In this document: piece by piece, positions 1 through 64,000 of the stretch | Numbering within the stretch: position 1 is the stretch's first letter | Layout: each line of letters opens with the position of its first letter | DNA from: Pontibacter rufus | GTDB lineage: Bacteria; Bacteroidota; Bacteroidia; Cytophagales; Hymenobacteraceae | Assembly (NCBI RefSeq): GCF_015694705.1 | Contig: NZ_JADQDR010000016.1 | Location: 1 to 64,000 of the forward strand | DNA length: 64,000 nucleotides | Direction of reading: 5' to 3' | The notes under the pieces: generated by a model | Database searches by the model: none | What the model was told of the DNA's origin: nothing | What the model saw: the letters and a program-made list of their open reading frames with translations, nothing else | Position numbers and translations under genes: made by a program

Positions 1-112
1 TAGCAGAGATAAATGTAGTTGAATTCCCTAGTTTTGAAGGCTCCTTAGCGACAGCTATTACTTATCATAACAGTTGTAATAGGACTTGGTCAAAGCCGTC
101 TGATATAGGAGA

Positions 113-1114
113 TTATGTTTTTGCAAAGTTTGGAGCTGCACCTGCACGGCATCCTTTTCCACAAATACTACCACATGCAGTAGTTTCTTGCCCTGTTAAC
201 ACATTTGTCTCATTTCTCCATTTAATTAACTCCTGTGACTGTTGGTATATTAACTCAAGAGGGGTTTCTAAAACATTCCCAACATAATTATCTTCAGAGG
301 TTTGTGAACCACAAGCTCTTACGAAACCTTTGGAACTGACGCGAACTGTTGTTAAACCTGGTTGACAGCCTAAACAACTCCAATTCTTATAATAGTATTC
401 TGGTGCATATTTTGTTTCTTCAAAGACCTCTTGCACTAACGGAAGCATCAATTCGAGATCTTCTTGATATTTCTTCTTTAGCTGCCAAGCTGAAGAAATG
501 ATCGGAATGATTTCTTCTTCTTTAAGCTGTAATTTGTCTTTATTTGTTGCTCCAATCCCATTTTCTATAAAAGTCTGTACCTTCACACCATAGGCGCCCT
601 CTTGAATTGCGAGTTTGAAAACATTTTCAAGTTCATGATAATTAGTGCGCAGAATTACGAAAGCAATTAAAATTTTAAATCCATATTTTTTGGCAATTCT
701 TATGCCATTTAAAGTTTTTTCAAATGAACCTTCGCCTCGAATAAAATCATTATTTTCTTTAGATGAACCGTCAATGCTAATTTGTAGTGATGTTAAACCT
801 GCATTTCTTAAAGAGGCTGCTAATTCTTCAGTAAGTAAGATAGCATTTGTTGAAAGAGCTACAAGCATCCCATTTTTTGTAGCTGTTTCAATTACATCAA
901 CAATATGTGGATATAATAATGGTTCACCACCAGCTAAGGATAAATGAAAGACTTTTTTATTTGCTAAATACTCAACAAAAGTAATAGCTTCCTCTTTCGA
1001 AAACGAAGCCTTGTCAGACAACTGACTTGCTGTAAAAAAACAATGTTTACAACGTAAATTACAGTTATGAGTTATATCCCAGCCTACCTGAAAAGGCATT
1101 TTCAGTACTTTCAT
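113..1114 (-). CDS. Radical SAM/SPASM peptide-maturase-like enzyme
   Basis: This 333-residue protein has the radical SAM signature CxxxCxxC at Cys18, Cys22 and Cys25, in NCNLRCKHC, and the GGEP motif at 62-65. Six further cysteines (247, 250, 268, 314, 318, 322) form a SPASM domain for auxiliary Fe-S clusters. That architecture is typical of enzymes that modify ribosomal peptides (PqqE and anSME relatives). The start overlaps the end of the upstream PqqD-like gene by 50 bp, so the two are probably translationally coupled. A short candidate substrate lies further upstream on the same strand. Family assignment is firm. The RiPP role is inferred from context, and the chemistry and product are unknown. 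Nothing recognisable is encoded in the 112 bases between this stop and the window edge. Confidence 0.9.
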   Translation of the reverse strand: MKVLKMPFQVGWDITHNCNLRCKHCFFTASQLSDKASFSKEEAITFVEYLANKKVFHLSLAGGEPLLYPHIVDVIETATKNGMLVALSTNAILLTEELAASLRNAGLTSLQISIDGSSKENNDFIRGEGSFEKTLNGIRIAKKYGFKILIAFVILRTNYHELENVFKLAIQEGAYGVKVQTFIENGIGATNKDKLQLKEEEIIPIISSAWQLKKKYQEDLELMLPLVQEVFEETKYAPEYYYKNWSCLGCQPGLTTVRVSSKGFVRACGSQTSEDNYVGNVLETPLELIYQQSQELIKWRNETNVLTGQETTACGSICGKGCRAGAAPNFAKT

Positions 1115-1388
1115 GTGTACATTTATTTATGAAGCAGTTGTAAGAAGAAATTGAATTGAAAAATTCTATCGTGTCTATTAAAGCAGTTGTATAATCTAAG
1201 GAAAATGCATTAGCTAATGCCTCAGATAAATCTTTCAAGGAATGTTTACCATCGGCAATTTTTAATAATAAATAACCCGTATGATTTAAATCAATCACAT
1301 CTCCAGTTATTTTATTGAAAAGAACTAAATCATCATCTCTGATAATAATGTTTCTTTCCAATTCTATTACAGAATCAGCAGTTAGCAT
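1065..1388 (-). CDS. PqqD-like protein, probable RiPP recognition element
   Basis: The 107-residue protein fits the PqqD fold in size and pattern: two short beta strands at the N-terminus (DDLVLFNKITGDVIDLN), then helices around a GYLLLKIADGK segment. PqqD domains bind the leader of a precursor peptide and deliver it to the partner radical SAM enzyme. It sits directly upstream of, and overlaps, the SPASM enzyme. The last 20 or so residues are Cys/Asn-rich and unlike the family, and may be a variable tail. The PqqD call rests on pattern and neighbourhood, not on a search. Confidence 0.7.
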   Translation of the reverse strand: MLTADSVIELERNIIIRDDDLVLFNKITGDVIDLNHTGYLLLKIADGKHSLKDLSEALANAFSLDYTTALIDTIEFFNSISSYNCFINKCTHESTENAFSGRLGYNS

Positions 1389-1422
1389 AGATAATTGTTA
1401 TAATTGATTACAAACTTATTTT

Positions 1423-1674
1423 TTACTCACTTCCTGGCCTGTTTATTTGAGTCGGTTGGATAAAGCTCGTTAGTTTTGTTGAAGATTGACAAATAGCCAA
1501 AAACGCATGATATCCTGCAGGCTTTTCATAATAGAGTCTATCAAGTTGTTCAATAATTTTTATTGCCTCACTAGTAAGATTAGGACTTTCTTCGTTTTGC
1601 ATTGGTGAATTAGTTTCCATTGTTTTTTCAGATTTAGTTTGAATTAATTTATCCATAACTATTGGATAATGCAA
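1423..1674 (-). CDS. Candidate RiPP precursor peptide
   Basis: This short polar ORF (83 codons from the first Met; Met7, Met19 and Met25 are alternative starts) lies 34 bp upstream of the PqqD-like gene on the same strand. The N-terminal half is acidic and helical-looking (SEAIKIIEQLDRLYYEK), as expected of a leader. The C-terminal third is rich in Ser, Thr, Gln and Pro with a single Cys, and would be the modified core. No known precursor family is recognised. The call depends on position, size and leader/core bipartite composition. It could instead be an unrelated small protein. Confidence 0.5.
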   Translation of the reverse strand: MHYPIVMDKLIQTKSEKTMETNSPMQNEESPNLTSEAIKIIEQLDRLYYEKPAGYHAFLAICQSSTKLTSFIQPTQINRPGSE

Positions 1675-2075
1675 GGTCGTTCCAATTACTGGTACTATAT
1701 AAGAGTTAATTATAAAATTCGATTTTTCTTCAATTAGAAGCTACTGCCTATCATTTTCTATATTTTATTAGGGCACTTAAACTTATCTATTACTGCACTA
1801 TTAGTAAATACTTATTTTTCAGTATTTTTAAATAATATAACAAGCATACAACATCTAGTGGTTAGAGGATGTCCTTCTCTGGATATGAGACATCCATTAC
1901 CAGCAGGATAAGTGCCAGTTGTGCGTTAGAACCAAAATCAAGTGCTAAATTGTGACTAATTATATTGGTCACCTCCACTTCATCACAAAGAACCATTTAG
2001 AAAGACTTGTGTCTAGATTAACAGATCTTATAGCAAACGTGAAATCCAAAGACCCACATCTTGGCTCCGACTTAG
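1675..2075. other. AT-rich intergenic stretch
   Basis: No supported gene was seen. The region upstream of the candidate precursor should contain the promoter of the RiPP-like operon. A 76-codon plus-strand ORF beginning at 1952 overlaps the decayed umuC copy in another frame and is not supported. Confidence 0.5.
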
Positions 2076-2570
2076 AGCGGCATAGTCCTGAAGCCGTGGA
2101 GTTGCCACAGCGCCAAGTGCGCAGGAAAGATAAGAGCACAAAAGAGCTGCGCCTGTCTCCTTACTGTTTTCCTCAATACTAACTGGTTTTCGGAAAGAGA
2201 AAAGCAATACCACGCCAGCAAAAGCATCTATATGCCGGTGGCCACCAACAGCACCCTAGAGCTAGTCCATTACGCCAATATTGCGCTGAAATCAATTTAT
2301 AGGACGGGATATACTTATAAAAAAACTGGTGTGTTTGTAACGGATATTGTACCCGATAACCAGGTGCAAATGGCATTGCTCGATACAGTTGACAGAGAAA
2401 AGCACCGCAAGCTGATGGTGGCGATAGACGATTTAACAGACAGGTTTGGGCGGGAGCGGGTAAAGGTAGCAACACAGGGAGTGGATAATCAGTGGCTGCT
2501 TCGGTCAGATATGGTCAGCAAGTGTTACACTACCAGGTTGAGCGATATTCAGACGGTTCATGTGCTGTAG
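2076..2570 (+). pseudogene. umuC: umuC (DNA polymerase V subunit) C-terminal remnant
   Basis: The open frame from 2076 encodes the end of a Y-family polymerase UmuC. It includes the little-finger segment around LLTVFLNTNWF, the YANIAL helix, the GVFVTDIVPDNQVQ region and the C-terminal tail with RFGRERVKVATQG. A normal UmuC is about 420 residues, so roughly the first 260 residues are absent. A stop codon at 2073-2075 closes the frame upstream. Weak similarity appears in another frame just before it (SPEAVE), which suggests a frameshift. No umuD is nearby. This is a decayed relic, common at the edges of mobile regions. Confidence 0.8.
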
Positions 2571-2963
2571 CACAGATATATTATTAATGGCGAGTTCAGC
2601 GGCATATAAGTTGGTTTATGAGAAAGCCAATAACATCTAAAATACCCGTACCAACCGGGGTTTGCGCCGGACTGCTGGGAAAGAGAAAAGTTTTTATTAA
2701 ATAGGCAAAGGGAAGAAAACGAGGTCAGCAACTACCCTTAGTAAAAGATCGAACCGCAGAATAGGCCTTTCACAACTCCGTCCAAAGGGAAGATATTTGG
2801 AACTACTCCGTATATCCGTTACTTGGGCACAATTACAAGGAAGAGAACCATATTTTTTTAAAAATAGTTCATAAAGGTTCAATTCACAGTCATTTACATC
2901 AAATTCACATTCTCCCTGAAATGCACCAGCTTAGCAGTTAGTTTTGCTTAAAAAATAAAATTT
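2571..2963. other. Gene-free spacer upstream of the LytS-like kinase
   Basis: No gene can be supported here. Short open stretches on both strands lack family resemblance. The segment joins the umuC remnant and may be further decayed coding sequence. The last 80 bases should hold the promoter of the kinase gene. Confidence 0.4.
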
Positions 2964-4643
2964 ATGAAAAAACAAATCTTATTTTTCATTTTGCTTTTGG
3001 TCTATTCTCTGGTAAATGGCCAAGGAACTGAAATTATTTATGATACAGTTTCAGTTCCCGAACCTACCCTTATTGATGATAGCCCGGTGGGTTTAGGAGT
3101 TTTAATTGGAGATAACCAGAATTATTTAAAAGGAAGACATCCTGAAATCCTAATATCTAAACCTACAGTTGTTAAAACTGAAATAAAACCTAATGGCTTA
3201 TTCCATATAATAGCTTATGTAAACAATGATTATATAAACATCATTGCTACCCGTATTAATAGCAATAACTTCAAAAGTTTTCAGGCTTATGAGCAAGTTT
3301 ATTTTACAGAGGAAATACCCGCTTTTAATGAAAATTTTGCCCGAGAAATTCCATTTATAGTCGCAGAAAATGGTAATCCTACCTTCCTTCGAGTCAATAA
3401 TATTAATAACGACAAGGTTGATGGGCGTAATTATCTCTATTTTGTAAAAGATATAAAAACGGGCGAAATTGTATCAACTCTGGCTCTGGAATTTATTTTC
3501 CCAAAGCCAGAGCCTATGTTTCTGTCGTTTGAAGAATATATTATAGACACATATGAAACTAAACAAGGAGAAAGCCCTTCTATAAATGCTGGCTTCATTG
3601 CCGATTTAAATAGACAGGTGAAGGCCTATAATCTGGTGACCACTACCTTTAATGCGCGAACGAATCTACCAAACCAATTAATCTTGCCTTCTGACCAAAA
3701 CTCTCTACTTATTCAGTTTAAGGCACTAAAATTCGGTGCTATAAACTATTTAGAATATAGAATGAATGGAGATAGTACCTATAAAACCTCTGTGAAAAAT
3801 TATCATCCTTTTATAATTTTAAAGGATCTAAAAGCAGGTAAACATAAACTTCAGGTACGCTACCCCAATCAGCATAATGCAATATTAGAATATGAGTTTG
3901 AAGTTAAACCCAGTTTTATGCAGACTACAGGTTTTAAAATAGCAATATCCTGCCTTGCTACTGCATTATTGTTTGGGAGTATCTTCACCCTGAAAATCCA
4001 CCGGCAAAAGCAGAAACTGAAAGAGGAGAATACAAAAAGAACTCAGTTGCAAACGCAAATGTTCTCGCTCCGGTCACAATTAAATCCGCATTTTGTTTTT
4101 AATGCCCTTAACTCTATTCAGGGACTAGTAAACAAAGATGACCAGGAAGGCGCTAATATTTATATTTCTAAATTTGGCTCACTTATGAGAGATATCCTGG
4201 AAAAAAATGACAAGGCCACCCATCCCCTTTCCCAGGAAATAAAACAATTAGAATCTTACTTACAATTGGAACAGCTTCGATTTAGATTTAAATACCAAAT
4301 CTTTATTGAGGAAACGATAAACCCAACAGAGCAGGATTTTCCGGTAATGCTCCTCCAGCCATTTGCCGAAAACGCCATCAAGCATGGAATTTCGGGAAAG
4401 AAGGAAGAAGGCAATATTTCAATTCGGTTTGAACGAAGTAATAATAATCTGCTGGTAATAATTCAGGATAATGGGAAAGGATTTGATATAAATGAGCCGA
4501 TTACTGGTTATGGAATCAATCTTATTAAGGAAAGAATAGCGGTAGTAAATCAGCTTTATCAAGAACAGCCCATTATGTGTGATTATAAATCTTCGCCTGC
4601 CGATGGAACTACTGTTACGCTTTTATTTACCAATTGGCTTTAA
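2964..4643 (+). CDS. LytS/YehU-type sensor histidine kinase
   Basis: The 559-residue protein begins with a signal peptide (ILFFILLLVYSLVNG) followed by about 300 residues of beta-rich sensor. A transmembrane helix near 328-345 (FKIAISCLATALLFGSIFTL) leads to a short coiled coil and a His_kinase domain. The phospho-acceptor His376 lies in LNPHFVFNALNSIQ. The ATP-binding part shows an N box (PFAENAIKHGI) and a G box (DNGKGFD). The response regulator gene follows 99 bp downstream, so the pair should act together. The input signal is unknown. This design, an extracytoplasmic beta-rich sensor with one helix before the kinase, is common in Bacteroidota. Confidence 0.92.
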   Translation: MKKQILFFILLLVYSLVNGQGTEIIYDTVSVPEPTLIDDSPVGLGVLIGDNQNYLKGRHPEILISKPTVVKTEIKPNGLFHIIAYVNNDYINIIATRINSNNFKSFQAYEQVYFTEEIPAFNENFAREIPFIVAENGNPTFLRVNNINNDKVDGRNYLYFVKDIKTGEIVSTLALEFIFPKPEPMFLSFEEYIIDTYETKQGESPSINAGFIADLNRQVKAYNLVTTTFNARTNLPNQLILPSDQNSLLIQFKALKFGAINYLEYRMNGDSTYKTSVKNYHPFIILKDLKAGKHKLQVRYPNQHNAILEYEFEVKPSFMQTTGFKIAISCLATALLFGSIFTLKIHRQKQKLKEENTKRTQLQTQMFSLRSQLNPHFVFNALNSIQGLVNKDDQEGANIYISKFGSLMRDILEKNDKATHPLSQEIKQLESYLQLEQLRFRFKYQIFIEETINPTEQDFPVMLLQPFAENAIKHGISGKKEEGNISIRFERSNNNLLVIIQDNGKGFDINEPITGYGINLIKERIAVVNQLYQEQPIMCDYKSSPADGTTVTLLFTNWL

Positions 4644-4742
4644 CCACAAAAGATATGCACAAGAGAACAACCCACTATCTATTCTTAAAAAAACAGGTTA
4701 ACTTACCACAATAAAACTTCCTGCTGAAATAAATTTAGGCTA

Positions 4743-5492
4743 ATGGGTTTAACTGCTATAATTATAGATGATGAACAAAATAACATTGATAATTTATTTG
4801 AGCTCCTGGGAAAGTATTGCCCGGAAATTGACGTACTAGCAATTGCTTCCAGTGCGGATGTGGGAATTGAATTAATCAGGCAAACTGCACCCGAGTTAGT
4901 TTTTTTAGATATTCAGATGCCGGGCAAATCTGGATTTGACGTTTTAAAAGCAATAGATAACTACAATTTTGAAGTTATCTTTGTAACGGCTTACGACCAG
5001 TATGGCATTAAGGCTATAAAGTTTGCGGCCATTGATTACATACTGAAACCAGTTGATGTAGAAGAGCTGCAAACCGCCGTTAAAAAAGCTATTATTAAAA
5101 GGCAGGAAAAAAGGCAAAACCACCAGCTTGAAAACCTGTTGCAGTTATTGCAGCAACGCCCCACCGATACTCCACGCATTGCCTTGCCCTTAGCAAAAGA
5201 AACCAGATTTGTTAAAGTTGATGAAATTATCCGATGTGAATCGTCTAATAACTACACCACCTTTTATTTTATAGGGGGAGAAAAGGTAATAGTATCAAAA
5301 CCAATTTATGAATACGAAGAAATTTTAGATAATTATCATTTCATAAGGTGCCACCAATCCCATCTGGTTAATAAAAAGTTTATCAAAAGCTGGATTAAAG
5401 ATGATGGAGACTTTTTATTGCTGGAGGACAAGGTTCATGTTCCTGTTTCACGGCAGAAAAGGGAATTTGTAAAAAGTTTATTGTTAAAATAG
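4743..5492 (+). CDS. LytTR-family response regulator
   Basis: This 249-residue regulator has an N-terminal receiver domain (acidic pair DD9-10, phospho-acceptor Asp56 in FLDIQMPG, Lys in LKPVD) and a C-terminal LytTR DNA-binding domain (motif RCHQSHLVNKKFI). It is the cognate partner of the upstream LytS-type kinase. LytTR regulators bind direct repeats upstream of their targets. No such site was recognised here. Confidence 0.93.
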   Translation: MGLTAIIIDDEQNNIDNLFELLGKYCPEIDVLAIASSADVGIELIRQTAPELVFLDIQMPGKSGFDVLKAIDNYNFEVIFVTAYDQYGIKAIKFAAIDYILKPVDVEELQTAVKKAIIKRQEKRQNHQLENLLQLLQQRPTDTPRIALPLAKETRFVKVDEIIRCESSNNYTTFYFIGGEKVIVSKPIYEYEEILDNYHFIRCHQSHLVNKKFIKSWIKDDGDFLLLEDKVHVPVSRQKREFVKSLLLK

Positions 5493-5688
5493 AATTAAAA
5501 ATAATTCTGGCACACCACACCAATACAATAGGGCAGCGTTGTCGCCTTTAGGCCTATAAGTTTGCTTATGTAAAGTAGCGGGGCACTTTCTTCTGGGTTT
5601 TATCTAATGAGTGGCAAGGAGCCACTGAGAATTGAAAGGTTAATTGATCCTGGATGTCGCCTGGTGGCAGTGTGCGGATGTAAGTATG

Positions 5689-5988
5689 CTATGCTCCCAG
5701 AAGAGTATCCACATCTCGCCTCTGATGCAGCACACGTCGCACCACGATATGATTAGCAGTGACAACATCATAGAAAATAAGATAAGTGCTTGCCGGAAAG
5801 CTCCGCAGCTCTTCCCTTAGCTCGTTCCTGGTCCGGCCAATCAGTGGGCTCTGTGCCAGGTGCTGGCAAGTATCGCTTATCTCATCAATGATGTGGTCCG
5901 CCACTTGTTCACTGGCGTTTTCTGCAAGGTAAAGCCAAATCTCCGTAAGATCTTCTTCTGCTGCAGGGCTTAACTGATAAATAGCCAT
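5689..5988 (-). CDS. parE: RelE/ParE-family toxin
   Basis: The 99-residue protein has the ParE-toxin pattern: an N-terminal strand LSPAAEEDLTEIW with a helix, the LIGRTRNEL loop and the C-terminal strand-turn VRRVLHQRRD. ParE toxins inhibit DNA gyrase and are held inactive by the partner antitoxin. The gene begins 3 bp after the antitoxin stop, as expected of a single operon. No truncation is seen. Confidence 0.9.
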   Translation of the reverse strand: MAIYQLSPAAEEDLTEIWLYLAENASEQVADHIIDEISDTCQHLAQSPLIGRTRNELREELRSFPASTYLIFYDVVTANHIVVRRVLHQRRDVDTLLGA

Positions 5989-5991
5989 TCC

Positions 5992-6252
5992 TTACGCGGA
6001 CTTCTTAAAGCGCCGTGCCAAAAGCGCCCGTCCCTTCTGTTTGATGGCGGCTGTGTCAAAGGGCTTGGGTTCGCCTACATATCCCTTGTCGATTTCCACC
6101 CGTAGCTCCTCCAAACGGTTTTTCATCAGCTTTTCCTGCAGCTCCAGCGCACGTAGGCCTGCTCTTACCACTTCACTGGCGTTGTTAAACGTGCCGGAAT
6201 TGATTTTACCGGCGATATACTCCTCAAAATGTTTTGTCAGGTGAATGTTCAT
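5992..6252 (-). CDS. parD: ParD-family antitoxin
   Basis: The 86-residue protein opens with the ribbon-helix-helix pattern of ParD antitoxins (MNIHLTKHFEEYI, then SEVVRAGLRALE), followed by a Lys/Arg-rich toxin-binding tail. It should neutralise the ParE toxin encoded immediately downstream and repress its own promoter. The probable operator lies in the AT-rich stretch just upstream (6253-6320). Confidence 0.9.
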   Translation of the reverse strand: MNIHLTKHFEEYIAGKINSGTFNNASEVVRAGLRALELQEKLMKNRLEELRVEIDKGYVGEPKPFDTAAIKQKGRALLARRFKKSA

Positions 6253-6834
6253 AGTCCTAAATTCAATAGTTCTAAGGTAAAAAAATTAAGCGGATATGTC
6301 AATCTTTGACAGTCCGAATATAATATGTTAAAAGTAACAATGCTTTGGCGAACTTGTTTATAGAAAGCTTATAACGCATAAGAGGCTCCTTCTTTACTTA
6401 TCATATTAGGTGTTATCGGCTGACCAGTGACTAACATGTTGCATCAGTCCGGCTGCTATACCAATTATCTTCCGAGCCTGTTAACTTTTGAAGGCCGCAT
6501 ATGCTGAGTTAGAGAGCAAGGGCCGTGAGGGAGGGGCAGGCAAGCGGCCCTCCGCCATCAGCGCGGCTAAACCTCAGATGCTGTTTCCGATATGCGGAGA
6601 AAGTCTGAGCGTATCGTTTTGGTTGATAGTCCCATTCCCCTCAAGGCATTGCTTTACAATGATTTCTTTCCCGAAACCAGGCTTCGAGCTTGCCTCCGGA
6701 AGGGGTAAAAAAGGACACTTTGATTACAATGGCCCTAATATATAGTATATTGGTTAGTCAAGTTGCATTTATATGAGTAGCTTGTTGGCAAAACGTAACG
6801 GTTACCTGTAAGTGGCTGCCGATAATTTGTTCCC
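6253..6834. other. Intergenic stretch with parDE promoter and no firm gene
   Basis: The first 70 bases are AT-rich and should hold the parDE promoter/operator. An 85-codon plus-strand ORF at 6488-6745 has no recognisable domain and biased Gly/Pro/Ser content, so I do not call it a gene. The last 60 bases precede the secreted protein at 6835. Confidence 0.4.
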
Positions 6835-7341
6835 ATGAAAAAGTTGATTGCACTGTTGCCCTTAATCCTTCTTTTCAATGTGTGTCTTGCCCAGACTTCA
6901 GAGGATTTCATTGCCATGGAATACCGCGGAATGTCTAACCTCATATATAAGATTCATGTCACCCCCGACAGAATCGTGGGTTTACGGGTCAACGGCTATA
7001 TATCCGTTAAAAACAGCTACGGAATCGGATACACAGTGCCTGACAATGAATTGAACAATCCTGGCGCCTATGTGAATAAAAACCTCGAGTCGGCTTACAG
7101 CGGGATTGACATTGATTCAGCAGCCATTCTGCGGCTTGACGAAGAAAACTTTATCATTGAGAAATCAGCAATCAAGGAGTTGTACCACAGCAAGAAGAAA
7201 AAATTTGGCATGGGTAGCTATCCGTATAGTGGACGGATAATCATCAAGTGCAACAAGACCAAAGGAAACGCTAGAGGTAATAGAGACCTGATATTGGTTG
7301 GCGAACAAGACTGGCAAAGCATCCTTGAATTGATGAGGTGA
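6835..7341 (+). CDS. Secreted hypothetical protein
   Basis: The 168-residue protein starts with a clear signal peptide (KLIALLPLILLFNVCLAQ, cleavage after LAQ). The remainder is a mixed, beta-rich polar domain with a lysine-rich stretch (HSKKKKFGMG). No family was recognised. It stands alone between spacers. Function unknown; export is the only supported property. Confidence 0.65.
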   Translation: MKKLIALLPLILLFNVCLAQTSEDFIAMEYRGMSNLIYKIHVTPDRIVGLRVNGYISVKNSYGIGYTVPDNELNNPGAYVNKNLESAYSGIDIDSAAILRLDEENFIIEKSAIKELYHSKKKKFGMGSYPYSGRIIIKCNKTKGNARGNRDLILVGEQDWQSILELMR

Positions 7342-7619
7342 ACGGACTGTCGCTAACGCGCGGGTACAATATGGAGCGATAGTAAAGAAAATCCTCATTT
7401 TTCTTACTCATACCTTAAATATAAACCGATATTTAAGCGTTAATAACTGCATTTACATAGATTATTTATAAATGCAGTTAATAGCCAGTCAGCCCCTTAC
7501 TACAGTTTTCTTTTAAGATTCCAAAGTTCTTTTATTCCCATCAAGAGCTTTGGAAACTTAAAAGTTTAAACCAAAATAGGTTTTATCCAGTATTTCTCCA
7601 AAAGCTATAACGTAATTAA

Positions 7620-9554
7620 ATGAAGATACTATCATTCATTATAATTTTGTTGGTTTCTCTACCTGCACTTTGTCAGGAAGTTAAATGGAATCAACCTATC
7701 AACGTTGCGGATGTAGGTCAGTCGGTTGCAATGGATTCTGAAGGTAAAATGTACTTTACTGGTGAGATAAGAGAAAGATGGCAGTATTATTTTGATTCAG
7801 TTGCATTACCTATGCTCCCTTACTACACCTATGGTTTTATAGCTAAAACAGACAAGAACTATAATGTAGAGTGGCTAAAGGTAATCGAAAGTACCGGCTT
7901 TTCTAGACCCCTGGTTACAACAGACCGCGAAGACAACGTAATTTTGGTAGGATTATACGGGACCGGGTTTAAAATTGACAGCATGGAAGTAATGGGACAA
8001 GGTTCTCAATACCGGATGGTGATCATTAAATTTGATAAATCCGGTAAGCTGTTGTGGTACAATACTGTCAAATGCTCGGAATATACCCTCATGGCGATGG
8101 ATCTAACAACGGACGATGACAACAACGTTTATATTGCCGGCAAATTCAATGGATCCCTCTACTTTTACAATGAAGCAGGCGATGATTTGGTTGGCCAAGG
8201 GAGCGGCTTGATTTTTTATGCGAAATATGCTCCTTCTGGAAAGTTTGCTGGAGTTAAAACAGCTCCAGATCCAGGTGTGAACCAGATGAGCTTGGAAGCA
8301 ATTGAAGTGGACAGTAAAAAGAACGTATACATTACAGGAATGTGGTACGGAGATGGAAATGGCACCTTAGACTCAATACCAAAGTCCACTTACTCTCCAG
8401 ATATTTTTATCGCAAAGTTTAATAAAGAATTTCAACTCGAATGGCTTAAGCAAATTGGGGCAGCTAACAGTTCTCATGATAGAGGTAATGGATTAGCTCT
8501 GGATGAAAAATCTAACAGCCTCTATGTAACAGGTAGCTTTGCTGGGAAAGCGGACTTTGGAGGGCGTGTAGTGGAATCAAACGATAAGAATATATTCTTA
8601 TCCCGTTACTCTCTGGAAGGAGATCTGAAATGGGTTAAGAACATGGGCTCAAGGAGTGGGGGAGCCAGTTATGTAGAGGGGGGTTATAAGCTAATTGTAG
8701 ATCACGAAGGCTTTGTTTATTTATCCGGTTCCCTAGGCCAAAATGGGGATTTTGATGGCGTCCAACTCTCTGCCTACGACAATCCTGCTAATGGTAACTT
8801 ATATTCTGATGGGTTCGTAGCTAAATTTTTAGCTACAGGCAAGCTGCTATGGGTGACTCATGCAGGAAGTCCGGATGTAGCGGACTCCTTTTTTGATATG
8901 GTCAAAGACAGAGATAATAACTTGTTTATTGTTGGCATGACTGGAGGGGATGGGAAATTTGGGGAGTACAAAATGCCTGTCGGTGTGGCTGGACGAGGAT
9001 TCGCGGTAAAGTTAATAGATGTGCCGGAGGAGGTTATGATTGTCCCTCTATCTGAACTTACATTTGGAGCTGATACGAGCCTTTCGCGCACATTTGATGT
9101 CGTTTCAAACCTTGATTGGGAGGTGTCCACAACCGCTCCATGGCTTACCCCTGATTTTAATTCCGGGAAGGGCAATGGTTTCATAACTTTAACGGCGGAA
9201 GCCAATCCTTCCACGCAACCAAGAAACGCGACCGTAGAAATAGCATCCACCTCAAAAGAGCCCAAGCGGATTCACGTGACACAGCTCGGGCTGGACAAGC
9301 CTCTCAGTTCTGACGGCGAACACTCTGAAAGCGGAATCACCATTTACCCTAACCCCACAGAGGGTAAAATAAGCATTAACTTTAGCGATAAAGAAGCAAC
9401 AGTTTCAATTCTTGACCTAACAGGCAGAAGGTATGTTTATAGATCCATTTCCAAGAGCCAACTACTGGATATAAACTTTTTGGGAAGGGGAGTTTATATC
9501 ATTACGGTCACAACTTCTAGCTCCCGTTTGGTTAAAAGGCTAGTAAAGCAATAA
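7620..9554 (+). CDS. Secreted beta-propeller-like protein with BACON and T9SS sorting domains
   Basis: The 644-residue protein has a signal peptide (FIIILLVSLPALCQ). About 460 residues of repeated units follow, each with a pattern like NVYITGxF and FIAKFNKEFQLEW, typical of SBBP/WD-like propeller repeats. Next comes a BACON domain (about 480-560: FDVVSNLDWEVSTTAPWL) and a C-terminal type IX secretion sorting domain (YPNPTEGKISI ... GVYIITV). It should be exported through the T9SS and either released or anchored at the cell surface. The substrate or partner is unknown. The T9SS signal is strong evidence for Bacteroidota. Confidence 0.88.
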   Translation: MKILSFIIILLVSLPALCQEVKWNQPINVADVGQSVAMDSEGKMYFTGEIRERWQYYFDSVALPMLPYYTYGFIAKTDKNYNVEWLKVIESTGFSRPLVTTDREDNVILVGLYGTGFKIDSMEVMGQGSQYRMVIIKFDKSGKLLWYNTVKCSEYTLMAMDLTTDDDNNVYIAGKFNGSLYFYNEAGDDLVGQGSGLIFYAKYAPSGKFAGVKTAPDPGVNQMSLEAIEVDSKKNVYITGMWYGDGNGTLDSIPKSTYSPDIFIAKFNKEFQLEWLKQIGAANSSHDRGNGLALDEKSNSLYVTGSFAGKADFGGRVVESNDKNIFLSRYSLEGDLKWVKNMGSRSGGASYVEGGYKLIVDHEGFVYLSGSLGQNGDFDGVQLSAYDNPANGNLYSDGFVAKFLATGKLLWVTHAGSPDVADSFFDMVKDRDNNLFIVGMTGGDGKFGEYKMPVGVAGRGFAVKLIDVPEEVMIVPLSELTFGADTSLSRTFDVVSNLDWEVSTTAPWLTPDFNSGKGNGFITLTAEANPSTQPRNATVEIASTSKEPKRIHVTQLGLDKPLSSDGEHSESGITIYPNPTEGKISINFSDKEATVSILDLTGRRYVYRSISKSQLLDINFLGRGVYIITVTTSSSRLVKRLVKQ

Positions 9555-9760
9555 AGCTAATCTAACGCTGCAACCGCAGCATTAGAAGAGAGGTGATCGG
9601 TTTCAGTGTTGCTGTGGATCAACTCCAGAAAATAGCAACTGTACAGGGATTTACCAAGTGTAATCGAATAAAACCACTATATTTATATAGTCTTATAATT
9701 TACCTTATGTTAAATATAAATGAGGAGTTTACAATTCCTTAACTTTAATATTGCAAAAGT

Positions 9761-10096
9761 TTATTTTTTACGGAGGTCTTTCACCTCTATTTTTTCAATA
9801 TGATTTGCAAATTGATTCATAAGAAACTCTACAAACCTTCCATTGTATACACCATAAGTTCCTGACCTCGGTTGCGAGCCTGATAGGGTTTTAAAGTAGT
9901 AAGCTAAATAATTTATATTATTTAATTCAGCTCGTGTTAAATATCCTCCTTCATTCCATTGACCGGAACTAGCAGTATGTATGATGCGATTTTCTTGTAC
10001 CTCCCAAGTAGGTGAGCTTTCAGATTTAATCTTCTCTTCTATATTCAAAAAAAGCTGAGCAATGGTTAAACCTTTTGGATATATGAAAACAGCCAT
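9761..10096 (-). CDS. Hypothetical protein
   Basis: This 111-residue soluble protein has no signal peptide or membrane segment and no recognised domain. It is a mix of helix (AQLFLNIEEKIKSE, VEFLMNQFANHIEKIEV) and polar loop. It lies downstream of the CBASS operon on the same strand, but a 116 bp AT-rich gap separates them. Membership of the operon is therefore possible but not supported. Confidence 0.55.
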   Translation of the reverse strand: MAVFIYPKGLTIAQLFLNIEEKIKSESSPTWEVQENRIIHTASSGQWNEGGYLTRAELNNINYLAYYFKTLSGSQPRSGTYGVYNGRFVEFLMNQFANHIEKIEVKDLRKK

Positions 10097-10212
10097 AATT
10101 TATAGTTTACTCAAATTAAAAGTACAATAGCGATACTTAATTAAGTTATTTGTAGAAACAAATTATTTAAGGGTAAGCTATTTAAAATTATTTTATTTTT
10201 TTCGCGTTAGCA

Positions 10213-10665
10213 CTAAGATTGACTCCTACTGTTGAATTGCGCTAATAATTGATCATGGCCAGGCGCTTCCCTGCCCTTCCAGATATTTCCATTTATCAAC
10301 CATTGTTCATAGTGACAAATCCATAACGCGGCCATTGGAATCAAATCTTTACCTACCCATAGCCGCCTGAAGAGTGAAATATCAGGCGGATAGTATAAGC
10401 ACAAACTATTATCCGGATACATATGAATAGCAACCGAACCTATTATTTTAGGCTTTAATACAAAGACTTTAAACCAGCTTTGCGAAATATATTGAACCTG
10501 TAGATGGTACTCAGCCTTATAGTCAGGATCTTTAATGGTAAAATCCACCAAAAGAATTTGGTTTTTTACGTTGATTTTACAACCCGGGAAAAGCTGTTGA
10601 ACCATAATTTGCTGAACATACTGTTCTAAGGCTGAGTACCTCTCTTTATAAATTGGTCGGATCAT
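10213..10665 (-). CDS. CBASS-associated E2-like protein (type II short)
   Basis: The 150-residue protein resembles the stand-alone E2-like proteins of type II-short CBASS. The putative catalytic Cys89 lies in HMYPDNSLCLYYPPD, with the His-x-Tyr-Pro stretch before it, followed by a long helix (PMAALWICHYEQWL) and a WKGREAPGH tail. In type II CBASS, E2-type enzymes act on the C-terminus of the CD-NTase to prime second-messenger synthesis. The start overlaps the CD-NTase stop by 20 bp, so the two are coupled. No E1 or JAMM gene is in this operon. The family call is by motif and context. Confidence 0.75.
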   Translation of the reverse strand: MIRPIYKERYSALEQYVQQIMVQQLFPGCKINVKNQILLVDFTIKDPDYKAEYHLQVQYISQSWFKVFVLKPKIIGSVAIHMYPDNSLCLYYPPDISLFRRLWVGKDLIPMAALWICHYEQWLINGNIWKGREAPGHDQLLAQFNSRSQS

Positions 10666-11848
10666 AGTGGTTTCGCTCTCTGGGTACTGAAACGCCCGCT
10701 GTACTTCTAATAATATTAATGCTACTGCCGATGGTAGCAGCTCCTGATTCCAGCAGTTTTGCTTTGTGATCGAGCCTTTCGCTACGGGCCTCTTCCTCTG
10801 ACATTACCGGAAATTCCGAACCAAACAAATTACGCCATTCTTTTAGTTGATCACTCAACAGTTCTGCATCAAAGGCTTTCCTGGCCGTAATAGCTGCACC
10901 TTTTACATAATCGTAAAAGGCTACAAAGTCTTCTTTGGATATTCGTTTCCAGACATCATGAGAAGTAACACCTCGGTCTGGCAATACTGGGGTAATCTCA
11001 TGTTCTCTATACCAGGCATATTTAGAAACAATTGCTTCCAACGATTTTACGACCCCTTCTGCTACCGAAGTAATATAATCAGGACAGCAATCTCCTATCA
11101 TGTGTTCTAAAGGATAGCCCTTTGGGTGTTTAAGGTCAGTTAAATTTACCACCCGCCACCATTTTAAAGCTTTAACTACATTAATGTAATGGCTATTAGT
11201 ATTCTTGTTTTTATCCCGGGTCCAGCGGATCTGCTCCAGCGGGTTAGTTTCAACCCAGCAACCTGCTTCTTGGTCAGGTATATAAAGTGACGCTGATTTC
11301 CATTCGGCTTCAGATCGAAAAGATTCCAACATCAGCGAAGTCCAATATTGTTGTTTTGCTGGTTCCGTCCAGTTTCTGACCAATTTCCAATTGCTACCCA
11401 TATCTTCCAAAGCTAAGGTAGTAAGCACACTTTCAGACCGCAGCAAGGCTTGTTCTGCCTCTGATGGCGCAGACGTTACCACAATATCCAAGTCTACATA
11501 AGAAAGCTCAATTCCTATGGAACGGCCTTGAATTCGGTACTTCCCTTTATAGTGCTTTTCTACAAAGGGTATAAATAAATCAATCGCCTGTTGAGGAGTG
11601 GTTTTATTCTGGTCCAAGTTAGTTACTACGATAATATCAACATCCGCCCGCTTTCCATTTTTAGGTTTTATAGCTGTGGCCCGTTTATAACTACCCTGCA
11701 GAAAGGTGCTAACGATAATTTTAGACAAATCGGCATCATTAGCAAGCCGGTCACGCAAAGTGGTATGACCGGTTATTAAATCTTCTAATTGACTTTTTGT
11801 TAACCTGATATTAGATAAGAATGTGTTAAAGTATGATGTTGTTGACAT
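10646..11848 (-). CDS. CD-NTase (cGAS/DncV-like nucleotidyltransferase)
   Basis: The 400-residue protein carries the nucleotidyltransferase signature: GSY at 52-54, Asp69 and Asp71 in RADVDIIVV, and a third Asp in YVDLDIVV (119/121). Later helices fit the OAS/SMODS fold (VKALKWWRV, HMIGDC). On phage infection such enzymes make a cyclic oligonucleotide that activates the co-encoded effector. It sits between the membrane effector (13 bp upstream) and the E2-like gene (20 bp overlap), which makes a CBASS operon. Which nucleotide it makes cannot be read from the sequence. Confidence 0.9.
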   Translation of the reverse strand: MSTTSYFNTFLSNIRLTKSQLEDLITGHTTLRDRLANDADLSKIIVSTFLQGSYKRATAIKPKNGKRADVDIIVVTNLDQNKTTPQQAIDLFIPFVEKHYKGKYRIQGRSIGIELSYVDLDIVVTSAPSEAEQALLRSESVLTTLALEDMGSNWKLVRNWTEPAKQQYWTSLMLESFRSEAEWKSASLYIPDQEAGCWVETNPLEQIRWTRDKNKNTNSHYINVVKALKWWRVVNLTDLKHPKGYPLEHMIGDCCPDYITSVAEGVVKSLEAIVSKYAWYREHEITPVLPDRGVTSHDVWKRISKEDFVAFYDYVKGAAITARKAFDAELLSDQLKEWRNLFGSEFPVMSEEEARSERLDHKAKLLESGAATIGSSINIIRSTAGVSVPRERNHYDPTNL

Positions 11849-11861
11849 AGTTTTAATTAGT

Positions 11862-12731
11862 TTAATTTTGGTGATGAGAATATTTTAACACATTCATTAG
11901 ATTGCCTATAAACTGCGTGCGGAAGTTGGCGGCGGCAAACCGGTCCAGGCGGGCACTTGCCGGATTTATCATGCCTTTACCGAAATAGAAACAGTAATTG
12001 GGATGGGCGTCGATAAAGTCCTGTATCTGGTCCGTTGGCCAGTGGCCACCATCATTATTTATAACGAGAATATCGTCCGGATTGAAAACTGCCTGCTGGA
12101 GTTGGTCTAAATTGGTTAAGGCTGTAACCTGGAACCCATTCTTACTAAGCATCCGGTGGTGGTAATCATCACTCCCGTTCCGGTGCGAAAGAAGAATTAT
12201 TTGATGACGTTGCTTTACTGATTTCTCGAAATCATATTCTTTCAGTAACCCTAAAAAGTCTTCCCGGCGGTCTGTTAAAATTTTAGTTATAATAGCATCC
12301 ACCTGGCTATTAACCTTACTCGGAATAACCTTGAAATATAAAAAAGCTATGCCTATTATACTGGTAAAGCCCAGACCACCCAAAATCCAGGCCCAGAACT
12401 TAAATGGCTCGTACTCTTTCAGGCTAGCTTCTAAATCCTTGTTTTTTTCCTTTAAATCACCCTGCTCTTCTTCTAATTCGGTAATATCATCTTTCAGGCG
12501 TTGATTTTCCTGCTCGATACTGTTTATCCGCTCAATAACTTTTGTACTTGTCGCCGATGTGCGCTGAGCAGAAGCTGGTAAGCAAAATGATAGGAATATA
12601 AAAAGCAGGCAGGTAATGGCCTTATAAAAGACCTGACAGCCGGCATTTAATCTTATTGGTTTGGAATGGGAATAAGGATTAGTTCTTCCTGCTTCAATAA
12701 CCAAGTTTTCTACTGGTAATGTTCTTGTCAT
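11862..12731 (-). CDS. Probable CBASS membrane effector: coiled coil, transmembrane helix, Rossmann-like domain
   Basis: The 289-residue first gene of the CBASS operon has a hydrophobic segment at 39-56 (LLFIFLSFCLPASAQ, signal-peptide-like) and a charged coiled coil at about 64-108. A second membrane helix spans 113-134, and a cytosolic alpha/beta domain follows from about 176 (HQIILLSHRNGS, ILVINNDGG, CFYFGKG). The last part looks Rossmann- or TIR-like, with beta strands alternating with helices, but I cannot name the family. By position it should be the effector that responds to the CD-NTase product, perhaps by disturbing the inner membrane or acting on a nucleotide. Met1 is uncertain, and the true start may be closer to the first hydrophobic segment. 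Confidence 0.65.
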   Translation of the reverse strand: MTRTLPVENLVIEAGRTNPYSHSKPIRLNAGCQVFYKAITCLLFIFLSFCLPASAQRTSATSTKVIERINSIEQENQRLKDDITELEEEQGDLKEKNKDLEASLKEYEPFKFWAWILGGLGFTSIIGIAFLYFKVIPSKVNSQVDAIITKILTDRREDFLGLLKEYDFEKSVKQRHQIILLSHRNGSDDYHHRMLSKNGFQVTALTNLDQLQQAVFNPDDILVINNDGGHWPTDQIQDFIDAHPNYCFYFGKGMINPASARLDRFAAANFRTQFIGNLMNVLKYSHHQN

Positions 12732-12856
12732 AGTTTACTGTTTTTTAATATTTTATACTTTTCCCCTTAACCTTCTGCCCATTACTTCCCTCTGTATAAT
12801 TTAAATTTGTAAATTTGGTAGAGATATGCCGAACCTGTTAGTGGGTATTCATAAGA

Positions 12857-12918
12857 GTATTAACCGGGTTCGTAGAAAACTCCCCCATGGGGTAAGAAAA
12901 ATATTTTCCGGTTAATAC
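12857..12918. promoter_or_regulatory. Concentric double palindrome between CBASS and its divergent regulators
   Basis: An 11-bp perfect inverted repeat, GTATTAACCGG (12857-12867) and CCGGTTAATAC (12908-12918), surrounds a central 10-bp palindrome CCCCATGGGG (12883-12892). Both share exactly the same centre, 12887.5. The element lies in the 191-bp region between the CBASS effector start and the sigma-like gene, and ends 4 bp before that gene's ATG. This symmetry is as expected of a cooperative operator, or of an mRNA hairpin controlling translation of the sigma-like gene. Confidence 0.7.
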
Positions 12919-12922
12919 AGTT

Positions 12923-13522
12923 ATGGAATTAGGTAAGTACTATGAAGCAAACCAGAGAAGATTCAATGTTCTAACAGATAATGATTGGCGTGCCGCCATT
13001 AAAAAATGTAAAGAACATCTTAACTGGAAGCTGAAACAAAAAACATTATTCGGAGCCCATTCGCCTGCTAACTTAGGAGCCGACCCGAAGGAGTATTACT
13101 TGAGCTTAGCGCTTGAAAAAATATTAGCCGGGAATTGGGAGTGGCAAACACAATTTTCTTTATCCCAACAGCTCATCCGCCTTATAGATAGTCTTATTTC
13201 GAAAGAGGTAGAGCGGGTAAAAACCCAAAAATCAGAGAACCTCAAAATTGAGTATCGGGATATTGAGGTTGAGTTTTATGATTTAGGGGACTGCCCTGAC
13301 CAATCAGACCGGGAAGAAAAGCAGGAGTATGAACGACAAGTTCAAGTAATAGAGGATGCAGTACAGGGTGATCAGCAATTGCAAGATTTTTGGGAAGCTG
13401 TTCAGGCCGGTTACAAGCGAAGTGACATGGCTGAACATCTTGGAATCACTCCCAAGCAATTGGATAAAGTGAAAGAAAAATTATTGCGAAGGGTTAGTGC
13501 CTTACAACCCTCAAATAAATAA
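12923..13522 (+). CDS. Sigma-70-like protein, candidate CBASS regulator
   Basis: The 199-residue protein ends with a helix-turn-helix like sigma region 4 (KRSDMAEHLGITPKQLDKVKEKLLRRV). Its N-terminal half is helical, with an acidic and aromatic segment (GADPKEYYLSLALEKIL) resembling region 2. It is transcribed divergently from the CBASS operon and forms an apparent operon with the next two genes (5-bp gap, then a 14-bp overlap). A role in switching the CBASS promoter is inferred from position. The sigma assignment is by pattern only and could be a related HTH family. Confidence 0.6.
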   Translation: MELGKYYEANQRRFNVLTDNDWRAAIKKCKEHLNWKLKQKTLFGAHSPANLGADPKEYYLSLALEKILAGNWEWQTQFSLSQQLIRLIDSLISKEVERVKTQKSENLKIEYRDIEVEFYDLGDCPDQSDREEKQEYERQVQVIEDAVQGDQQLQDFWEAVQAGYKRSDMAEHLGITPKQLDKVKEKLLRRVSALQPSNK

Positions 13523-13527
13523 CAGAT

Positions 13528-13935
13528 ATGGCAGCTACAAACCCAAAAGAATCATTAAAGAACTTATACGGCCTGATGATGGAAATCAATTATCATCAGG
13601 CAGAAGAAGAGACTCTAAATGAATTGCAAAATAATACGGATCCTTTTGTTGAGAAACATCTTAGGTTAGTAAAACAACTTTCAACCAAACTGCGGGCCGT
13701 AGCAAATAAAAGGAAATATACCGAGGCACTAGATCAAATAAAGTTACTCAAAGAAAAGGGGTTGGAAGAACTTAAAAAGTTACTTTCTTTTCATGATCAG
13801 TTAGAACTGCAACCTCTTTTTAGAAAGTTTGAGGGATTAACCCCAGAAGATGAAGCATCCATATTGGAAGATCAAGAGGTTTTAAGATTAATGGAAATAC
13901 TGAAAAATCGATTAGACGAGAATGCTGGGAATTAA
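13528..13935 (+). CDS. Small coiled-coil protein between sigma-like gene and M78 peptidase
   Basis: The 135-residue protein is almost wholly helical and charged, with heptad-like spacing (EALDQIKLLKEKGLEELKKLL, of which the last part is a leucine-rich helix). It has no recognised domain. Its place between a sigma-like protein and an ImmA/IrrE peptidase suggests an anti-sigma-like or adaptor role, perhaps the peptidase's substrate. That is inference. It starts 5 bp after the sigma-like stop and ends 14 bp inside the peptidase gene. Confidence 0.6.
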   Translation: MAATNPKESLKNLYGLMMEINYHQAEEETLNELQNNTDPFVEKHLRLVKQLSTKLRAVANKRKYTEALDQIKLLKEKGLEELKKLLSFHDQLELQPLFRKFEGLTPEDEASILEDQEVLRLMEILKNRLDENAGN

Positions 13936-14695
13936 TCCTATAAAAGCGGCTAACGACCTACGAAACCACTTGGGCTGCTGGGAACCGGGTGACATCTCGT
14001 TAGATGAAATGGTATTTGCGCTGGGAGGGGTTCTGAAAGAAAGCCCCATGGAAGGAGCAGAAGGTCGCATCCTCATGAAAGGAAGTAACGCAATCATTAC
14101 TATAAACTCCAATATTACATATCCAAGCAAAAGGAATTTTGTCATTGCTCACGAGATCGGTCATTTTATCTTACATAATGAATTAACTCCTTTCTACGCA
14201 GATAATGATAAGACCTTATCCGAATGGTATAAGAACGGACCCCAGGAACAACAGGCCAATCAATTTGCTTCGGAATTATTAATGCCATCAGAGTTATTTA
14301 AATCCAAGGTAGCGGGTAAGAGACTTAGTTTATCTCTAATTGAACAAACAGCAGCGTACTTTGGAGTATCCCTAACGGCTGCTTTCTTAAAGTATAAGGA
14401 TTTGGGTGATTTTCCAATTATGGTAATATACCTGGAGAATGGCATCGTTAAGTGGAAACAGTCCTCTTCTGATTTCCCTTTTCAATGGCTACCTATTAAT
14501 GGAAAGGTGCCCGTCTATACAGTAGCAGGAGATTATTTTAATAATAAGGGTTTAGAGGCGAAGCCGGAAAAGGTGGATGCAATTGAATGGTTTCCTTCAG
14601 ATTTCAAACTTAAAGATGAGCCAGATTGGCAATTATGGGAACAGTGCTTCCCAGTTTCTACTAATGGATTAGTTTCATGCTTATGGACACAATGA
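13922..14695 (+). CDS. ImmA/IrrE-family (M78) metallopeptidase
   Basis: The 257-residue protein has the zinc motif HEIGHFILH and a downstream glutamate in QQANQFASELLMP, the usual M78 arrangement. ImmA/IrrE peptidases cleave repressors to derepress phage, ICE or defence genes. The CapP peptidase does this for CBASS operons controlled by the HTH repressor CapH. Here the partner is a sigma-like protein and a small helical protein rather than CapH. The gene overlaps the previous one by 14 bp. Its C-terminal 80 residues carry no recognised domain. Confidence 0.88.
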   Translation: MLGINPIKAANDLRNHLGCWEPGDISLDEMVFALGGVLKESPMEGAEGRILMKGSNAIITINSNITYPSKRNFVIAHEIGHFILHNELTPFYADNDKTLSEWYKNGPQEQQANQFASELLMPSELFKSKVAGKRLSLSLIEQTAAYFGVSLTAAFLKYKDLGDFPIMVIYLENGIVKWKQSSSDFPFQWLPINGKVPVYTVAGDYFNNKGLEAKPEKVDAIEWFPSDFKLKDEPDWQLWEQCFPVSTNGLVSCLWTQ

Positions 14696-14799
14696 AGTTG
14701 ATCTATAATTAACATTCCTACTTTATAAGAACCTTGTTTGATTTTTAAGATTTCCTTTGAAATTATTAATTAATTTCAAATTTTAAGTCTCTCCTTTTA

Positions 14800-15849
14800 G
14801 TGAATATAAACCGTAATACCGATTGGTTTTCGATACTAGGTTTTCTAGTGATTTTTATATTAGTTCCTAGCGTTTGCATTTTAGCCGTATTTGCCCTCAC
14901 AGAGCCCTTTGGTCCTAGAGATTGGATAAAACATAATGCGGGGCAAATAGGTGATACTATTGGTGGAATTACAGGCCCAATCATAAATTTTGTGGCTGGG
15001 GTCCTTGTTTATCTTTCCTTCAAAGCCCAAATTAAAGCAAATAAAGAGCAAGCTACACAGTTTAAAAGAGAAACGGACGATAATACCTTTTTTAATATGA
15101 TTGCTCTCCACAATAAAAAGGTTGATTCTGTTACCTTTCAAATAGCAAGTGGGAAAAAAGTAGAAAGTTTCTCTGCATTTAAGAACTATACGACTGAATA
15201 CAATAAGCTTCTTAAAGAAGAATTCAGTATGATAGCGCGAAGAGAAATTTCACATAATTGGGCGGATCTTAGTTATCAAGCATATGATATAATCTGGCAA
15301 CCCTATGCCTTATTATATCATAAGCCTGTGCACTTCACTGGAAGTCAAAGCCAAGTTGATGAACTAAAAGCTTTATATGGATCAAGCGACGATACCTGGG
15401 AACTTACTAAAGGTTTGCTAGGTAATCCTATAGATACACCTCCGGAGGTAAATAGTTCTTTGCAAAAAGTCGGTTATTTACTTTTTGAAAAAATGTCATC
15501 AACCCAACGGCTTAAAGCAATCCAAGAGGTCCACTCAAAATTCTATCATGATCATGGGCACCACTTGGGGCATTATTTCCGTAACATTCATTATACCCTG
15601 GAAATTATTGATGGCTCTGAGCAGCCGCAAAAGTATGCTAAAATTTTCCGGGCTCAGCTCTCCCGTTACGAACTGGCGCTAATGTATTACAATGCCCTTA
15701 GTTCCATGTCAAGTAAGGAACACGTGCAGTTCCTGATTATATATGACATATTCAATGGTTTATATCCATCTGACTTAGCCTACTATCCAAGCCAAGAAGT
15801 TGTGAAAGAGGACCTACTATGCCGGATAAAATCTCCAGAGCGGCCTTAA
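14800..15849 (+). CDS. Putative phage abortive infection protein (AbiC-like)
   Basis: The 349-residue protein starts at a GTG and has two N-terminal membrane helices (ILGFLVIFILVPSVCILAVFA; PIINFVAGVLVYLSF) around a GDTIGGITGP loop. A cytosolic domain follows with FFNMIALHNKKV and the HHLGHYFRNIHYTLEII motif. This is the layout of the putative AbiC family (PF16872-type), membrane-anchored phage-exclusion proteins. It lies 104 bp after the M78 peptidase on the same strand, so it is probably another defence gene in the island. The mechanism is unknown. Confidence 0.8.
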   Translation: MNINRNTDWFSILGFLVIFILVPSVCILAVFALTEPFGPRDWIKHNAGQIGDTIGGITGPIINFVAGVLVYLSFKAQIKANKEQATQFKRETDDNTFFNMIALHNKKVDSVTFQIASGKKVESFSAFKNYTTEYNKLLKEEFSMIARREISHNWADLSYQAYDIIWQPYALLYHKPVHFTGSQSQVDELKALYGSSDDTWELTKGLLGNPIDTPPEVNSSLQKVGYLLFEKMSSTQRLKAIQEVHSKFYHDHGHHLGHYFRNIHYTLEIIDGSEQPQKYAKIFRAQLSRYELALMYYNALSSMSSKEHVQFLIIYDIFNGLYPSDLAYYPSQEVVKEDLLCRIKSPERP

Positions 15850-16032
15850 AATGGGCTTTGGGTTCTATATCTCCACTGACCAAAATGGAGCCTCTTCCAT
15901 TCACTAACGCTGAGTACTCTTGTTGCCTCTTTTACTACTATAATGGGCTTTGTTTTACTAGTAATGTGTTCTATCGGGGCAGCAGAGTGCTTCAGACAGC
16001 TAATGCATCTATAGCAACACAGCCAAAGCTTT

Positions 16033-17067
16033 TTACTTTAATGCGTTCAAATAAGGTTCTTGCCTTGCCTGAACGTGCATCTGGCTGACCTGGCGAGTTC
16101 CCCAAACAGGAGTGACAGTGATGGCGGTGGCATGAACATTGACCTGGATCTGGTCCATGACATTATCATTCAGTAACCCGAGGTAAACTTTGCCCCTGTT
16201 TGGGGCCTTCATCTGCGAGGCTTCGTTGATAACATCTCCTGACTTATATTGGTAGAACTGCTTACCAGCCTTAAACAGCAGCACGTTATCCCAGTCGGCA
16301 ATGAACCAGTACTTGACGTTGTCCTCCCCCTGGGCCTTGCTGAAGTAGTTGATGCCGTAAAGGGCCAGAGCGGCCATTGGGCCGTAGCCCGGCAGCTTTG
16401 CCACGGAGGCCGCCGCCGTGTTGACGAACTTGTCTCTGGCTCCGTCATAGGCTTTCTCCCCAGTCGCTCCCACTCCGATGTAATAGCTCCAGGAGACTGT
16501 CCCTTCTGGCAGCGTGAACTCAACTACTGTTTTGTTGGGGTTGCCGTTCATCGCGGAGGTGGACGACACAGGCGCCACCTGATCTGTCATCTTCACGATA
16601 GCTGTGTCGGCGTGCATTAGGTACCTTTCTTGCTTTGTGGTGTAGGTGGTGTCCTGCACGGTTCTCCAGTACACGCTGGAGTCAAAGATCCTGGTGTTCT
16701 CGCTAGCCGGTATGCGCTGTATCTTAAGCCTACAGACCCTGCCGCCCAATGAAGAGTTAGAAAGACGGAACTTGTAAATACCTGTCTTAGTCACTTTAAT
16801 CCTCTTGTCCTGCACCTTTTTTACTTTGTAGTCCGAGAACTTTGAGGAGGATGGCAACTCAATTATCTCAAGCTCTTTTAGCTCCTTGCCGTTCGCCTCG
16901 CTGAAGTCAAATACAATTTCGTCTCCTTTGGCGAATCCGTAGTAAAAAGCTTCCTCCCCCAGGCCAGCCACTTTCAAAGTGGACTCTGTAACGACAACAG
17001 ATTCTTGTGCATTAGAATATGAGAACGGTAAAAAAAGTAATAATGTAATTAGTAAAAGTTGCTTCAT
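16033..17067 (-). CDS. Secreted hypothetical protein
   Basis: I chose the start at 17067 because the signal peptide (KQLLLITLLLFLPFSYSNAQ) begins there; an upstream Met adds 11 residues with no function. The remaining 320 residues are beta-rich, with two domains separated near the middle and an AAASVAKLPGYGPMAALALYG hydrophobic hairpin in the C-terminal half. No family was recognised. It appears monocistronic and convergent with the AbiC-like gene. Confidence 0.7.
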   Translation of the reverse strand: MKQLLLITLLLFLPFSYSNAQESVVVTESTLKVAGLGEEAFYYGFAKGDEIVFDFSEANGKELKELEIIELPSSSKFSDYKVKKVQDKRIKVTKTGIYKFRLSNSSLGGRVCRLKIQRIPASENTRIFDSSVYWRTVQDTTYTTKQERYLMHADTAIVKMTDQVAPVSSTSAMNGNPNKTVVEFTLPEGTVSWSYYIGVGATGEKAYDGARDKFVNTAAASVAKLPGYGPMAALALYGINYFSKAQGEDNVKYWFIADWDNVLLFKAGKQFYQYKSGDVINEASQMKAPNRGKVYLGLLNDNVMDQIQVNVHATAITVTPVWGTRQVSQMHVQARQEPYLNALK

Positions 17068-17213
17068 GTTTAGGATGCAATTTTGATAATTTAAATGCAA
17101 AAAGATAGTCTAGCTACCGATGTCCGCTATACTAGGAGGAGAAAAGAAGGCAAAACTCACGATAGAATAACACTATAATCACTGAGGGAAAACATCACAG
17201 CTAATATTAACTA

Positions 17214-20200
17214 TCATTGACTGGAAATAACATAAAGATTGACTCCAGCGACCTCTTTAACGAAATTTTCCGTTACACCGAGCAGAGTGAGGATCTCCTG
17301 CGATGCTGCGCTTTTTGAAACGCCAGGTTGGACAATATAAACCTCAAATTCCATAGGAATCTCTTTCTTTGCGATTGAAAGCAGTTTCTCAAGATTCTGT
17401 ACTGTACCTTTCTCTAGCCTAGAACGCGAGTTCCCCCTTCTCTTTTTCTCCTTCCGCCGCAACAGATGGTTGAAGAATTCATTTCCTGCTTTGTGTTTCC
17501 AATGTATTGATTTCTGTGCTTGCCCGCACACTTCGTATAGGTTCTTAACTTGGTTGCTAACCACACCGTCTACTGCGTATTTGAGATGGAACAAGTCAAC
17601 CTTGATTTTTTCGCTATCAAGCTTAATTGCCACAACATCCGCAATTTCTCCAGAGTAATCATCGTCATAGACAATGTCGTAGTCACGGCTTTTAAGCTCT
17701 TTGATTACCTTATATTGAATAGAGTTGGTGATGAGGGGCGCCACATGCTGAGATTCCGCACTCAGATCAACACCTGTCCAGTCCCAAGCGATAATCTCTT
17801 CTCTTGGGTAGACGTTAATGCTGTGCTTCAGCTCCACATACTCATTCCCGGTTAACGCGGAACCATCGGCAAACCATATGGTTGGGGTAAACTCCTCAAA
17901 GAATCTGCAGGCATCAACACTCTTGCTTCCGTACCTTACCATGACAGTATTTCCACTTGGCTGTATAACCCTGAAGTCAGGATAAGGCTCTTCCGAGGCG
18001 GTGTCTAGAAAAAGCTGTAGCTCAAAAACTACGGATTTTGTTTCGGATTCAAGGGCAAAAGAGATTACGTCGTTAGCAGGACGGGCATTTAATCCTAACT
18101 CAATGGAAGAAAGGTCAAACACAACGCCGTCAATTTCAAACCTGAACCTTGTCTCGCTGCTGAGATACATTTCTACGGCCCAATCTATATACACGGGGTG
18201 TACATCCGGAACCTCCACCACCTGTGTCGGTATAAGCGTTTCCCTCAGTATTTGGTTAGGGTCCACATTAGGGTCAGAGAGTTTAGCACCAAGGCTGTCG
18301 CACCAACTTTTGAGGCCCTTCAAGTCTCCGTCCAGCTTTGTCCAAATCCTTCCCTTATAAGACGAACCAATATTGACGGGGCTGCCGTTCTCATAGCCTA
18401 TGCCCATCACAAAAGCTTTCTCTCCCTTTTGTCTCTCTGCGATACTCAACGCCTCCGCCACATCGCTTCCCACCATCATTCTAAACCGGACGTTCTTGCC
18501 GAGAAAGTACCTCAAGCCCACATTTTGAAGTCTTATCCGCTTTATGTTGTGAAATGCCCTGAAAACATCAATTCCCCGTATTAGTTCGGCCTCCTCTCCT
18601 ATAATAGCCTGCGCAAGATCTGTATAAAGGCTAGAGTTATCGGAGCTGTTTATAAAGAGGAGGTTATTCTTTGTCTCCCAGTAAACCACCGTCAATTTCC
18701 AGTCGACCAGGTAAATATCTTTATGATTAACCCACTCCACATCAACTTTATTAGCAGTGATGATGATGAGCATGTTCTCGTCACGGTTTATATCGTGGAA
18801 TTTAAACTCAAGCTCATCGTATCCTGGAATAGCCTTGTAGAACTGCTTAGGAGACCATTCGTTTGTCTTGTTCTTGTAGATGACGGTGCTAAGCTTCGTT
18901 CTTATGTTTTGCAGGGGGATTTTTGAGCTTCCAAGCTTTGTGAACCCATCCATGAGTTCTTTGAACTCTACCTCTTCATTGATTCTCCCGAAGCTTGCGT
19001 CTGAGAGTAGCTGGTTCCAGTCCGCGTCTCTAGCGTATAGATCTTCCAGCTCAGCCCGCACGGTTAAGTCTGCGATGTTGGCAATAAATGATGCATCTCC
19101 CAGTTCTTCATCATGTTTGGTTCTCGTGAATCGACCTGCAAACTGCAGGGTGATCGGCAGGCTCTTCCGAATGTCGTGGAAGGCTGCGACTTTCAGCTCT
19201 GGTAAGTCAAACCCTTCTCCAAGCATGTCAACGCAGACTATTATTTTGGCTTCCTTGTTGGTTATCCTGTCATATGTTTCCCTGAAGTTGGGTACGCCCG
19301 AATAGATTATGACAGGGTTGAGGTCGGTATAGTCTTTATAAATTTCATATACCTTGTTAGCTCTTTCTCTGGTACTGCACCTAGCCATCAAAAGATGGTT
19401 ATAGCCGTGGGCTCTATCCTGTCTAAGTCTTTCGACCGCTCTTTCAGCTATCTCTTTGTCAGCTACATCAGGGTCAAACTCCCGAATAGGAAGAAACTCG
19501 ATGTGCTTAAAGTATCCTTGTCTTTGTGCCTCCCGAAGTGGGAAGTTAAAGATGATTTTACCGTCCAGCCTTTTGCCGTCGTTTCTAAAGGGTGTGGCTG
19601 TGAACTGTATGATTCTTTCTGCTGGAAATTTTTCCTTAAAAGTGTTCCATGTGCTCGCCTTGACGTGGTGTGCCTCATCAATGAAGACATTGGAGCAGTT
19701 CTCTACCAGGAGCTGTGTTTGCTCTTCTGAAAGACCTGTCAAGATCTGCATGGTCGTCACAATTACGTTACAAGCTTGGGTAAGCTCATTAAGCTCTTCA
19801 ACAGTTTTAAAGGCTTGGCTCATAACCCCCACGATAGGATAGGCTGCTTCTTCTGCAATGATTTCGAATTGTTTCAGGAGACCAAGCGTAGTGAATTTCG
19901 CAGAAATTTGTCTTCGCAAAGAGTCAGAAGGCACTATCACCAAAAGTCTCCTGCACTTGTTTGCAATAAGCGCTGAGAGCATCGTCTCAGTCTTACCGGT
20001 TCCAGTCGGCATAACAACCGTGGCTGTATCAAGGGGCATCTTCAGGTGCCCCATAATCATATGCAGTGCCCCGATCTGTGGTTGCCTTAGTCCTGGACTG
20101 TCACTCTCCGGATCTTCTTCACGGTAAGAGAAGCGGTTTGTCCATGTCTTTATGATGCTTTCCGGTGTTAAAGTATCCTGTAGTGCTGGATGCTTTAGCC

Positions 20201-20471
20201 ATCCTTTAACCCTGATTTCGCCATTTGCGATGCGCTCCTCAGTTGGCCTGATGTTGGTAAGTAAGACTAAACCTTTATCAGCTGGACAGTCACCTTTATT
20301 ACAGGTCAGGTAATACTGGTCTTGGCCACATGAAACTGTCATACCGCTCCTTGTGCTAGAAGCTTTAACTACATCTAGTTCTATTCCTGGCTGAATCAGT
20401 TGCCGCGCTATATTTTTGGTTCCTACCTTCTGGTAAGCCTTTCGTTCAAGTTTAGGCAGTTTGAGAAGCAT
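17214..20471 (-). CDS. Large DEAD/DEAH-box (SF2) helicase-like protein
   Basis: The 1085-residue protein contains a superfamily 2 motor: Walker A MPTGTGKT at 154-161, DEAH at 265-268, the FTATPFR motif near 290 and a motif VI-like QFAGRFTRTKHD near 445. This resembles the helicases of restriction and other DNA-based defence systems. The first 100 residues include a Cys pair (CNKGDC), possibly zinc-binding. About 580 residues after the motor have no recognised domain. It stands directly downstream of the TerB/PH-like and TPR genes on the same strand. A defence role is plausible, but no nuclease or methylase is adjacent. Confidence 0.85.
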   Translation of the reverse strand: MLLKLPKLERKAYQKVGTKNIARQLIQPGIELDVVKASSTRSGMTVSCGQDQYYLTCNKGDCPADKGLVLLTNIRPTEERIANGEIRVKGWLKHPALQDTLTPESIIKTWTNRFSYREEDPESDSPGLRQPQIGALHMIMGHLKMPLDTATVVMPTGTGKTETMLSALIANKCRRLLVIVPSDSLRRQISAKFTTLGLLKQFEIIAEEAAYPIVGVMSQAFKTVEELNELTQACNVIVTTMQILTGLSEEQTQLLVENCSNVFIDEAHHVKASTWNTFKEKFPAERIIQFTATPFRNDGKRLDGKIIFNFPLREAQRQGYFKHIEFLPIREFDPDVADKEIAERAVERLRQDRAHGYNHLLMARCSTRERANKVYEIYKDYTDLNPVIIYSGVPNFRETYDRITNKEAKIIVCVDMLGEGFDLPELKVAAFHDIRKSLPITLQFAGRFTRTKHDEELGDASFIANIADLTVRAELEDLYARDADWNQLLSDASFGRINEEVEFKELMDGFTKLGSSKIPLQNIRTKLSTVIYKNKTNEWSPKQFYKAIPGYDELEFKFHDINRDENMLIIITANKVDVEWVNHKDIYLVDWKLTVVYWETKNNLLFINSSDNSSLYTDLAQAIIGEEAELIRGIDVFRAFHNIKRIRLQNVGLRYFLGKNVRFRMMVGSDVAEALSIAERQKGEKAFVMGIGYENGSPVNIGSSYKGRIWTKLDGDLKGLKSWCDSLGAKLSDPNVDPNQILRETLIPTQVVEVPDVHPVYIDWAVEMYLSSETRFRFEIDGVVFDLSSIELGLNARPANDVISFALESETKSVVFELQLFLDTASEEPYPDFRVIQPSGNTVMVRYGSKSVDACRFFEEFTPTIWFADGSALTGNEYVELKHSINVYPREEIIAWDWTGVDLSAESQHVAPLITNSIQYKVIKELKSRDYDIVYDDDYSGEIADVVAIKLDSEKIKVDLFHLKYAVDGVVSNQVKNLYEVCGQAQKSIHWKHKAGNEFFNHLLRRKEKKRRGNSRSRLEKGTVQNLEKLLSIAKKEIPMEFEVYIVQPGVSKSAASQEILTLLGVTENFVKEVAGVNLYVISSQ

Positions 20472-20539
20472 AATAAGTAAATCTTGGGTGAATAGTGAAT
20501 AAGTATCCTAGAAATGGTCAAGTACTTGAAAAGGTGCGT

Positions 20540-21631
20540 TCACACCCTTTCCCGGAGCAGCCGTTCCAGAATAATACAGAAAACATCTGCTCTGCTTGGC
20601 AGCTGCAGGAGCGGACTCTTGCCTGTCTCCTTACCGATCTCCACCCCATCTGAGTAGGGCGTAATATGGAGTATCTTGTCCAGGCGAATGTTGGAATTCT
20701 TCTTTGCCCCGGTGAAGATGATGCGCTTGTTGGTGAGGTAGACCGTGCCGGAGTCGATGAGCTTCATCTCATCAGAACTGTAGCTGCGCGGCGTATAGGA
20801 CCCACTGCGCAGGTAAAAGCCCTTGGCTACCCGGAAGCTGGTGGAGTAGCCACTGTAACTGGTCCGGTGTCTTACGGTCCGTAGCTCGTGCCAGTCTACG
20901 CCAGGTATGGAGATAAAGCACCTTTCACTCTTTTGAAGCAGGATGTCGGGCTGTATGGCGGGCAACTCTGTGTTCTCAAGTGCCCAGTAGAGCTTGAGCT
21001 GCTGCAACTGGCGCTTTGTCTGCTCGTCCGTCTCTAGCGTGACATTCAGATTGGCGGCAATGGCCTCCAGCTCCCGCTCCTCTTCTGGGGAGAGCCGCTC
21101 GTCTGCGATGATGCTGGAGACATAGCTCTGAACAAAAACACTCCTCACCTCCTTCGAAATGCTGTTGACAAGCGCCTCCGGTAGCTTTAGGTCCGCCTCC
21201 AGCTTGTTGAGGAACTCCTTTTCCTCCTCCGTCAACCTGCCGTCAGCGATGGCTCTCTCAAAAGAAGACTTGTACACCTTCTGTCCTATTTCAGAATGGA
21301 GAAAGTTTACGGTCCGCTCTTCGAGTTGCAGCAACTGTCGAAGGTGTCTTAGGTCTTGCAGCTCCTCCTCACTCAGAACACAGTCCTCAAAACAATGATT
21401 GAGGTAGACGGCATAAAACTCCTCCATGTTGAGCCTGAACTGGTGCAGAGCATCTATTTTATAGGTCCGTGTTATCCTATCGATTTCCATGCTGTTAATT
21501 TCCCGTACCTGCTTTGAAGCCAGCAGGTTGTTGATCTCGATCACAGCATTTTCCTCCGGATGCTGCCTCAGGATCCGTTGCATAAAGCTTCTCTTCAGCA
21601 GAGGTGCCTCATTGAATATTTGTTTGTTCAT
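20540..21631 (-). CDS. TerB-like helical domain plus PH/GRAM-like domain protein
   Basis: The 363-residue protein has a central repeat of acidic helices typical of TerB-like domains (RAIADGRLTEEEKEFLNKLE and SSIIADERLSPEEERELEAI). A C-terminal beta-rich domain follows with GTVYLTNKRIIFTGAKKN, like bacterial GRAM/PH domains. It is cytoplasmic. It sits 2 bp after the TPR-protein gene and 68 bp before the helicase gene, all on one strand. TerB-type domains recur in stress and phage-response systems. Its specific function is unknown. Confidence 0.75.
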   Translation of the reverse strand: MNKQIFNEAPLLKRSFMQRILRQHPEENAVIEINNLLASKQVREINSMEIDRITRTYKIDALHQFRLNMEEFYAVYLNHCFEDCVLSEEELQDLRHLRQLLQLEERTVNFLHSEIGQKVYKSSFERAIADGRLTEEEKEFLNKLEADLKLPEALVNSISKEVRSVFVQSYVSSIIADERLSPEEERELEAIAANLNVTLETDEQTKRQLQQLKLYWALENTELPAIQPDILLQKSERCFISIPGVDWHELRTVRHRTSYSGYSTSFRVAKGFYLRSGSYTPRSYSSDEMKLIDSGTVYLTNKRIIFTGAKKNSNIRLDKILHITPYSDGVEIGKETGKSPLLQLPSRADVFCIILERLLRERV

Positions 21632-21633
21632 AG

Positions 21634-22566
21634 CTAGTATTTTCTGTATTCTTCATAGACAGGGTCGTTCCAGTCGCACACGCCGCCGTGGTGGGAGCAG
21701 GCTCCCCTGCCCTTCGCGCTTGAGGTGGAGCCGTCGCAACAACGGGTCACATAGTAGGCCACCCTTCTCTTTAGCGGGTTGATGCGCTCATGCAGTCTTT
21801 CGGCCTCCTTGTTGCCTGCTGCCATTGCCGCTTTTAGATCCTGCACGGCCTCTTTTGTCTGACCCATTTTGCTGTAGCAGACGGCGCGGTTGTAAAGCAG
21901 TGCGTCATCCGAGGGGCGCTGCTTAAGCAGGGAAGTTAGTTCAGGCAAGGCTGCCTTATACTTGGAGGCCTTCACTAGGGAGAAGGCTCGTAGTGACAGA
22001 ATGCCGGTTCTAATGTCTTGAAGGGTGTCTTTCTCTGTTTGGTGCAGAGAGAAGGTATCCGCATGCAAGAGCACTGCCAGCGCTTGGTCTGTTTTGTCGG
22101 CATTACGAAGCCGAATACTCTCCGTCACGTAGTAAGCCAGGCTGTCCTGGCGCTCTTGTTCCTTCTGCTCAGCCAGCAAGCGCTCTTGCCTTGCTTTCTC
22201 CTCTTTCAACTGCAGTTCATGTGCCTGGCGTGCGTCTACCTCTGAGTAGTGGTTAATAAATGGAGTAGAAATCAGGAACAAAGTTCCTCCCAGAATAGCC
22301 TTCACTTTCCCTTTCATGCGGAACCTGCCTTTGCGCTCCAGCCACCGTTGGCCCTGAGGAAGCAGTATGAAGCCAAGTGCGCCTAATAGACAGGTGACGA
22401 TAGGGTGTTGGAGGAAGGCCAATGCCGCTAACAGGAAGAAGAAGGCTCCTATGTAAGAAAGGATCTGCAAAAGAATATTACCCGGCTTAGAGGTGTAGGG
22501 GTCACCTTTGAAGTAGGCAGGAAGGACCTTGGCATGGCCTGGAATTAGATTAGGGACGTATCGCAT
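21634..22566 (-). CDS. Membrane TPR protein with C-terminal DUF3761-like tail
   Basis: The 310-residue protein has two or three membrane helices near the N-terminus (ILLQILSYIGAFFFLLAALAF; PIVTCLLGALGFILLP; VKAILGGTLFLISTPF). A charged coiled coil follows, then TPR helices (DALLYNRAVCYSKMGQTKEA), and a Cys/His-rich tail (CDGSTSSAKGRGACSHHGG) like DUF3761. It is the first gene of the apparent three-gene operon with the TerB/PH-like and helicase genes. The topology suggests a membrane scaffold. Function is otherwise unknown. Confidence 0.75.
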   Translation of the reverse strand: MRYVPNLIPGHAKVLPAYFKGDPYTSKPGNILLQILSYIGAFFFLLAALAFLQHPIVTCLLGALGFILLPQGQRWLERKGRFRMKGKVKAILGGTLFLISTPFINHYSEVDARQAHELQLKEEKARQERLLAEQKEQERQDSLAYYVTESIRLRNADKTDQALAVLLHADTFSLHQTEKDTLQDIRTGILSLRAFSLVKASKYKAALPELTSLLKQRPSDDALLYNRAVCYSKMGQTKEAVQDLKAAMAAGNKEAERLHERINPLKRRVAYYVTRCCDGSTSSAKGRGACSHHGGVCDWNDPVYEEYRKY

Positions 22567-22999
22567 TTGCTCTCACAGCTAAGTTTAAGATCTGGAAAGC
22601 AAAATAGCAATATTTTGTATATGTTATATATATCAATTAATATTATATAAATAATTCTCACGCGTTAATTAGCCCTCACCGACAGGGGAACATGTGCCAC
22701 GATGGTATATGTACTTCGAATCAAGTACCAGTTTTGTTGTTTTTGTCTCATGAGATATGGACCTAAGGCTACTACTGGTTCTTTTGACTTCCACAGCCTG
22801 CTGTTAATCCAATGTAACCTCTTACAGGGTGCCTTACACAGTCTACTTAATGTTAAAGCCGCTACACAAAAGGCACCACCGTCATTTGCCCATGTTTTAC
22901 CTTGTGCCCACCATACGAGTACCTGCGGGCGTACGCTCCCTTTTTCGGTAGCGGGCAATTTCATAACTTACGCTGAAATGTATTTGAGTAAACTACACC
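22567..22999. other. Divergent intergenic region with no firm gene
   Basis: This lies between the minus-strand TPR operon and the plus-strand AlbA_2 gene, so it should hold both promoters. The first 100 bases are very AT-rich. Two overlapping ORFs of about 100 codons on opposite strands (22665-22964 and 22702-23010) have no domain and are probably chance or decayed sequence. Confidence 0.45.
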
Positions 23000-24454
23000 A
23001 TGAGCGATAAGCGGATACTCCAGCTCCTGCAGGAAGGTGAAGGGCTGAGAACGGAGTTCAAGAAAGCCAGCACCAGCCTGCCTAAGAACCTGTTTGAAAC
23101 CGTCTGCGCTTTTTTGAACCGTGCAGGCGGGAGCATCTTCCTGGGCGTTGACGATGACGGTAGCGTGCTCGGCGTCGACCCAGCAAGCGTGGGAAAGCTC
23201 AAGACTGATCTTGCCAACCTGTCGAACAACGCCCAGAAGCTGGAGCCTCCGTTCATCCTTTTTCCGGAGGAGTATGAGCTCGATGGTAAGGCTATCCTGC
23301 ACATCCAGGTGCCTGAGAGCTCGCAGGTACACAGGACCAACGGCGCCATATTCGACAGAAGCGAGGACGGAGACTACCGCTTGAACAACCACGGCCAAGT
23401 TGCTGAACTCTATAACAGGAAGCGGGCACATTTCACAGAGAATACCATTTATCCGTATCTGGGCTTTGATGATTTCAAGCCTGAGCTTTTCCCGAAGGTT
23501 AGGAACCTTATCTACAGCCGGGATCCTGGACACCCGTGGCTGGCCATGGATGATGAGCAGTTGTTGAGAACAGCAGGCTTCTACCGTCGGGACTTTGCCA
23601 CTAACCAAGAGGGCTACACCTTGGCCGCGGCGCTTGTCTTCGGTCGCGACGAGGTAATTCAGCAGGTGCTGCCGCACTATAAGATAGATGCCCTGGTCCG
23701 CCGCGAGGACTTGGACCGCTATGACGACAGAGCCTATATTCAGACGAACCTGATTGAGGCCTACGAACAGCTCATGGCTTTCATAGCCAAGCATCTGCCA
23801 GACAGGTTTCACATGGAGGGTGATACTCGGGTCAGCCTGAGGACAAAGATTTTCCGTGAGGTCGTGGCCAACCTTATTGTGCACCGTGAGTATACCAATG
23901 CATTGCCTGCCACCTTGGTCATCTATAGGGACAGGGTAATCACGGAAAACGCCAACCGGCCGCAGCATCACGGACTGCTTGTCCCGGGGCAGTTCTCCCC
24001 TTTCCCTAAGAATCCGACTATCGCTAAGTTTTTTATCCAGCTGGGCAGGGTTGACGAGCTCGGGTCTGGAGTGCGCAACGTGCACCTTTTCCTGCCCCTC
24101 TACTCCCCTGGCAGGGTACCGACTTTCGATGACGGTGATGTGTTCAGGATAGAAATCCCTTTAGACCATGCGATGGCTGAAGGCAGTGTACACGGCGTTA
24201 GCGAAGGACTGCTAGGCGAGCATAACGTTAAGGTAAGCGAGCGAATAGCCAAGGTTCTGGACTTCGTGCTGGAGCATCCCCAAGCGACTACCGCTGTCAT
24301 AGCTGAATTTATAGGTGTCTCGGAGAAAACGGCCAAGAGGGATTTAAAGGTGCTGAGGGATAGAAAGCTGATTCACTTCGTGGGACCGCCAAAGTCTGGT
24401 CATTATATGCCAACGGAGGAGTTGAGGGAGATTTTAAGGAACAGTCGCAGTTGA
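23000..24454 (+). CDS. AlbA_2/Schlafen-domain putative DNA-binding regulator
   Basis: The 484-residue protein begins with an AlbA_2 (Schlafen AAA_4) domain: EFKKASTSLPKNLFETVCAF, then GGSIFLGVDDDGSVLGVD. A GHKL-like/HATPase_c_4 region follows (EVVANLIVHREYTNALPA; GSGVRNVHLFLP) and the protein ends in a winged helix (TTAVIAEFIGVSEKTAKRDLKVLRDRKL). Such proteins are usually called transcriptional regulators or ATP-binding proteins, and are frequent in accessory regions. GC content is visibly higher than in the first 15 kb. No target is known. Confidence 0.87.
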   Translation: MSDKRILQLLQEGEGLRTEFKKASTSLPKNLFETVCAFLNRAGGSIFLGVDDDGSVLGVDPASVGKLKTDLANLSNNAQKLEPPFILFPEEYELDGKAILHIQVPESSQVHRTNGAIFDRSEDGDYRLNNHGQVAELYNRKRAHFTENTIYPYLGFDDFKPELFPKVRNLIYSRDPGHPWLAMDDEQLLRTAGFYRRDFATNQEGYTLAAALVFGRDEVIQQVLPHYKIDALVRREDLDRYDDRAYIQTNLIEAYEQLMAFIAKHLPDRFHMEGDTRVSLRTKIFREVVANLIVHREYTNALPATLVIYRDRVITENANRPQHHGLLVPGQFSPFPKNPTIAKFFIQLGRVDELGSGVRNVHLFLPLYSPGRVPTFDDGDVFRIEIPLDHAMAEGSVHGVSEGLLGEHNVKVSERIAKVLDFVLEHPQATTAVIAEFIGVSEKTAKRDLKVLRDRKLIHFVGPPKSGHYMPTEELREILRNSRS

Positions 24455-24481
24455 GCGTGGAGTGTATAGGGACAGCTATAG

Positions 24482-24525
24482 CTGTAAATGACCCTGTAAA
24501 TGACCCTGTAAATGACCCTGTAAAT
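24482..24525 (+). repeat. Short tandem repeat, 12-bp unit
   Basis: About 3.7 copies of the unit CTGTAAATGACC follow directly after the stop of the AlbA_2 gene. Copies are identical, which points to recent slippage. No function assigned. Confidence 0.9.
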
Positions 24526-25085
24526 ATCTAGTCTGGACACAATCTTGAATTTAATATAAAAGGACTTAGCAGCTGGGAACTGCTTTCATGATTTTGTTGA
24601 TGCAAACAGAAGCTGTTCATAGGCAGGATCACCAAAGGGTAAAAGCTAGCTGCAAGGCAAGGCCAAATCCCGCAGCTGAGGGAGAGAAGTTAGGTACCAA
24701 CTGTCCCACCGGACAAGGAAATTAGGAGCCACAAAAAGAAAGGCATTGCCATTGGCAGTGACTTTCTTAGTAATTACGTAGTGTTGTTGAAATCTCGTCT
24801 GCACTGGATGTCGAAAATCGCATACAGTGCGTAAATATTTTGTAAGCCCCGATCCCACGGCCTCTGCGTTTGCAGCCTCACATTGCCATATTCACTACAA
24901 GTGCTGCATCAGTCTTTAACTAAACCAGTTGCAATTGCCATACCGGAGCTGACGGAAACACTAACTAAGCTTGCCCAAAAGGAATCCGCTGCAGCAGGAT
25001 CGGAGAACCGCCCAAATCGGCTGCCTCCAAACCAAAACAGCCGAGGAGAACGTTTACAGGAGGAGTTAAACTTTAGCGTATTTAA
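24526..25085. other. Gene-poor stretch upstream of a decayed gene
   Basis: No intact gene was seen. A 92-codon plus-strand ORF at 24883-25161 overlaps the pseudogene in another frame and may represent its shifted 5' portion. A 70-codon minus-strand ORF at 24646-24858 has no family resemblance. Confidence 0.4.
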
Positions 25086-25370
25086 CCATGGCATACTTCA
25101 CCAGATCTGCTCTACGACTACTCCTGGAAAGCAAGGCAGGAGAACGACAACCCAATTGTAACAGGCTTCCCAGATAATGCCTTGCTAGATCGAAATGAAG
25201 GGTATGAGGTGTTGTACCTGATCAACCAGGTCGCTCAAAAGTACAGTTGGAAGCCAGACGGCGGGGTGGCCGGGCACAAGATAGAGAAGATGCTGCGAGC
25301 CATGCCGGGCAGTATCAGAAGCAGGAGGAATGTGATGGACTGGCTAGGCAACAACTGGTCACGGTACTAA
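25086..25370 (+). pseudogene. C-terminal remnant of a Bacteroidota uncharacterized protein
   Basis: The frame open from 25086 contains a conserved-looking segment: DNPIVTGFPD, then LDRNEGYEVLYLINQ, then a short C-terminal module (KIEKMLRAMPG, RSRRNVMDWLGNNW). I recognise this end as common to a family of uncharacterised Bacteroidota proteins. There is no suitable ATG and a stop sits just upstream, so the 5' part is missing or in another frame. It is a relic and unlikely to function. Confidence 0.6.
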
Positions 25371-25684
25371 TACCGAGAACCATCCCCCCTATTGCCCTAA
25401 AGGTGCTTTTCTCAAAAGTACACATACTTAGATCGCATTCACCCTCAGATGAGCCTAAAGATTTTGAGTTTCCCGAGGTAACGCTCTTGCTACTGTTGGC
25501 ACCCAAAAAATAGCCGCGAAGAGAAATAGCGCAGTCAATGTAGCATTAAAATAGAAAAGGTAAAGAGACATGCAGAGCGCGCGTGTCTAACAAGATTAGT
25601 ATATTTTAATTTTTTATCCCAAATATTTAGCAAATGTCGCGTATGTTACGTAGATTGTTAGCAAGAATTTAAAAGTAAGAAATC

Positions 25685-25834
25685 ATGGAAAAGAACAACA
25701 ATCCTGGTAACCCAAATCCTCCAGGAAACCCCACCCCCCCAGGCAACCCGACAGGTCCGGGAAGACCCCCGGGAAGGCCAGAGCCTGGCCCGAAGAACCC
25801 GCCAAAACCTCCTGGGGACAGACCTGTAGGATAA
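25685..25834 (+). CDS. 49-residue Pro/Gly-rich peptide ending in Gly; candidate protein modifier
   Basis: This short ORF is made of 19 Pro, 9 Gly and several Asn, with repeats such as PPGNP and GRPPGRP. It begins MEKNNNPGNP and ends GDRPVG followed directly by the stop. It has no hydrophobic core and should be intrinsically disordered, not a beta-grasp fold. It lies 32 bp before the E2-E1 fusion gene on the same strand, so the two are almost certainly co-transcribed. The exposed C-terminal Gly is what an E1 would adenylate, so the peptide is a candidate modifier or conjugation substrate. The role is inference; co-location and composition are direct observations. Confidence 0.7.
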   Translation: MEKNNNPGNPNPPGNPTPPGNPTGPGRPPGRPEPGPKNPPKPPGDRPVG

Positions 25835-25866
25835 GGTTAGCTGTACGAACAAGAGAATATTAAAAA

Positions 25867-27687
25867 ATGGCCCAATTACCCTGGTTTGAAGCCAAACCAC
25901 ACTTACTTGAGAAGGAAGTAGATGCCCTGACTGCCGCTGGAGTTGAACACAAGATTAGTTCGACAGCCGGCAGTCAGGGCATCATGCAAATAGACCTCAT
26001 CATTGATGAGGCCAGTAGCGCAGTATTCAGCTTACCTAAAGAATACGCCCCTATTAAGCTCACAGCAGTTTTCCCAGACAACTACCCGTTTTTCCGTCCT
26101 GAGGTCTATGCAGACGGCTTGGTCCTGCCGCGGCATCAGAACCCGTTTGGTAAGAACCTTTGCCTGCTGCCAAGGTCGACGGCCGAGTGGGAGCCAGAGT
26201 GGACGCTGCTCACTTTCCTGCAGTCCCAACTGCCGAAAGTGCTGGAGAAAGGGTCCATTGAAGATCCTGCGCTGCTCGCAGAGGATCCGCATGAGCAGGC
26301 AGAGCCCGTGAGCGAGTACATAGCAGATCCATTCCACCCCGTGGTTTTTGACGGCTCCTGGGCCGAGACAATACCTGATCAAGGTGATGATATTGTCTTG
26401 CTAGGCAGAACTCTTGTAGGTGTCCCTGAAAAGGCAAGCTTCCAGACAAGAATGGTCGTGCTGGAGACTACGAATCCTTCCGGTAAAAAAGTTGGTCAGC
26501 TCCCCTCATCCCTCAATAAGCACTTCCAACAGAAGCTACAGGGAACCCTGCTACGGCTGCGTGAGCGCCCTTCTTTGGAGAATCCACTTGAGGACCTGAA
26601 GCAGCTTTCCAAACTTGCTGAAAGCAAGGGTATCTATAACTTAGCCCAAAAGCCACTTTATCTGAAAAATGGGATAAGAATCACTCATGTGATCGGATTA
26701 AACTTCCCTGAGGAGGTTAAGCCGGGGGTTCCGGGAATGGGCTGGCTGTTCCTCGTGGCTGGCGTAGTTCAGGAGACGAAAAGCCTCAGTGGCAAAAAGG
26801 GCCGTCCCAGTGAGAAAGCTATCGCCTACTATGCCAAGGCCCTTAGAGCCGGGGAAAGGGACCTCCAGGTTAGGGTGCCTAGGCTGCGTGAACTGAAGAG
26901 CAAAACTATAGCGCTTGTGGGCTTAGGGTCCCTTGGCGCTCCCGCTGCAATAGAGTTTGCTAGAAACCAGGTAGGGCAGTTAAGAATCCTGGATTATGAC
27001 GTGGTAGAGCCAGGGCCTACTGTGCGCTGGCCGTTGGGCCTCGCATCCGCTGGCCTGTTGAAGACGGAGGCTGTCAAGGCCTTCATAGATGAGCATTATC
27101 CAACAACAGTGGTTACGCCACTTGATCATAAGATTGGGGGTGTTCCGCCGGTTCATGCGCAAAGCAAAAAGCCTTCTGAGCAGCAAGTTCTAGAGCAGCT
27201 GCTTGACGGAGCCTCTTTACTGTTTGATGCCTCGGCAGAGGTGGGCGTCAACCATTTTCTATCCGAGGAAGCCAAAAGGCTAGGTATTCCCTATGTTTCG
27301 ATTTACGCAACACCGGGAGCCTGGGGCGGTTTGACCATGCGTGTCGTTCCAGGCAAAACCAAAGGCTGCTGGATGTGCCTGCAGCACGCAAAGACTGACA
27401 ACACCGTTCCCGTACCCATAGCAGATCCGGCGGGGGACATCCAAACAGCCGGCTGCGGGGACCTAACCTTTACGGGGGCAGGATTTGACCTGCAAAACGT
27501 TTCCCTGGCAGGTGTAAGATTGGCAGTCGCCACACTCTGCTCCGGGGAGGAGGGAGGGTATCCTGATATGGATTGGGATGTGGGGGTGCTTAACTTAGCA
27601 GACGCCGAAGGCAGGCCTGTTGCACCTAAGTGGTCTACTTACACTCTAGACTCACACTCCAAATGCGACTACTGCAATGCACAGTAG
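25867..27687 (+). CDS. Fused E2-E1 (Cap2-like) ubiquitin-transferase enzyme
   Basis: The 606-residue protein joins an N-terminal E2-like domain to a C-terminal ThiF/E1 domain. In the E2 part, Cys99 lies in RHQNPFGKNLCLLP, the usual catalytic setting. The E1 part has the nucleotide motif GLGSLGAP (352-359), LDYDVVEPG (375-383) and the Arg of TVRW. Cys530 in TAGCGDLTFTGAGFD is the likely adenylation-transfer cysteine. CxxC pairs at 501/504 and 600/603 suggest a zinc site. The architecture matches CBASS Cap2, but no CD-NTase is nearby. The enzyme should activate a C-terminal Gly and transfer it to a target. The JAMM gene overlaps its end by 11 bp. Confidence 0.9.
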   Translation: MAQLPWFEAKPHLLEKEVDALTAAGVEHKISSTAGSQGIMQIDLIIDEASSAVFSLPKEYAPIKLTAVFPDNYPFFRPEVYADGLVLPRHQNPFGKNLCLLPRSTAEWEPEWTLLTFLQSQLPKVLEKGSIEDPALLAEDPHEQAEPVSEYIADPFHPVVFDGSWAETIPDQGDDIVLLGRTLVGVPEKASFQTRMVVLETTNPSGKKVGQLPSSLNKHFQQKLQGTLLRLRERPSLENPLEDLKQLSKLAESKGIYNLAQKPLYLKNGIRITHVIGLNFPEEVKPGVPGMGWLFLVAGVVQETKSLSGKKGRPSEKAIAYYAKALRAGERDLQVRVPRLRELKSKTIALVGLGSLGAPAAIEFARNQVGQLRILDYDVVEPGPTVRWPLGLASAGLLKTEAVKAFIDEHYPTTVVTPLDHKIGGVPPVHAQSKKPSEQQVLEQLLDGASLLFDASAEVGVNHFLSEEAKRLGIPYVSIYATPGAWGGLTMRVVPGKTKGCWMCLQHAKTDNTVPVPIADPAGDIQTAGCGDLTFTGAGFDLQNVSLAGVRLAVATLCSGEEGGYPDMDWDVGVLNLADAEGRPVAPKWSTYTLDSHSKCDYCNAQ

Positions 27688-28162
27688 CTCTACGTATGTG
27701 GTATGGCTAAGGGAGTCGGCCTACAATGCTGTTCTTGTGGAGGCGATAAAGGCTATGCCCCGTGAGACGGGAGGCGTCCTAATCGGGTACTGGGGGAACC
27801 TATATGAAGCTGTGGTTACTGACGTCATAGGGCCAGGTTCCTTGGCTGTTCACAAGAGGCATTCGTTTGTTCCTGATAATACCCATCATGTGAGGGAAAT
27901 CGAGAAAGCATATCTGAAATCGGATAGGACAGAGACATATCTGGGTGACTGGCACACCCATCCGAAGTCAGGCGCTTACCTGAGCGAACGAGATCAAAGC
28001 ACTCTTCTTAAAATCGCTAATTATAAGGAGGCAAGGTTGACAAAACCGCTGATGATGGTCTTGGGAACCAAACCCTTTGGTATAGAGGCTTGGATAAATG
28101 CCTATGCCTCCTCGGGTAAGAGGGAAACAAAAAAATGTACGCTAAAAATTTATCAAGCCTAA
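27677..28162 (+). CDS. JAMM/MPN deconjugating metalloprotease (Cap3-like)
   Basis: The 161-residue protein has a complete JAMM zinc site: Glu30 in PRETGGVLIG, then His93-x-His95 with Ser103 and Asp106 in DWHTHPKSGAYLSERD. JAMM proteins remove or mature ubiquitin-like modifiers, as Cap3 and BilB/BubD-type enzymes do. The start overlaps the end of the E2-E1 gene by 11 bp, so it is translationally coupled. It completes a peptide, E2-E1, protease operon. All metal and acid residues are present, so it should be active. Confidence 0.92.
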   Translation: MHSSSTYVVWLRESAYNAVLVEAIKAMPRETGGVLIGYWGNLYEAVVTDVIGPGSLAVHKRHSFVPDNTHHVREIEKAYLKSDRTETYLGDWHTHPKSGAYLSERDQSTLLKIANYKEARLTKPLMMVLGTKPFGIEAWINAYASSGKRETKKCTLKIYQA

Positions 28163-28710
28163 AGCTGTAGAGCAGTAGTTATCTTTCTTTTCCACAGCTT
28201 TACTAGTGCTAAGATGATTCCAGCTAATTTCTCACTAGACTGATGCAGTTGTACACTGTTTAGCTATTTAGCTGGGACGCTGAACAGCAGTAAGAACAGT
28301 GCAAAGAAGATATAGAAGTAGGATTATTGTATTTAAGGTGTGTACCAAGAAAACCTAGTATAGATGCATAAGAACCAAACTGCGTTCTCTGAAGTATTCT
28401 TGGTGCATTTCCGAAGCTTTATCTCATCTACCTAATTGCTGGACGAGTCGGGGAAACAACTCTTCTCCCCTGCCGCTACCGGATGGGTTGACCCTTTGAC
28501 TATCTATCCTCCTTTAACCCTTTGAGTTCCTAAAATGCCTGTCCGAGCAGAGAGTTTTACATATTTGTGTACCTATAACGTTTTACAAACGCACCATTTG
28601 AAAACGTGACGGGCGGGGCTTGGGCTGACGGCGGCGGGTAACCGGAGCCGCTCGCACCGGCAGGCAAGCATCGTCTCCATAACAGTAGGGCCACGGGGGC
28701 TTCTTTTCTT
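28163..28710. other. Intergenic stretch after the conjugation operon
   Basis: No gene was seen. The sequence is AT-rich at first and becomes GC-rich toward the DUF6933 gene, marking the start of a compositional shift. Confidence 0.5.
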
Positions 28711-29244
28711 CTAAAGCAGTTGCCTTTTCTCCAGCTCCTCGCGCATCATCTCGGCCGGTGCCGCATACCCCGTGCCCCCGGGGTAGGAAGTGAGGAACGT
28801 GTTGAAGTCGCAGGCGCATCGCCTCCAGAGCCCCTCCTTCCCCATGAAGCCGGCCTGTGCCTTCAGGCTGGGAACGAAATCTATCTTGAGGCGCGAGATA
28901 TGCGCCAGCGGGGACCTGTTGCTTTTGGCGTTCCTGCCGAACTCTGCTGCCTGCTCCAGGTAAGCCCCGGGCGGGATGCCGTGCAGCTGCAGCGTGCGGG
29001 CCAGGCAAGCGCGGAAAGTGGCCGCGAAATCGGGGTGCTCCGCCTTTCTGTACCCCAGCAGCGGGAAGGAGAACTTGGTGAGCTCGTTGGTGAAAAGCAG
29101 GTTCGCCTTCCGGGCAAGGAAGAACATGTCCCCGTACCAGGAAAGAAGCGGGTCTGCCGCTTCGGCACTCACATCGGGCAGCGCCCGGCAAAACGACGGG
29201 CTTAAGTTCCCGCTCAGTCTCTTGGTTTGGTAGAGCTTTATCAT
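28711..29244 (-). CDS. DUF6933-family protein
   Basis: The 177-residue protein begins IKLYQTKRLSGNL and contains WYGDMFFLARKANLLFTNELTKFSFPLL, the recognisable core of DUF6933 proteins. It is soluble, without a signal peptide. Function unknown. Codon use is GC-rich compared with most genes in the window. It lies at the border of the GC-rich block. Confidence 0.75.
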   Translation of the reverse strand: MIKLYQTKRLSGNLSPSFCRALPDVSAEAADPLLSWYGDMFFLARKANLLFTNELTKFSFPLLGYRKAEHPDFAATFRACLARTLQLHGIPPGAYLEQAAEFGRNAKSNRSPLAHISRLKIDFVPSLKAQAGFMGKEGLWRRCACDFNTFLTSYPGGTGYAAPAEMMREELEKRQLL

Positions 29245-29545
29245 CTCGCAGCAATTCAGAGCCGTAAGCTAGGGAGGAAAAGAGCACGGGCAGGGAAACC
29301 AAGCCGCAGGACACGCCACCCTCCCTTCGATGGCCGGGGCCTCGCTGCCCGCGCTGCCCGAATTTACGCACGTAAAGCGCTGTAAGCAAGTGCCTAGTGC
29401 AGGTTAGCCTCTTTAGCTCCACCTGCTTGCCAAGCGGTGTTCAGCTGCTCTGTGAACAGGCGTGGCAAGCCCAGAGGCCGGGCTCGCGCCGCTTTGGAGC
29501 GTTGCTCAACCGCTAGCCGGCGGGCACGGTTTCCCGCCTCTTCCC

Positions 29546-30400
29546 TGGCGGCTAATTAACACGTGCAACTGCTTCACCCTTGGCGTGCCATCCGCACCTA
29601 CAGCGGCCCCGGTTCACCCGCTCGGCACCGCGGAAAACACCGGCTCAGGCTACGCCGGGTGCGCTCCAAGGACGCCCGTGCACACACAGCCCAATCCGCA
29701 CGCCCGGAGCGGCCTGTTTCCGCGGAACCCGGCGAGTTGAATTAACCGGCGCAGCCGCCTGGCTCCTTGCTTTTTATAGCGGCTCATCCGGTGTCCGGAA
29801 GCCTGCTCCCCCACTGGCCGCCAGGGGGTGCTCGCCGTACGGGGCATGCCGGAATGGCCGTTGCCGAGCTGCGCTCCGACAGCGGGGAGCTTCGCCGCGG
29901 GCGCGCGGGCAGGCCGCTCCGGGAGGGCAAGGCGTGGCCGCGGCAGTAGAGGGCCGGGAGCGCCGTCAAGGCGCGCAGCGCGGGCTAAGAGGAGGCCTTC
30001 CCCACACGGCGGGAGCCGCCGGCGGATGAGGAAAGGCAGCAGGGATCGCACGCGTGAGCCGCGCTCAGAGGCCCTCTCCGGAGGGAGCTTCCCACTCGCG
30101 CGGGGTTAGCCGTGGAAAAGGGCCGCTCGAGCACCCCTTTTCCACGGCCGGGAAGGCGCCCGGTTTTATAGCGTAACCTGCTGGCAGGCTGCCAGTCATG
30201 GAGGATGGGCACGCGCGCCTGGCATGCGATGGGCAAGCGCTTTATGCGCGCCGGCAAGACAGGCTGTCACAAGTTGTTACAAGTTGCAGACAAAGCGCTC
30301 CCGGCAGGCACGCCGGCTGATTCTATCAGGAGCCCCTCCCCGCCGCCGGAGCACGCGGCCGCGCACCGCGGAAAACCCCTGCTCCTGGTGCATAGGCCGG
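29546..30400. repeat. GC-rich module, copy A
   Basis: This copy aligns with copy B at an offset of about 1436 bp in the first part and about 1511-1550 bp later. Shared anchors include GGCTAATTAAC, CTCGGCACCGCGG, CCGGAGCGGCC, GCGCGCAGCGCGGGCT, CTCAGAGG, GTGGAAAAG with GCCGCTCGAGCA, GCAAGACAG and AAGCGCTCCCGG. Both are in direct orientation. Divergence is considerable, so the duplication is old or relaxed. Confidence 0.75.
30110..30147. repeat. Perfect 13-bp inverted repeat around CTCGAG
   Basis: Arms CCGTGGAAAAGGG (30110-30122) and CCCTTTTCCACGG (30135-30147) share a centre with the palindrome CTCGAG (30126-30131). Copy B keeps the left arm and CTCGAG but has lost the right arm. It could be a recombination site, a protein-binding site or a hairpin. 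Confidence 0.8.
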
Positions 30401-30981
30401 ACGCAACCGAGAGCGCGCAAAGCGCTGTGAAGGCGCAGGTTACGCTTCGAAACCGGAAGGCCTGCAGATGCTTCTCTCCCGCTAAGGCCCGCTGTCCCCG
30501 GCCACGCGGAAAAGCGCGGCGGAGCGGCGCTCCGCTGCGGGCAAAAGCCGCAGCAACACTGCCGGCTGTGCATTTAGGGAAGGATCCATTTCCTCAAACC
30601 CCTGCCGGTGGCCGGAGGGGCTCGTTTCCGTGGTCCCCTGCTGCCTAGGGCAGCCCAGCCAACGCGCTGGCACCGCGTTTCTTAGCCTGCTTAATTCCTG
30701 CGCAGCAACGCCTTCCTGCTGCCCCGCCCCGCCACCGCATTTTCCGGCTGCTCTCCCCGCGGCGAAAGCCCGCTCCGACACCCTGCTCCTCCCCTCCCTT
30801 TGCCGGGGGCGCCGTGAAAGGACCGGCTCCGGGAAGGATGCCTCCCCTTGCGGATGGATACCCATTGCCACGCCGGCCAGGCAACTTGTGGCACGCTGTT
30901 GTGCGTGCCGAGCACCGTCTCAGGCGCGCTTAAGAAGCGCCGCTCGCCCCAAGCTGGCAGGCCCCTTTTCCTTCTCTTCCA

Positions 30982-31900
30982 CGCCGGCTAATTAACATGC
31001 GCAACACTCTGACCCATGGCGGATTGCTTGCGCATACCACTGCACCTGACTGCCTGCTCGGCACCGCGGCATACCCTAGCTCCAGGGGGCTGGCACGCGC
31101 TCCAATGCGGCCCGCCGGCGGCACAGCCTGGCCCGCACGTCCGGAGCGGCCGTTTTCAGCGGAACCCGCGCCCGTTGAACTAGACGACGCAACTAATTGG
31201 CTCCTTGCTTCTTGGGGCTGTTAATCATGCCTTAGGCGGCTTGCTCTCCAGCTGCCCTCGCTCCTCTCTGTCCGCAAGGGGATGCGAGCACCATGGAGCA
31301 TACCGAAACAGGCCGCTGTCGCGTCCAGGGGCAGCGCAGGGAAGGGGCTCTGACGGTGCTCCGGAGGGGAAACGCTTGGCCAAGGAAGCGGTGCAGCCGC
31401 CAAAGCAACTCATCGCCTACCCGCCCTGCGCCCCGGCAGCCCGGGGCTTTGCTCCAAGCGCGTATTCCCAGCTGCTCGGGAGGAAAGTGCGGCAGCCGAG
31501 CTGTAGGCAGGGTCAACAGAGCGCGCAGCGCGGGCTTGGAGGAGGCCTCTCCCACAGTCAGAGGTGGCGCAAGCAGCTGGGAATATGCGCGCTTAGCGAG
31601 CTCAGAGGGCCTCCCCATAGGAAGGTATCTCGACGCGCAGTCAGTCGTGGAAAAGAGCCGCTCGAGCAATGCCTTTGGCGGCGGCGACCGGAGCCCTATT
31701 CCCACAGCTCGGGACGCGGAGGAAGCCCACTGCATCCGAGGCGCCGCTTTGGTGCGGTGCGCCTGCAAGACAGTTTGTTACAATTTATTACAGGTTGTAA
31801 ACGAAGCGCTCCCGGAAGGTCCGCCGGATGATTTTATTAAAAGCCATTCCCGCCACCAATGCGCGCTGCGCGCACAGCGGAGAATGCCTGCTCCCTAATA
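30982..31900. repeat. GC-rich module, copy B
   Basis: This is the second, slightly longer copy of the module in copy A. It has about 110 extra bases between the CTCCTTGCTT and GCGCGCAGCG anchors. The 3' end of each copy carries TTGTTACAA-type repeats followed by AAGCGCTCCCGG. No coding frame is conserved between the copies, which argues against a gene. Confidence 0.75.
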
Positions 31901-31967
31901 CATTTACCTGACACAAGTACAAGTCATAAAACAATGAAAAAAAGGAGCATAGAATGTGCGAGAAAAA

Positions 31968-32008
31968 CAAACCCGCCAGTAGGAAGCTAAGCTACACTGG
32001 CGGGTTTG
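31968..32008 (-). terminator. Intrinsic terminator of the XRE operon
   Basis: A perfect 13-bp inverted repeat, CAAACCCGCCAGT / ACTGGCGGGTTTG, is followed on the minus strand by a run of T. It lies 17 bp after the stop of the XRE-family gene. Confidence 0.85.
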
Positions 32009-32025
32009 CTAGAAAGTCAACATGC

Positions 32026-32310
32026 CTAAATGTCCTCCAGGAGAAGAAGCTTTATCGTGTCATTCAATTGGTGAAACAGCTTGCGTTTACCCTCTGGGAT
32101 GTCCTGCTCGTCAACAGAAAAGAAAAGAAGATAAGAATCCGGTATACTCAGCTCATCACAGATGCGATTGATTGTCGCTCTCTGGGGGAAAGAAGCGTTT
32201 GTCTCTATCTGACAGAGCGCATTCACTGAAAGGCCGCATCGCTCGGCGAATTCCTTTTGAGAATACCCTTTCTTCTTTCTTAATGTTTTGACTGCTGAGC
32301 CTATATTCAT
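32026..32310 (-). CDS. XRE-family transcriptional regulator
   Basis: The 94-residue protein is mostly one helix-turn-helix domain (LRKKKGYSQKEFAERCGLSV, then LCQIETNASFP), with a short helical tail rich in Leu. It probably regulates its own operon, which includes the two overlapping genes upstream on the same strand. A strong terminator follows. Confidence 0.88.
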   Translation of the reverse strand: MNIGSAVKTLRKKKGYSQKEFAERCGLSVNALCQIETNASFPQRATINRICDELSIPDSYLLFFSVDEQDIPEGKRKLFHQLNDTIKLLLLEDI

Positions 32311-32313
32311 TCG

Positions 32314-32619
32314 CTAGAACTTATCTTCTAATAATTTAAAAATATCTTTTCCGACCTCGTAAACCCGCAGCATCATCATTGCAATTTTGTATTTATCAGG
32401 CTTACTGCGTTGAATCTCTTCTAACAACTCCTGTTTTACCCCTTCAGGAAGGTCACTACCCTTTATCGTTTCTATATGTTTTTGTAAGCGTTCCATGAGA
32501 AAGTCTTGTTTTGAATGTAAAAAAATTCGGACAAGCTTCTCTGATCCGGTCGATCCCAACAGCAGAGAAGCCAAAAACTTGTTTGGCAGCCTTGCTGTCT
32601 TCTTCTCCACTGAAAACAT
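32314..32619 (-). CDS. Small helical protein, or frameshifted C-terminus of the IF2_N-like gene
   Basis: The frame gives a plausible 101-residue helical protein (LLEEIQRSKPDKYKIAMMML). It ends 3 bp before the XRE gene. Its first 164 bp overlap the upstream gene, which is in another frame there. The Met1 codon falls inside the upstream frame exactly where that frame's sequence becomes less protein-like. It is either an overlapping gene or the original C-terminus separated by a one-base shift near 32619. Confidence 0.55.
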   Translation of the reverse strand: MFSVEKKTARLPNKFLASLLLGSTGSEKLVRIFLHSKQDFLMERLQKHIETIKGSDLPEGVKQELLEEIQRSKPDKYKIAMMMLRVYEVGKDIFKLLEDKF

Positions 32620-33391
32620 GAAACAATTTAGGTGTTATAATAGAGTGTATCCGTGACTTTATATCCGGAAGCCTCCTCTTCTTTGCCTTCTTTTTGACCT
32701 CATAATGAATGTAGCGTGACCTGCGGGCATATATGTTTTCTAAATAATTCTTTTTAATTGATGAACTTCTATCGCTGATACAAAGATCATCAAGCTCAAT
32801 ATCAAGCCAGGCACCTGAACGGGCAATAGCGATGTCGATTTGAACAGCGAAATGATCTGTTACAAGTCGCAGTTGTTCCTCAGTAAGCTTCGGGTTTGAC
32901 TTCTTATTTAGATAGTGGCCGTGCTTCTCAAGCAAGGCAAACAGCACGGAGGCATTGGTGTTCAGAGCAGAGGCGACTCTGCTTATTTTGAAGGTATTTT
33001 TGTGCAGACCGGCAAACAGGCCTACTTCATAAAGCAAATGATTATCAATTACTTCAGCAATGTTATCATATAAGAAGTAAAGCGAACCATGGTGAGCAGG
33101 ATAATCCTTGTCAAGTGAGCGATGCGGAACTTTAATCCCCGTTTCCCCAGATTCGAAAACCTGGATGCTCTGTGGCTTTTTGCCAAAGTTCAGCTCCTCT
33201 GCCTCTCTTTTAGTTTGCATAGAGGAGGCGAACTCTTTTGTCAGCATACCATACTGCTCTGCCGTGACTTTGGTGGTGGGTCTGTTGTCCACGTCAAAAC
33301 CTTTAGCAGACAAGTAGTCCACAATGGTGGAAGTACCAATGTTCAAAGTAGTCGCAACCTGCTTAAGCCTCCTTGTTTTTTCTTCTGCCAT
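32456..33391 (-). CDS. Protein with two IF2_N-like helical domains
   Basis: I chose the start at 33391 (MAEEKTRRLKQVATTLN), matching the usual start of Bacteroidota IF2 N-terminal domains; another Met lies 4 codons upstream. The first domain (TLNIGTSTIVDYLSAKGFDV) closely resembles the IF-2 N-terminal module, and a second similar module occurs at about 145-190 (ISRVASALNTNASVLFALLE). The centre and end are charged and unassigned. The final 55 residues overlap the 101-residue ORF in another frame and may follow a frameshift. Function is unknown. Stand-alone IF2_N modules are seen in uncharacterised accessory proteins. Confidence 0.65.
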   Translation of the reverse strand: MAEEKTRRLKQVATTLNIGTSTIVDYLSAKGFDVDNRPTTKVTAEQYGMLTKEFASSMQTKREAEELNFGKKPQSIQVFESGETGIKVPHRSLDKDYPAHHGSLYFLYDNIAEVIDNHLLYEVGLFAGLHKNTFKISRVASALNTNASVLFALLEKHGHYLNKKSNPKLTEEQLRLVTDHFAVQIDIAIARSGAWLDIELDDLCISDRSSSIKKNYLENIYARRSRYIHYEVKKKAKKRRLPDIKSRIHSIITPKLFHVFSGEEDSKAAKQVFGFSAVGIDRIREACPNFFTFKTRLSHGTLTKTYRNDKG

Positions 33392-33522
33392 GTGTTGATA
33401 CACTGTCTTTAATGATTACAAATATAAGAAATAAAACACAAAATACAAGTTGAAGATTAATTTTTTATTTTTTTAATATAAAATACACTTTAATATTGTA
33501 AGATAGTGGCATCTGTGCTGTC

Positions 33523-34116
33523 CTACTTGCAGAGGCGCGTGGCCTGCGTGGCCTGGAACTTGCTGCCCTTGCTCGTCTTAAAGCCGCTCCTGTTGAGCTC
33601 CTCGGCGATCTGCCGCCAGGTGAGCCCCTGGAAAACGCGCAGCGAGCGGACCAGGGCCGCGGCCTTGCGGTTGTTCTCGTTGGCTTGCGCCTTCTCCCGG
33701 ATGGCGGCCACCCCGGCCGGCGACGCCGTGCCCCGCACGAACGCCTCGGAGGGGAGGCGCCACTCCCCCACCCGCTTGCGCTTCTCGTCCAGGGCGGCCT
33801 TGGTGCGCACGCTGATGAGCTCCCGCTCCCTATCGGCGATGGCCATAAAGAGGGTGAGGGTGAACTTGTCGAGGTTGGGGATGTCGCAGCTCTCCAGCTG
33901 GGCGTAGATGGCTAAGGCCTGCTCGGTGTTGAGGCTCAGGCGGTCTATCTTGGCCACGACCTTGCCGCTCACCTTCTCGGTGAACTCGGCGATGATGTTA
34001 CTGTCCGAATAGAAGTGCTGCACGTAGATGCGCTGGGCCTCCAGCCCGAGGCCGCTCTCCCCCTGCTTTTTGGTTGAGACCCGGTAATAGACGACGATCG
34101 GCTTGCTCTCCTCCAT
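33523..34116 (-). CDS. Serine recombinase with an internal deletion
   Basis: The 197-residue protein has the resolvase/invertase N-terminus (VYYRVSTKKQGESGLGLEAQ; catalytic Ser14) and a C-terminal helix-turn-helix (LTWRQIAEELNRSG). Between SGK and VVAKIDRLS about 25 residues usual for the family appear to be missing, and the second Arg of the usual DRLSRN motif is Leu here. It may be inactive or have altered activity. GC content is much higher than in the flanking XRE operon, which indicates recent arrival. Confidence 0.8.
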   Translation of the reverse strand: MEESKPIVVYYRVSTKKQGESGLGLEAQRIYVQHFYSDSNIIAEFTEKVSGKVVAKIDRLSLNTEQALAIYAQLESCDIPNLDKFTLTLFMAIADRERELISVRTKAALDEKRKRVGEWRLPSEAFVRGTASPAGVAAIREKAQANENNRKAAALVRSLRVFQGLTWRQIAEELNRSGFKTSKGSKFQATQATRLCK

Positions 34117-34458
34117 GTTCCACGTCTTGTTACATTTCCTCTACGTTCGTTACTGTTTGTTACAGAATATGACTGTCTGTAAACCAGCCTATCCGGGATG
34201 CTGCGGGGAACGATTTGCTCTTCGAGGGCAAGGCGCGCTTTATACCTGTGAATAAAGTATGTATATTGCTGAATACATGTTTATTACAAACTGTTTCCAT
34301 CATAAATGCAGCACCAAAAAGCTTAAGAAGGTAGGTTGCACATGAGGTTGTGCATGCAAGTCTATCCGGTATAAAAACGGTTCGGGCATACGCTCGAACT
34401 GCTTTTTGCAAGACCCTGTTTGTTTCAACTTAGGTCTTAGCGTGTCGCTGTGAATCCC
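34117..34458. other. Recombinase upstream region with repeated GTTAC motifs
   Basis: The first 70 bases carry repeated GTTAC/TTGTTACA motifs (for example around 34127-34165), like those at the ends of the GC-rich modules. They could form the recombinase site. An 83-codon minus-strand ORF has no family resemblance and is not called. Confidence 0.4.
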
Positions 34459-35085
34459 TTAATTGTCATTCATCAGCCTCTGAAATTCCTCTACAAAAAG
34501 ACCCACATGGTAGCCGTCGGCCAAGCCGTGGTGCACGTGTACGGAGACAGGCATTGTCCTGACACCGTTCTTCTCAGTCACCTTCCCGAAGGAGACTTTC
34601 GGGCAACTGTCGGCAAAGGAGAAGCTCCTTGCGTGGGACATGGATGTGAAGTCTATCCAGGGAACGGCGGAAAAGTGAATGACATTCTCTCCTGAAACGG
34701 CGGGTATCAACCCTTCTGATTGCTGCACGCACTTTATCGCCTCCCTTGCCTTTTCGTAAAAGCCGCTTTCGTCTTCCTCATAGTCCATGTAGGCAAAGCC
34801 GAAGGTGTGGTTTGGCCTGCTGATCGTCGAAGAGGCGTTCACTTGCCCAAAGGCATACACTTTCCCGCCGATGATCCGATAGCGGAAGGCCTCCACGGTG
34901 TTCGCCGCCCGCAAAGCCCGGTACAGGTAGTGCAGGAAAAAGGACCGGCTGTTTTTCTTTGCTTGCGCATAGGCCCTTGTGCAGTCGATTTGAACCGTTA
35001 TCCCGAAGAACGGCTCTTCGAACTGCGAGAAGAAGTGGTAATGGTCTTTTCTCTCCCACTCCGATATGTTTAGCTCTCTTTTCAT
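34459..35085 (-). CDS. cat: Chloramphenicol acetyltransferase (CatA type)
   Basis: The 208-residue protein matches the trimeric type A CAT fold and length (about 210-220). The catalytic His186 is in VHVHHGLADGYHVG, with Asp190, and the N-terminal FFSQFEEPFFGITVQID is family-like. It should transfer acetyl from acetyl-CoA to the 3-hydroxyl of chloramphenicol, or act on a related hydroxyl. The start overlaps the HAD gene stop by four bases (ATGA), so both form one operon. It may be an antibiotic-resistance gene or a housekeeping-like CAT homologue. Confidence 0.85.
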   Translation of the reverse strand: MKRELNISEWERKDHYHFFSQFEEPFFGITVQIDCTRAYAQAKKNSRSFFLHYLYRALRAANTVEAFRYRIIGGKVYAFGQVNASSTISRPNHTFGFAYMDYEEDESGFYEKAREAIKCVQQSEGLIPAVSGENVIHFSAVPWIDFTSMSHARSFSFADSCPKVSFGKVTEKNGVRTMPVSVHVHHGLADGYHVGLFVEEFQRLMNDN

Positions 35086-35777
35086 CGTATTAAGTATGGT
35101 ACTATCTCTTGTATGGCATTCAACCTCACCAAGTTCGGATGCTCCGGCGTATGCTCGTGCTGCTCATGCGCCCAGGTGGTGTGGAAAGGCACGTGCGCCG
35201 CATAGCCCTGCAGCTCCAAAACAGGAAGCACATCGGACTTGACGGAGTTTCCGACCATCATGAACTTGTCAGGCACGCAGTCCAGGCGCTTTAGCAGCTT
35301 CTGGTAATCGGCGGCTTCTTTGCCGCTCATCACCTCTACATGGTGAAAGTAGCCTTCCAGCCCCGACTGCTTCAGCTTCCGCTCTTGGTCCAGCAGGTCC
35401 CCTTTGGTCGCCAGCACCAGCCTGTACTCCCCCTGAAGCGCATCCAGCACCTCTTCGGCTCCTTCCAGCAACTCAACGGGCTTTAGCAGCAGCTCCCGCC
35501 CCAGCCGAATCACGTCATCTGTTAGTCTGGGATGAGCCGTGCCGTCGGAAACCCTGTAGGCTGTCTCTAGCATGCAGAGCGTGAAGCCCTTGATGCCGTA
35601 CCCGTACAGGCGCAGGTTGTCTGTCTCTGTTTTGAGCAGTTCCTGAGAGACCGAATGAGGCGGCAGGAAGTCTTCCAGCAAGGCGCAGAACCTGCGCTCC
35701 GTCTCCTGGAAGTAGGGCTCGTTTACCCAGAGCGTGTCGTCAGCGTCAAAGGCGACAACCTTGATTTTGTTTTTCAT
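35082..35777 (-). CDS. HAD-superfamily hydrolase
   Basis: The start at 35777 (Met10 of the longest frame) sits directly before the first motif. The protein shows HAD motif I DADDTLW, a long cap helix region, motif III around KGDLLDQERKL and motif IV-like MVGNSVKSDVLPV. These enzymes remove phosphate from small molecules. It is co-transcribed with the CAT gene through an ATGA overlap. The substrate is unknown. Confidence 0.85.
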   Translation of the reverse strand: MKNKIKVVAFDADDTLWVNEPYFQETERRFCALLEDFLPPHSVSQELLKTETDNLRLYGYGIKGFTLCMLETAYRVSDGTAHPRLTDDVIRLGRELLLKPVELLEGAEEVLDALQGEYRLVLATKGDLLDQERKLKQSGLEGYFHHVEVMSGKEAADYQKLLKRLDCVPDKFMMVGNSVKSDVLPVLELQGYAAHVPFHTTWAHEQHEHTPEHPNLVRLNAIQEIVPYLIR

Positions 35778-35856
35778 CCTTACTTGAGTACTTTCCAGGC
35801 ACAAAGTTCGGGTAAGTCTCTGTTAGCGGAAAGGACATTTGTCCCGATAGGAAAAT

Positions 35857-36420
35857 ATGCTGCGCACCAATGTTTCTTTTCTGTCATTTATCGAGCGTCT
35901 CCATGCAAAGCCGGGGCACGGGGAAGGTCTCTCACTGAAGACATTTCCGGCAGGAAGCTTGCTGTTGAGGCAGGGGGAGAGGGCCGCCAAGGTGTTGATT
36001 GTAAAAGCGGGCATCACGAAATGCTTTTTCAGCGAGGAAAACGGCAAGGACTATATCCTCGAGTTTTTAGGGGAGGGGGAAATCGTAGGGGAGATTGAGT
36101 TTCTCAGGCAGATTAAATGCCTGTGCAGTGTTGAGGCCGTAACGAAGGTTGAGGCATACGCCATCGCTGTGCCTTATTTCAAGTCCCTGTTGGAAACGAA
36201 TCTGGAGCTAAACAAGCTACTGCTCGATGAGTTGGCAGAGCGAATAATCAACACGAGCAGCAGGGCGTCTTTTCAGCAGCTTTACACGGTCGAGCATGGG
36301 CTGAAGAAACTGCTGCAGCTCCAGGCCAAGCTAAACGTCCACATCTCGAAAGAAGACATGGCTGCTTACTTGGGAGTTACCCTGCGAAGCCTGAACAGGG
36401 CATTGAAGCATGTCGTGTAG
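35857..36420 (+). CDS. Crp/Fnr-family transcriptional regulator
   Basis: The 187-residue protein has a cNMP-binding domain (FPAGSLLLRQGERAAKVLIV, GEGEIVGEIEFL) and a C-terminal winged helix (HISKEDMAAYLGVTLRSLNRALK). The Arg/Glu ligand pocket is not obviously conserved, so the effector may not be cAMP. It is divergent from the HAD-CAT operon with only about 80 bp between, and likely controls it. Confidence 0.85.
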   Translation: MLRTNVSFLSFIERLHAKPGHGEGLSLKTFPAGSLLLRQGERAAKVLIVKAGITKCFFSEENGKDYILEFLGEGEIVGEIEFLRQIKCLCSVEAVTKVEAYAIAVPYFKSLLETNLELNKLLLDELAERIINTSSRASFQQLYTVEHGLKKLLQLQAKLNVHISKEDMAAYLGVTLRSLNRALKHVV

Positions 36421-36514
36421 GCTAAGCTTCTTTTACACTCACCTGTTAGCGAGCACGGGCCATACGTGGGGAGCACTCAGGCGGGTTAGGCCATAATTTC
36501 GAGGAGAAGGTTGT

Positions 36515-36961
36515 TCAATTCCTCGAGCGGCTACTGCAGGCGTACTTGCTCCAGTACTCCTGCAGCTTTCCTTGCGGCATCTCCCGGTTCACCTCATAGA
36601 GCCTGTTCAGCTCCCGGCAGACACAGGCAATCACGGCCAGCGTCGCCTCGTCGAGTTCCCCGCTCAGGTAGTCCGGCGAGCGCATCATCGTCTCGTACCT
36701 CTCCCAGCACCTGTCGGTGCGCTCCTGAAAGGTCCGCAGCACGCCCTCCGGGATCAGCAGGCTCAGCTCCTGGGCTTCTTGGAGAACCTCCGGCTCACGC
36801 ATCATCCGCTCGCGGCTCGCCTCCGCCAGCTTTTTGCCCGCCGCTGTTCGGGCGGCCCGCTTGTCGCCTATCTCCTGCCAGGCCTTGATGGCGTCCATCC
36901 CGTTCTTTATCGAGGCGATCACGGAGGCGGCAACGGTGAGCGTCATGTATTCAACTACCAT
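36515..36961 (-). CDS. Hypothetical helical protein next to resolvase
   Basis: The 148-residue protein is helical and charged, with an AAARTAAGKKLAEASRERMM-like helix region near residue 40-50 (exact order differs) and a Cys-containing C-terminus. No domain was recognised. High GC content matches that of the adjacent resolvase, so the two probably belong to the same mobile unit. Real coding status is likely but not certain. Confidence 0.6.
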   Translation of the reverse strand: MVVEYMTLTVAASVIASIKNGMDAIKAWQEIGDKRAARTAAGKKLAEASRERMMREPEVLQEAQELSLLIPEGVLRTFQERTDRCWERYETMMRSPDYLSGELDEATLAVIACVCRELNRLYEVNREMPQGKLQEYWSKYACSSRSRN

Positions 36962-37019
36962 GTCTCTGCTGCTTTTGAAGTTTCATTCCCTTATACGAGC
37001 CGGCGCTGGAAAAGCGACG

Positions 37020-37598
37020 TCAGGCAGGGGCCTCCGAGGCGGCCAGACCGATGTAGCGGTAGCAGGTGGCCCGGCCGATGCCCAGGATCTTAGCAATCTC
37101 TGCCACGCTCCTGCCGCCGGAATCGTAGAGCACCTTGGCCGTGCGGGCCTTCTCCAGCGCCGCCGGCGAGAGCCCCTGCGGCCTTCCCCCCTGCCGGCCC
37201 CTGGTCCTGGCCGCCTCCAGCCCGGCGCGGGTGCGCTCGCGGATGATCTCCCGCTCAAACTCGGCCAGGGAGGCGAAGATGTTGAAGGTGAACCTGCCGG
37301 TGGGCGTGGCCGTGTTGATGCCGTCCTGCAGGCTGACGAACTCCACCCCCTTCTCCCGGAACTCGGCCACCAGGTCAATCAGGTCCCGCAGCGAGCGGCC
37401 CAGCCGGTCGAGCTTCCACACCACGACTGTGTCCCCGGCCCGCAGCTGGCCTATCATCTTCTCGAGCTCCGGGCGCTCCTTGTTCTTGCCTGACTTCTTC
37501 TCTTTGTAAATCTGCCCGCAACCGTGATGGGCGAGGGCGTCGAGCTGCAGCTCCAGCTTTTGGTCCTGGGTGGAGACCCGGGCGTAGCCTATCTTCAT
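37020..37598 (-). CDS. Serine recombinase (resolvase/invertase family)
   Basis: The 192-residue protein has all hallmarks: YARVSTQDQKLELQ with Ser9, VVWKLDRLGRSLRDL with the conserved Arg residues, TGRFTFNIFASLAEFEREII, and a C-terminal HTH (SVAEIAKILGIGRATCYRYI). It should catalyse site-specific DNA resolution or inversion. GC content is very high relative to the window. An inverted repeat directly upstream may be its site. Confidence 0.92.
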   Translation of the reverse strand: MKIGYARVSTQDQKLELQLDALAHHGCGQIYKEKKSGKNKERPELEKMIGQLRAGDTVVVWKLDRLGRSLRDLIDLVAEFREKGVEFVSLQDGINTATPTGRFTFNIFASLAEFEREIIRERTRAGLEAARTRGRQGGRPQGLSPAALEKARTAKVLYDSGGRSVAEIAKILGIGRATCYRYIGLAASEAPA

Positions 37599-37615
37599 AA
37601 ATTGTCTCGTTATCT

Positions 37616-37654
37616 CGTCTCAAATATAGCGAAACATTTTTGATTCTTGAGACG
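37616..37654. promoter_or_regulatory. Inverted repeat upstream of resolvase
   Basis: CGTCTCAA (37616-37623) and TTGAGACG (37647-37654) are perfect inverted arms separated by 23 AT-rich bases. The left arm begins 18 bp upstream of the resolvase start. It may be the crossover site or an operator. Confidence 0.6.
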
Positions 37655-37987
37655 GCAAAAAGAGAATCTTTAGATTTAGCCTGCGGGCGGCTGGGCGGTT
37701 TCGGGGGCTCGCGACTTTGGCGGGGCGGACCGTATCATAAAACGGCCGTTTTACAGGACGCCTCATTAGCAGACAGGGCTGCCATGGGTTACTTTTAGTT
37801 GCTGCCTGCGCTTGTGCGGCTGGCAAGGGTAAAGAATATCTTTGAAGCCTGAGAGTAACGGCGGCGCAGAAAAGCGCATGGAGGACCAGACAACTCTATC
37901 ATTCCAATGGTTCCGCGTTTTCTGGAGCGGCAGCATTTCTCATATACCCTGCCGCTTGCTGTAGAAGGGGGCAGAACGCGCTTACAT

Positions 37988-38060
37988 GAGATGGCTGTCT
38001 GATGGCAGGATGATGGTTCTTTGATGGCACCAACTGATGGCTGTCTGATGGCATCAGTTT
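37988..38060. repeat. Clustered GATGGC repeats
   Basis: Within about 70 bases the core GATGG(C/T) occurs at least six times, and GATGGCTGTCTGATGGCA occurs twice. The spacing is irregular, so the cluster is iteron-like but not a regular tandem repeat. Confidence 0.6.
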
Positions 38061-38592
38061 ACAAGGGACCTACAACAGCCAGCAACCAGCTACAAAGGAG
38101 GTTTAGCGTATCAAAATACCGGGATTTATGGGACGCATAAAAGCTGTTAGTTTTCATTTGAACCTAACTTGGCTAAGTGGTGGTGCTTAGTATATGTCCC
38201 GCAAAGATTAAAGTATACTGGGACATGAGCAACAAAGCAACACTCAGCTAAAGGTCCTGTTGCTTTGTTGCGGCCTATTCTCACCTGTCCCTAGTCCCTC
38301 TACAGATTTTGTTCTTGTAAAATGACCGTTTCGCGGGATAAACGATCCAAACAAACGAAGATACTAACTAATGGTACTGCTGTTGCCATTGACTAGTTGG
38401 GGCAAGGTTGATGTTGGATGGGGATTCTTCGCACAAAAGGTGACTTATCTCGTTTCGCGCAACTATAGAAAAAGGCTGTTAAAAACTTACCCATAATTAG
38501 ACAGCCCTAACGATAGTCGCAATTCAAACTTCAATCAAGGGCTGTAAGTGGAGGGTATGTCTTGAACCTTCACATATAAGAAGTTATTCATT
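38061..38592. other. Gene-free stretch with a strong hairpin
   Basis: No gene was seen between the resolvase region and the MORN gene. GCAACAAAGCAACA (38229-38242) and TGTTGCTTTGTTGC (38258-38271) form a perfect 14-bp stem with a 15-base loop. A second weaker stem (ACAGCCC / GGGCTGT) lies around 38493-38545. Confidence 0.5.
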
Positions 38593-40379
38593 TCAACCTA
38601 ACTGAAAGTAGATTTGAACCTTTTTTTTCTCTTTACTCTTTATAGGCTTTTTTTGCTGATTCGATTCTTTTGGAACCTCAATTAACTTTTTGTTATCTGC
38701 AGGTTTTGGTTCGGCAGATGGTTTAGATACAGTTACCGGGGTATCATTTGGTTTTGCGTTACTTTTACTCGATAGAATACCTTCTATATCTGGTATTGGC
38801 ACTTTCATCCAACTGTTATCGGGAAAATGTTCTTCTGGTAAAGGTGGAAGTGAATGATCTTTTTCAAATCGTGGAGGTGTACCATTTACGAAAACGCCTT
38901 CAATTTTATAACTTTTACTGCTGCCTATGCCTATCCCTAAAATCTTTTTCCGTTTCTCTGTATGAATCAATCTTCCACGACCATGCCATCTATTATTTTT
39001 CAATTCACCCTCATATGTATCACCATTAGTGTAAGTTACTAAGCCATTTTGATATAGATCGTTGCCATCATACCATATTGTACCATTAAAAACAGCACCA
39101 TCAATCACCACATGTGAATTTGGGCCTTCAATTCTCCCATTATTAAAGTTTCCTTGCCATTTATCATTACCTCTCATTAGCACTCCTTGTCCATGAAAAA
39201 TCAATGACCTTAAATATCCTATATATGTATAGTCCTTAGTCTTAACTGTACCATAAGAAATTACAGGGTCAGCATCATCAAATCTTTCAATATCTATTTC
39301 CCTTCCATCACTTGTTCTTATTCTAGCTGTTGAAGGCTTACCGTTTTTGTAAGTAGTTGAAATTGTTGCTCCATCAGGTTCAATTTGTATTGATGATAAA
39401 GTAGTTCCATTTTCGTCAACTTGTGTTGAACTTATTGAACCATTCTTATAAGTTGTTGAAATTGGGCTCACATATTTCCCATCTTTAATTTCATAAGTGC
39501 TTGTAGCGTTTCCAGATTCATGGACTTTCAATACCTTGCCCTCTATCTTTCCATTTATGAAGTTCCCTATAACCTTATCACCTGTTTTTCTATCTGTCAA
39601 TTCGCCCTGTCCATTGGGAATACCTGTTTTAAAGTTACCTGTAAAAATTTCATCCTTAGAAATTAAGCTACCTTCCCCATCTGGTATACCCTTTTTAAAA
39701 TTGCCTTTGTAAACTTGTGTTTGGCCTACTAATCTTCCTTTTCCTTTAGGTAAACCTTCATCCAAAGGTCCGCTATAAGTTCCGTTTCCGTTATGTTTTA
39801 TACTTAAGTAATTTTTATATTTTATTCCATCTCTTGAATAAGCTTGCTTCTTAACTCGAATAAGAAATTGTTTCGGTGTCAAGGCTATTCCATGTCTAAA
39901 ACTGAATCTAGGAGGCAATTCAATACCTATAGACTTTGTAACAGATCGTACAAAATCTATACAGTTATTACTAAATAGATTGAATCCTGGGCTAATAACT
40001 GCCCAATTATCAGCTTTTTTCATAGCAGTTTTATAATCATCGTCATTGACGATAAAATATACTTGATAGGCATCCTGAACATGCCTTAAACTATTAAAAT
40101 CGTTTTTTAATTCTCCTATATCTACAATTGCACGTGCTCGTGTGCCATTACTAGGGTAAAAGCCATCTACTCTTAATTCGGTAAGTCTTTTTTCAGGGTC
40201 ATCCCTTCAAAAATTACAAAGGCATGACCAGATATAGTATTATCCCTTATGACCACACCGATCCAATTTTTGGGCTGAGTAATATCATCCCTAAGGTCTA
40301 ATTCTAGAAGTTGGCCTAAACAACAAGTGGAAAAGGAGAAAAAAACAAGTAATATGATCCAAAGTTTTAGACTTTTCAT
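38593..40379 (-). pseudogene. Secreted papain-like/MORN-repeat protein, split by one frameshift
   Basis: Two adjacent frames read as one protein. The first begins with a signal peptide (IILLVFFSFSTCCLGQ) and continues to GHAFVIFEG, then runs out of frame. The second frame continues directly from the run of C at 40203-40205 (DDPEKRLTELRVDG) without a new start. It then gives FNLFSNNCIDFV, a likely catalytic Cys region of an NlpC/LRAT-like fold with His in GHAF. After that come MORN repeats (YKGNFKKGIPDGEGSL and similar) and a Pro/Lys-rich tail. Restoring one base makes about 595 residues. The domain call for the first part is tentative. It could also be a sequencing error in a C/G run. Confidence 0.7.
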
Positions 40380-40499
40380 AGCTTTAAAATTTTGTACTAT
40401 GAAAATACAAAAAAGTAATAATAAATCAAACAGTTAAGATAATTTACTATGTCTTACAAGATTGCAGTAGATAGCATAAAGTTTTAAATTGTGATGATC

Positions 40500-40655
40500 T
40501 TACAGCTCCGCTACAATTCGCCCCTTTAAAAGGCTATATTTTTCAAAGGTACTGTCAGTGTCAAGGCTGTCTAATGATAGAAGTAATTCAAGAATCATCA
40601 AGGCTATAAGTGGAACCAAAATATTTCTAATAAACTTTTTGATATATTCAAACAT
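40500..40655 (-). CDS. Small single-pass membrane protein candidate
   Basis: The 51-residue ORF is Met-Phe-Glu-Tyr followed by a lysine-rich turn and a hydrophobic helix (NILVPLIALMILELLLSL), then a polar tail. It lies alone upstream of the MORN gene. Positive residues before the helix favour an N-in membrane orientation. Evidence is limited to composition, so confidence is low. Confidence 0.35.
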   Translation of the reverse strand: MFEYIKKFIRNILVPLIALMILELLLSLDSLDTDSTFEKYSLLKGRIVAEL

Positions 40656-41188
40656 TGAGAATTCTAATCAACTTCGGGTCTAAAATGCCCCACTTATATA
40701 AAGCCTTAAAGTGCTAATTTATCTTATCGGCGCATAGGGCCTGATGCCGTTTGCTGCCTCTCCTTTGGCAACGGCTGTTGCTTTTAGTTGCCAGATGCGT
40801 TGCACCATTATGTATCAATATACTGGCGTTTTATGGGACAAGGAATTAGGCGGGGATTGGCTTAATCACTAATTGAATATAGAGTATATTCGGTAGTTTC
40901 ATCGACGCTGCCCCACACTATTTTTAGCACATGGCAAGGCACACTGAACCGAGACACAAAGCCAGTCTTACCAAGAGCTAAAAATGCCAACTAGCAACCC
41001 ACCCTCACCGGCTGACTGTATTTTATTTAACTTTAATCCAAACATCAGCAAATAACTACCTTAGACTATTCACAAACGCTAAGCTTCAGATCTATAATAA
41101 CCTTTTTAGCACTTCAATGGGTTATTAATATATCAGTTGCCCCAAAGCAACCACCAAAATGTTCATTTGAAATTCGAGACTTTGCCTT
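40656..41188. other. Intergenic stretch before the AraC gene
   Basis: No gene was seen. The final 100 bases are AT-rich and should carry the promoter of the AraC-family regulator. Confidence 0.45.
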
Positions 41189-42088
41189 ATGCCACAGATA
41201 GATACAATTGAGGAGCTATATAGAGCGCGAAACGAATGGCTTCCCAGCGGCTTGCGCAATGAGCTCGGGCATTTCAATGTTTTCCGTTTGGATGATGTTG
41301 GCAGAGGCGCTAATCCATCCTCCCCTTATCGCAAACGGGACTGGTACAACATAACACTCGTACATGGTCCTGGCAAATACTTGTATGCAGACAAGAAAAT
41401 AGAAGTGCGAAAACATGCTCTTGTCTTTGATAACCCCCAGGTTCCTTTTGGATGGGAACAAAGGGACCGCATAACGGGTGGCTTTTTTTGCGTCTTCAGT
41501 CCAGACTTCTTTCATAGTCTGGCTAACCCAACACAGTACTCCATTTTTCAACCGGGCGGACATGCCCTATTCGAACTTACAGCATTGCAGGCAAAGCAGG
41601 CAGATGTATTGTTTGAGCGAATGTTCACTGAAATGCGTTCAGACTATACATACAAGTATGATTTGATCCGTGCTTTGCTATTAGAAATAATGCACTTAGC
41701 TATGAAGCTGGCACCCCATGGAAATCTTCATGCGCAAGCCCTTACCGCATCACAGAGAATTACAGTCTCATTCCTTGAGCGATTAGAACAGCAGTTCCCC
41801 ATTGATGGTACTGACCAAACCGTGGAGTTGCGTTCTGCCGCCCACTTTGCCCCATTGTTAAACGTGCATGTAAACCACCTCAACCGTGCCGTAAAAGAAA
41901 CAACGGGTAAGACAACCTCACAGATTATCACCGAACGCATACTGCAAGAGGCGAAGGTACTGCTCCGCAACACGCCGTGGAGCGTTTCTGAAATCAGCTA
42001 TGTGCTGGGCTTTTCCCAACCAGCCCATTTCAACAACTTCTTTCGTAAACATGTAGCATTTAGTCCGTTAAAGTTTCGATATGTTTGA
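41189..42088 (+). CDS. AraC-family transcriptional regulator
   Basis: The 299-residue protein has an N-terminal cupin-like sensing region (FRLDDVGRGANPSS; KHALVFDNPQVPFGWEQ) and a C-terminal double HTH (VNHLNRAVKETTGKTT; WSVSEISYVLGFSQPAHFNN). It lies upstream of two aldo/keto reductase genes in the same direction and probably controls them. A dyad in their promoter (42163-42179) is a candidate site. Confidence 0.9.
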   Translation: MPQIDTIEELYRARNEWLPSGLRNELGHFNVFRLDDVGRGANPSSPYRKRDWYNITLVHGPGKYLYADKKIEVRKHALVFDNPQVPFGWEQRDRITGGFFCVFSPDFFHSLANPTQYSIFQPGGHALFELTALQAKQADVLFERMFTEMRSDYTYKYDLIRALLLEIMHLAMKLAPHGNLHAQALTASQRITVSFLERLEQQFPIDGTDQTVELRSAAHFAPLLNVHVNHLNRAVKETTGKTTSQIITERILQEAKVLLRNTPWSVSEISYVLGFSQPAHFNNFFRKHVAFSPLKFRYV

Positions 42089-42162
42089 ATTTTGCAATAG
42101 ATGGTTTGAATGGCGATAGGCTCTCAGAGTTGTTAACCTGATCTTTGTGTTTGTAAATGAAT

Positions 42163-43069
<907 letters not shown>

Positions 43070-43072
43070 TAA

Positions 43073-44080
<1,008 letters not shown>

Positions 44081-44253
44081 AGTGCGGTCTTCAAAACAAG
44101 CACCTTGTTGCTCATACTCAAAAGCACTATTCTACACGGTTGCCAGCCAGAGCACACTACCTGCCTGTGAGCAGGTATGAGGTGGGGTTCGGACTCTTCA
44201 CATGATGATTAGTTAAAAGTGGAGGCCGCTGGATAACTTAGCTTTTCTGTCTG

Positions 44254-44318
44254 AATAGCTGCTACATAAAAACGCCAATTACTTTCATTGTAATTAGCGT
44301 TTTTATGTAGCAGCTATT
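44254..44318. terminator. Long bidirectional terminator hairpin
   Basis: Two 29-base arms (44254-44282 and 44290-44318) pair with a single mismatch around a 7-base loop, with an A/T-rich segment inside the stem. It lies between convergent genes and includes the stop of the cupin gene, so it serves both. Confidence 0.85.
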
Positions 44319-44715
44319 TAGTGTTTCTATACTCTTCGTCCGTTACTTTCTCCATCCAATCTACGACTTTGCCGTTTAGATTCTCCTGAATGGCTACATG
44401 GGTCATGCCGTTTGTTAGGGTAGCACCGTGCCAATGCTTTTCGTTAGGCTCGAACCAAACTACATCCCCCGGATGAATTTCTTCAACTGGACCACCTTCA
44501 CGTTGCACCCATCCGCAACCTGATGTAACCATCAATGTCTGACCAAGTGGATGGGTGTGCCAGGCTGTCCTTGCACCTGGTTCAAAGGTTACGCTGGCGG
44601 CTGCACCTCGCCTGGCTTCATTTGCTGCAAATAAGGCATCTACCCGTACTGCACCGGTGAACCAGTCTTCAGGACCTTTAACGGATGGTTGTGTACCTAC
44701 TCTTGTTATTTCCAT
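44314..44715 (-). CDS. Cupin-domain protein
   Basis: The 133-residue protein is a single cupin barrel: [20 protein letters not shown] supplies the first metal-binding motif, and [18 protein letters not shown] the second. It lacks a signal peptide, unlike the related cupin at 47274. Related proteins are linked to carbonyl or cyanohydrin chemistry in databases, but the substrate here is unknown. It is the last gene of the minus-strand run 47771 to 44314. Confidence 0.85.
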
Positions 44716-44796
44716 AGTTTCCAGTTTTTATTTCTTTTAGTTTTAGCTCTGAGGTTGAACGCAACGGAATTAAATGGAATACCTGATTTTCCCAAT

Positions 44797-45657
44797 TCAT
44801 TTACCTGCATATACAGGAAACATGCTGGCCTCTCCATAATGCTCTATTTGTTCCATATTTTTTAAGAATTCCATATCCTCTTCGGAGATAACAAAATCAA
44901 CTTCTGCATTAGATTTCATATGCGCGGAATTGGCGGTCTTAGGTATTGGGAGTAGGTCAAGCTGTAGGCAATATCGAATACCTAACTGGGGCACAGAAAT
45001 ACTATATTTTTCTGCTACTGCTGCTATTTCCTGGTTCTTCAATAGCTCTCCGTGTCCGATTGGTGAATAAGCCTCCACAAGAATGCCTTTATCTTGCGTA
45101 TATTGAATTAGCTCTTTAGGGGTGTTGCTTATGTGGGTCAGGATCTGATTCACCATCGGTTTTACCGAGCAGGACTCCAGGATGTTATCAATGTCTGCCT
45201 GCTCAAAGTTTGAAAGACCGATGGCACGAAGCTTTCCAGCTTTATAAGCTTCTTCAAGAGCTCTCCAAGCTTCACGGTTCCCTTCAAAGAAAGGATCATT
45301 TTCAAGGAACTTTGCCCATGGTTTCGGACTGTGAATAATCATCAGGTCTATATAATCAAGCCCCAGCGTTTTCAGTGACTGCTCGATCGATGCAACGGCC
45401 TCATCATATGTCTTCACTTCAGCCGCAAGCTTTGAAGTCACAAACATCTCCTCCCTGCTTACACCACATGCTCTGATTCCTTCTCCAACGCCGCCTTCAT
45501 TCTGGTATGCCTGAGCTGTATCAATATGCCTGTAACCAGTTTTTGCAGCATCTTTCACTGCCTGTACGACATCCTCATTACTTATAAACCATGTTCCAAG
45601 GCCTAGCTTTGGAATCTCAACGCCATTAGAAAGCGTAAACTTTTCTTCTAAAATCAT
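44797..45657 (-). CDS. Aldo/keto reductase
   Basis: The 286-residue enzyme shows DTAQAYQNEGGVGEGI, MFVTSKLAAEV (Lys), LMIIHSPKPW (His), GLSNFEQADI and the cofactor-binding LLPIPKTANSAHMKSN. It is an NADPH-dependent carbonyl reductase by family. It lies in a minus-strand gene run with a DUF2255 gene, an alcohol dehydrogenase and cupins, which suggests one detoxification or redox pathway. Confidence 0.92.
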   Translation of the reverse strand: MILEEKFTLSNGVEIPKLGLGTWFISNEDVVQAVKDAAKTGYRHIDTAQAYQNEGGVGEGIRACGVSREEMFVTSKLAAEVKTYDEAVASIEQSLKTLGLDYIDLMIIHSPKPWAKFLENDPFFEGNREAWRALEEAYKAGKLRAIGLSNFEQADIDNILESCSVKPMVNQILTHISNTPKELIQYTQDKGILVEAYSPIGHGELLKNQEIAAVAEKYSISVPQLGIRYCLQLDLLPIPKTANSAHMKSNAEVDFVISEEDMEFLKNMEQIEHYGEASMFPVYAGK

Positions 45658-45680
45658 ATGCCTGTTTTATATTTCTTCGA

Positions 45681-46064
45681 TTAAACTGTATTTATTTTCA
45701 CGGTAGCGGCACGGGCACGACTATTAACCATAGCAGACAGATAGGGGCTACTGCTATATTTCTTCTGATATGCTTCATCAATAAGCGTGTTAATGTCGCC
45801 TTGTACTGGCTCAAAGGTTACTCCTTTGGTCATTCCTGCTGCGATGATGCGCCCGGCTTTTTGTTGTATAGCAGATTTGTACCATCTTGAATCAACACCG
45901 TTGTAGGCCCTTACATACAAATCACCGTTAACAACTACCTCCCATATCCAGGTAGGCGTTCCGTAGTTTTTCCCATCTTCGCGAAACGGAGCAATGTGCA
46001 GGTCATCTGCTTCGTCAATACGCTTCAATTCATCCGTTGTAAATTGCTTGCTCCCTGTGTTCAT
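45681..46064 (-). CDS. DUF2255-family protein
   Basis: The 127-residue protein contains TPTWIWEVVVNGDLYVRAYNG and SRWYKSAIQQKAGRI, the recognised DUF2255 core, which resembles a flavin-reductase-like split barrel. It sits between an alcohol dehydrogenase and an aldo/keto reductase with short gaps (12 and 23 bp), so it is part of that operon. Function unknown. Confidence 0.85.
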   Translation of the reverse strand: MNTGSKQFTTDELKRIDEADDLHIAPFREDGKNYGTPTWIWEVVVNGDLYVRAYNGVDSRWYKSAIQQKAGRIIAAGMTKGVTFEPVQGDINTLIDEAYQKKYSSSPYLSAMVNSRARAATVKINTV

Positions 46065-46076
46065 AGTTCAGTCCGA

Positions 46077-47264
46077 TTAAATTGCAGTGGTATCAATCAC
46101 GTATCTGTAACGCGCTTCCTTATTTACTACCTTATCCCAGGCTTCATTAATTTGACTTGCCTTAATGACTTCTATTTGCGGATAAATCTTGTTCTCAGCA
46201 CAGTAGTTTATCACCTCCTGCGTTTCAGGTACTCCTCCTATCAAAGAACCGTTAAAGTTTACCCGGTTAAAAATCATGTTGAAGTTGTTGATCGTCAATT
46301 CACCTCCAACAGGCTGCCCGACCTGTGTAAAGTAGCCATAAGGCTTTACGCAGTCTATGTAAGGGGACATTTCGTAGGCATAGGGCACCGTGGAAATCAT
46401 ATAGTCCATCTTGCCCTTCCAAGGCTGTAGTTTTTCAGCACTGTCTACCACAATCACCTCTTTGGCACCAAAGGCAAGGCTGTCCTTTTCCTTATTGGGT
46501 GAAGTAGTGAAAGCGTATACTTCTGCTCCTTTAGCCACAGCCAATTTAACGGCCATGTGCCCGAGCCCCCCGATGCCTACCACACCTACTTTATCGCCTT
46601 TTTTCATGTTATACTTCATCATCGGCGAATAGGTAGTGATACCTGCACAGAGCAAGGGAGCAGCATGCTTCAGCTCAATGTTATCAGGGATTTTGATTGC
46701 GAAATGCTCCGTCACAACAATATTGTTCGAATATCCACCTTGTGTAATGCCGGTTGGAGATGCTGGATCAGGAGCTCCATAAGTACCTACCATGCCTGTG
46801 GTTTCACAGTGCTGTTCTTCACCATTTTTACAGCTTTCGCATTCCATGCAGCTATCTACCATACAGCCTACACCAGCTCTGTCACCCACTTTGAATTTGG
46901 CAACTTTATTGCCTACAGCGGATACAACCCCCGCTATCTCGTGCCCCGGTACTTGTGGGTACTTTTGTGGGCCCCAGTGTCCCTTGATGGTGTGAATATC
47001 AGAATGGCAGATGCCAGAATATTTGATTTCTATCAGTACATCATAATCTCCAACAGGTCTTCTTTCAAACGACCAGGGCGTCATGAATCCTTTTTCGTTT
47101 TCTCCAGCGTAACCCCTTGATTTTATATTTTTAGCCATTATGACATTATTAAAGTTGTTGTTTTGTGGAAAAGCTTGGATAGGCCCGGCAACCATTACTC
47201 CTGCACCAAAAAGGCTTGCTTTTTGAATAAAGTCCCTTCTGCTTTGATAATTATTTGCTTCCAT
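46077..47264 (-). CDS. Exported zinc-dependent alcohol dehydrogenase (YahK/CAD-like)
   Basis: The 395-residue enzyme begins with a twin-arginine-like signal (SRRDFIQKASLFGAGVMVAG). The catalytic zinc motif is in CHSDIHTIKGHWGP and PGHEIAGVV, the structural zinc Cys cluster is in CMECESCKNGEEQHC, and the cofactor motif is GIGGLGHMAVK. It reduces aldehydes or oxidises alcohols with NAD(P). A Tat signal is unusual for this family and implies export after folding with cofactor. Export may instead be a chance N-terminal extension. Confidence 0.9.
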   Translation of the reverse strand: MEANNYQSRRDFIQKASLFGAGVMVAGPIQAFPQNNNFNNVIMAKNIKSRGYAGENEKGFMTPWSFERRPVGDYDVLIEIKYSGICHSDIHTIKGHWGPQKYPQVPGHEIAGVVSAVGNKVAKFKVGDRAGVGCMVDSCMECESCKNGEEQHCETTGMVGTYGAPDPASPTGITQGGYSNNIVVTEHFAIKIPDNIELKHAAPLLCAGITTYSPMMKYNMKKGDKVGVVGIGGLGHMAVKLAVAKGAEVYAFTTSPNKEKDSLAFGAKEVIVVDSAEKLQPWKGKMDYMISTVPYAYEMSPYIDCVKPYGYFTQVGQPVGGELTINNFNMIFNRVNFNGSLIGGVPETQEVINYCAENKIYPQIEVIKASQINEAWDKVVNKEARYRYVIDTTAI

Positions 47265-47273
47265 TGGAGGTGT

Positions 47274-47771
47274 TTATTTGTTGTTGTACACTTCATCTGT
47301 TACCGGCTCCATCCAATTCACGATTCCTTTATCCGTGTTAGGTACAATGTATAATTGCTGCAATCCTGTGTCCGGGCTTGCACCATGCCAGTGCCTTAAA
47401 GCTGGAGGGCATTTCACCACGTCACCCTTTTTCATTACCTCTATTGGTTGCCCTTCAATTTGATGGTAACCAACACCATCTGTTATAACTAGGATCTGTC
47501 CGCCCGGATGAGAATGCCAGTTGCTTCTGGCGCCAGGTTCAAAATAAACATTGCCCACCAAGGTGGTGTAGGTGGAATCTGCTGGAACCAGGCCATAATT
47601 CCAGACCTTTCCTGTGAAGTTTTCTGCGGGGCCTAACTCGCCTTTAGGAAAGATGGCTTCAACGTCATCATTTGCTATATTCTGTGAAGCCTGTTCTTTA
47701 CAGCTCATGGTAAATAGAGCTGCAAAAGCAAATGCTCCTACAGTTGCTGTACTTATTCTGTTTCGTTTCAT
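47274..47771 (-). CDS. Exported cupin lipoprotein-like protein
   Basis: The 165-residue protein has a signal peptide ending in a lipobox-like FTMSC, then a cupin barrel (FEPGARSNWHSHPGGQILVI; KGDVVKCPPALRHWHGAS). The barrel is close in sequence to that of the cupin at 44314-44715, so they may be paralogues at two cell locations. It begins the minus-strand run that includes the exported alcohol dehydrogenase. Confidence 0.88.
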   Translation of the reverse strand: MKRNRISTATVGAFAFAALFTMSCKEQASQNIANDDVEAIFPKGELGPAENFTGKVWNYGLVPADSTYTTLVGNVYFEPGARSNWHSHPGGQILVITDGVGYHQIEGQPIEVMKKGDVVKCPPALRHWHGASPDTGLQQLYIVPNTDKGIVNWMEPVTDEVYNNK

Positions 47772-47870
47772 ACTTTGACTGTTTTCTTTCTTTTGAACAA
47801 TTTCCCTTTTAATTCAACTGGACCGGAAAATTTCTACATCCTGGATCCAGAAACTGCTTTTCTTTTCATG

Positions 47871-48437
47871 TTATATGCTTTTGATAACTTTTGCCGGAAT
47901 ACCACCCACAATGGTATTGGCGGGTACATCTTCTGACACAACTGCTCCGGCTGCAACAACTGAATTTTCTCCAAGCGTAACCCCTTGAAGAACCGTAGCG
48001 TTTGCACCGATCCAAACATTATTCCTGATGAGAATGGGTTTTGGAATAAGGGATTGTCTTTCTTCCGAGGAGAGTGGATGGCTTTCTGTAAGTAGTTTCA
48101 CTCCGGGTGCCAACATCACATTATCTTCAATGGTAATGCCCCCTAAGTCCAGAAAGGTGCACCCAAAGTTGACGAATACATTCTTGCCAAATTTTGTATT
48201 CTTCCCGTAGTTGATATACAAGGGCGGAAATATGGCCGTTGATGCATCTATTTCCCTTTCAGTAATCTGACTTAATAGACTTCGGATCTCCTCCGGATGG
48301 CTGGAATTATTCAGTTGCTGAACCAGTTTCATTGTAGCATAGGATTCTGCTCGCAACCTGCTCCTCTGTGGATCACCTGGCCTGATTATTTCCCCTTCCC
48401 TCAATCGTTCAAAAATATCTTTATCAGAAGCATTCAT
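47871..48437 (-). CDS. Sugar O-acetyltransferase (maltose/galactoside type)
   Basis: The 188-residue protein has an N-terminal helix and the left-handed hexapeptide repeat of LbH acetyltransferases (INYGKNTKFGKNVFVNFG; IGANATVLQGVTLGENSVV), with the His of LLTESHPLS. It should acetylate a sugar hydroxyl from acetyl-CoA. It is separated from the cupin-ADH run by about 100 bp and is divergent from an AraC regulator. Confidence 0.9.
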   Translation of the reverse strand: MNASDKDIFERLREGEIIRPGDPQRSRLRAESYATMKLVQQLNNSSHPEEIRSLLSQITEREIDASTAIFPPLYINYGKNTKFGKNVFVNFGCTFLDLGGITIEDNVMLAPGVKLLTESHPLSSEERQSLIPKPILIRNNVWIGANATVLQGVTLGENSVVAAGAVVSEDVPANTIVGGIPAKVIKSI

Positions 48438-48439
48438 AC

Positions 48440-48459
48440 TGTATCATTCTTATGATACA
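48440..48459. promoter_or_regulatory. Palindrome between acetyltransferase and AraC genes
   Basis: TGTATCAT-TCTT-ATGATACA is a perfect 8-bp inverted repeat immediately before the acetyltransferase start. It is a likely operator for the divergent AraC regulator, or a 5'UTR hairpin. Confidence 0.55.
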
Positions 48460-48544
48460 AATTTAAAGCAGTATTACTTTCCAATTGTTACACATATTTC
48501 AACAATAATGTCACATATCACTTATATTAGCAGAAAAACTCCCA

Positions 48545-49372
48545 ATGCTAAGTAAAATGCAACCGAAAGTGATCTTACTCGAAGTATCGGGTAGAAATGA
48601 TTTCCCCAATCATTTTCAAAAGCTTTACCATACCCATCTGTTCTGTCATCGTGGAAGCATAAATTTTATATTCAATGATCAGGAGATGGTATGCAAAAAA
48701 GGAGAGTTCTTGTTTTGGTTTGCCGAAAGCAGGCTGACAGGATTGCAGTTTTCCAAAAGCTTTAAAGCAACGGTGATATTCGTGGAAAAAGATTTTTTAA
48801 ACAGCAACATTCCCGACCAGGGCTGGAGTATTAATGCCATATTGCATTCGAGAGTGTATCCTGTAAAAACGATCCATACCGAAAATGATAAGCAAAAAAT
48901 TCTGCTGAATTTTAAATGGGTGCATGACCGCTTTATGGAAACCGATCATCGCTTTTACGACGAAGCCCTGCGCTTGCAAATGCAACTATTCATCCTTGAG
49001 ATGTGGCACATTTTTGCCAATGAATATGAAAGAAGGAAACACAGTCTGCAAACTGGGAGTTTGTATGAGCGGTTTATTCAATTGGCACAGGAGCATTGCA
49101 CGACTGAGCGTGAAGTACAGTTTTACAGCAATCAATTAAACATCACTCCCAAATACCTCAACCAGATCTGCAAACGATCATCCGGTGTCACAGCTTCTGA
49201 ATGGATTCATCGCTTCGCCAAGGAACGCATCATCCTCTTTTTACAAAACAACAATCTCAGCATCTCTGAAATTGCAGATAAAATGGAATTTGGAAGCCGG
49301 TCTTTTTTTACCCGGTATGTAAAAAAACTGTTTGGTGTAACACCAAGTGAATATAGAAGTAGATTAGGCTAG
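48545..49372 (+). CDS. AraC-family transcriptional regulator
   Basis: The 275-residue protein ends in two HTH motifs (FYSNQLNITPKYLNQICKRS; NLSISEIADKMEFGSRSFF). The N-terminal part is a cupin-like sensor. It is divergent from the acetyltransferase and from the cupin/ADH/AKR run, which are its probable targets. Confidence 0.88.
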   Translation: MLSKMQPKVILLEVSGRNDFPNHFQKLYHTHLFCHRGSINFIFNDQEMVCKKGEFLFWFAESRLTGLQFSKSFKATVIFVEKDFLNSNIPDQGWSINAILHSRVYPVKTIHTENDKQKILLNFKWVHDRFMETDHRFYDEALRLQMQLFILEMWHIFANEYERRKHSLQTGSLYERFIQLAQEHCTTEREVQFYSNQLNITPKYLNQICKRSSGVTASEWIHRFAKERIILFLQNNNLSISEIADKMEFGSRSFFTRYVKKLFGVTPSEYRSRLG

Positions 49373-49774
49373 AAGAGAAACGTTAATGATAACAATCTAT
49401 TTTTGGTAACAGCCTTAAGACAGGCTGCTAAGTGTATGTAGCTCATCAAGATGCACTCTTGACTTAAACCAACCCACAATATTAGATTTTTAGGATACAT
49501 AACACCTGTTATGATAAATGCTGTAGACCACATTGAAAGATTGTCTCAGGAATCCTTCGTTTGATAAGACGCGCAACCCATCGTTTGAGGCAAGGCTGCA
49601 AACCGTGAGCAAACACAATTAACCCGAAAACAAACCTTTGGTTGCTTTTTCTCAACAAGCGGCCTTATTTTGATACGGTCCTTCATACAGCAGCAAGCAG
49701 GGGAAGAGCTGCAGAAACGCTAAAAAGAGACTTTTATGCGCCCCTTCATGTCCTAACCACGCTGCTTGAAACAT

Positions 49775-49879
49775 GCCAATGGCAGGAGTTTCTTCACCTT
49801 TCCTGCCACCTACAAAACCAAATTTGGCGGCAATCACTACCTCATCTGGAAAAGGGGCAAAGGCTTCTCCCGGCAGCTC
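49775..49879 (-). pseudogene. Aldo/keto reductase fragment
   Basis: On the minus strand the frame reads ELPGEAFAPFPDEVVIAAKF, closely matching the AKR segment [19 protein letters not shown] of the gene at 43091. No flanking AKR sequence was found, so only a short relic remains. The rest of 49373-49921 holds nothing else I can support. Confidence 0.7.
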
Positions 49880-49921
49880 CTTTAATATGCTTTAGACAAA
49901 TTTTTTATTGAAATGAATCTG

Positions 49922-51088
<1,167 letters not shown>

Positions 51089-51104
51089 TGATGATTAAAT
51101 AAAA

Positions 51105-51122
51105 GGGAGGGTATTCCCTCCC
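51105..51122 (-). terminator. Small terminator-like hairpin
   Basis: GGGAGGG-TATT-CCCTCCC, followed on the minus strand by TTTTATTT, lies between the decayed AKR and the intact exported AKR. It would end transcription of the former. Confidence 0.55.
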
Positions 51123-51147
51123 CCTTGCCACTATTCATGTTTTATAG

Positions 51148-51298
51148 AAATTCATCGTTCATATAGGCAGCGGCGGTATGTAAACGGTTGCAATAGCATC
51201 ATATACACTCCTTTCACATTCTTCTGCGTCAAGGATTTGAAAAACTCCAAAACCCAGGAGGGCATTTCTACTGCGTTATTTAATTTTACCTTTTGCAT
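51148..51298 (-). pseudogene. Aldo/keto reductase N-terminal remnant with indels
   Basis: The minus strand starts MQKVKLNNAVEMP, matching [13 protein letters not shown] of the AKR at 42218. Then one missing base shifts the frame. The shifted frame continues LGFGVFQILDAEECERSV, followed by a further deletion before a third-frame TAAAYMNDE. Several indels show clear decay of an AKR of the 42218 type. Confidence 0.75.
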
Positions 51299-51449
51299 AA
51301 CCTTATTCATTTAACAAATGTCTTATCTATTTTTCTCTTGACTTGTATACAGATTACAGGTTTACATACCACTATTACTGATTGGGAGAAGCTCATCGCT
51401 CATGAGATGAATAAAGCAGTAATATTGTTTCAGTTAAAACGAGAGAGAT

Positions 51450-52346
51450 ATGGATAATCTACGGCGATTTGAGACAATCAATGACTACAACATATTCAAC
51501 AACAATGAGACGCTACACCCGCTGGTGAGCGTGGTAGATTTGTCGAAGGCAAGCCCAAGGCAGGCCTCTAATATGTATTTTGGTTTTTACACCGTCTTTC
51601 TGAAAGAAGTCGTATGCGGTGATCTGCGGTACGGGAAAAAGACCTACGACTATCAGGAAGGTACGCTGGCGTTCATTGCCCCGGGGCAGGTGGTTAGCGT
51701 TGAGAACAGCGGGGAGACGTATCAACCGAAAGGGACTGCGCTAATCTTTCATCCTGACTTGCTACATGGTACGCCGCTTGGACGGCATATGCAGGACTAT
51801 ACTTTCTTTGGCTATCAATCAAGTGAAGCCCTTCACCTATCAGAGCGTGAAAGGAAAATTATACTGGATTGCCTTTTCAAGATTGAGTACGAATTAGAGC
51901 ATGCCATTGACAAGCACAGTAAAAGACTCATAGTGTCCAATATCGAGTTGTTCCTGAATTATTGCGTCCGTTTTTACGACCGCCAGTTTATCACGCGAGA
52001 CAATGTCCACAAGGGGGTACTGGAAAGGTTCGAGGATCTGTTGAATGCGTATTACCAATCCGACAAGCCACAGACAATCGGTTTGCCTTCTGTAGCCTGG
52101 TGCGCCAGTGAACTAAACTTTTCTGCAAACTACTTTGGGGACCTGATCAAAAAAGAAACAGGACAGACAGCGCAGGAGTATATACAGTCGAAGGTATTGG
52201 ATGTGGCGAAGGAAAGAATATTCGACCACAGCAAGTCAGTTAGCCAGATTGCCTATGAATTAGGGTTCAAGTATCCGCAGCACTTTACCCGTTTATTCAA
52301 ACAACGTGTGGGGCAATCGCCAAACGAGTACAGGATGCTCACCTAA
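51450..52346 (+). CDS. AraC-family transcriptional regulator
   Basis: The 298-residue protein has an N-terminal cupin-type sensor (GKKTYDYQEGTLAFIAPGQV) and a C-terminal double HTH (WCASELNFSANYFGDLIKKE; KSVSQIAYELGFKYPQHF). It is divergent from the decayed and the exported aldo/keto reductases, which are probable targets. A strong terminator follows about 100 bp after its stop. Confidence 0.9.
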   Translation: MDNLRRFETINDYNIFNNNETLHPLVSVVDLSKASPRQASNMYFGFYTVFLKEVVCGDLRYGKKTYDYQEGTLAFIAPGQVVSVENSGETYQPKGTALIFHPDLLHGTPLGRHMQDYTFFGYQSSEALHLSERERKIILDCLFKIEYELEHAIDKHSKRLIVSNIELFLNYCVRFYDRQFITRDNVHKGVLERFEDLLNAYYQSDKPQTIGLPSVAWCASELNFSANYFGDLIKKETGQTAQEYIQSKVLDVAKERIFDHSKSVSQIAYELGFKYPQHFTRLFKQRVGQSPNEYRMLT

Positions 52347-52448
52347 CGGTAAAGTGGCATTCAAGTCAGGTTTCTGCTCTGCTCGTTTTATGTACAACCT
52401 GTGGAGCTGCTTTACAGGCGATTCTATTGAACATAGCTGACGTTATAG

Positions 52449-52487
52449 AACAGAGAAGGCTCCTCATCCCAGGGAGCCTTCTCTGTT
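52449..52487 (+). terminator. Intrinsic terminator after the AraC gene
   Basis: AACAGAGAAGGCTCC / GGAGCCTTCTCTGTT form a perfect 15-bp stem followed by TTTGT. It lies about 100 bp past the AraC stop. The rest of the 52347-52727 spacer shows no gene. Confidence 0.85.
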
Positions 52488-52727
52488 TGTGGCCCATAAG
52501 CTGCTTTATGTTAAGTTAAATGCTAACGGTCAAGTGTTTATGAAGTTGCAGCATTTGAAAAATGTCAGTTTCAACTAACTACAAAAGCAGAATAGCAATT
52601 TAAAGCCGAATGCCTCTCTGTTCCGCCACAATTTTATAAACACAATGTTGTGTGTTGTTTTATTTTTGTCGCCTGAAAGAATGATAAAATAGACAAGTTT
52701 TCAAATGGCGGACTATAAACATTTTGA

Positions 52728-53828
52728 ATGGTAAGAAGGCAAAAGGATTTATATGAAATTGGAATAGCCTCCTTTAAGCTGGGGTGTATTGGCTTCGGCG
52801 GCATCGCCGGAATGGTAAGTTTAATTGAAAGTGAAATTGTGGCAAAGCGGGGTTGGATAACTAGGGACCATTTCTTAGACGCCGTTGGAGCCGCTAACAT
52901 TATACCGGGTCCAAATTCCGTTGAAATCATAATGCACTGTGCCCGTGAGAAGGGTGGAAGGGCAGGATTGGTGGTTGGCGGTATCATGTATATTCTGCCC
53001 GCCATGCTCATTTGCTTGCTGTGGGCTTATTTATATACCCAATACGGTCACCTGCCCTCTGTAGAGCCGTTTCTTTACGGCATAAGACCTGCTACCGCGG
53101 CAATCATAGCCGGGGCCGTTTTCAGGCTGTCAAAAGGTCTGTTCAAAAGGCGGGACATTACGGTTCTTTCTCTCTTGGTGTTTATAGGTGCTTTATGCGG
53201 CCTGAATGATGTTGCACTTTTATTTGGAGCTGGCCTTGCAGGGACGGTGTCCATAAACGGAAAGCAGATGAGGGCGTGGTTTCCGTTCCCGTTGCTGTTT
53301 GTGGACAGTTCATCGGGCAAGCTTTTTTTTATCTTCTTTAAAATAGGCGCTATTCTGTACGGAAGCGGGTATGTGCTATTTGCGTATATGGATGAGGCGC
53401 TTGTGCAGCAAAATCACTGGCTAACAAGGCAACAACTTACCGACGCCATTTCAGTGGGGCAGATAACGCCGGGGCCCATTTTGTCAAGTGCCACTTTTGC
53501 AGGCTATCTAATTAGCGGGGTGTGGGGTGGAGTTCTTGCAACCATCGCTATATTCCTTCCTTCGTTTTTTATCGCCTTTTTTGTGCATCGTTTGCTGGCT
53601 TTTATAAACAGGCACGTATTGCTGAGAAAGTTCCTAAATATTGTCAATGCCGCTTCCGTTGCCCTGATAGCTGCCGTTGCCATACAGATGGCCGGTGTGT
53701 TTATGGGGCAATGGCAGTCTATGGTTATTCTGGTGATGTCTTTGGCGCTGGTGTTACTTACCAAAGTCAATCCGGTGTGGCTTATTGCCTTAGGAAGTTG
53801 TGTAGGCTATCTGTTGTCGCTTATGTAA
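52728..53828 (+). CDS. chrA: Chromate transporter (CHR family)
   Basis: The 366-residue membrane protein has two CHR halves, each with the FKLGCIGFGG / FKIGAILYGSGY motif and a PGP element (NIIPGPNSVE; GQITPGPILS) before hydrophobic helices. CHR proteins export chromate across the inner membrane. Length is slightly below the usual 390. It is preceded by a spacer with no operon partner. It may also carry a related oxyanion. Confidence 0.92.
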   Translation: MVRRQKDLYEIGIASFKLGCIGFGGIAGMVSLIESEIVAKRGWITRDHFLDAVGAANIIPGPNSVEIIMHCAREKGGRAGLVVGGIMYILPAMLICLLWAYLYTQYGHLPSVEPFLYGIRPATAAIIAGAVFRLSKGLFKRRDITVLSLLVFIGALCGLNDVALLFGAGLAGTVSINGKQMRAWFPFPLLFVDSSSGKLFFIFFKIGAILYGSGYVLFAYMDEALVQQNHWLTRQQLTDAISVGQITPGPILSSATFAGYLISGVWGGVLATIAIFLPSFFIAFFVHRLLAFINRHVLLRKFLNIVNAASVALIAAVAIQMAGVFMGQWQSMVILVMSLALVLLTKVNPVWLIALGSCVGYLLSLM

Positions 53829-53896
53829 CGGCTGGCACAACGGCTTGGCAAATGGGCGAATGAGCGGTAATTCAGTCCTTCTGTTGCACATGATTA

Positions 53897-53913
53897 CTTT
53901 TGTTCAACAAAAG
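53897..53913. terminator. Short hairpin between convergent genes
   Basis: CTTTTGTT-C-AACAAAAG is a perfect 8-bp stem between the chromate transporter and the minus-strand lipoprotein gene. It is probably a weak bidirectional terminator. Confidence 0.4.
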
Positions 53914-53927
53914 GGCCGAAAGTTTGT

Positions 53928-54272
53928 TTACTCAGCTCGCATTAGTTTATGTACGGTTATATGGCTTTTCCCTTCTGCGTCTCTCCAATTATTTCCCTGC
54001 ACGGTGATTTTATCCCCTATCTCAAAAGATTGGTATTTCCCTCCGCTTTTTTGCAGGTTAACAATACTGATGGTTGCATAATATAAGTTTCCGATTGGAT
54101 CCTCAATGGTTGCTGTATAGCCGTCTTTCCCATTTTCACGAGCGGTTATTTCTCCAGTTACGGATAGTTCTTGGTTGCTTTCTGCGCTTATTTGGGCTTG
54201 TGGTTTTGTTGCACACCCTCCTGCCCCTAAAAGTCCGACAGCCAAAATGGCAATTCTTCTAATTTGTTTCAT
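53928..54272 (-). CDS. Lipoprotein with OB-fold (tRNA_anti-like) domain
   Basis: I chose the start at 54272 (MKQIRRIAILAVGLLGAGGC), since it gives a lipoprotein signal with lipobox GAGGC; the longer frame adds 17 residues before it. The mature part is a small beta barrel (LSVTGEITARENGKDGYTAT; IGDKITVQGNNWRD) like tRNA_anti-like OB domains. Function unknown. It is the first of a run of single minus-strand genes. Confidence 0.75.
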   Translation of the reverse strand: MKQIRRIAILAVGLLGAGGCATKPQAQISAESNQELSVTGEITARENGKDGYTATIEDPIGNLYYATISIVNLQKSGGKYQSFEIGDKITVQGNNWRDAEGKSHITVHKLMRAE

Positions 54273-54443
54273 ATTTATGGATTTGTTTTGAGTTCCAACG
54301 ATAGGCCATAAAAATTTATTCAATTTCTTCCGTCAATGCGGCCGACGCCTGAATAGAACAGGCTCCAACTAATAACACACAACGAACTTGGCTTTGTGGT
54401 GGCACAGCTACCGTAAAGGTGAGGTTAGCGGTTGGTTTTATTC

Positions 54444-54959
54444 TTAGTTTGAAAAGACCAGAATTGCTCCTGATAAAGCGCCAAAGCTGGTTATAATAAA
54501 AGATACCTTTGATATTTTTTTTATCAAACGCAATTCGTCAGAATTTTCTGGAGTACTAGACGGTCCATAATCGATATTAGTTGAATGAGCTCCATCAGGA
54601 TTTACATCCGTCTTGGTCGGTCCATTATCGATAATAGTTGAAAGAGATTCGTCTGGATTTACAACTGTCTTGGTTGTTCTATGGTCAATTATAGTTGAAT
54701 GAGTTCCATCAGGATTTATAACCGTCTTAATTGTTCCATGATCGATTATAGTTGAAGGAGGTCCATTCGGATGTATAACTGTTTTGGTTGTTCCATGATC
54801 AATAATAGAGGAATGAGTTCCGTTCGGGTTTATAACTGTTTTGGTTGTTCCATGATCGATAATAATGGAATGAGTTCCATCAGGATTTACTAGAACTGTT
54901 TGCGAATATGATTTACCTACAGTTGTTAATAAGATTAGAATTAATAATATTTCTTTCAT
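54444..54959 (-). CDS. Secreted/membrane protein made of 19-residue tandem repeats
   Basis: The 171-residue protein has a signal peptide (ILLILILLTTVGKSYSQ), then six copies of a 19-residue unit like NPDGTHSTIIDHGTTKTVI, and a C-terminal hydrophobic helix (FIITSFGALSGAILVF). The N-P-D-G-T-H and I-I-D-H positions are well conserved. No family is recognised. It should be anchored in a membrane with repeats outside. Confidence 0.7.
   Translation of the reverse strand: MKEILLILILLTTVGKSYSQTVLVNPDGTHSIIIDHGTTKTVINPNGTHSSIIDHGTTKTVIHPNGPPSTIIDHGTIKTVINPDGTHSTIIDHRTTKTVVNPDESLSTIIDNGPTKTDVNPDGAHSTNIDYGPSSTPENSDELRLIKKISKVSFIITSFGALSGAILVFSN
54549..54887 (-). repeat. 57-bp coding tandem repeats
   Basis: These six DNA repeats encode the 19-residue units of the protein at 54444-54959. 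They are similar enough to expand or contract by slippage. Confidence 0.8.
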
Positions 54960-54991
54960 ATTGTTATATTATTTTTTTGACCGAAATTACC

Positions 54992-55064
54992 GCTAACGGC
55001 CGCGTACATAAAGTGAGCAAGGCATAGCCGAAGCTTGGTTTATGTGCATGGTTAGGGTTTGTTA
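54992..55064 (-). repeat. attC-like imperfect palindrome 1
   Basis: The element starts GCTAACGG and ends GGTTAGGGTTTGTTA, so CTAAC pairs with GTTAG. Inner arms ACATAAA and TTTATGT pair as well. It ends at the stop codon of the Imm53-like gene, as an integron cassette recombination site would. Confidence 0.5.
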
Positions 55065-55640
55065 TTCTACTTTTTCTGTCACAGCTGGCCCTAATCCTTC
55101 AAAGAAGGTTTGCAGCTTGCACTTCACTCTGTCTCCAATTTTGTATTCTAACTCCCTTAGGTTCTCCATTTCAATTTTTTGATAATCATCAATGTACAAC
55201 ACTTTCAGGTTCTGAAGAGCCGTTTCATCAATTTGGGTGATTTCAAAAACACTTTCATTGACTGCTCTTGCTGTTACTTCTTTCCAAACTGGTATTTTAG
55301 TGTTAGGTACAGGAACATATATTGAATAAGTATAGCTGGCGTCTGCTTGTGAAGGCAAGACTTCTTCTAAAAAGATTCTAAGAATTTCGTTGAGCTTGTC
55401 TGGGTCGCCTGCACCAGTAAACTTGCCTTCCTTTATACCGATAAACAACCAATCGTCGTCTCCATTGTCATACTGCTTACTGTACTCGGCTTTTTCAAGA
55501 GCCGTATCCTGAAGCTCTATCTCCACTGACCAACCAGGATTATCAACTGTAGTAATTTTGATTCCGAAGCCATGCTCCCAATCTCCGTCACAGTTGTTTC
55601 TGTACCAGTCCTGTATTCGCTCAAGTAGAAATTTGGTCAT
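55062..55640 (-). CDS. Imm53-like immunity protein
   Basis: The first 100 residues (RIQDWYRNNCDGDWEHGFGI, then DNPGWSVEIELQDT) match the immunity 53 family seen beside polymorphic toxins. The second half has a small unassigned domain ending DRVKCKLQTFFEG. No toxin gene is adjacent, so it could be an orphan immunity gene carried on a cassette. An attC-like element follows its stop. Confidence 0.75.
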   Translation of the reverse strand: MTKFLLERIQDWYRNNCDGDWEHGFGIKITTVDNPGWSVEIELQDTALEKAEYSKQYDNGDDDWLFIGIKEGKFTGAGDPDKLNEILRIFLEEVLPSQADASYTYSIYVPVPNTKIPVWKEVTARAVNESVFEITQIDETALQNLKVLYIDDYQKIEMENLRELEYKIGDRVKCKLQTFFEGLGPAVTEKVE

Positions 55641-55685
55641 TTTCTATAACTTTAATATACCCTAACTACTGGATATAAGGAGTTA

Positions 55686-55723
55686 TTACGTTTAGCCGAC
55701 TACCGTGGGTCGGCTAAACGTAA
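55686..55723. repeat. Perfect 15-bp hairpin
   Basis: TTACGTTTAGCCGAC (55686-55700) and GTCGGCTAAACGTAA (55709-55723) pair perfectly around an 8-base loop. A similar hairpin, GCTAGTAGGA / TCCTACTAGC, occurs at about 60116-60141, in the same relation to the conserved element below. Confidence 0.8.
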
Positions 55724-55792
55724 CTGGACTGCCGAATATAGGATATATCCGAAGCAATATAAAGGGGCCTGCGGACAATTCCAGCACCCCGC

Positions 55793-55867
55793 GAAAATAC
55801 CAAAACCCGCACCCCCTCCCATTGGCTGGAAAGGCGGTTTCTCTTATAACTGCTTTTATGTAAAGTA
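55793..55867. repeat. Dispersed intergenic element, copy at 55.8 kb
   Basis: Shares with 60236-60303 the order TACCAAAACCC, ACCCCCTCC, GGCTGGAAAGGCGGTTTCTC and TATAACTGCTTTTATG (small changes). A partial third copy with TATGTAAAGTAG is at about 5560-5580. It may be a small mobile or regulatory repeat. The rest of the 55641-55945 spacer holds no gene. Confidence 0.65.
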
Positions 55868-55945
55868 GGTCCTTCTGTTGAGAGTGGTAAACAAAGCAGC
55901 AGGAACGGGTTTAGGGCAACCATTGCCCCTGCAGGCGTCTTCACG

Positions 55946-57010
55946 CTAGCTCTCCTCATTTGACAACCTGCTTCTGGCAATTTCGATGGATTGATGCAGC
56001 TTTGCCTGCAGTAGCTCTTTCGGCGGGAGGTGCGTCAGGTAGTCGGCTACCCGGATATTGCTTTTGTCTAGTTGCAGCAGCTCCACATGTTCCTCGTTCT
56101 TGCCGGTGCAGAGGATAAGGCCAATTGGCAGGTTTTCCCCTTCCACCATCTCATATTTCTCCAGGTACCGTAGGTATAATTCCATTTGCCCTTTGAAGCC
56201 AGCCTCAAACTCACCTATTTTCAGGTCAATGGCCACTAGGGACTTCAAACGCCGGTGGTAAAAAAGTAGGTCAATGTAGTAGTCCCGATTGTCAATAGTG
56301 ATGCGTCTCTGACGGGCCAGAAAGGCAAAGTCACTGCCCATCTCAATTATAAAGCGCTGCAGTTCCGCCAATATGGAGGCCTCCAGGTCTTTCTCGGAAT
56401 AGGTGTCTGCCAAACCCAGGAAATCAAGGACGTACGGGTCCCGGAAAACCAGATCAGGCGTGAGTTGGCTGGATTCCTTCAGCTGTTGCAGGTCATTCTG
56501 GATAGTGACCTCCGGTTGTTTAGAGATAGCCGTTCGCTCGTAGAGCATGGATCTCACTCGGTCCTGCAGGGTACGTGAACTCCATTTCTCCAGCCTGCAC
56601 ATCTCGATGTAAAAGTTGCGCTTCAGCTCATCGTCCAGGTAGATGATCGTCTTGATGTGCGTCCAGGTCAATTGTCTCCGCAGTGCGGAGACCGTCTGCT
56701 CATCTTTGAAAACACTGGCAAAGCGGATGCAGTGCAGTAGCTGCTTCTGGCTCCACCCGGCACCGTACTCCAGCATCAGCTGTTGGGCAAGTGTAGCTAC
56801 TATCTGTTTGCCATACTCAGCCCGGCTGTTTTTTAGTGTCTCATCATTGACGCGTTTGCCTACCAGCCAGTAAAGCAGCGTAATTTCAGCATTGACTGTA
56901 GAGGCCACTTTCTCACGGCTATGCGCGATAAGTTGCTTCACCTCATTTACAAGTAGTGCACTGTTCTGTATTTCTTCCATTATCAAAAATAAGGAGTCTG
57001 CTACACGCAT
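55946..57010 (-). CDS. PDDEXK nuclease, YhcG/DUF1016 family
   Basis: The 354-residue protein shows the DUF1016 N-terminal region (EVKQLIAHSREKVASTVNAEI; YGAGWSQKQLLHCIRFA) and the C-terminal nuclease domain with LVAIDLKIGEFEAGFKGQ and the YYIDLLFYHRRLK strand. Family members occur in accessory and defence regions with unproven roles. No partner gene is adjacent. Confidence 0.9.
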   Translation of the reverse strand: MRVADSLFLIMEEIQNSALLVNEVKQLIAHSREKVASTVNAEITLLYWLVGKRVNDETLKNSRAEYGKQIVATLAQQLMLEYGAGWSQKQLLHCIRFASVFKDEQTVSALRRQLTWTHIKTIIYLDDELKRNFYIEMCRLEKWSSRTLQDRVRSMLYERTAISKQPEVTIQNDLQQLKESSQLTPDLVFRDPYVLDFLGLADTYSEKDLEASILAELQRFIIEMGSDFAFLARQRRITIDNRDYYIDLLFYHRRLKSLVAIDLKIGEFEAGFKGQMELYLRYLEKYEMVEGENLPIGLILCTGKNEEHVELLQLDKSNIRVADYLTHLPPKELLQAKLHQSIEIARSRLSNEES

Positions 57011-57184
57011 TCTTGATCAGTGCTTGACATGATGCCTATAATGATTGCGCGACAGGCTGTTGCGTAAAGATAAAGCCTAACTAAGTAGAAGAAAACCGCT
57101 TGTTTAATTCTCTACTGAACATAATCTTACTTATAAAAAAGACGAATCGGTTATATCTAATGTAGTTAAGTGCTTTATGTTAAA

Positions 57185-57240
57185 CTAACGGCTGGGCTAA
57201 GGCACGCGATGGAGTGCTTTATGTTTTTTGAATATAGTTA
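57185..57240 (-). repeat. attC-like imperfect palindrome 2
   Basis: Starts CTAACGG and ends near the stop of the outer-membrane gene with ATAGTTA. Inner arms AAGGCAC / GTGCTTT pair. It is weaker than copies 1 and 3. Confidence 0.35.
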
Positions 57241-57945
57241 TTCCGGCCTAAAACCATAATTAATGCCTATTCCAAGACTTAAATGGCTTAGAGGTCTTTG
57301 CGTTCTCTCAAACCAGAATGGGTCTATGTTTCTGTCAGTAGTCAGATTTCTGTTTAAGATGTTCACCTCCTGATATCCAGAAACTTTTTTCCATATCTTG
57401 AAGCTTGTTCCGACTCCAAGGGAGACAAAAGTATTAGTGGCAGAATCTTTTATATCTAATGTAGTGTTGCTTACATTCGCCTTTACCTCCACTTTCCTTA
57501 CCCTTGTTTTAGAGTAGGTTGGCAAAATAGAACCTGTACCATAAATGGCTAAGCGCCCTTTGAATACACTGAAAAAATCGTGCGTTATTTTCAATGGTAT
57601 TATTATAGCCCTAGTAAGGGAGTAATCATGGTAATCTATGTATTCCCCAGGTGCTTCCACGTAGGTTACATAATGATGCTCTCTCTCACCAGCATAAGCA
57701 ATCCCTGCCTCTAACCTAATCCTGTTATTTAGCCTGTAGCCAAAGTGGAGGTATGGCTTGGCCACAAAGTAATCAGATGTCTCTATAAAAGGGTTACTGT
57801 TGTCATAATCTACTAGAAAATACCTGCCGTTCAGATCTAAACCCACGTAGTACTTTGCTTTCTGTGCCTGTAAAGTATCTGGGTTTTGGCCCAGTGCCAT
57901 AAAGGAGAAGCAGCAGATATATAAGAGGATTAAAACTTCTTTCAT
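57238..57945 (-). CDS. Outer-membrane beta-barrel protein
   Basis: The 235-residue protein has a signal peptide (ILLYICCFSFMALGQ) and alternating amphipathic strands ending in aromatic residues (AKPYLHFGYRL; LSLGIGINYGF at the end). This is typical of small porin-like barrels. It resembles the partial gene at 63444, so the two are probable paralogues. Function unknown. Confidence 0.7.
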   Translation of the reverse strand: MKEVLILLYICCFSFMALGQNPDTLQAQKAKYYVGLDLNGRYFLVDYDNSNPFIETSDYFVAKPYLHFGYRLNNRIRLEAGIAYAGEREHHYVTYVEAPGEYIDYHDYSLTRAIIIPLKITHDFFSVFKGRLAIYGTGSILPTYSKTRVRKVEVKANVSNTTLDIKDSATNTFVSLGVGTSFKIWKKVSGYQEVNILNRNLTTDRNIDPFWFERTQRPLSHLSLGIGINYGFRPE

Positions 57946-58123
57946 TGCTTCTATTTTATGATTAAACTCTCATTTGAAATATTGCAACGTATTGGTACAG
58001 TCTATGGTGAGGCAGAGCCTAATGGCTGAACTTTGTTGGCAGCTATAATTTTATAGTATTAAGCATTATTTGTTCATGATAATTTTAATACTCCCTGCTT
58101 TTTCTACTTTTAGGCAAACAGTA

Positions 58124-58321
58124 CTATCTAAAAAAATTAAAAGCTTCTGAAATTATTATCAGAACTCCACAAGCAGCGAGGAAAAATCCGCTTAAGAAAA
58201 CATCAAATTTTGTTAAGAACCTCATATCAGTTGAGCCATGTTTATAGAATTTATGTCGAAACATTACTACCAAGCCAACTATTATAAATATAATACCGAT
58301 CACCAAATACTTAATAGCCAT
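58124..58321 (-). CDS. Small two-helix membrane protein
   Basis: The 65-residue protein has two hydrophobic helices (LVIGIIFIIVGLVVMF; FLSGFFLAACGVLIII) joined by a short polar turn. It has no family. It is one of the single minus-strand genes of the proposed cassette run. Confidence 0.55.
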   Translation of the reverse strand: MAIKYLVIGIIFIIVGLVVMFRHKFYKHGSTDMRFLTKFDVFLSGFFLAACGVLIIISEAFNFFR

Positions 58322-58343
58322 TTCTTCATTTAATTTTATTCCT

Positions 58344-58418
58344 GCTGACGGACTCGTGCATGAGGCGTGTTAGGACGTCGGCCGTAGCATGGCTTATGCA
58401 CCTTGTTAGCAGTTGCTA
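58344..58418 (-). repeat. attC-like imperfect palindrome 3
   Basis: Starts GCTGACGG and ends GTTAGCAGTTGCTA. Arms GTGCAT and ATGCAC pair, and GCTGAC pairs with GTTAGC except for one base. It ends at the stop of the lipoprotein gene. Confidence 0.5.
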
Positions 58419-59480
58419 TTCTTTAAGTGAATTAATGTAATTTTCATAACCGCTCTTGGCTAATACTTCTCTTGCAGGGAGCTCGTAGACGTCTTTCCAT
58501 GAGCCCACTCCATTGTTTCTTTCGTAGCTTTCAATTATTCTAAATCCAAGCCAATAGCAAATGGAATGCGGTGCATCTTCAAAAAGCTTTTTACCTCTGT
58601 GCATTCCACAGCTACAGGAATATGGTGTCACCTTTTCCGAGGACTCCAGCAGGTAGGGCCTAGACTTAACAAAGATCTCTTTTTCATGCTGCAGATACCA
58701 GTTCCAATCTTCTTCTGACATGTTTTCAACAGCTGTGCGCTTTGGAATATCCCCTTTGAAAAACTTATAGGTATAGTAGCAGGCAAGTCCTTCATCTATT
58801 GTGTTCAGCAGGGCCGTTTTACGGTCAGGGTCATGTTTTCGTGTGGGCTCATAGGCCAAATGGTTTATTTCGTGCGGAAAACCTTTTGTTAATACATAAT
58901 TCAGGTCATTACTTGTGTCCATTAGATCAAGTACAAACATCGACTGGTCACAGCCTCCGAAGGTGACTCCCTGCAATGGAACAAAAACAATACTGATTTT
59001 GGCTGTGGGACGATGTTTATCAATCAGAGTAGTGAAACCAGACAAGCTCTCTTTCAAAATGGAGTCAACATTTTGCTGTAATAACTCGCGAACACGCTGC
59101 TCCATAAACTCCTTGTTGTCTTTATATAGAGCCTTGTTCCACTTTACCATTCCCACTTCAGTTTTAAATTTGCTTGCATTCTCCTCACCGAATATCATGG
59201 CATAACATCCATCCCATAACTTTTGATGTCTCTTGTATACTTTATCGAGGATGAGTGTGCTATCATAGGTGTTCCCCTTATTTGCTAGAATCTGATGTTT
59301 AAAAGAGTTGTAAACAGTAATATCTCCTATCTGTATACTATCTTTTACCTGTTCCAATGCTGAATACAAGTCAGACTCGGTTTTAGAGTTTAAGCGCTGG
59401 CTTTTGTTTTGCCTCTTCTCGATGCATGAGACTTGAAACAGGAAGGATAAAAGCAAAAGACGTAACAAAGTGTTTCTCAT
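58416..59480 (-). CDS. Lipoprotein zinc metallopeptidase (DUF2268-like)
   Basis: The 354-residue protein has a lipoprotein signal (LLLSFLFQVSC, Cys19). A zinc site follows, with HEINH at 203-207 and a downstream Glu in IDEGLACYYTYKFF (Glu230), as in DUF2268/GldB-like putative proteases. The remainder is helical. It should act at the membrane surface on an unknown substrate. An attC-like element follows its stop. Confidence 0.7.
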   Translation of the reverse strand: MRNTLLRLLLLSFLFQVSCIEKRQNKSQRLNSKTESDLYSALEQVKDSIQIGDITVYNSFKHQILANKGNTYDSTLILDKVYKRHQKLWDGCYAMIFGEENASKFKTEVGMVKWNKALYKDNKEFMEQRVRELLQQNVDSILKESLSGFTTLIDKHRPTAKISIVFVPLQGVTFGGCDQSMFVLDLMDTSNDLNYVLTKGFPHEINHLAYEPTRKHDPDRKTALLNTIDEGLACYYTYKFFKGDIPKRTAVENMSEEDWNWYLQHEKEIFVKSRPYLLESSEKVTPYSCSCGMHRGKKLFEDAPHSICYWLGFRIIESYERNNGVGSWKDVYELPAREVLAKSGYENYINSLKE

Positions 59481-59501
59481 TTTTTCTCGGTTTTAGTTGC
59501 T

Positions 59502-59572
59502 GCTAACGGTGTGGTGCAGCCGAAGCCCGAAGCGTAGCGAGGGTTAAGGCTGAACTTTGTTGTATGATGTTA
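59502..59572 (-). repeat. attC-like imperfect palindrome 4
   Basis: Starts GCTAACGG. Arms GTGCAGCC and GGCTGAAC pair, and the element ends at the stop of the gene at 59570. The CTAAC/GTTAG outer pair is less complete than in copies 1 and 3. Confidence 0.45.
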
Positions 59573-60091
59573 TTCTTTAACCTTCCTGAACTTTTGTCTA
59601 ATGCCATTATCGCCAACCAACACTAAGACACTATCATTCAAGCACTCTATTGTTTGAACTCGGCTTTCCATCATATAAATGAATTCAATCTTGTACTCAC
59701 CTTTTGCTTGAATCAGTTTTAGTTTAGGCTGTTCGGAAGCTCCCTCTATTGCAGTGGACGTAAGGTCAAAGTTTAAAAGAAACTCTTCATAGTCTCCACT
59801 CCCCATGTTATCAAATTTTATCTTAACAGCATCGTACCCATCTTTCTTTTCAACCTTTATCAGTTTTCCATCTTCATAAGTTCTGATTAATGCTTTTCCA
59901 TTTTCCTTTTCTTGCGTGATTACCCTTTCATCGCTTTTATAAAGCTCTCTCACCCAAACACCATTTAGAAGTTTGGTTACCTCTTCAACCGAAAGTACTC
60001 CTCCCTTTTTCATGCTTCTATCTACAGATTGCCCAAATGTTAGCTGAGGCAAACAGAGAGAGATTAGTAGAAGTATACCTGTGACTTTCAT
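59570..60091 (-). CDS. Secreted hypothetical protein
   Basis: The 173-residue protein has a signal peptide (ILLLISLCLPQLTFGQ) and a beta-rich mature region with KLIKVEKKDGYDAVKI and a C-terminal LVGDNGIRQKF strand. It resembles lipocalin-like small secreted proteins in length only. No family assigned. Confidence 0.6.
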   Translation of the reverse strand: MKVTGILLLISLCLPQLTFGQSVDRSMKKGGVLSVEEVTKLLNGVWVRELYKSDERVITQEKENGKALIRTYEDGKLIKVEKKDGYDAVKIKFDNMGSGDYEEFLLNFDLTSTAIEGASEQPKLKLIQAKGEYKIEFIYMMESRVQTIECLNDSVLVLVGDNGIRQKFRKVKE

Positions 60092-60235
60092 TTATTAAAA
60101 TATCATACAACTACTAGCTAGTAGGAGTCTATTCCTACTAGCCTCCCAGATCCGGCGGCTAGCAGGAATGAGAGGAACGAATATACTATATATGCGGGCG
60201 ATTAGAAAGTAATCTGCAGAGCACGGCTTCCCCTG

Positions 60236-60303
60236 GAAAGTACCAAAACCCATACCCCCTCCAGCTGGAAGGAAACGGCGTTTCTCGTATAACTACTCTT
60301 ATG
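60236..60303. repeat. Dispersed intergenic element, copy at 60.2 kb
   Basis: Second copy of the element at 55793-55867, in the same orientation, again preceded by a hairpin. Differences are single substitutions and short gaps. Confidence 0.65.
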
Positions 60304-60331
60304 AAAAACAAGTGTGGCGGGTTGTAGTGTA

Positions 60332-60733
60332 TTATTCCTTTATCCGTAGTATTTCTTGCACTAACTTTTTGCGCCTCACTGTAACATAAGCATAGCTTTT
60401 CCCACCATCTGTTGTAACCTCAAGCCCAAAAGGAAATAGCAGCATCCAACGTTTCGGTCGCAGTCGTTTAATCTTATCCATTCTGATAATTGTGGTGTCT
60501 CTGCCATGAATATTAATCATCCCAAAATAAGGCGTAGGAACAAATAGAAGATTATCATTGGTCGCAATTACCCTCCCCTTTGCCGGCCAAATGTGAGGTT
60601 TGTTTCGGTAAAGTGACACATTGCGTTGTATCATTACAATCTTTTCTCCTGAATAAGTGCCAAGAGGCACTTTTCTGCTACATCCAAAGGACGCTATTAC
60701 TAACAGTAATATAGCTGACTTTGTCATATTCAT
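60332..60733 (-). CDS. Small lipoprotein
   Basis: The 133-residue protein has a lipoprotein signal (ILLLVIASFGC) and a beta-rich mature domain with HIWPAKGRVIATNDNL and RMDKIKRLRPKRW. No family recognised. It is one of the single minus-strand genes of the cassette-like run. Confidence 0.6.
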   Translation of the reverse strand: MNMTKSAILLLVIASFGCSRKVPLGTYSGEKIVMIQRNVSLYRNKPHIWPAKGRVIATNDNLLFVPTPYFGMINIHGRDTTIIRMDKIKRLRPKRWMLLFPFGLEVTTDGGKSYAYVTVRRKKLVQEILRIKE

Positions 60734-60798
60734 GAAAAGGATATTATAGACGTGGAGGAAGGTATATTTTGTTCACCATACACTTTTGCAAACAAAAA

Positions 60799-61014
60799 TT
60801 AAAAATCGTTAAGAACAGCCACAACATCTGTTGCCATTATGTTACTCTCTTTTCGAGAAGCTTTCCAAACCACACCTGAGTAGCTAACCTCTCCATTAGC
60901 GCCAATACTTGCTAGATCTGGAAAACAACTCAAATAACTTGCGGCCGGTGTGATTTAACCGAACTCAGGTACAGGTTGGAAAGGGGCAGGTTCATAAGGT
61001 AAGTTTGTTTTCAT
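60799..61014 (-). pseudogene. Small gene interrupted by an in-frame stop
   Basis: The frame starts MKTNLPYEPAPFQPVPEFG, then TAA, then continues without a shift (PAASYLSCFPDLASIGANGE) to a second stop 72 codons from the start. Downstream sequence reads like real protein (VVWKASRKESNIMATDVVAV), so the stop probably reflects decay. It may instead be two small unrelated ORFs. The remaining 60734-61359 spacer shows nothing else. Confidence 0.35.
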
Positions 61015-61359
61015 AGACTTGTAAAGGCAGTAAAATTTTACTCCTGTTCTTCAAGCAAAGAGCTACTGTAGCACTTTACCTATCAATGACAGAAGCTAGT
61101 ATAGTTAATGGCTTGTTGTAATGGTAAGTGTACTTGTGGGGCCCGTAAATAGCAAGGCCGGCTTGTTTTCCTGGCCTAATTTCAAAAGCTGTTTTGGGAT
61201 GTAGTTTGTTGAGTTTGCTTCATGCGCTTCCTGCATTCTAATTTGTTGTAGTGAAACTAAGGAAAACAGCCAGACTGGTAAAATTTATTACACGAACAGG
61301 TCTTTTGTGTAGATGAATAATATCTTACCTTACACCTTCGCTTATCTGCTAGCTGGCTA

Positions 61360-62427
61360 ATGACTTTAAGATTGCCCCTCCGCAAAGTATTGACTCATGT
61401 GCTGGCTTGGGCAGCCTTTATCTTCTATGAAGTTTCTATCGTATTGGTTTTAAAGCCATCCGGAACCTTGTGGTGGGAATACCTGGGTTATTACCTGCTC
61501 AACATCCTGTTGTTTTACCTCAATGCGCATGTGCTGTTCTCCTTTGTGTTCAAGACAAGGAAGCCGGTGCTGCTATTACTGCTTTTAGTTCCTCTGGAGT
61601 TGGCTTTATATATCCTTACAGAGTTTGGATTGGCAGAACTATATAGCTTCCTTCACTCATCCGAAGAACCTCTTTTACTGGATAAAATCTTTATATTGAC
61701 ATACCTCTGGCGGGGTGTTTACTTCATCGGGCTCAGCACAGCTTATTGGTTTGTTATGAGCACTATTGATAGAAATAAAAGAATCAGCCAGCTGAAGGTG
61801 CAACAAGCAGAAGGAGAAAAAAAGAAAGCGGAGTTGGAGAAAAACCTGGCCTTCTCACAGAACGCTTACTTCAGGGCACAGATAAACCCGCATTTGCTGT
61901 TTAACACCCTTAACTTTATTTACAATGCTGTAGAGGATGTATCACCTAAAGCATCGGAGGGTGTCATGCTTTTGTCAGAGGTCATGCACTACGCTCTGGG
62001 GCAGGTCCATGAAGACGGCAAGACAGACTTGTCAAGGGAAGTGGCGCACATCCAAAAGTATGTGGCCCTAAACCAGCTCCGGTTCAGAAAGCCGCTTGAG
62101 TTGAGGCTGCAACTCGAGGGCAGCTTTAGCCTGTACAGGTTCCCTCCTCTGGTACTGCTCACCTTTGTCGAGAACATCTTCAAGCATGGCATCCTAAACG
62201 ACCCTGCTCACCCTGCTACGGTATGTATTAAGTGTGCTGACGCCCTGCTGCTCTTCTCTACCCGTAACAAGAAAAGGATATCCGCTGTAACAGAGGGGGA
62301 TGGCATTGGCATCCGGAACGTGGAGACCAGGCTAAAGAGCCTTTACAGAGAAGACGCCTTCTGCCTGAACATCAGGGAGGATGAAACATACTATTCGATA
62401 AACCTTCAAGTTAAGCTGACATGTTAA
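61360..62427 (+). CDS. LytS-type sensor histidine kinase (membrane-embedded)
   Basis: The 355-residue kinase has four N-terminal membrane helices (VLAWAAFIFYEVSIVLVL; LLNILLFYLNAHVLFSFVF; VLLLLLLVPLELALYIL; WRGVYFIGLSTAYWFVM) and a coiled coil. His178 is in INPHLLFNTLN, and the ATP-binding region has FVENIFKHG and GDGIGIRNVETRL. It overlaps its response regulator by 7 bp. It differs from the first kinase, which has a secreted sensor. Confidence 0.92.
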   Translation: MTLRLPLRKVLTHVLAWAAFIFYEVSIVLVLKPSGTLWWEYLGYYLLNILLFYLNAHVLFSFVFKTRKPVLLLLLLVPLELALYILTEFGLAELYSFLHSSEEPLLLDKIFILTYLWRGVYFIGLSTAYWFVMSTIDRNKRISQLKVQQAEGEKKKAELEKNLAFSQNAYFRAQINPHLLFNTLNFIYNAVEDVSPKASEGVMLLSEVMHYALGQVHEDGKTDLSREVAHIQKYVALNQLRFRKPLELRLQLEGSFSLYRFPPLVLLTFVENIFKHGILNDPAHPATVCIKCADALLLFSTRNKKRISAVTEGDGIGIRNVETRLKSLYREDAFCLNIREDETYYSINLQVKLTC

Positions 62428-63164
62428 GATGCTTTGTGGTAGATGACGAGGCGCACGCCATTGAGGTACTGACGCGCTACATACAGAAAACACATGGCCT
62501 GGAGCTGGTGGGAACTGAGGAAAACCCTTTGGTTGCTCTGCATGCCATTACTGGTGGTGAAATAAGCCCGGATGTAACCTTTGTGGATGTGGATATGCCC
62601 GAGTTGACAGGAATTGACCTGGCAGGCCTTATCAACACGCACACGGAGGTTGTCTTCACAACGGCTTACCCGGATTATGCCCTCAAAGCCTTTGAAAAGA
62701 ACGCCCTCGACTACATGCTCAAGCCCATCACCTACGAGCGCTTCCTGGAATCCGTCAGCAAGGTACGCTCTCGTGTGCACGCTCAGAAAAGCGACACAGG
62801 GAAGGAGAATGAGCCGGATGATGATTTCTTTATAAAGAGTGAGGTAAAGGGCAAAATGACCAGAATCAGATTTGACGAGATCACCTACATCGAATCTCTT
62901 CAGAACTACCTGAAGATCCATCTCTCTGACGGTGCCTCACACGTAACCTATCTTACCCTTAAAGAACTGGAAGAGCATTTGCCAACCAACAGATTTTCCA
63001 GGGTACATAAATCCTTCATTGTCAACAACACAAGGGTTCAGGGGGTAGATAGCAACCAGATCATCCTGGAAGGCAACAGCATCATTAACTTAGGATCCAA
63101 TTACCGCAATGATTTCCTGGATAAAATAAACACGAAGCTCATCAAGAGTAAGCGTAAAATATAG
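62421..63164 (+). CDS. LytTR-family response regulator
   Basis: The 247-residue regulator has a receiver domain with Asp56 in TFVDVDMPELTGID and Lys in LKPITYERF, and a LytTR domain (FSRVHKSFIVNNTRV) at the C-terminus. It is translationally coupled to the kinase by overlap. Confidence 0.92.
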   Translation: MLRCFVVDDEAHAIEVLTRYIQKTHGLELVGTEENPLVALHAITGGEISPDVTFVDVDMPELTGIDLAGLINTHTEVVFTTAYPDYALKAFEKNALDYMLKPITYERFLESVSKVRSRVHAQKSDTGKENEPDDDFFIKSEVKGKMTRIRFDEITYIESLQNYLKIHLSDGASHVTYLTLKELEEHLPTNRFSRVHKSFIVNNTRVQGVDSNQIILEGNSIINLGSNYRNDFLDKINTKLIKSKRKI

Positions 63165-63443
63165 TTTAGGGCTTATGCCTGGCGCATACTAACTGGTAGT
63201 ACTTCCGAAGGCAAAAGTATACCACCTGTTCCTGCATTCTGGCTTGGTCTACAAATACCCATTTCAGGTGCATCAGGTCTGAAATCAACTATGTTTGATG
63301 GGCATAAATATACTTGCCTCCGGCACCATCATTAACATCAGCAATATGGAAACTAAATGCATCTCTTTTCTTCTGACGGCAGAAGTATGAAATAGCTTGG
63401 TTTCCTTCAGCAAGTGCTACGCTGGCTATTTCATGTTGTACCA

Positions 63444-64000
63444 TCAGAGGTTGTAGTTTATGCCGATGCCTACTGATTTATTTTCATAAAATCTACGAGC
63501 AGGTCTTTGGAAGTTAAGGTTCTTGTAATACAAAATGCCATCCATATAGCCCTCCAGCCGTTTGCTGATTTTATAGTTGAGCGTTAAGCCTGCTGTGGCT
63601 ACTATGTCAAAAGTAGGTGATTGTTCATCGTATACCACCGTTGAAGTACCTTCAAAACTTTCAGTTGCTTTGGCTTTAATGTGACCAAAAATCGGAGCAA
63701 GCGAAGCATTGGCGTAAAGTTGCAGCCGCCTGTTTGGGTTAAAAGGAGTAAGCTTCAGCGTAACAGGAAGAACAATACCCCGAATATGCTGGTAATCTGC
63801 TACTTCATAGGTAGTATCTGCTGAAACATACCTGCCATAGCTTCCATTAATCTCATTTGCTCCGTAACCAATGCCAAGTTGTATAGTTGCTCTTTTACTA
63901 AGCCTGTATCCGTAATTTATGTTTACAAAAGGTTTTATTCCGCCAAAATATAGATACTTATCTTCACCCATAATTGGATAATGGGTGATGTTTAGCCCTA
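63444..64000 (-). CDS. Outer-membrane barrel protein, partial at window edge
   Basis: The open frame runs through the window end without a start; the internal Met at 63971 is not the true start, as in-frame sequence continues upstream (GLNITHYPIMGEDKYLYFG). Alternating strands (KPFVNINYGYRLSKR; KSVGIGINYNL at the C-terminus) match the barrel at 57238, so they are paralogues. About the last 180 residues are visible. Confidence 0.7.
   Translation of the reverse strand, partial: GLNITHYPIMGEDKYLYFGGIKPFVNINYGYRLSKRATIQLGIGYGANEINGSYGRYVSADTTYEVADYQHIRGIVLPVTLKLTPFNPNRRLQLYANASLAPIFGHIKAKATESFEGTSTVVYDEQSPTFDIVATAGLTLNYKISKRLEGYMDGILYYKNLNFQRPARRFYENKSVGIGINYNL

Follow-up and report, generated by a model that had tools for sequence, protein, structure and literature searches.

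Which molecule would the enzymes of a bacterial ubiquitin-like conjugation operon act on if the operon encodes neither a CD-NTase nor a beta-grasp modifier? This question is raised by a locus of Pontibacter rufus, in which a short open reading frame (ORF) rich in proline and glycine (P/G-rich) is followed by genes for an E2-E1 fusion enzyme and a JAMM metalloprotease, the start of the latter overlapping the E2-E1 ORF by 11 bp (Table 1). The window referred to below is the whole stretch of DNA that we analysed, i.e., positions 1 to 64,000 of contig NZ_JADQDR010000016.1. A first-pass annotation made from these letters had described a 49-codon ORF of 19 Pro and 9 Gly, with Gly at its stop codon, 32 bp before an E2-E1 fusion with Cys99, a GLGSLG loop and Cys530, and an overlapping JAMM gene with a full zinc site; all of these features were confirmed. 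It had also stated that neither a CD-NTase nor a beta-grasp gene is present, which stands for the operon but not for its neighborhood, as a CD-NTase gene lies in the same genomic island (Table 1).

Table 1 Features of the E2-E1/JAMM operon and of the surrounding island, in window coordinates
Feature	Coordinates	Strand	Remarks
P/G-rich peptide ORF, 49 codons, ATG start	25685..25834	+	proposed modifier; ends Arg-Pro-Val-Gly
Pro-Val-Gly end codons	25823..25831	+	TAA stop next at 25832-25834
Intergenic gap, peptide ORF to E2-E1 ORF	25835-25866		32 bp
E2-E1 fusion enzyme, 606 aa	25867..27687	+	ThiF, Cap2 profile, UBE2L3, fold match
C99 codon, predicted E2 catalytic Cys	26161..26163	+	invariant, aligned with UBE2L3 active-site Cys
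GLGSLG nucleotide loop, E1 domain, residues 352-357	26920..26937	+	invariant Gly
C530 codon, predicted E1 catalytic Cys	27454..27456	+	invariant in 32 rows
JAMM (Mov34/MPN) metalloprotease, 161 aa	27677..28162	+	proposed maturation and removal enzyme
Transferred island of ~19 kb containing the operon	9694..28602	.	99.5-99.7% identity to genome G019, flanks differ on both sides
Island CBASS E2	10213-10665		
Island CBASS CD-NTase	10646-11848	-	separate operon; end -DPTNL
Island CBASS NARF protein	11862-12731		

The E2-E1 and JAMM enzymes

In Pfam, the E2-E1 ORF matches ThiF (1.4e-15) and, at 1.8e-4 and 21.9 bits and so below the cutoff of 25.4, Prok-E2_B. By profile comparison it matches Cap2 (6.3e-23), and its E2 part matches UBE2L3 at about 2e-6 with C99 aligned to the active-site Cys of UBE2L3. 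Both C99 and C530 are invariant among 32 aligned homologs, as are G352, G354 and G357 of the GLGSLG loop. The structure model of the fusion has a pLDDT of 88.4, with C530 sitting in a low-confidence loop (529-531); its best whole-length Foldseek match is Cap2 (7to3), and BubCD (9eae) and MccB are also among its fold matches. Cap2 was not among the 50 VIA matches listed, and these matches barely covered the E2 part; we identify this part as an E2 because of the sequence profile (UBE2L3) together with the whole-length Foldseek match.

The JAMM ORF matches Prok-JAB in Pfam (1.2e-13), its model (pLDDT 95.8) matches the fold of Rpn11 and of Cap3 (9ild), and E30, H93, H95, S103 and D106 are invariant in 26 aligned rows. 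The best PADLOC models for the two enzyme ORFs were E1-E2 and JAB, and NCBIfam returned sub-cutoff matches only, the best being the 6A-MBL Cap2-3 protein for the E2-E1 ORF and TIGR02256 for the JAB ORF.

A P/G-rich peptide ending in Val-Gly accompanies the enzymes

The comparison covered 62 loci with 59 distinct E2-E1 match regions: the window copy, nine plasmid loci and 52 loci obtained by scanning a single genome of each species. The plasmid loci (H1-H5, H7 and H10-H12) are 9 of 25 records matched by tblastn, with the long matches H6, H8, H9 and H13 left out, while the species scan was seeded by an E1-domain motif and was hence blind to the peptide. After exclusion of four loci that have the E1 half only or a distant E1 (L062, L063, L071 and L072), the E2 N-terminus is represented in 58 loci, and in 56 of these an intact P/G-rich ORF ending in VG plus 0-2 residues lies directly upstream of the E2-E1 gene, in some loci overlapping its start. 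In L068 and L069 the peptide ORF is frameshifted, and both operons look broken. The JAMM motif was found downstream in 58 of all 62 loci and is broken by frameshift in two more. These loci belong to Bacteroidota, Actinomycetota and Pseudomonadota, with further ones in a bin of candidate division KSB1 and in a Planctomycetota bin, where the E2-E1 gene is broken. Later searches yielded three further copies, all of them with the peptide: a second locus on the NGR234 plasmid (peptide end KHVG) and two loci in one Hymenobacter genome (VGLN), where one E2-E1 match covers the second part only; the remaining loci of these searches duplicate known ones. The expectation set out in the first-pass annotation, that a short P/G-rich ORF ending in Gly would be kept in the same place in related operons, was therefore borne out, and the conserved tail is more exact than had been predicted, namely Val-Gly, usually with Arg or Lys at position -4. 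Genes of this sort can be missed by annotation, as the PLSDB gene table, itself incomplete, lists the peptide gene for one of the nine plasmid copies.

The 56 intact ORFs represent 47 distinct peptides, and V-G is present in every one of them, with Pro at -3 in 35 and Arg or Lys at -4 in 45. Five of the distinct peptides extend past the Gly by one or two residues (QQ, LL, R, QG and Q), and all five come from loci with a JAMM motif; such extra residues would fit processing by the JAMM enzyme. V-G is present in 47/47 peptides, but these five weaken the earlier statement that the peptide ends in Gly as a literal rule. The window peptide itself ends in -PPGDRPVG, has only 2 order-promoting residues among its 49 and has no match in Pfam. 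Judged by this composition and the lack of a Pfam match, it does not appear to contain a beta-grasp domain.

Prolines in the peptides are spaced regularly, with a proline following another at lag 3 in 0.589 of cases versus 0.360 in shuffled sequences (SD 0.013), and at lag 2 in just 0.184. This period of three would correspond to the register of a polyproline II helix. Among the 47 distinct peptides there is no Cys and no conserved Lys position, and three are free of Lys as read, including that of L023 when read without its YegP part (see below). The lack of both Cys and a conserved Lys suggests that the peptide would serve as the donor rather than as an acceptor or catalyst.

In two Hymenobacter loci (L021 and L023), the tails -DRQVG and -DRPVG close proteins of 160-162 aa that contain two DUF1508 (YegP) stretches (E 1.3e-18 and 1e-21). 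These versions suggest that the enzymes depend on the tail and tolerate a different body in front of it. Independently, YegP homologs have been described as following capK/capS, in 57 of 443 cases (PMC13373217, in the accessible portion of that text). In a tree of the E2-E1 enzymes, variants of the tail cluster together only in part.

Coding evidence and composition controls

We counted an ORF as P/G-rich from a proline plus glycine fraction of 0.38 in its last 40 residues. By this cutoff 1 of the 569 ORFs of at least 30 aa in the window is P/G-rich, and this is the peptide ORF itself. Across the 62 loci (550,908 bases, with 6327 ORFs of at least 30 aa), 58 ORFs combine a P/G-rich composition with a [VI]G end followed by 0-2 residues; 56 of these are at the peptide position, and the other two are antisense to the peptide by their coordinates. 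At 38 loci of other E1-like genes, none of 1204 ORFs qualified. Since these control loci are less GC-rich (0.497 versus 0.592), the count within the loci is the better control.

The peptides of the window and of Rufibacter share 20 identical codons, while 23 codons differ synonymously and 6 are changed, with 3, 2 and 27 nucleotide differences at codon positions 1, 2 and 3; in other words, 29 of 49 codons differ but 43 of 49 residues are the same. Third-position differences dominate in all nine pairs compared. In 11 of 12 pairs the identity of the peptides is also higher than that of both enzymes (window and Rufibacter: peptide 88% versus enzymes 59% and 60%; window and Pimelobacter: 76% versus 41% and 47%), the exception being L048-L051, where the peptide (89%) is not above E2-E1 (91%), with 85% for the other enzyme. 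Shuffled P/G peptides still align with mean identities of 38-51%. Identities to the window peptide beat every one of 200 shuffles for L029, L024, L060 and L048, and fall within the shuffled range for L030, L032 and L013; clear conservation between distant members is therefore limited to the tail, the composition and the position. On the codon pattern together with the in-locus control we reject a chance or low-complexity artefact. As far as sequence comparison can establish it, the ORF encodes a genuine protein under selection, whose C-terminal Val-Gly is invariant.

Genomic surroundings of the operon

The island that holds the operon is near-identical in another species of the genus, where it has different flanks, which indicates recent transfer. 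Apart from the operon it contains a CBASS, whose CD-NTase and E2 genes lie ~14 kb from the E2-E1 operon and which also has CapH and CapP, as well as an AbiC-like gene, a helicase and a Schlafen-AlbA gene.

We clustered 600 flanking ORFs of 60 loci (cutoffs of 60 aa, E 1e-8 and three genera) and found three clusters present in at least three genera, two of them HTH/M78 or M78 (ImmA/IrrE) and one from three rhizobial genera. No general conserved fourth gene emerged from these 600 ORFs of at least 60 aa, a set that shorter or faster-evolving genes could escape. No beta-grasp modifier gene was found in the operon by Pfam or recurring in the flanks of the 60 loci at the cutoffs used, and a hidden beta-grasp or other partner gene was rejected as there was no such recurring cluster. 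A link to heavy metals, considered on account of copper/DUF305 genes in the vicinity of the plasmid copies of Hymenobacter and Arthrobacter, was dropped, as it did not recur in the flank clustering.

An M78-like HExxH ORF lies within ~1.1 kb upstream in 10 of the 60 loci, representing nine genera (a Kiloniellaceae bin counted as one); it is on the opposite strand in eight of the ten, and Pfam confirms two. CapP is an M78 protein and a regulator of immune operons, and the CapP of the island matches both the CapP and the M78 models. A role in stress or phage defence is suggested by the defence island, by the occurrence on plasmids and by ImmA/IrrE-type genes near some copies.

Comparison with known conjugation systems

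The enzymes are already of a known kind, the closest fit being operon type 6c of Iyer, Burroughs and Aravind (2006), judged by the accessible portion of its description (PMC1779556). Type 6c as given there combines a multidomain E2+E1 protein with an adjacent JAB gene, and its prototype is on the megaplasmid of Rhizobium NGR234; the operon here likewise has a multidomain E2+E1 protein and a neighboring JAB gene, and NGR234 carries two members of the present family. The same portion lists two further proteins, one predicted to bind metal and another that is uncharacterized and not specified there. The operon differs from type 6c as described in that portion (PMC1779556), which makes no mention of a P/G peptide, and no conserved metal-binding gene was seen here: a metal-binding family (two Cys, His, acidic) did not recur among the 600 flanking ORFs, at cutoffs that could miss one. 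Our literature searches, which covered open-licence PMC papers, also gave no mention of such a P/G peptide.

Type II CBASS is comparable in the fold of its E2-E1 fusion (Cap2, 7to3) and in its JAMM partner (Cap3, 9ild). According to the accessible part of PMC10097602, Cap2 acts on CD-NTases, a non-ubiquitin-like substrate, through their C-terminal Gly or Ala, and conservation of this Gly/Ala end is limited to operons in which Cap2 and Cap3 are full-length. Unlike type II CBASS, the operon here has no CD-NTase, and a short, predictedly unfolded peptide stands in its place. The Bil/Bub systems also bring together E1, E2 and protease genes for conjugation in bacteria. Bil/Bub operons use a beta-grasp modifier, whereas none was seen here in the operon or recurring in the flanks.

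The peptide can be compared with known modifiers and substrates as well. Its C-terminal Gly, with V-G throughout, is like that of ubiquitin-like proteins, some of which are processed first to expose it. Like Pup, the candidate modifier would be short and intrinsically disordered. The C-terminal end of Pup is GGE/GGQ, whereas all 47 peptides have the VG end and none has GGE/GGQ; the enzymes of the Pup system are PafA and Dop, in contrast to E1/E2/JAMM here. MccB of microcin C7 offers a parallel for an E1-fold enzyme acting on a short peptide, by the fold match, but that pathway is not known to involve an E2 or JAMM enzyme or to tag other molecules. To our knowledge, the modifiers driven by E1/E2 are all folded; they have a beta-grasp fold or, in the case of CBASS, consist of an entire enzyme that carries a flexible tail.

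A candidate unfolded modifier and its alternatives

On balance of the above, the operon is likely a self-contained conjugation system in which the P/G-rich peptide is the modifier. In versions with one or two extra residues after the Gly, the JAMM enzyme would trim these residues. The E1 domain would adenylate the terminal Gly and capture the peptide on Cys530, the fused E2 domain would accept it on Cys99, and the E2 would hand it to a target amine, which may be a lysine, an N-terminus or possibly a lipid; the JAMM enzyme could detach the peptide again. The body of the peptide is probably a flexible, polyproline-II-like rod that can be swapped for folded YegP domains. If the E1 reads the extended tail alone, a beta-grasp fold would not be needed, and Cap2 provides a precedent for an E1 of such shape working without a ubiquitin fold (accessible part of PMC10097602). 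Several observations weigh against this reading: the identities within the shuffled range for L030, L032 and L013, the pair L048-L051, the rarity of the peptide in genomes, the low model confidence of the C530 loop and the CD-NTase encoded in the island.

From the conserved tail and active sites we infer conjugation of the peptide to targets, which would probably make it a protein tag of a new kind. We put somewhat less weight, while still favoring it, on the more specific proposal that the modifier of an E1-E2-JAMM system can be a short, wholly unfolded, polyproline-II-like Val-Gly peptide with no beta-grasp fold, of which the tail is recognised and the body is exchangeable (P/G rod or YegP). 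If a conserved unfolded peptide of 40-70 aa is indeed the modifier, such a cascade needs only an extended tail; this would add a new class of bacterial protein or lipid tag spread on mobile elements, bear on the origin of ubiquitin-like systems and offer a minimal tagging tool. Since the whole operon is ~2.5 kb, this reading is directly testable.

Other roles for the peptide have to be weighed against conjugation. It could act as a pseudosubstrate or regulator whose VG tail fills the E1 site while the true substrate is encoded elsewhere, and an invariant tail would be expected for binding just as for catalysis. This is unlikely given that the flank clustering, at its cutoffs, gave no other conserved neighbor of the operon, that the post-Gly residues in some loci suggest processing, and that the active sites of E2, E1 and JAMM are all kept. 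We give a smaller chance to the peptide being the precursor of a small secreted RiPP-like product, with the E1 activating the C-terminal end in the way MccB acts in the microcin C7 pathway; that pathway is not known to involve an E2 domain or a JAMM protease, and the clustered flanks showed no recurring transporter or further tailoring family. A sulfur carrier of the ThiS/MoaD/CysO type, for which the E1 would make a C-terminal thiocarboxylate and the JAMM enzyme would expose the Gly, seems slightly more doubtful again in view of the fused E2 with its invariant Cys, the flanks without a conserved biosynthetic or sulfurtransferase gene and the lack of a beta-grasp fold.

The presence of a CD-NTase and an E2 on the same island, and the action of Cap2 and Cap3 on CD-NTases (PMC10097602, accessible part), raise the idea that the E2-E1 works in trans on the island CD-NTase and that the peptide is incidental. 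We rejected the CD-NTase as the substrate, and consider this idea highly improbable, since its end (-DPTNL) is neither Gly nor Ala; moreover, its own E2 adjoins it, the clustered flanks contain no recurrent CD-NTase family, and the peptide accompanies the E2-E1 in 56 of 58 loci. The least probable account takes the ORF for a leader peptide or for a translational coupler without a functional protein product. It is short, directly upstream and in some loci overlaps the E2-E1 start, as a leader might, but it drifts mostly by synonymous changes with an invariant C-terminus and occurs in in-frame fusions to YegP domains, and we reject a leader peptide on the codon pattern and the in-locus control. 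Conjugation of the peptide by its neighboring enzymes is the reading that we prefer.

Distribution of the family

Carriage by viruses was found neither in a narrow scan nor in a phage collection; a viral alignment scan gave three weak E1 matches. The E2-E1/peptide family is rare and patchy. The E2-E1 family occurs in 8 of 204 genomes of the taxonomic family to which the window belongs, and a full-length match was present in 1 of 395 genomes sampled from the phylum, this one being the genome of the window itself. The corresponding counts in three other groups were 4 of 296, 1 of 394 and 2 of 397 genomes, with the query genome counted in each.

Genomic setting of the operon

The operon encoding the proline/glycine-rich peptide, the E2-E1 fusion enzyme and the JAMM protein lies in an island of ~19 kb (window 9694-28602), whose copy in another species of the same genus (genome G019) is 99.5-99.7% identical, while the sequences flanking the island differ between the two genomes. 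Comparing 200-base stretches at the two island ends, we found no shared repeats of at least 9 bases. The same island also holds a CBASS system (window 10213-14695) and further accessory genes.

Other genes of the island that carries the operon
Feature	Window position	Strand
CBASS stand-alone E2	10213-10665	-
CBASS CD-NTase, C-terminal end -TNL	10646-11848	-
CBASS NARF-domain protein	11862-12731	-
CBASS CapH/CapP	13528-14695	+
AbiC-like gene	14800-15849	+
DEAD/ResIII helicase	17214-20471	-
TerB/GRAM-like gene	20540-21631	-
TPR gene	21634-22566	-
Schlafen AlbA with HTH	23000-24454	+

Beyond the right end of the island, window 28600-31900 is GC-rich (61% across 28000-32000), and no convincing gene was found in this stretch. 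Further right, a CAT-family acetyltransferase (PF00302, 1.1e-27) adjoins a HAD hydrolase (window 34459-35804).

Upstream genes in related loci

Among 60 related loci whose flanks were surveyed, ten (L021, L029, L032, L044, L045, L050, L052-L054 and L056) have ImmA/IrrE (M78) genes no more than ~1.1 kb upstream of the operon, divergent from it in 8 of the 10; these genes are possible regulators. A divergent RES toxin and Xre/MbcA antitoxin pair was observed upstream in L014, L018 and L020, which are located on Sinorhizobium and Sphingobium plasmids. In two Hymenobacter loci (L021 and L023), the protein encoded directly 5' of the E2-E1 gene consists of two DUF1508 (YegP) stretches followed by the peptide.
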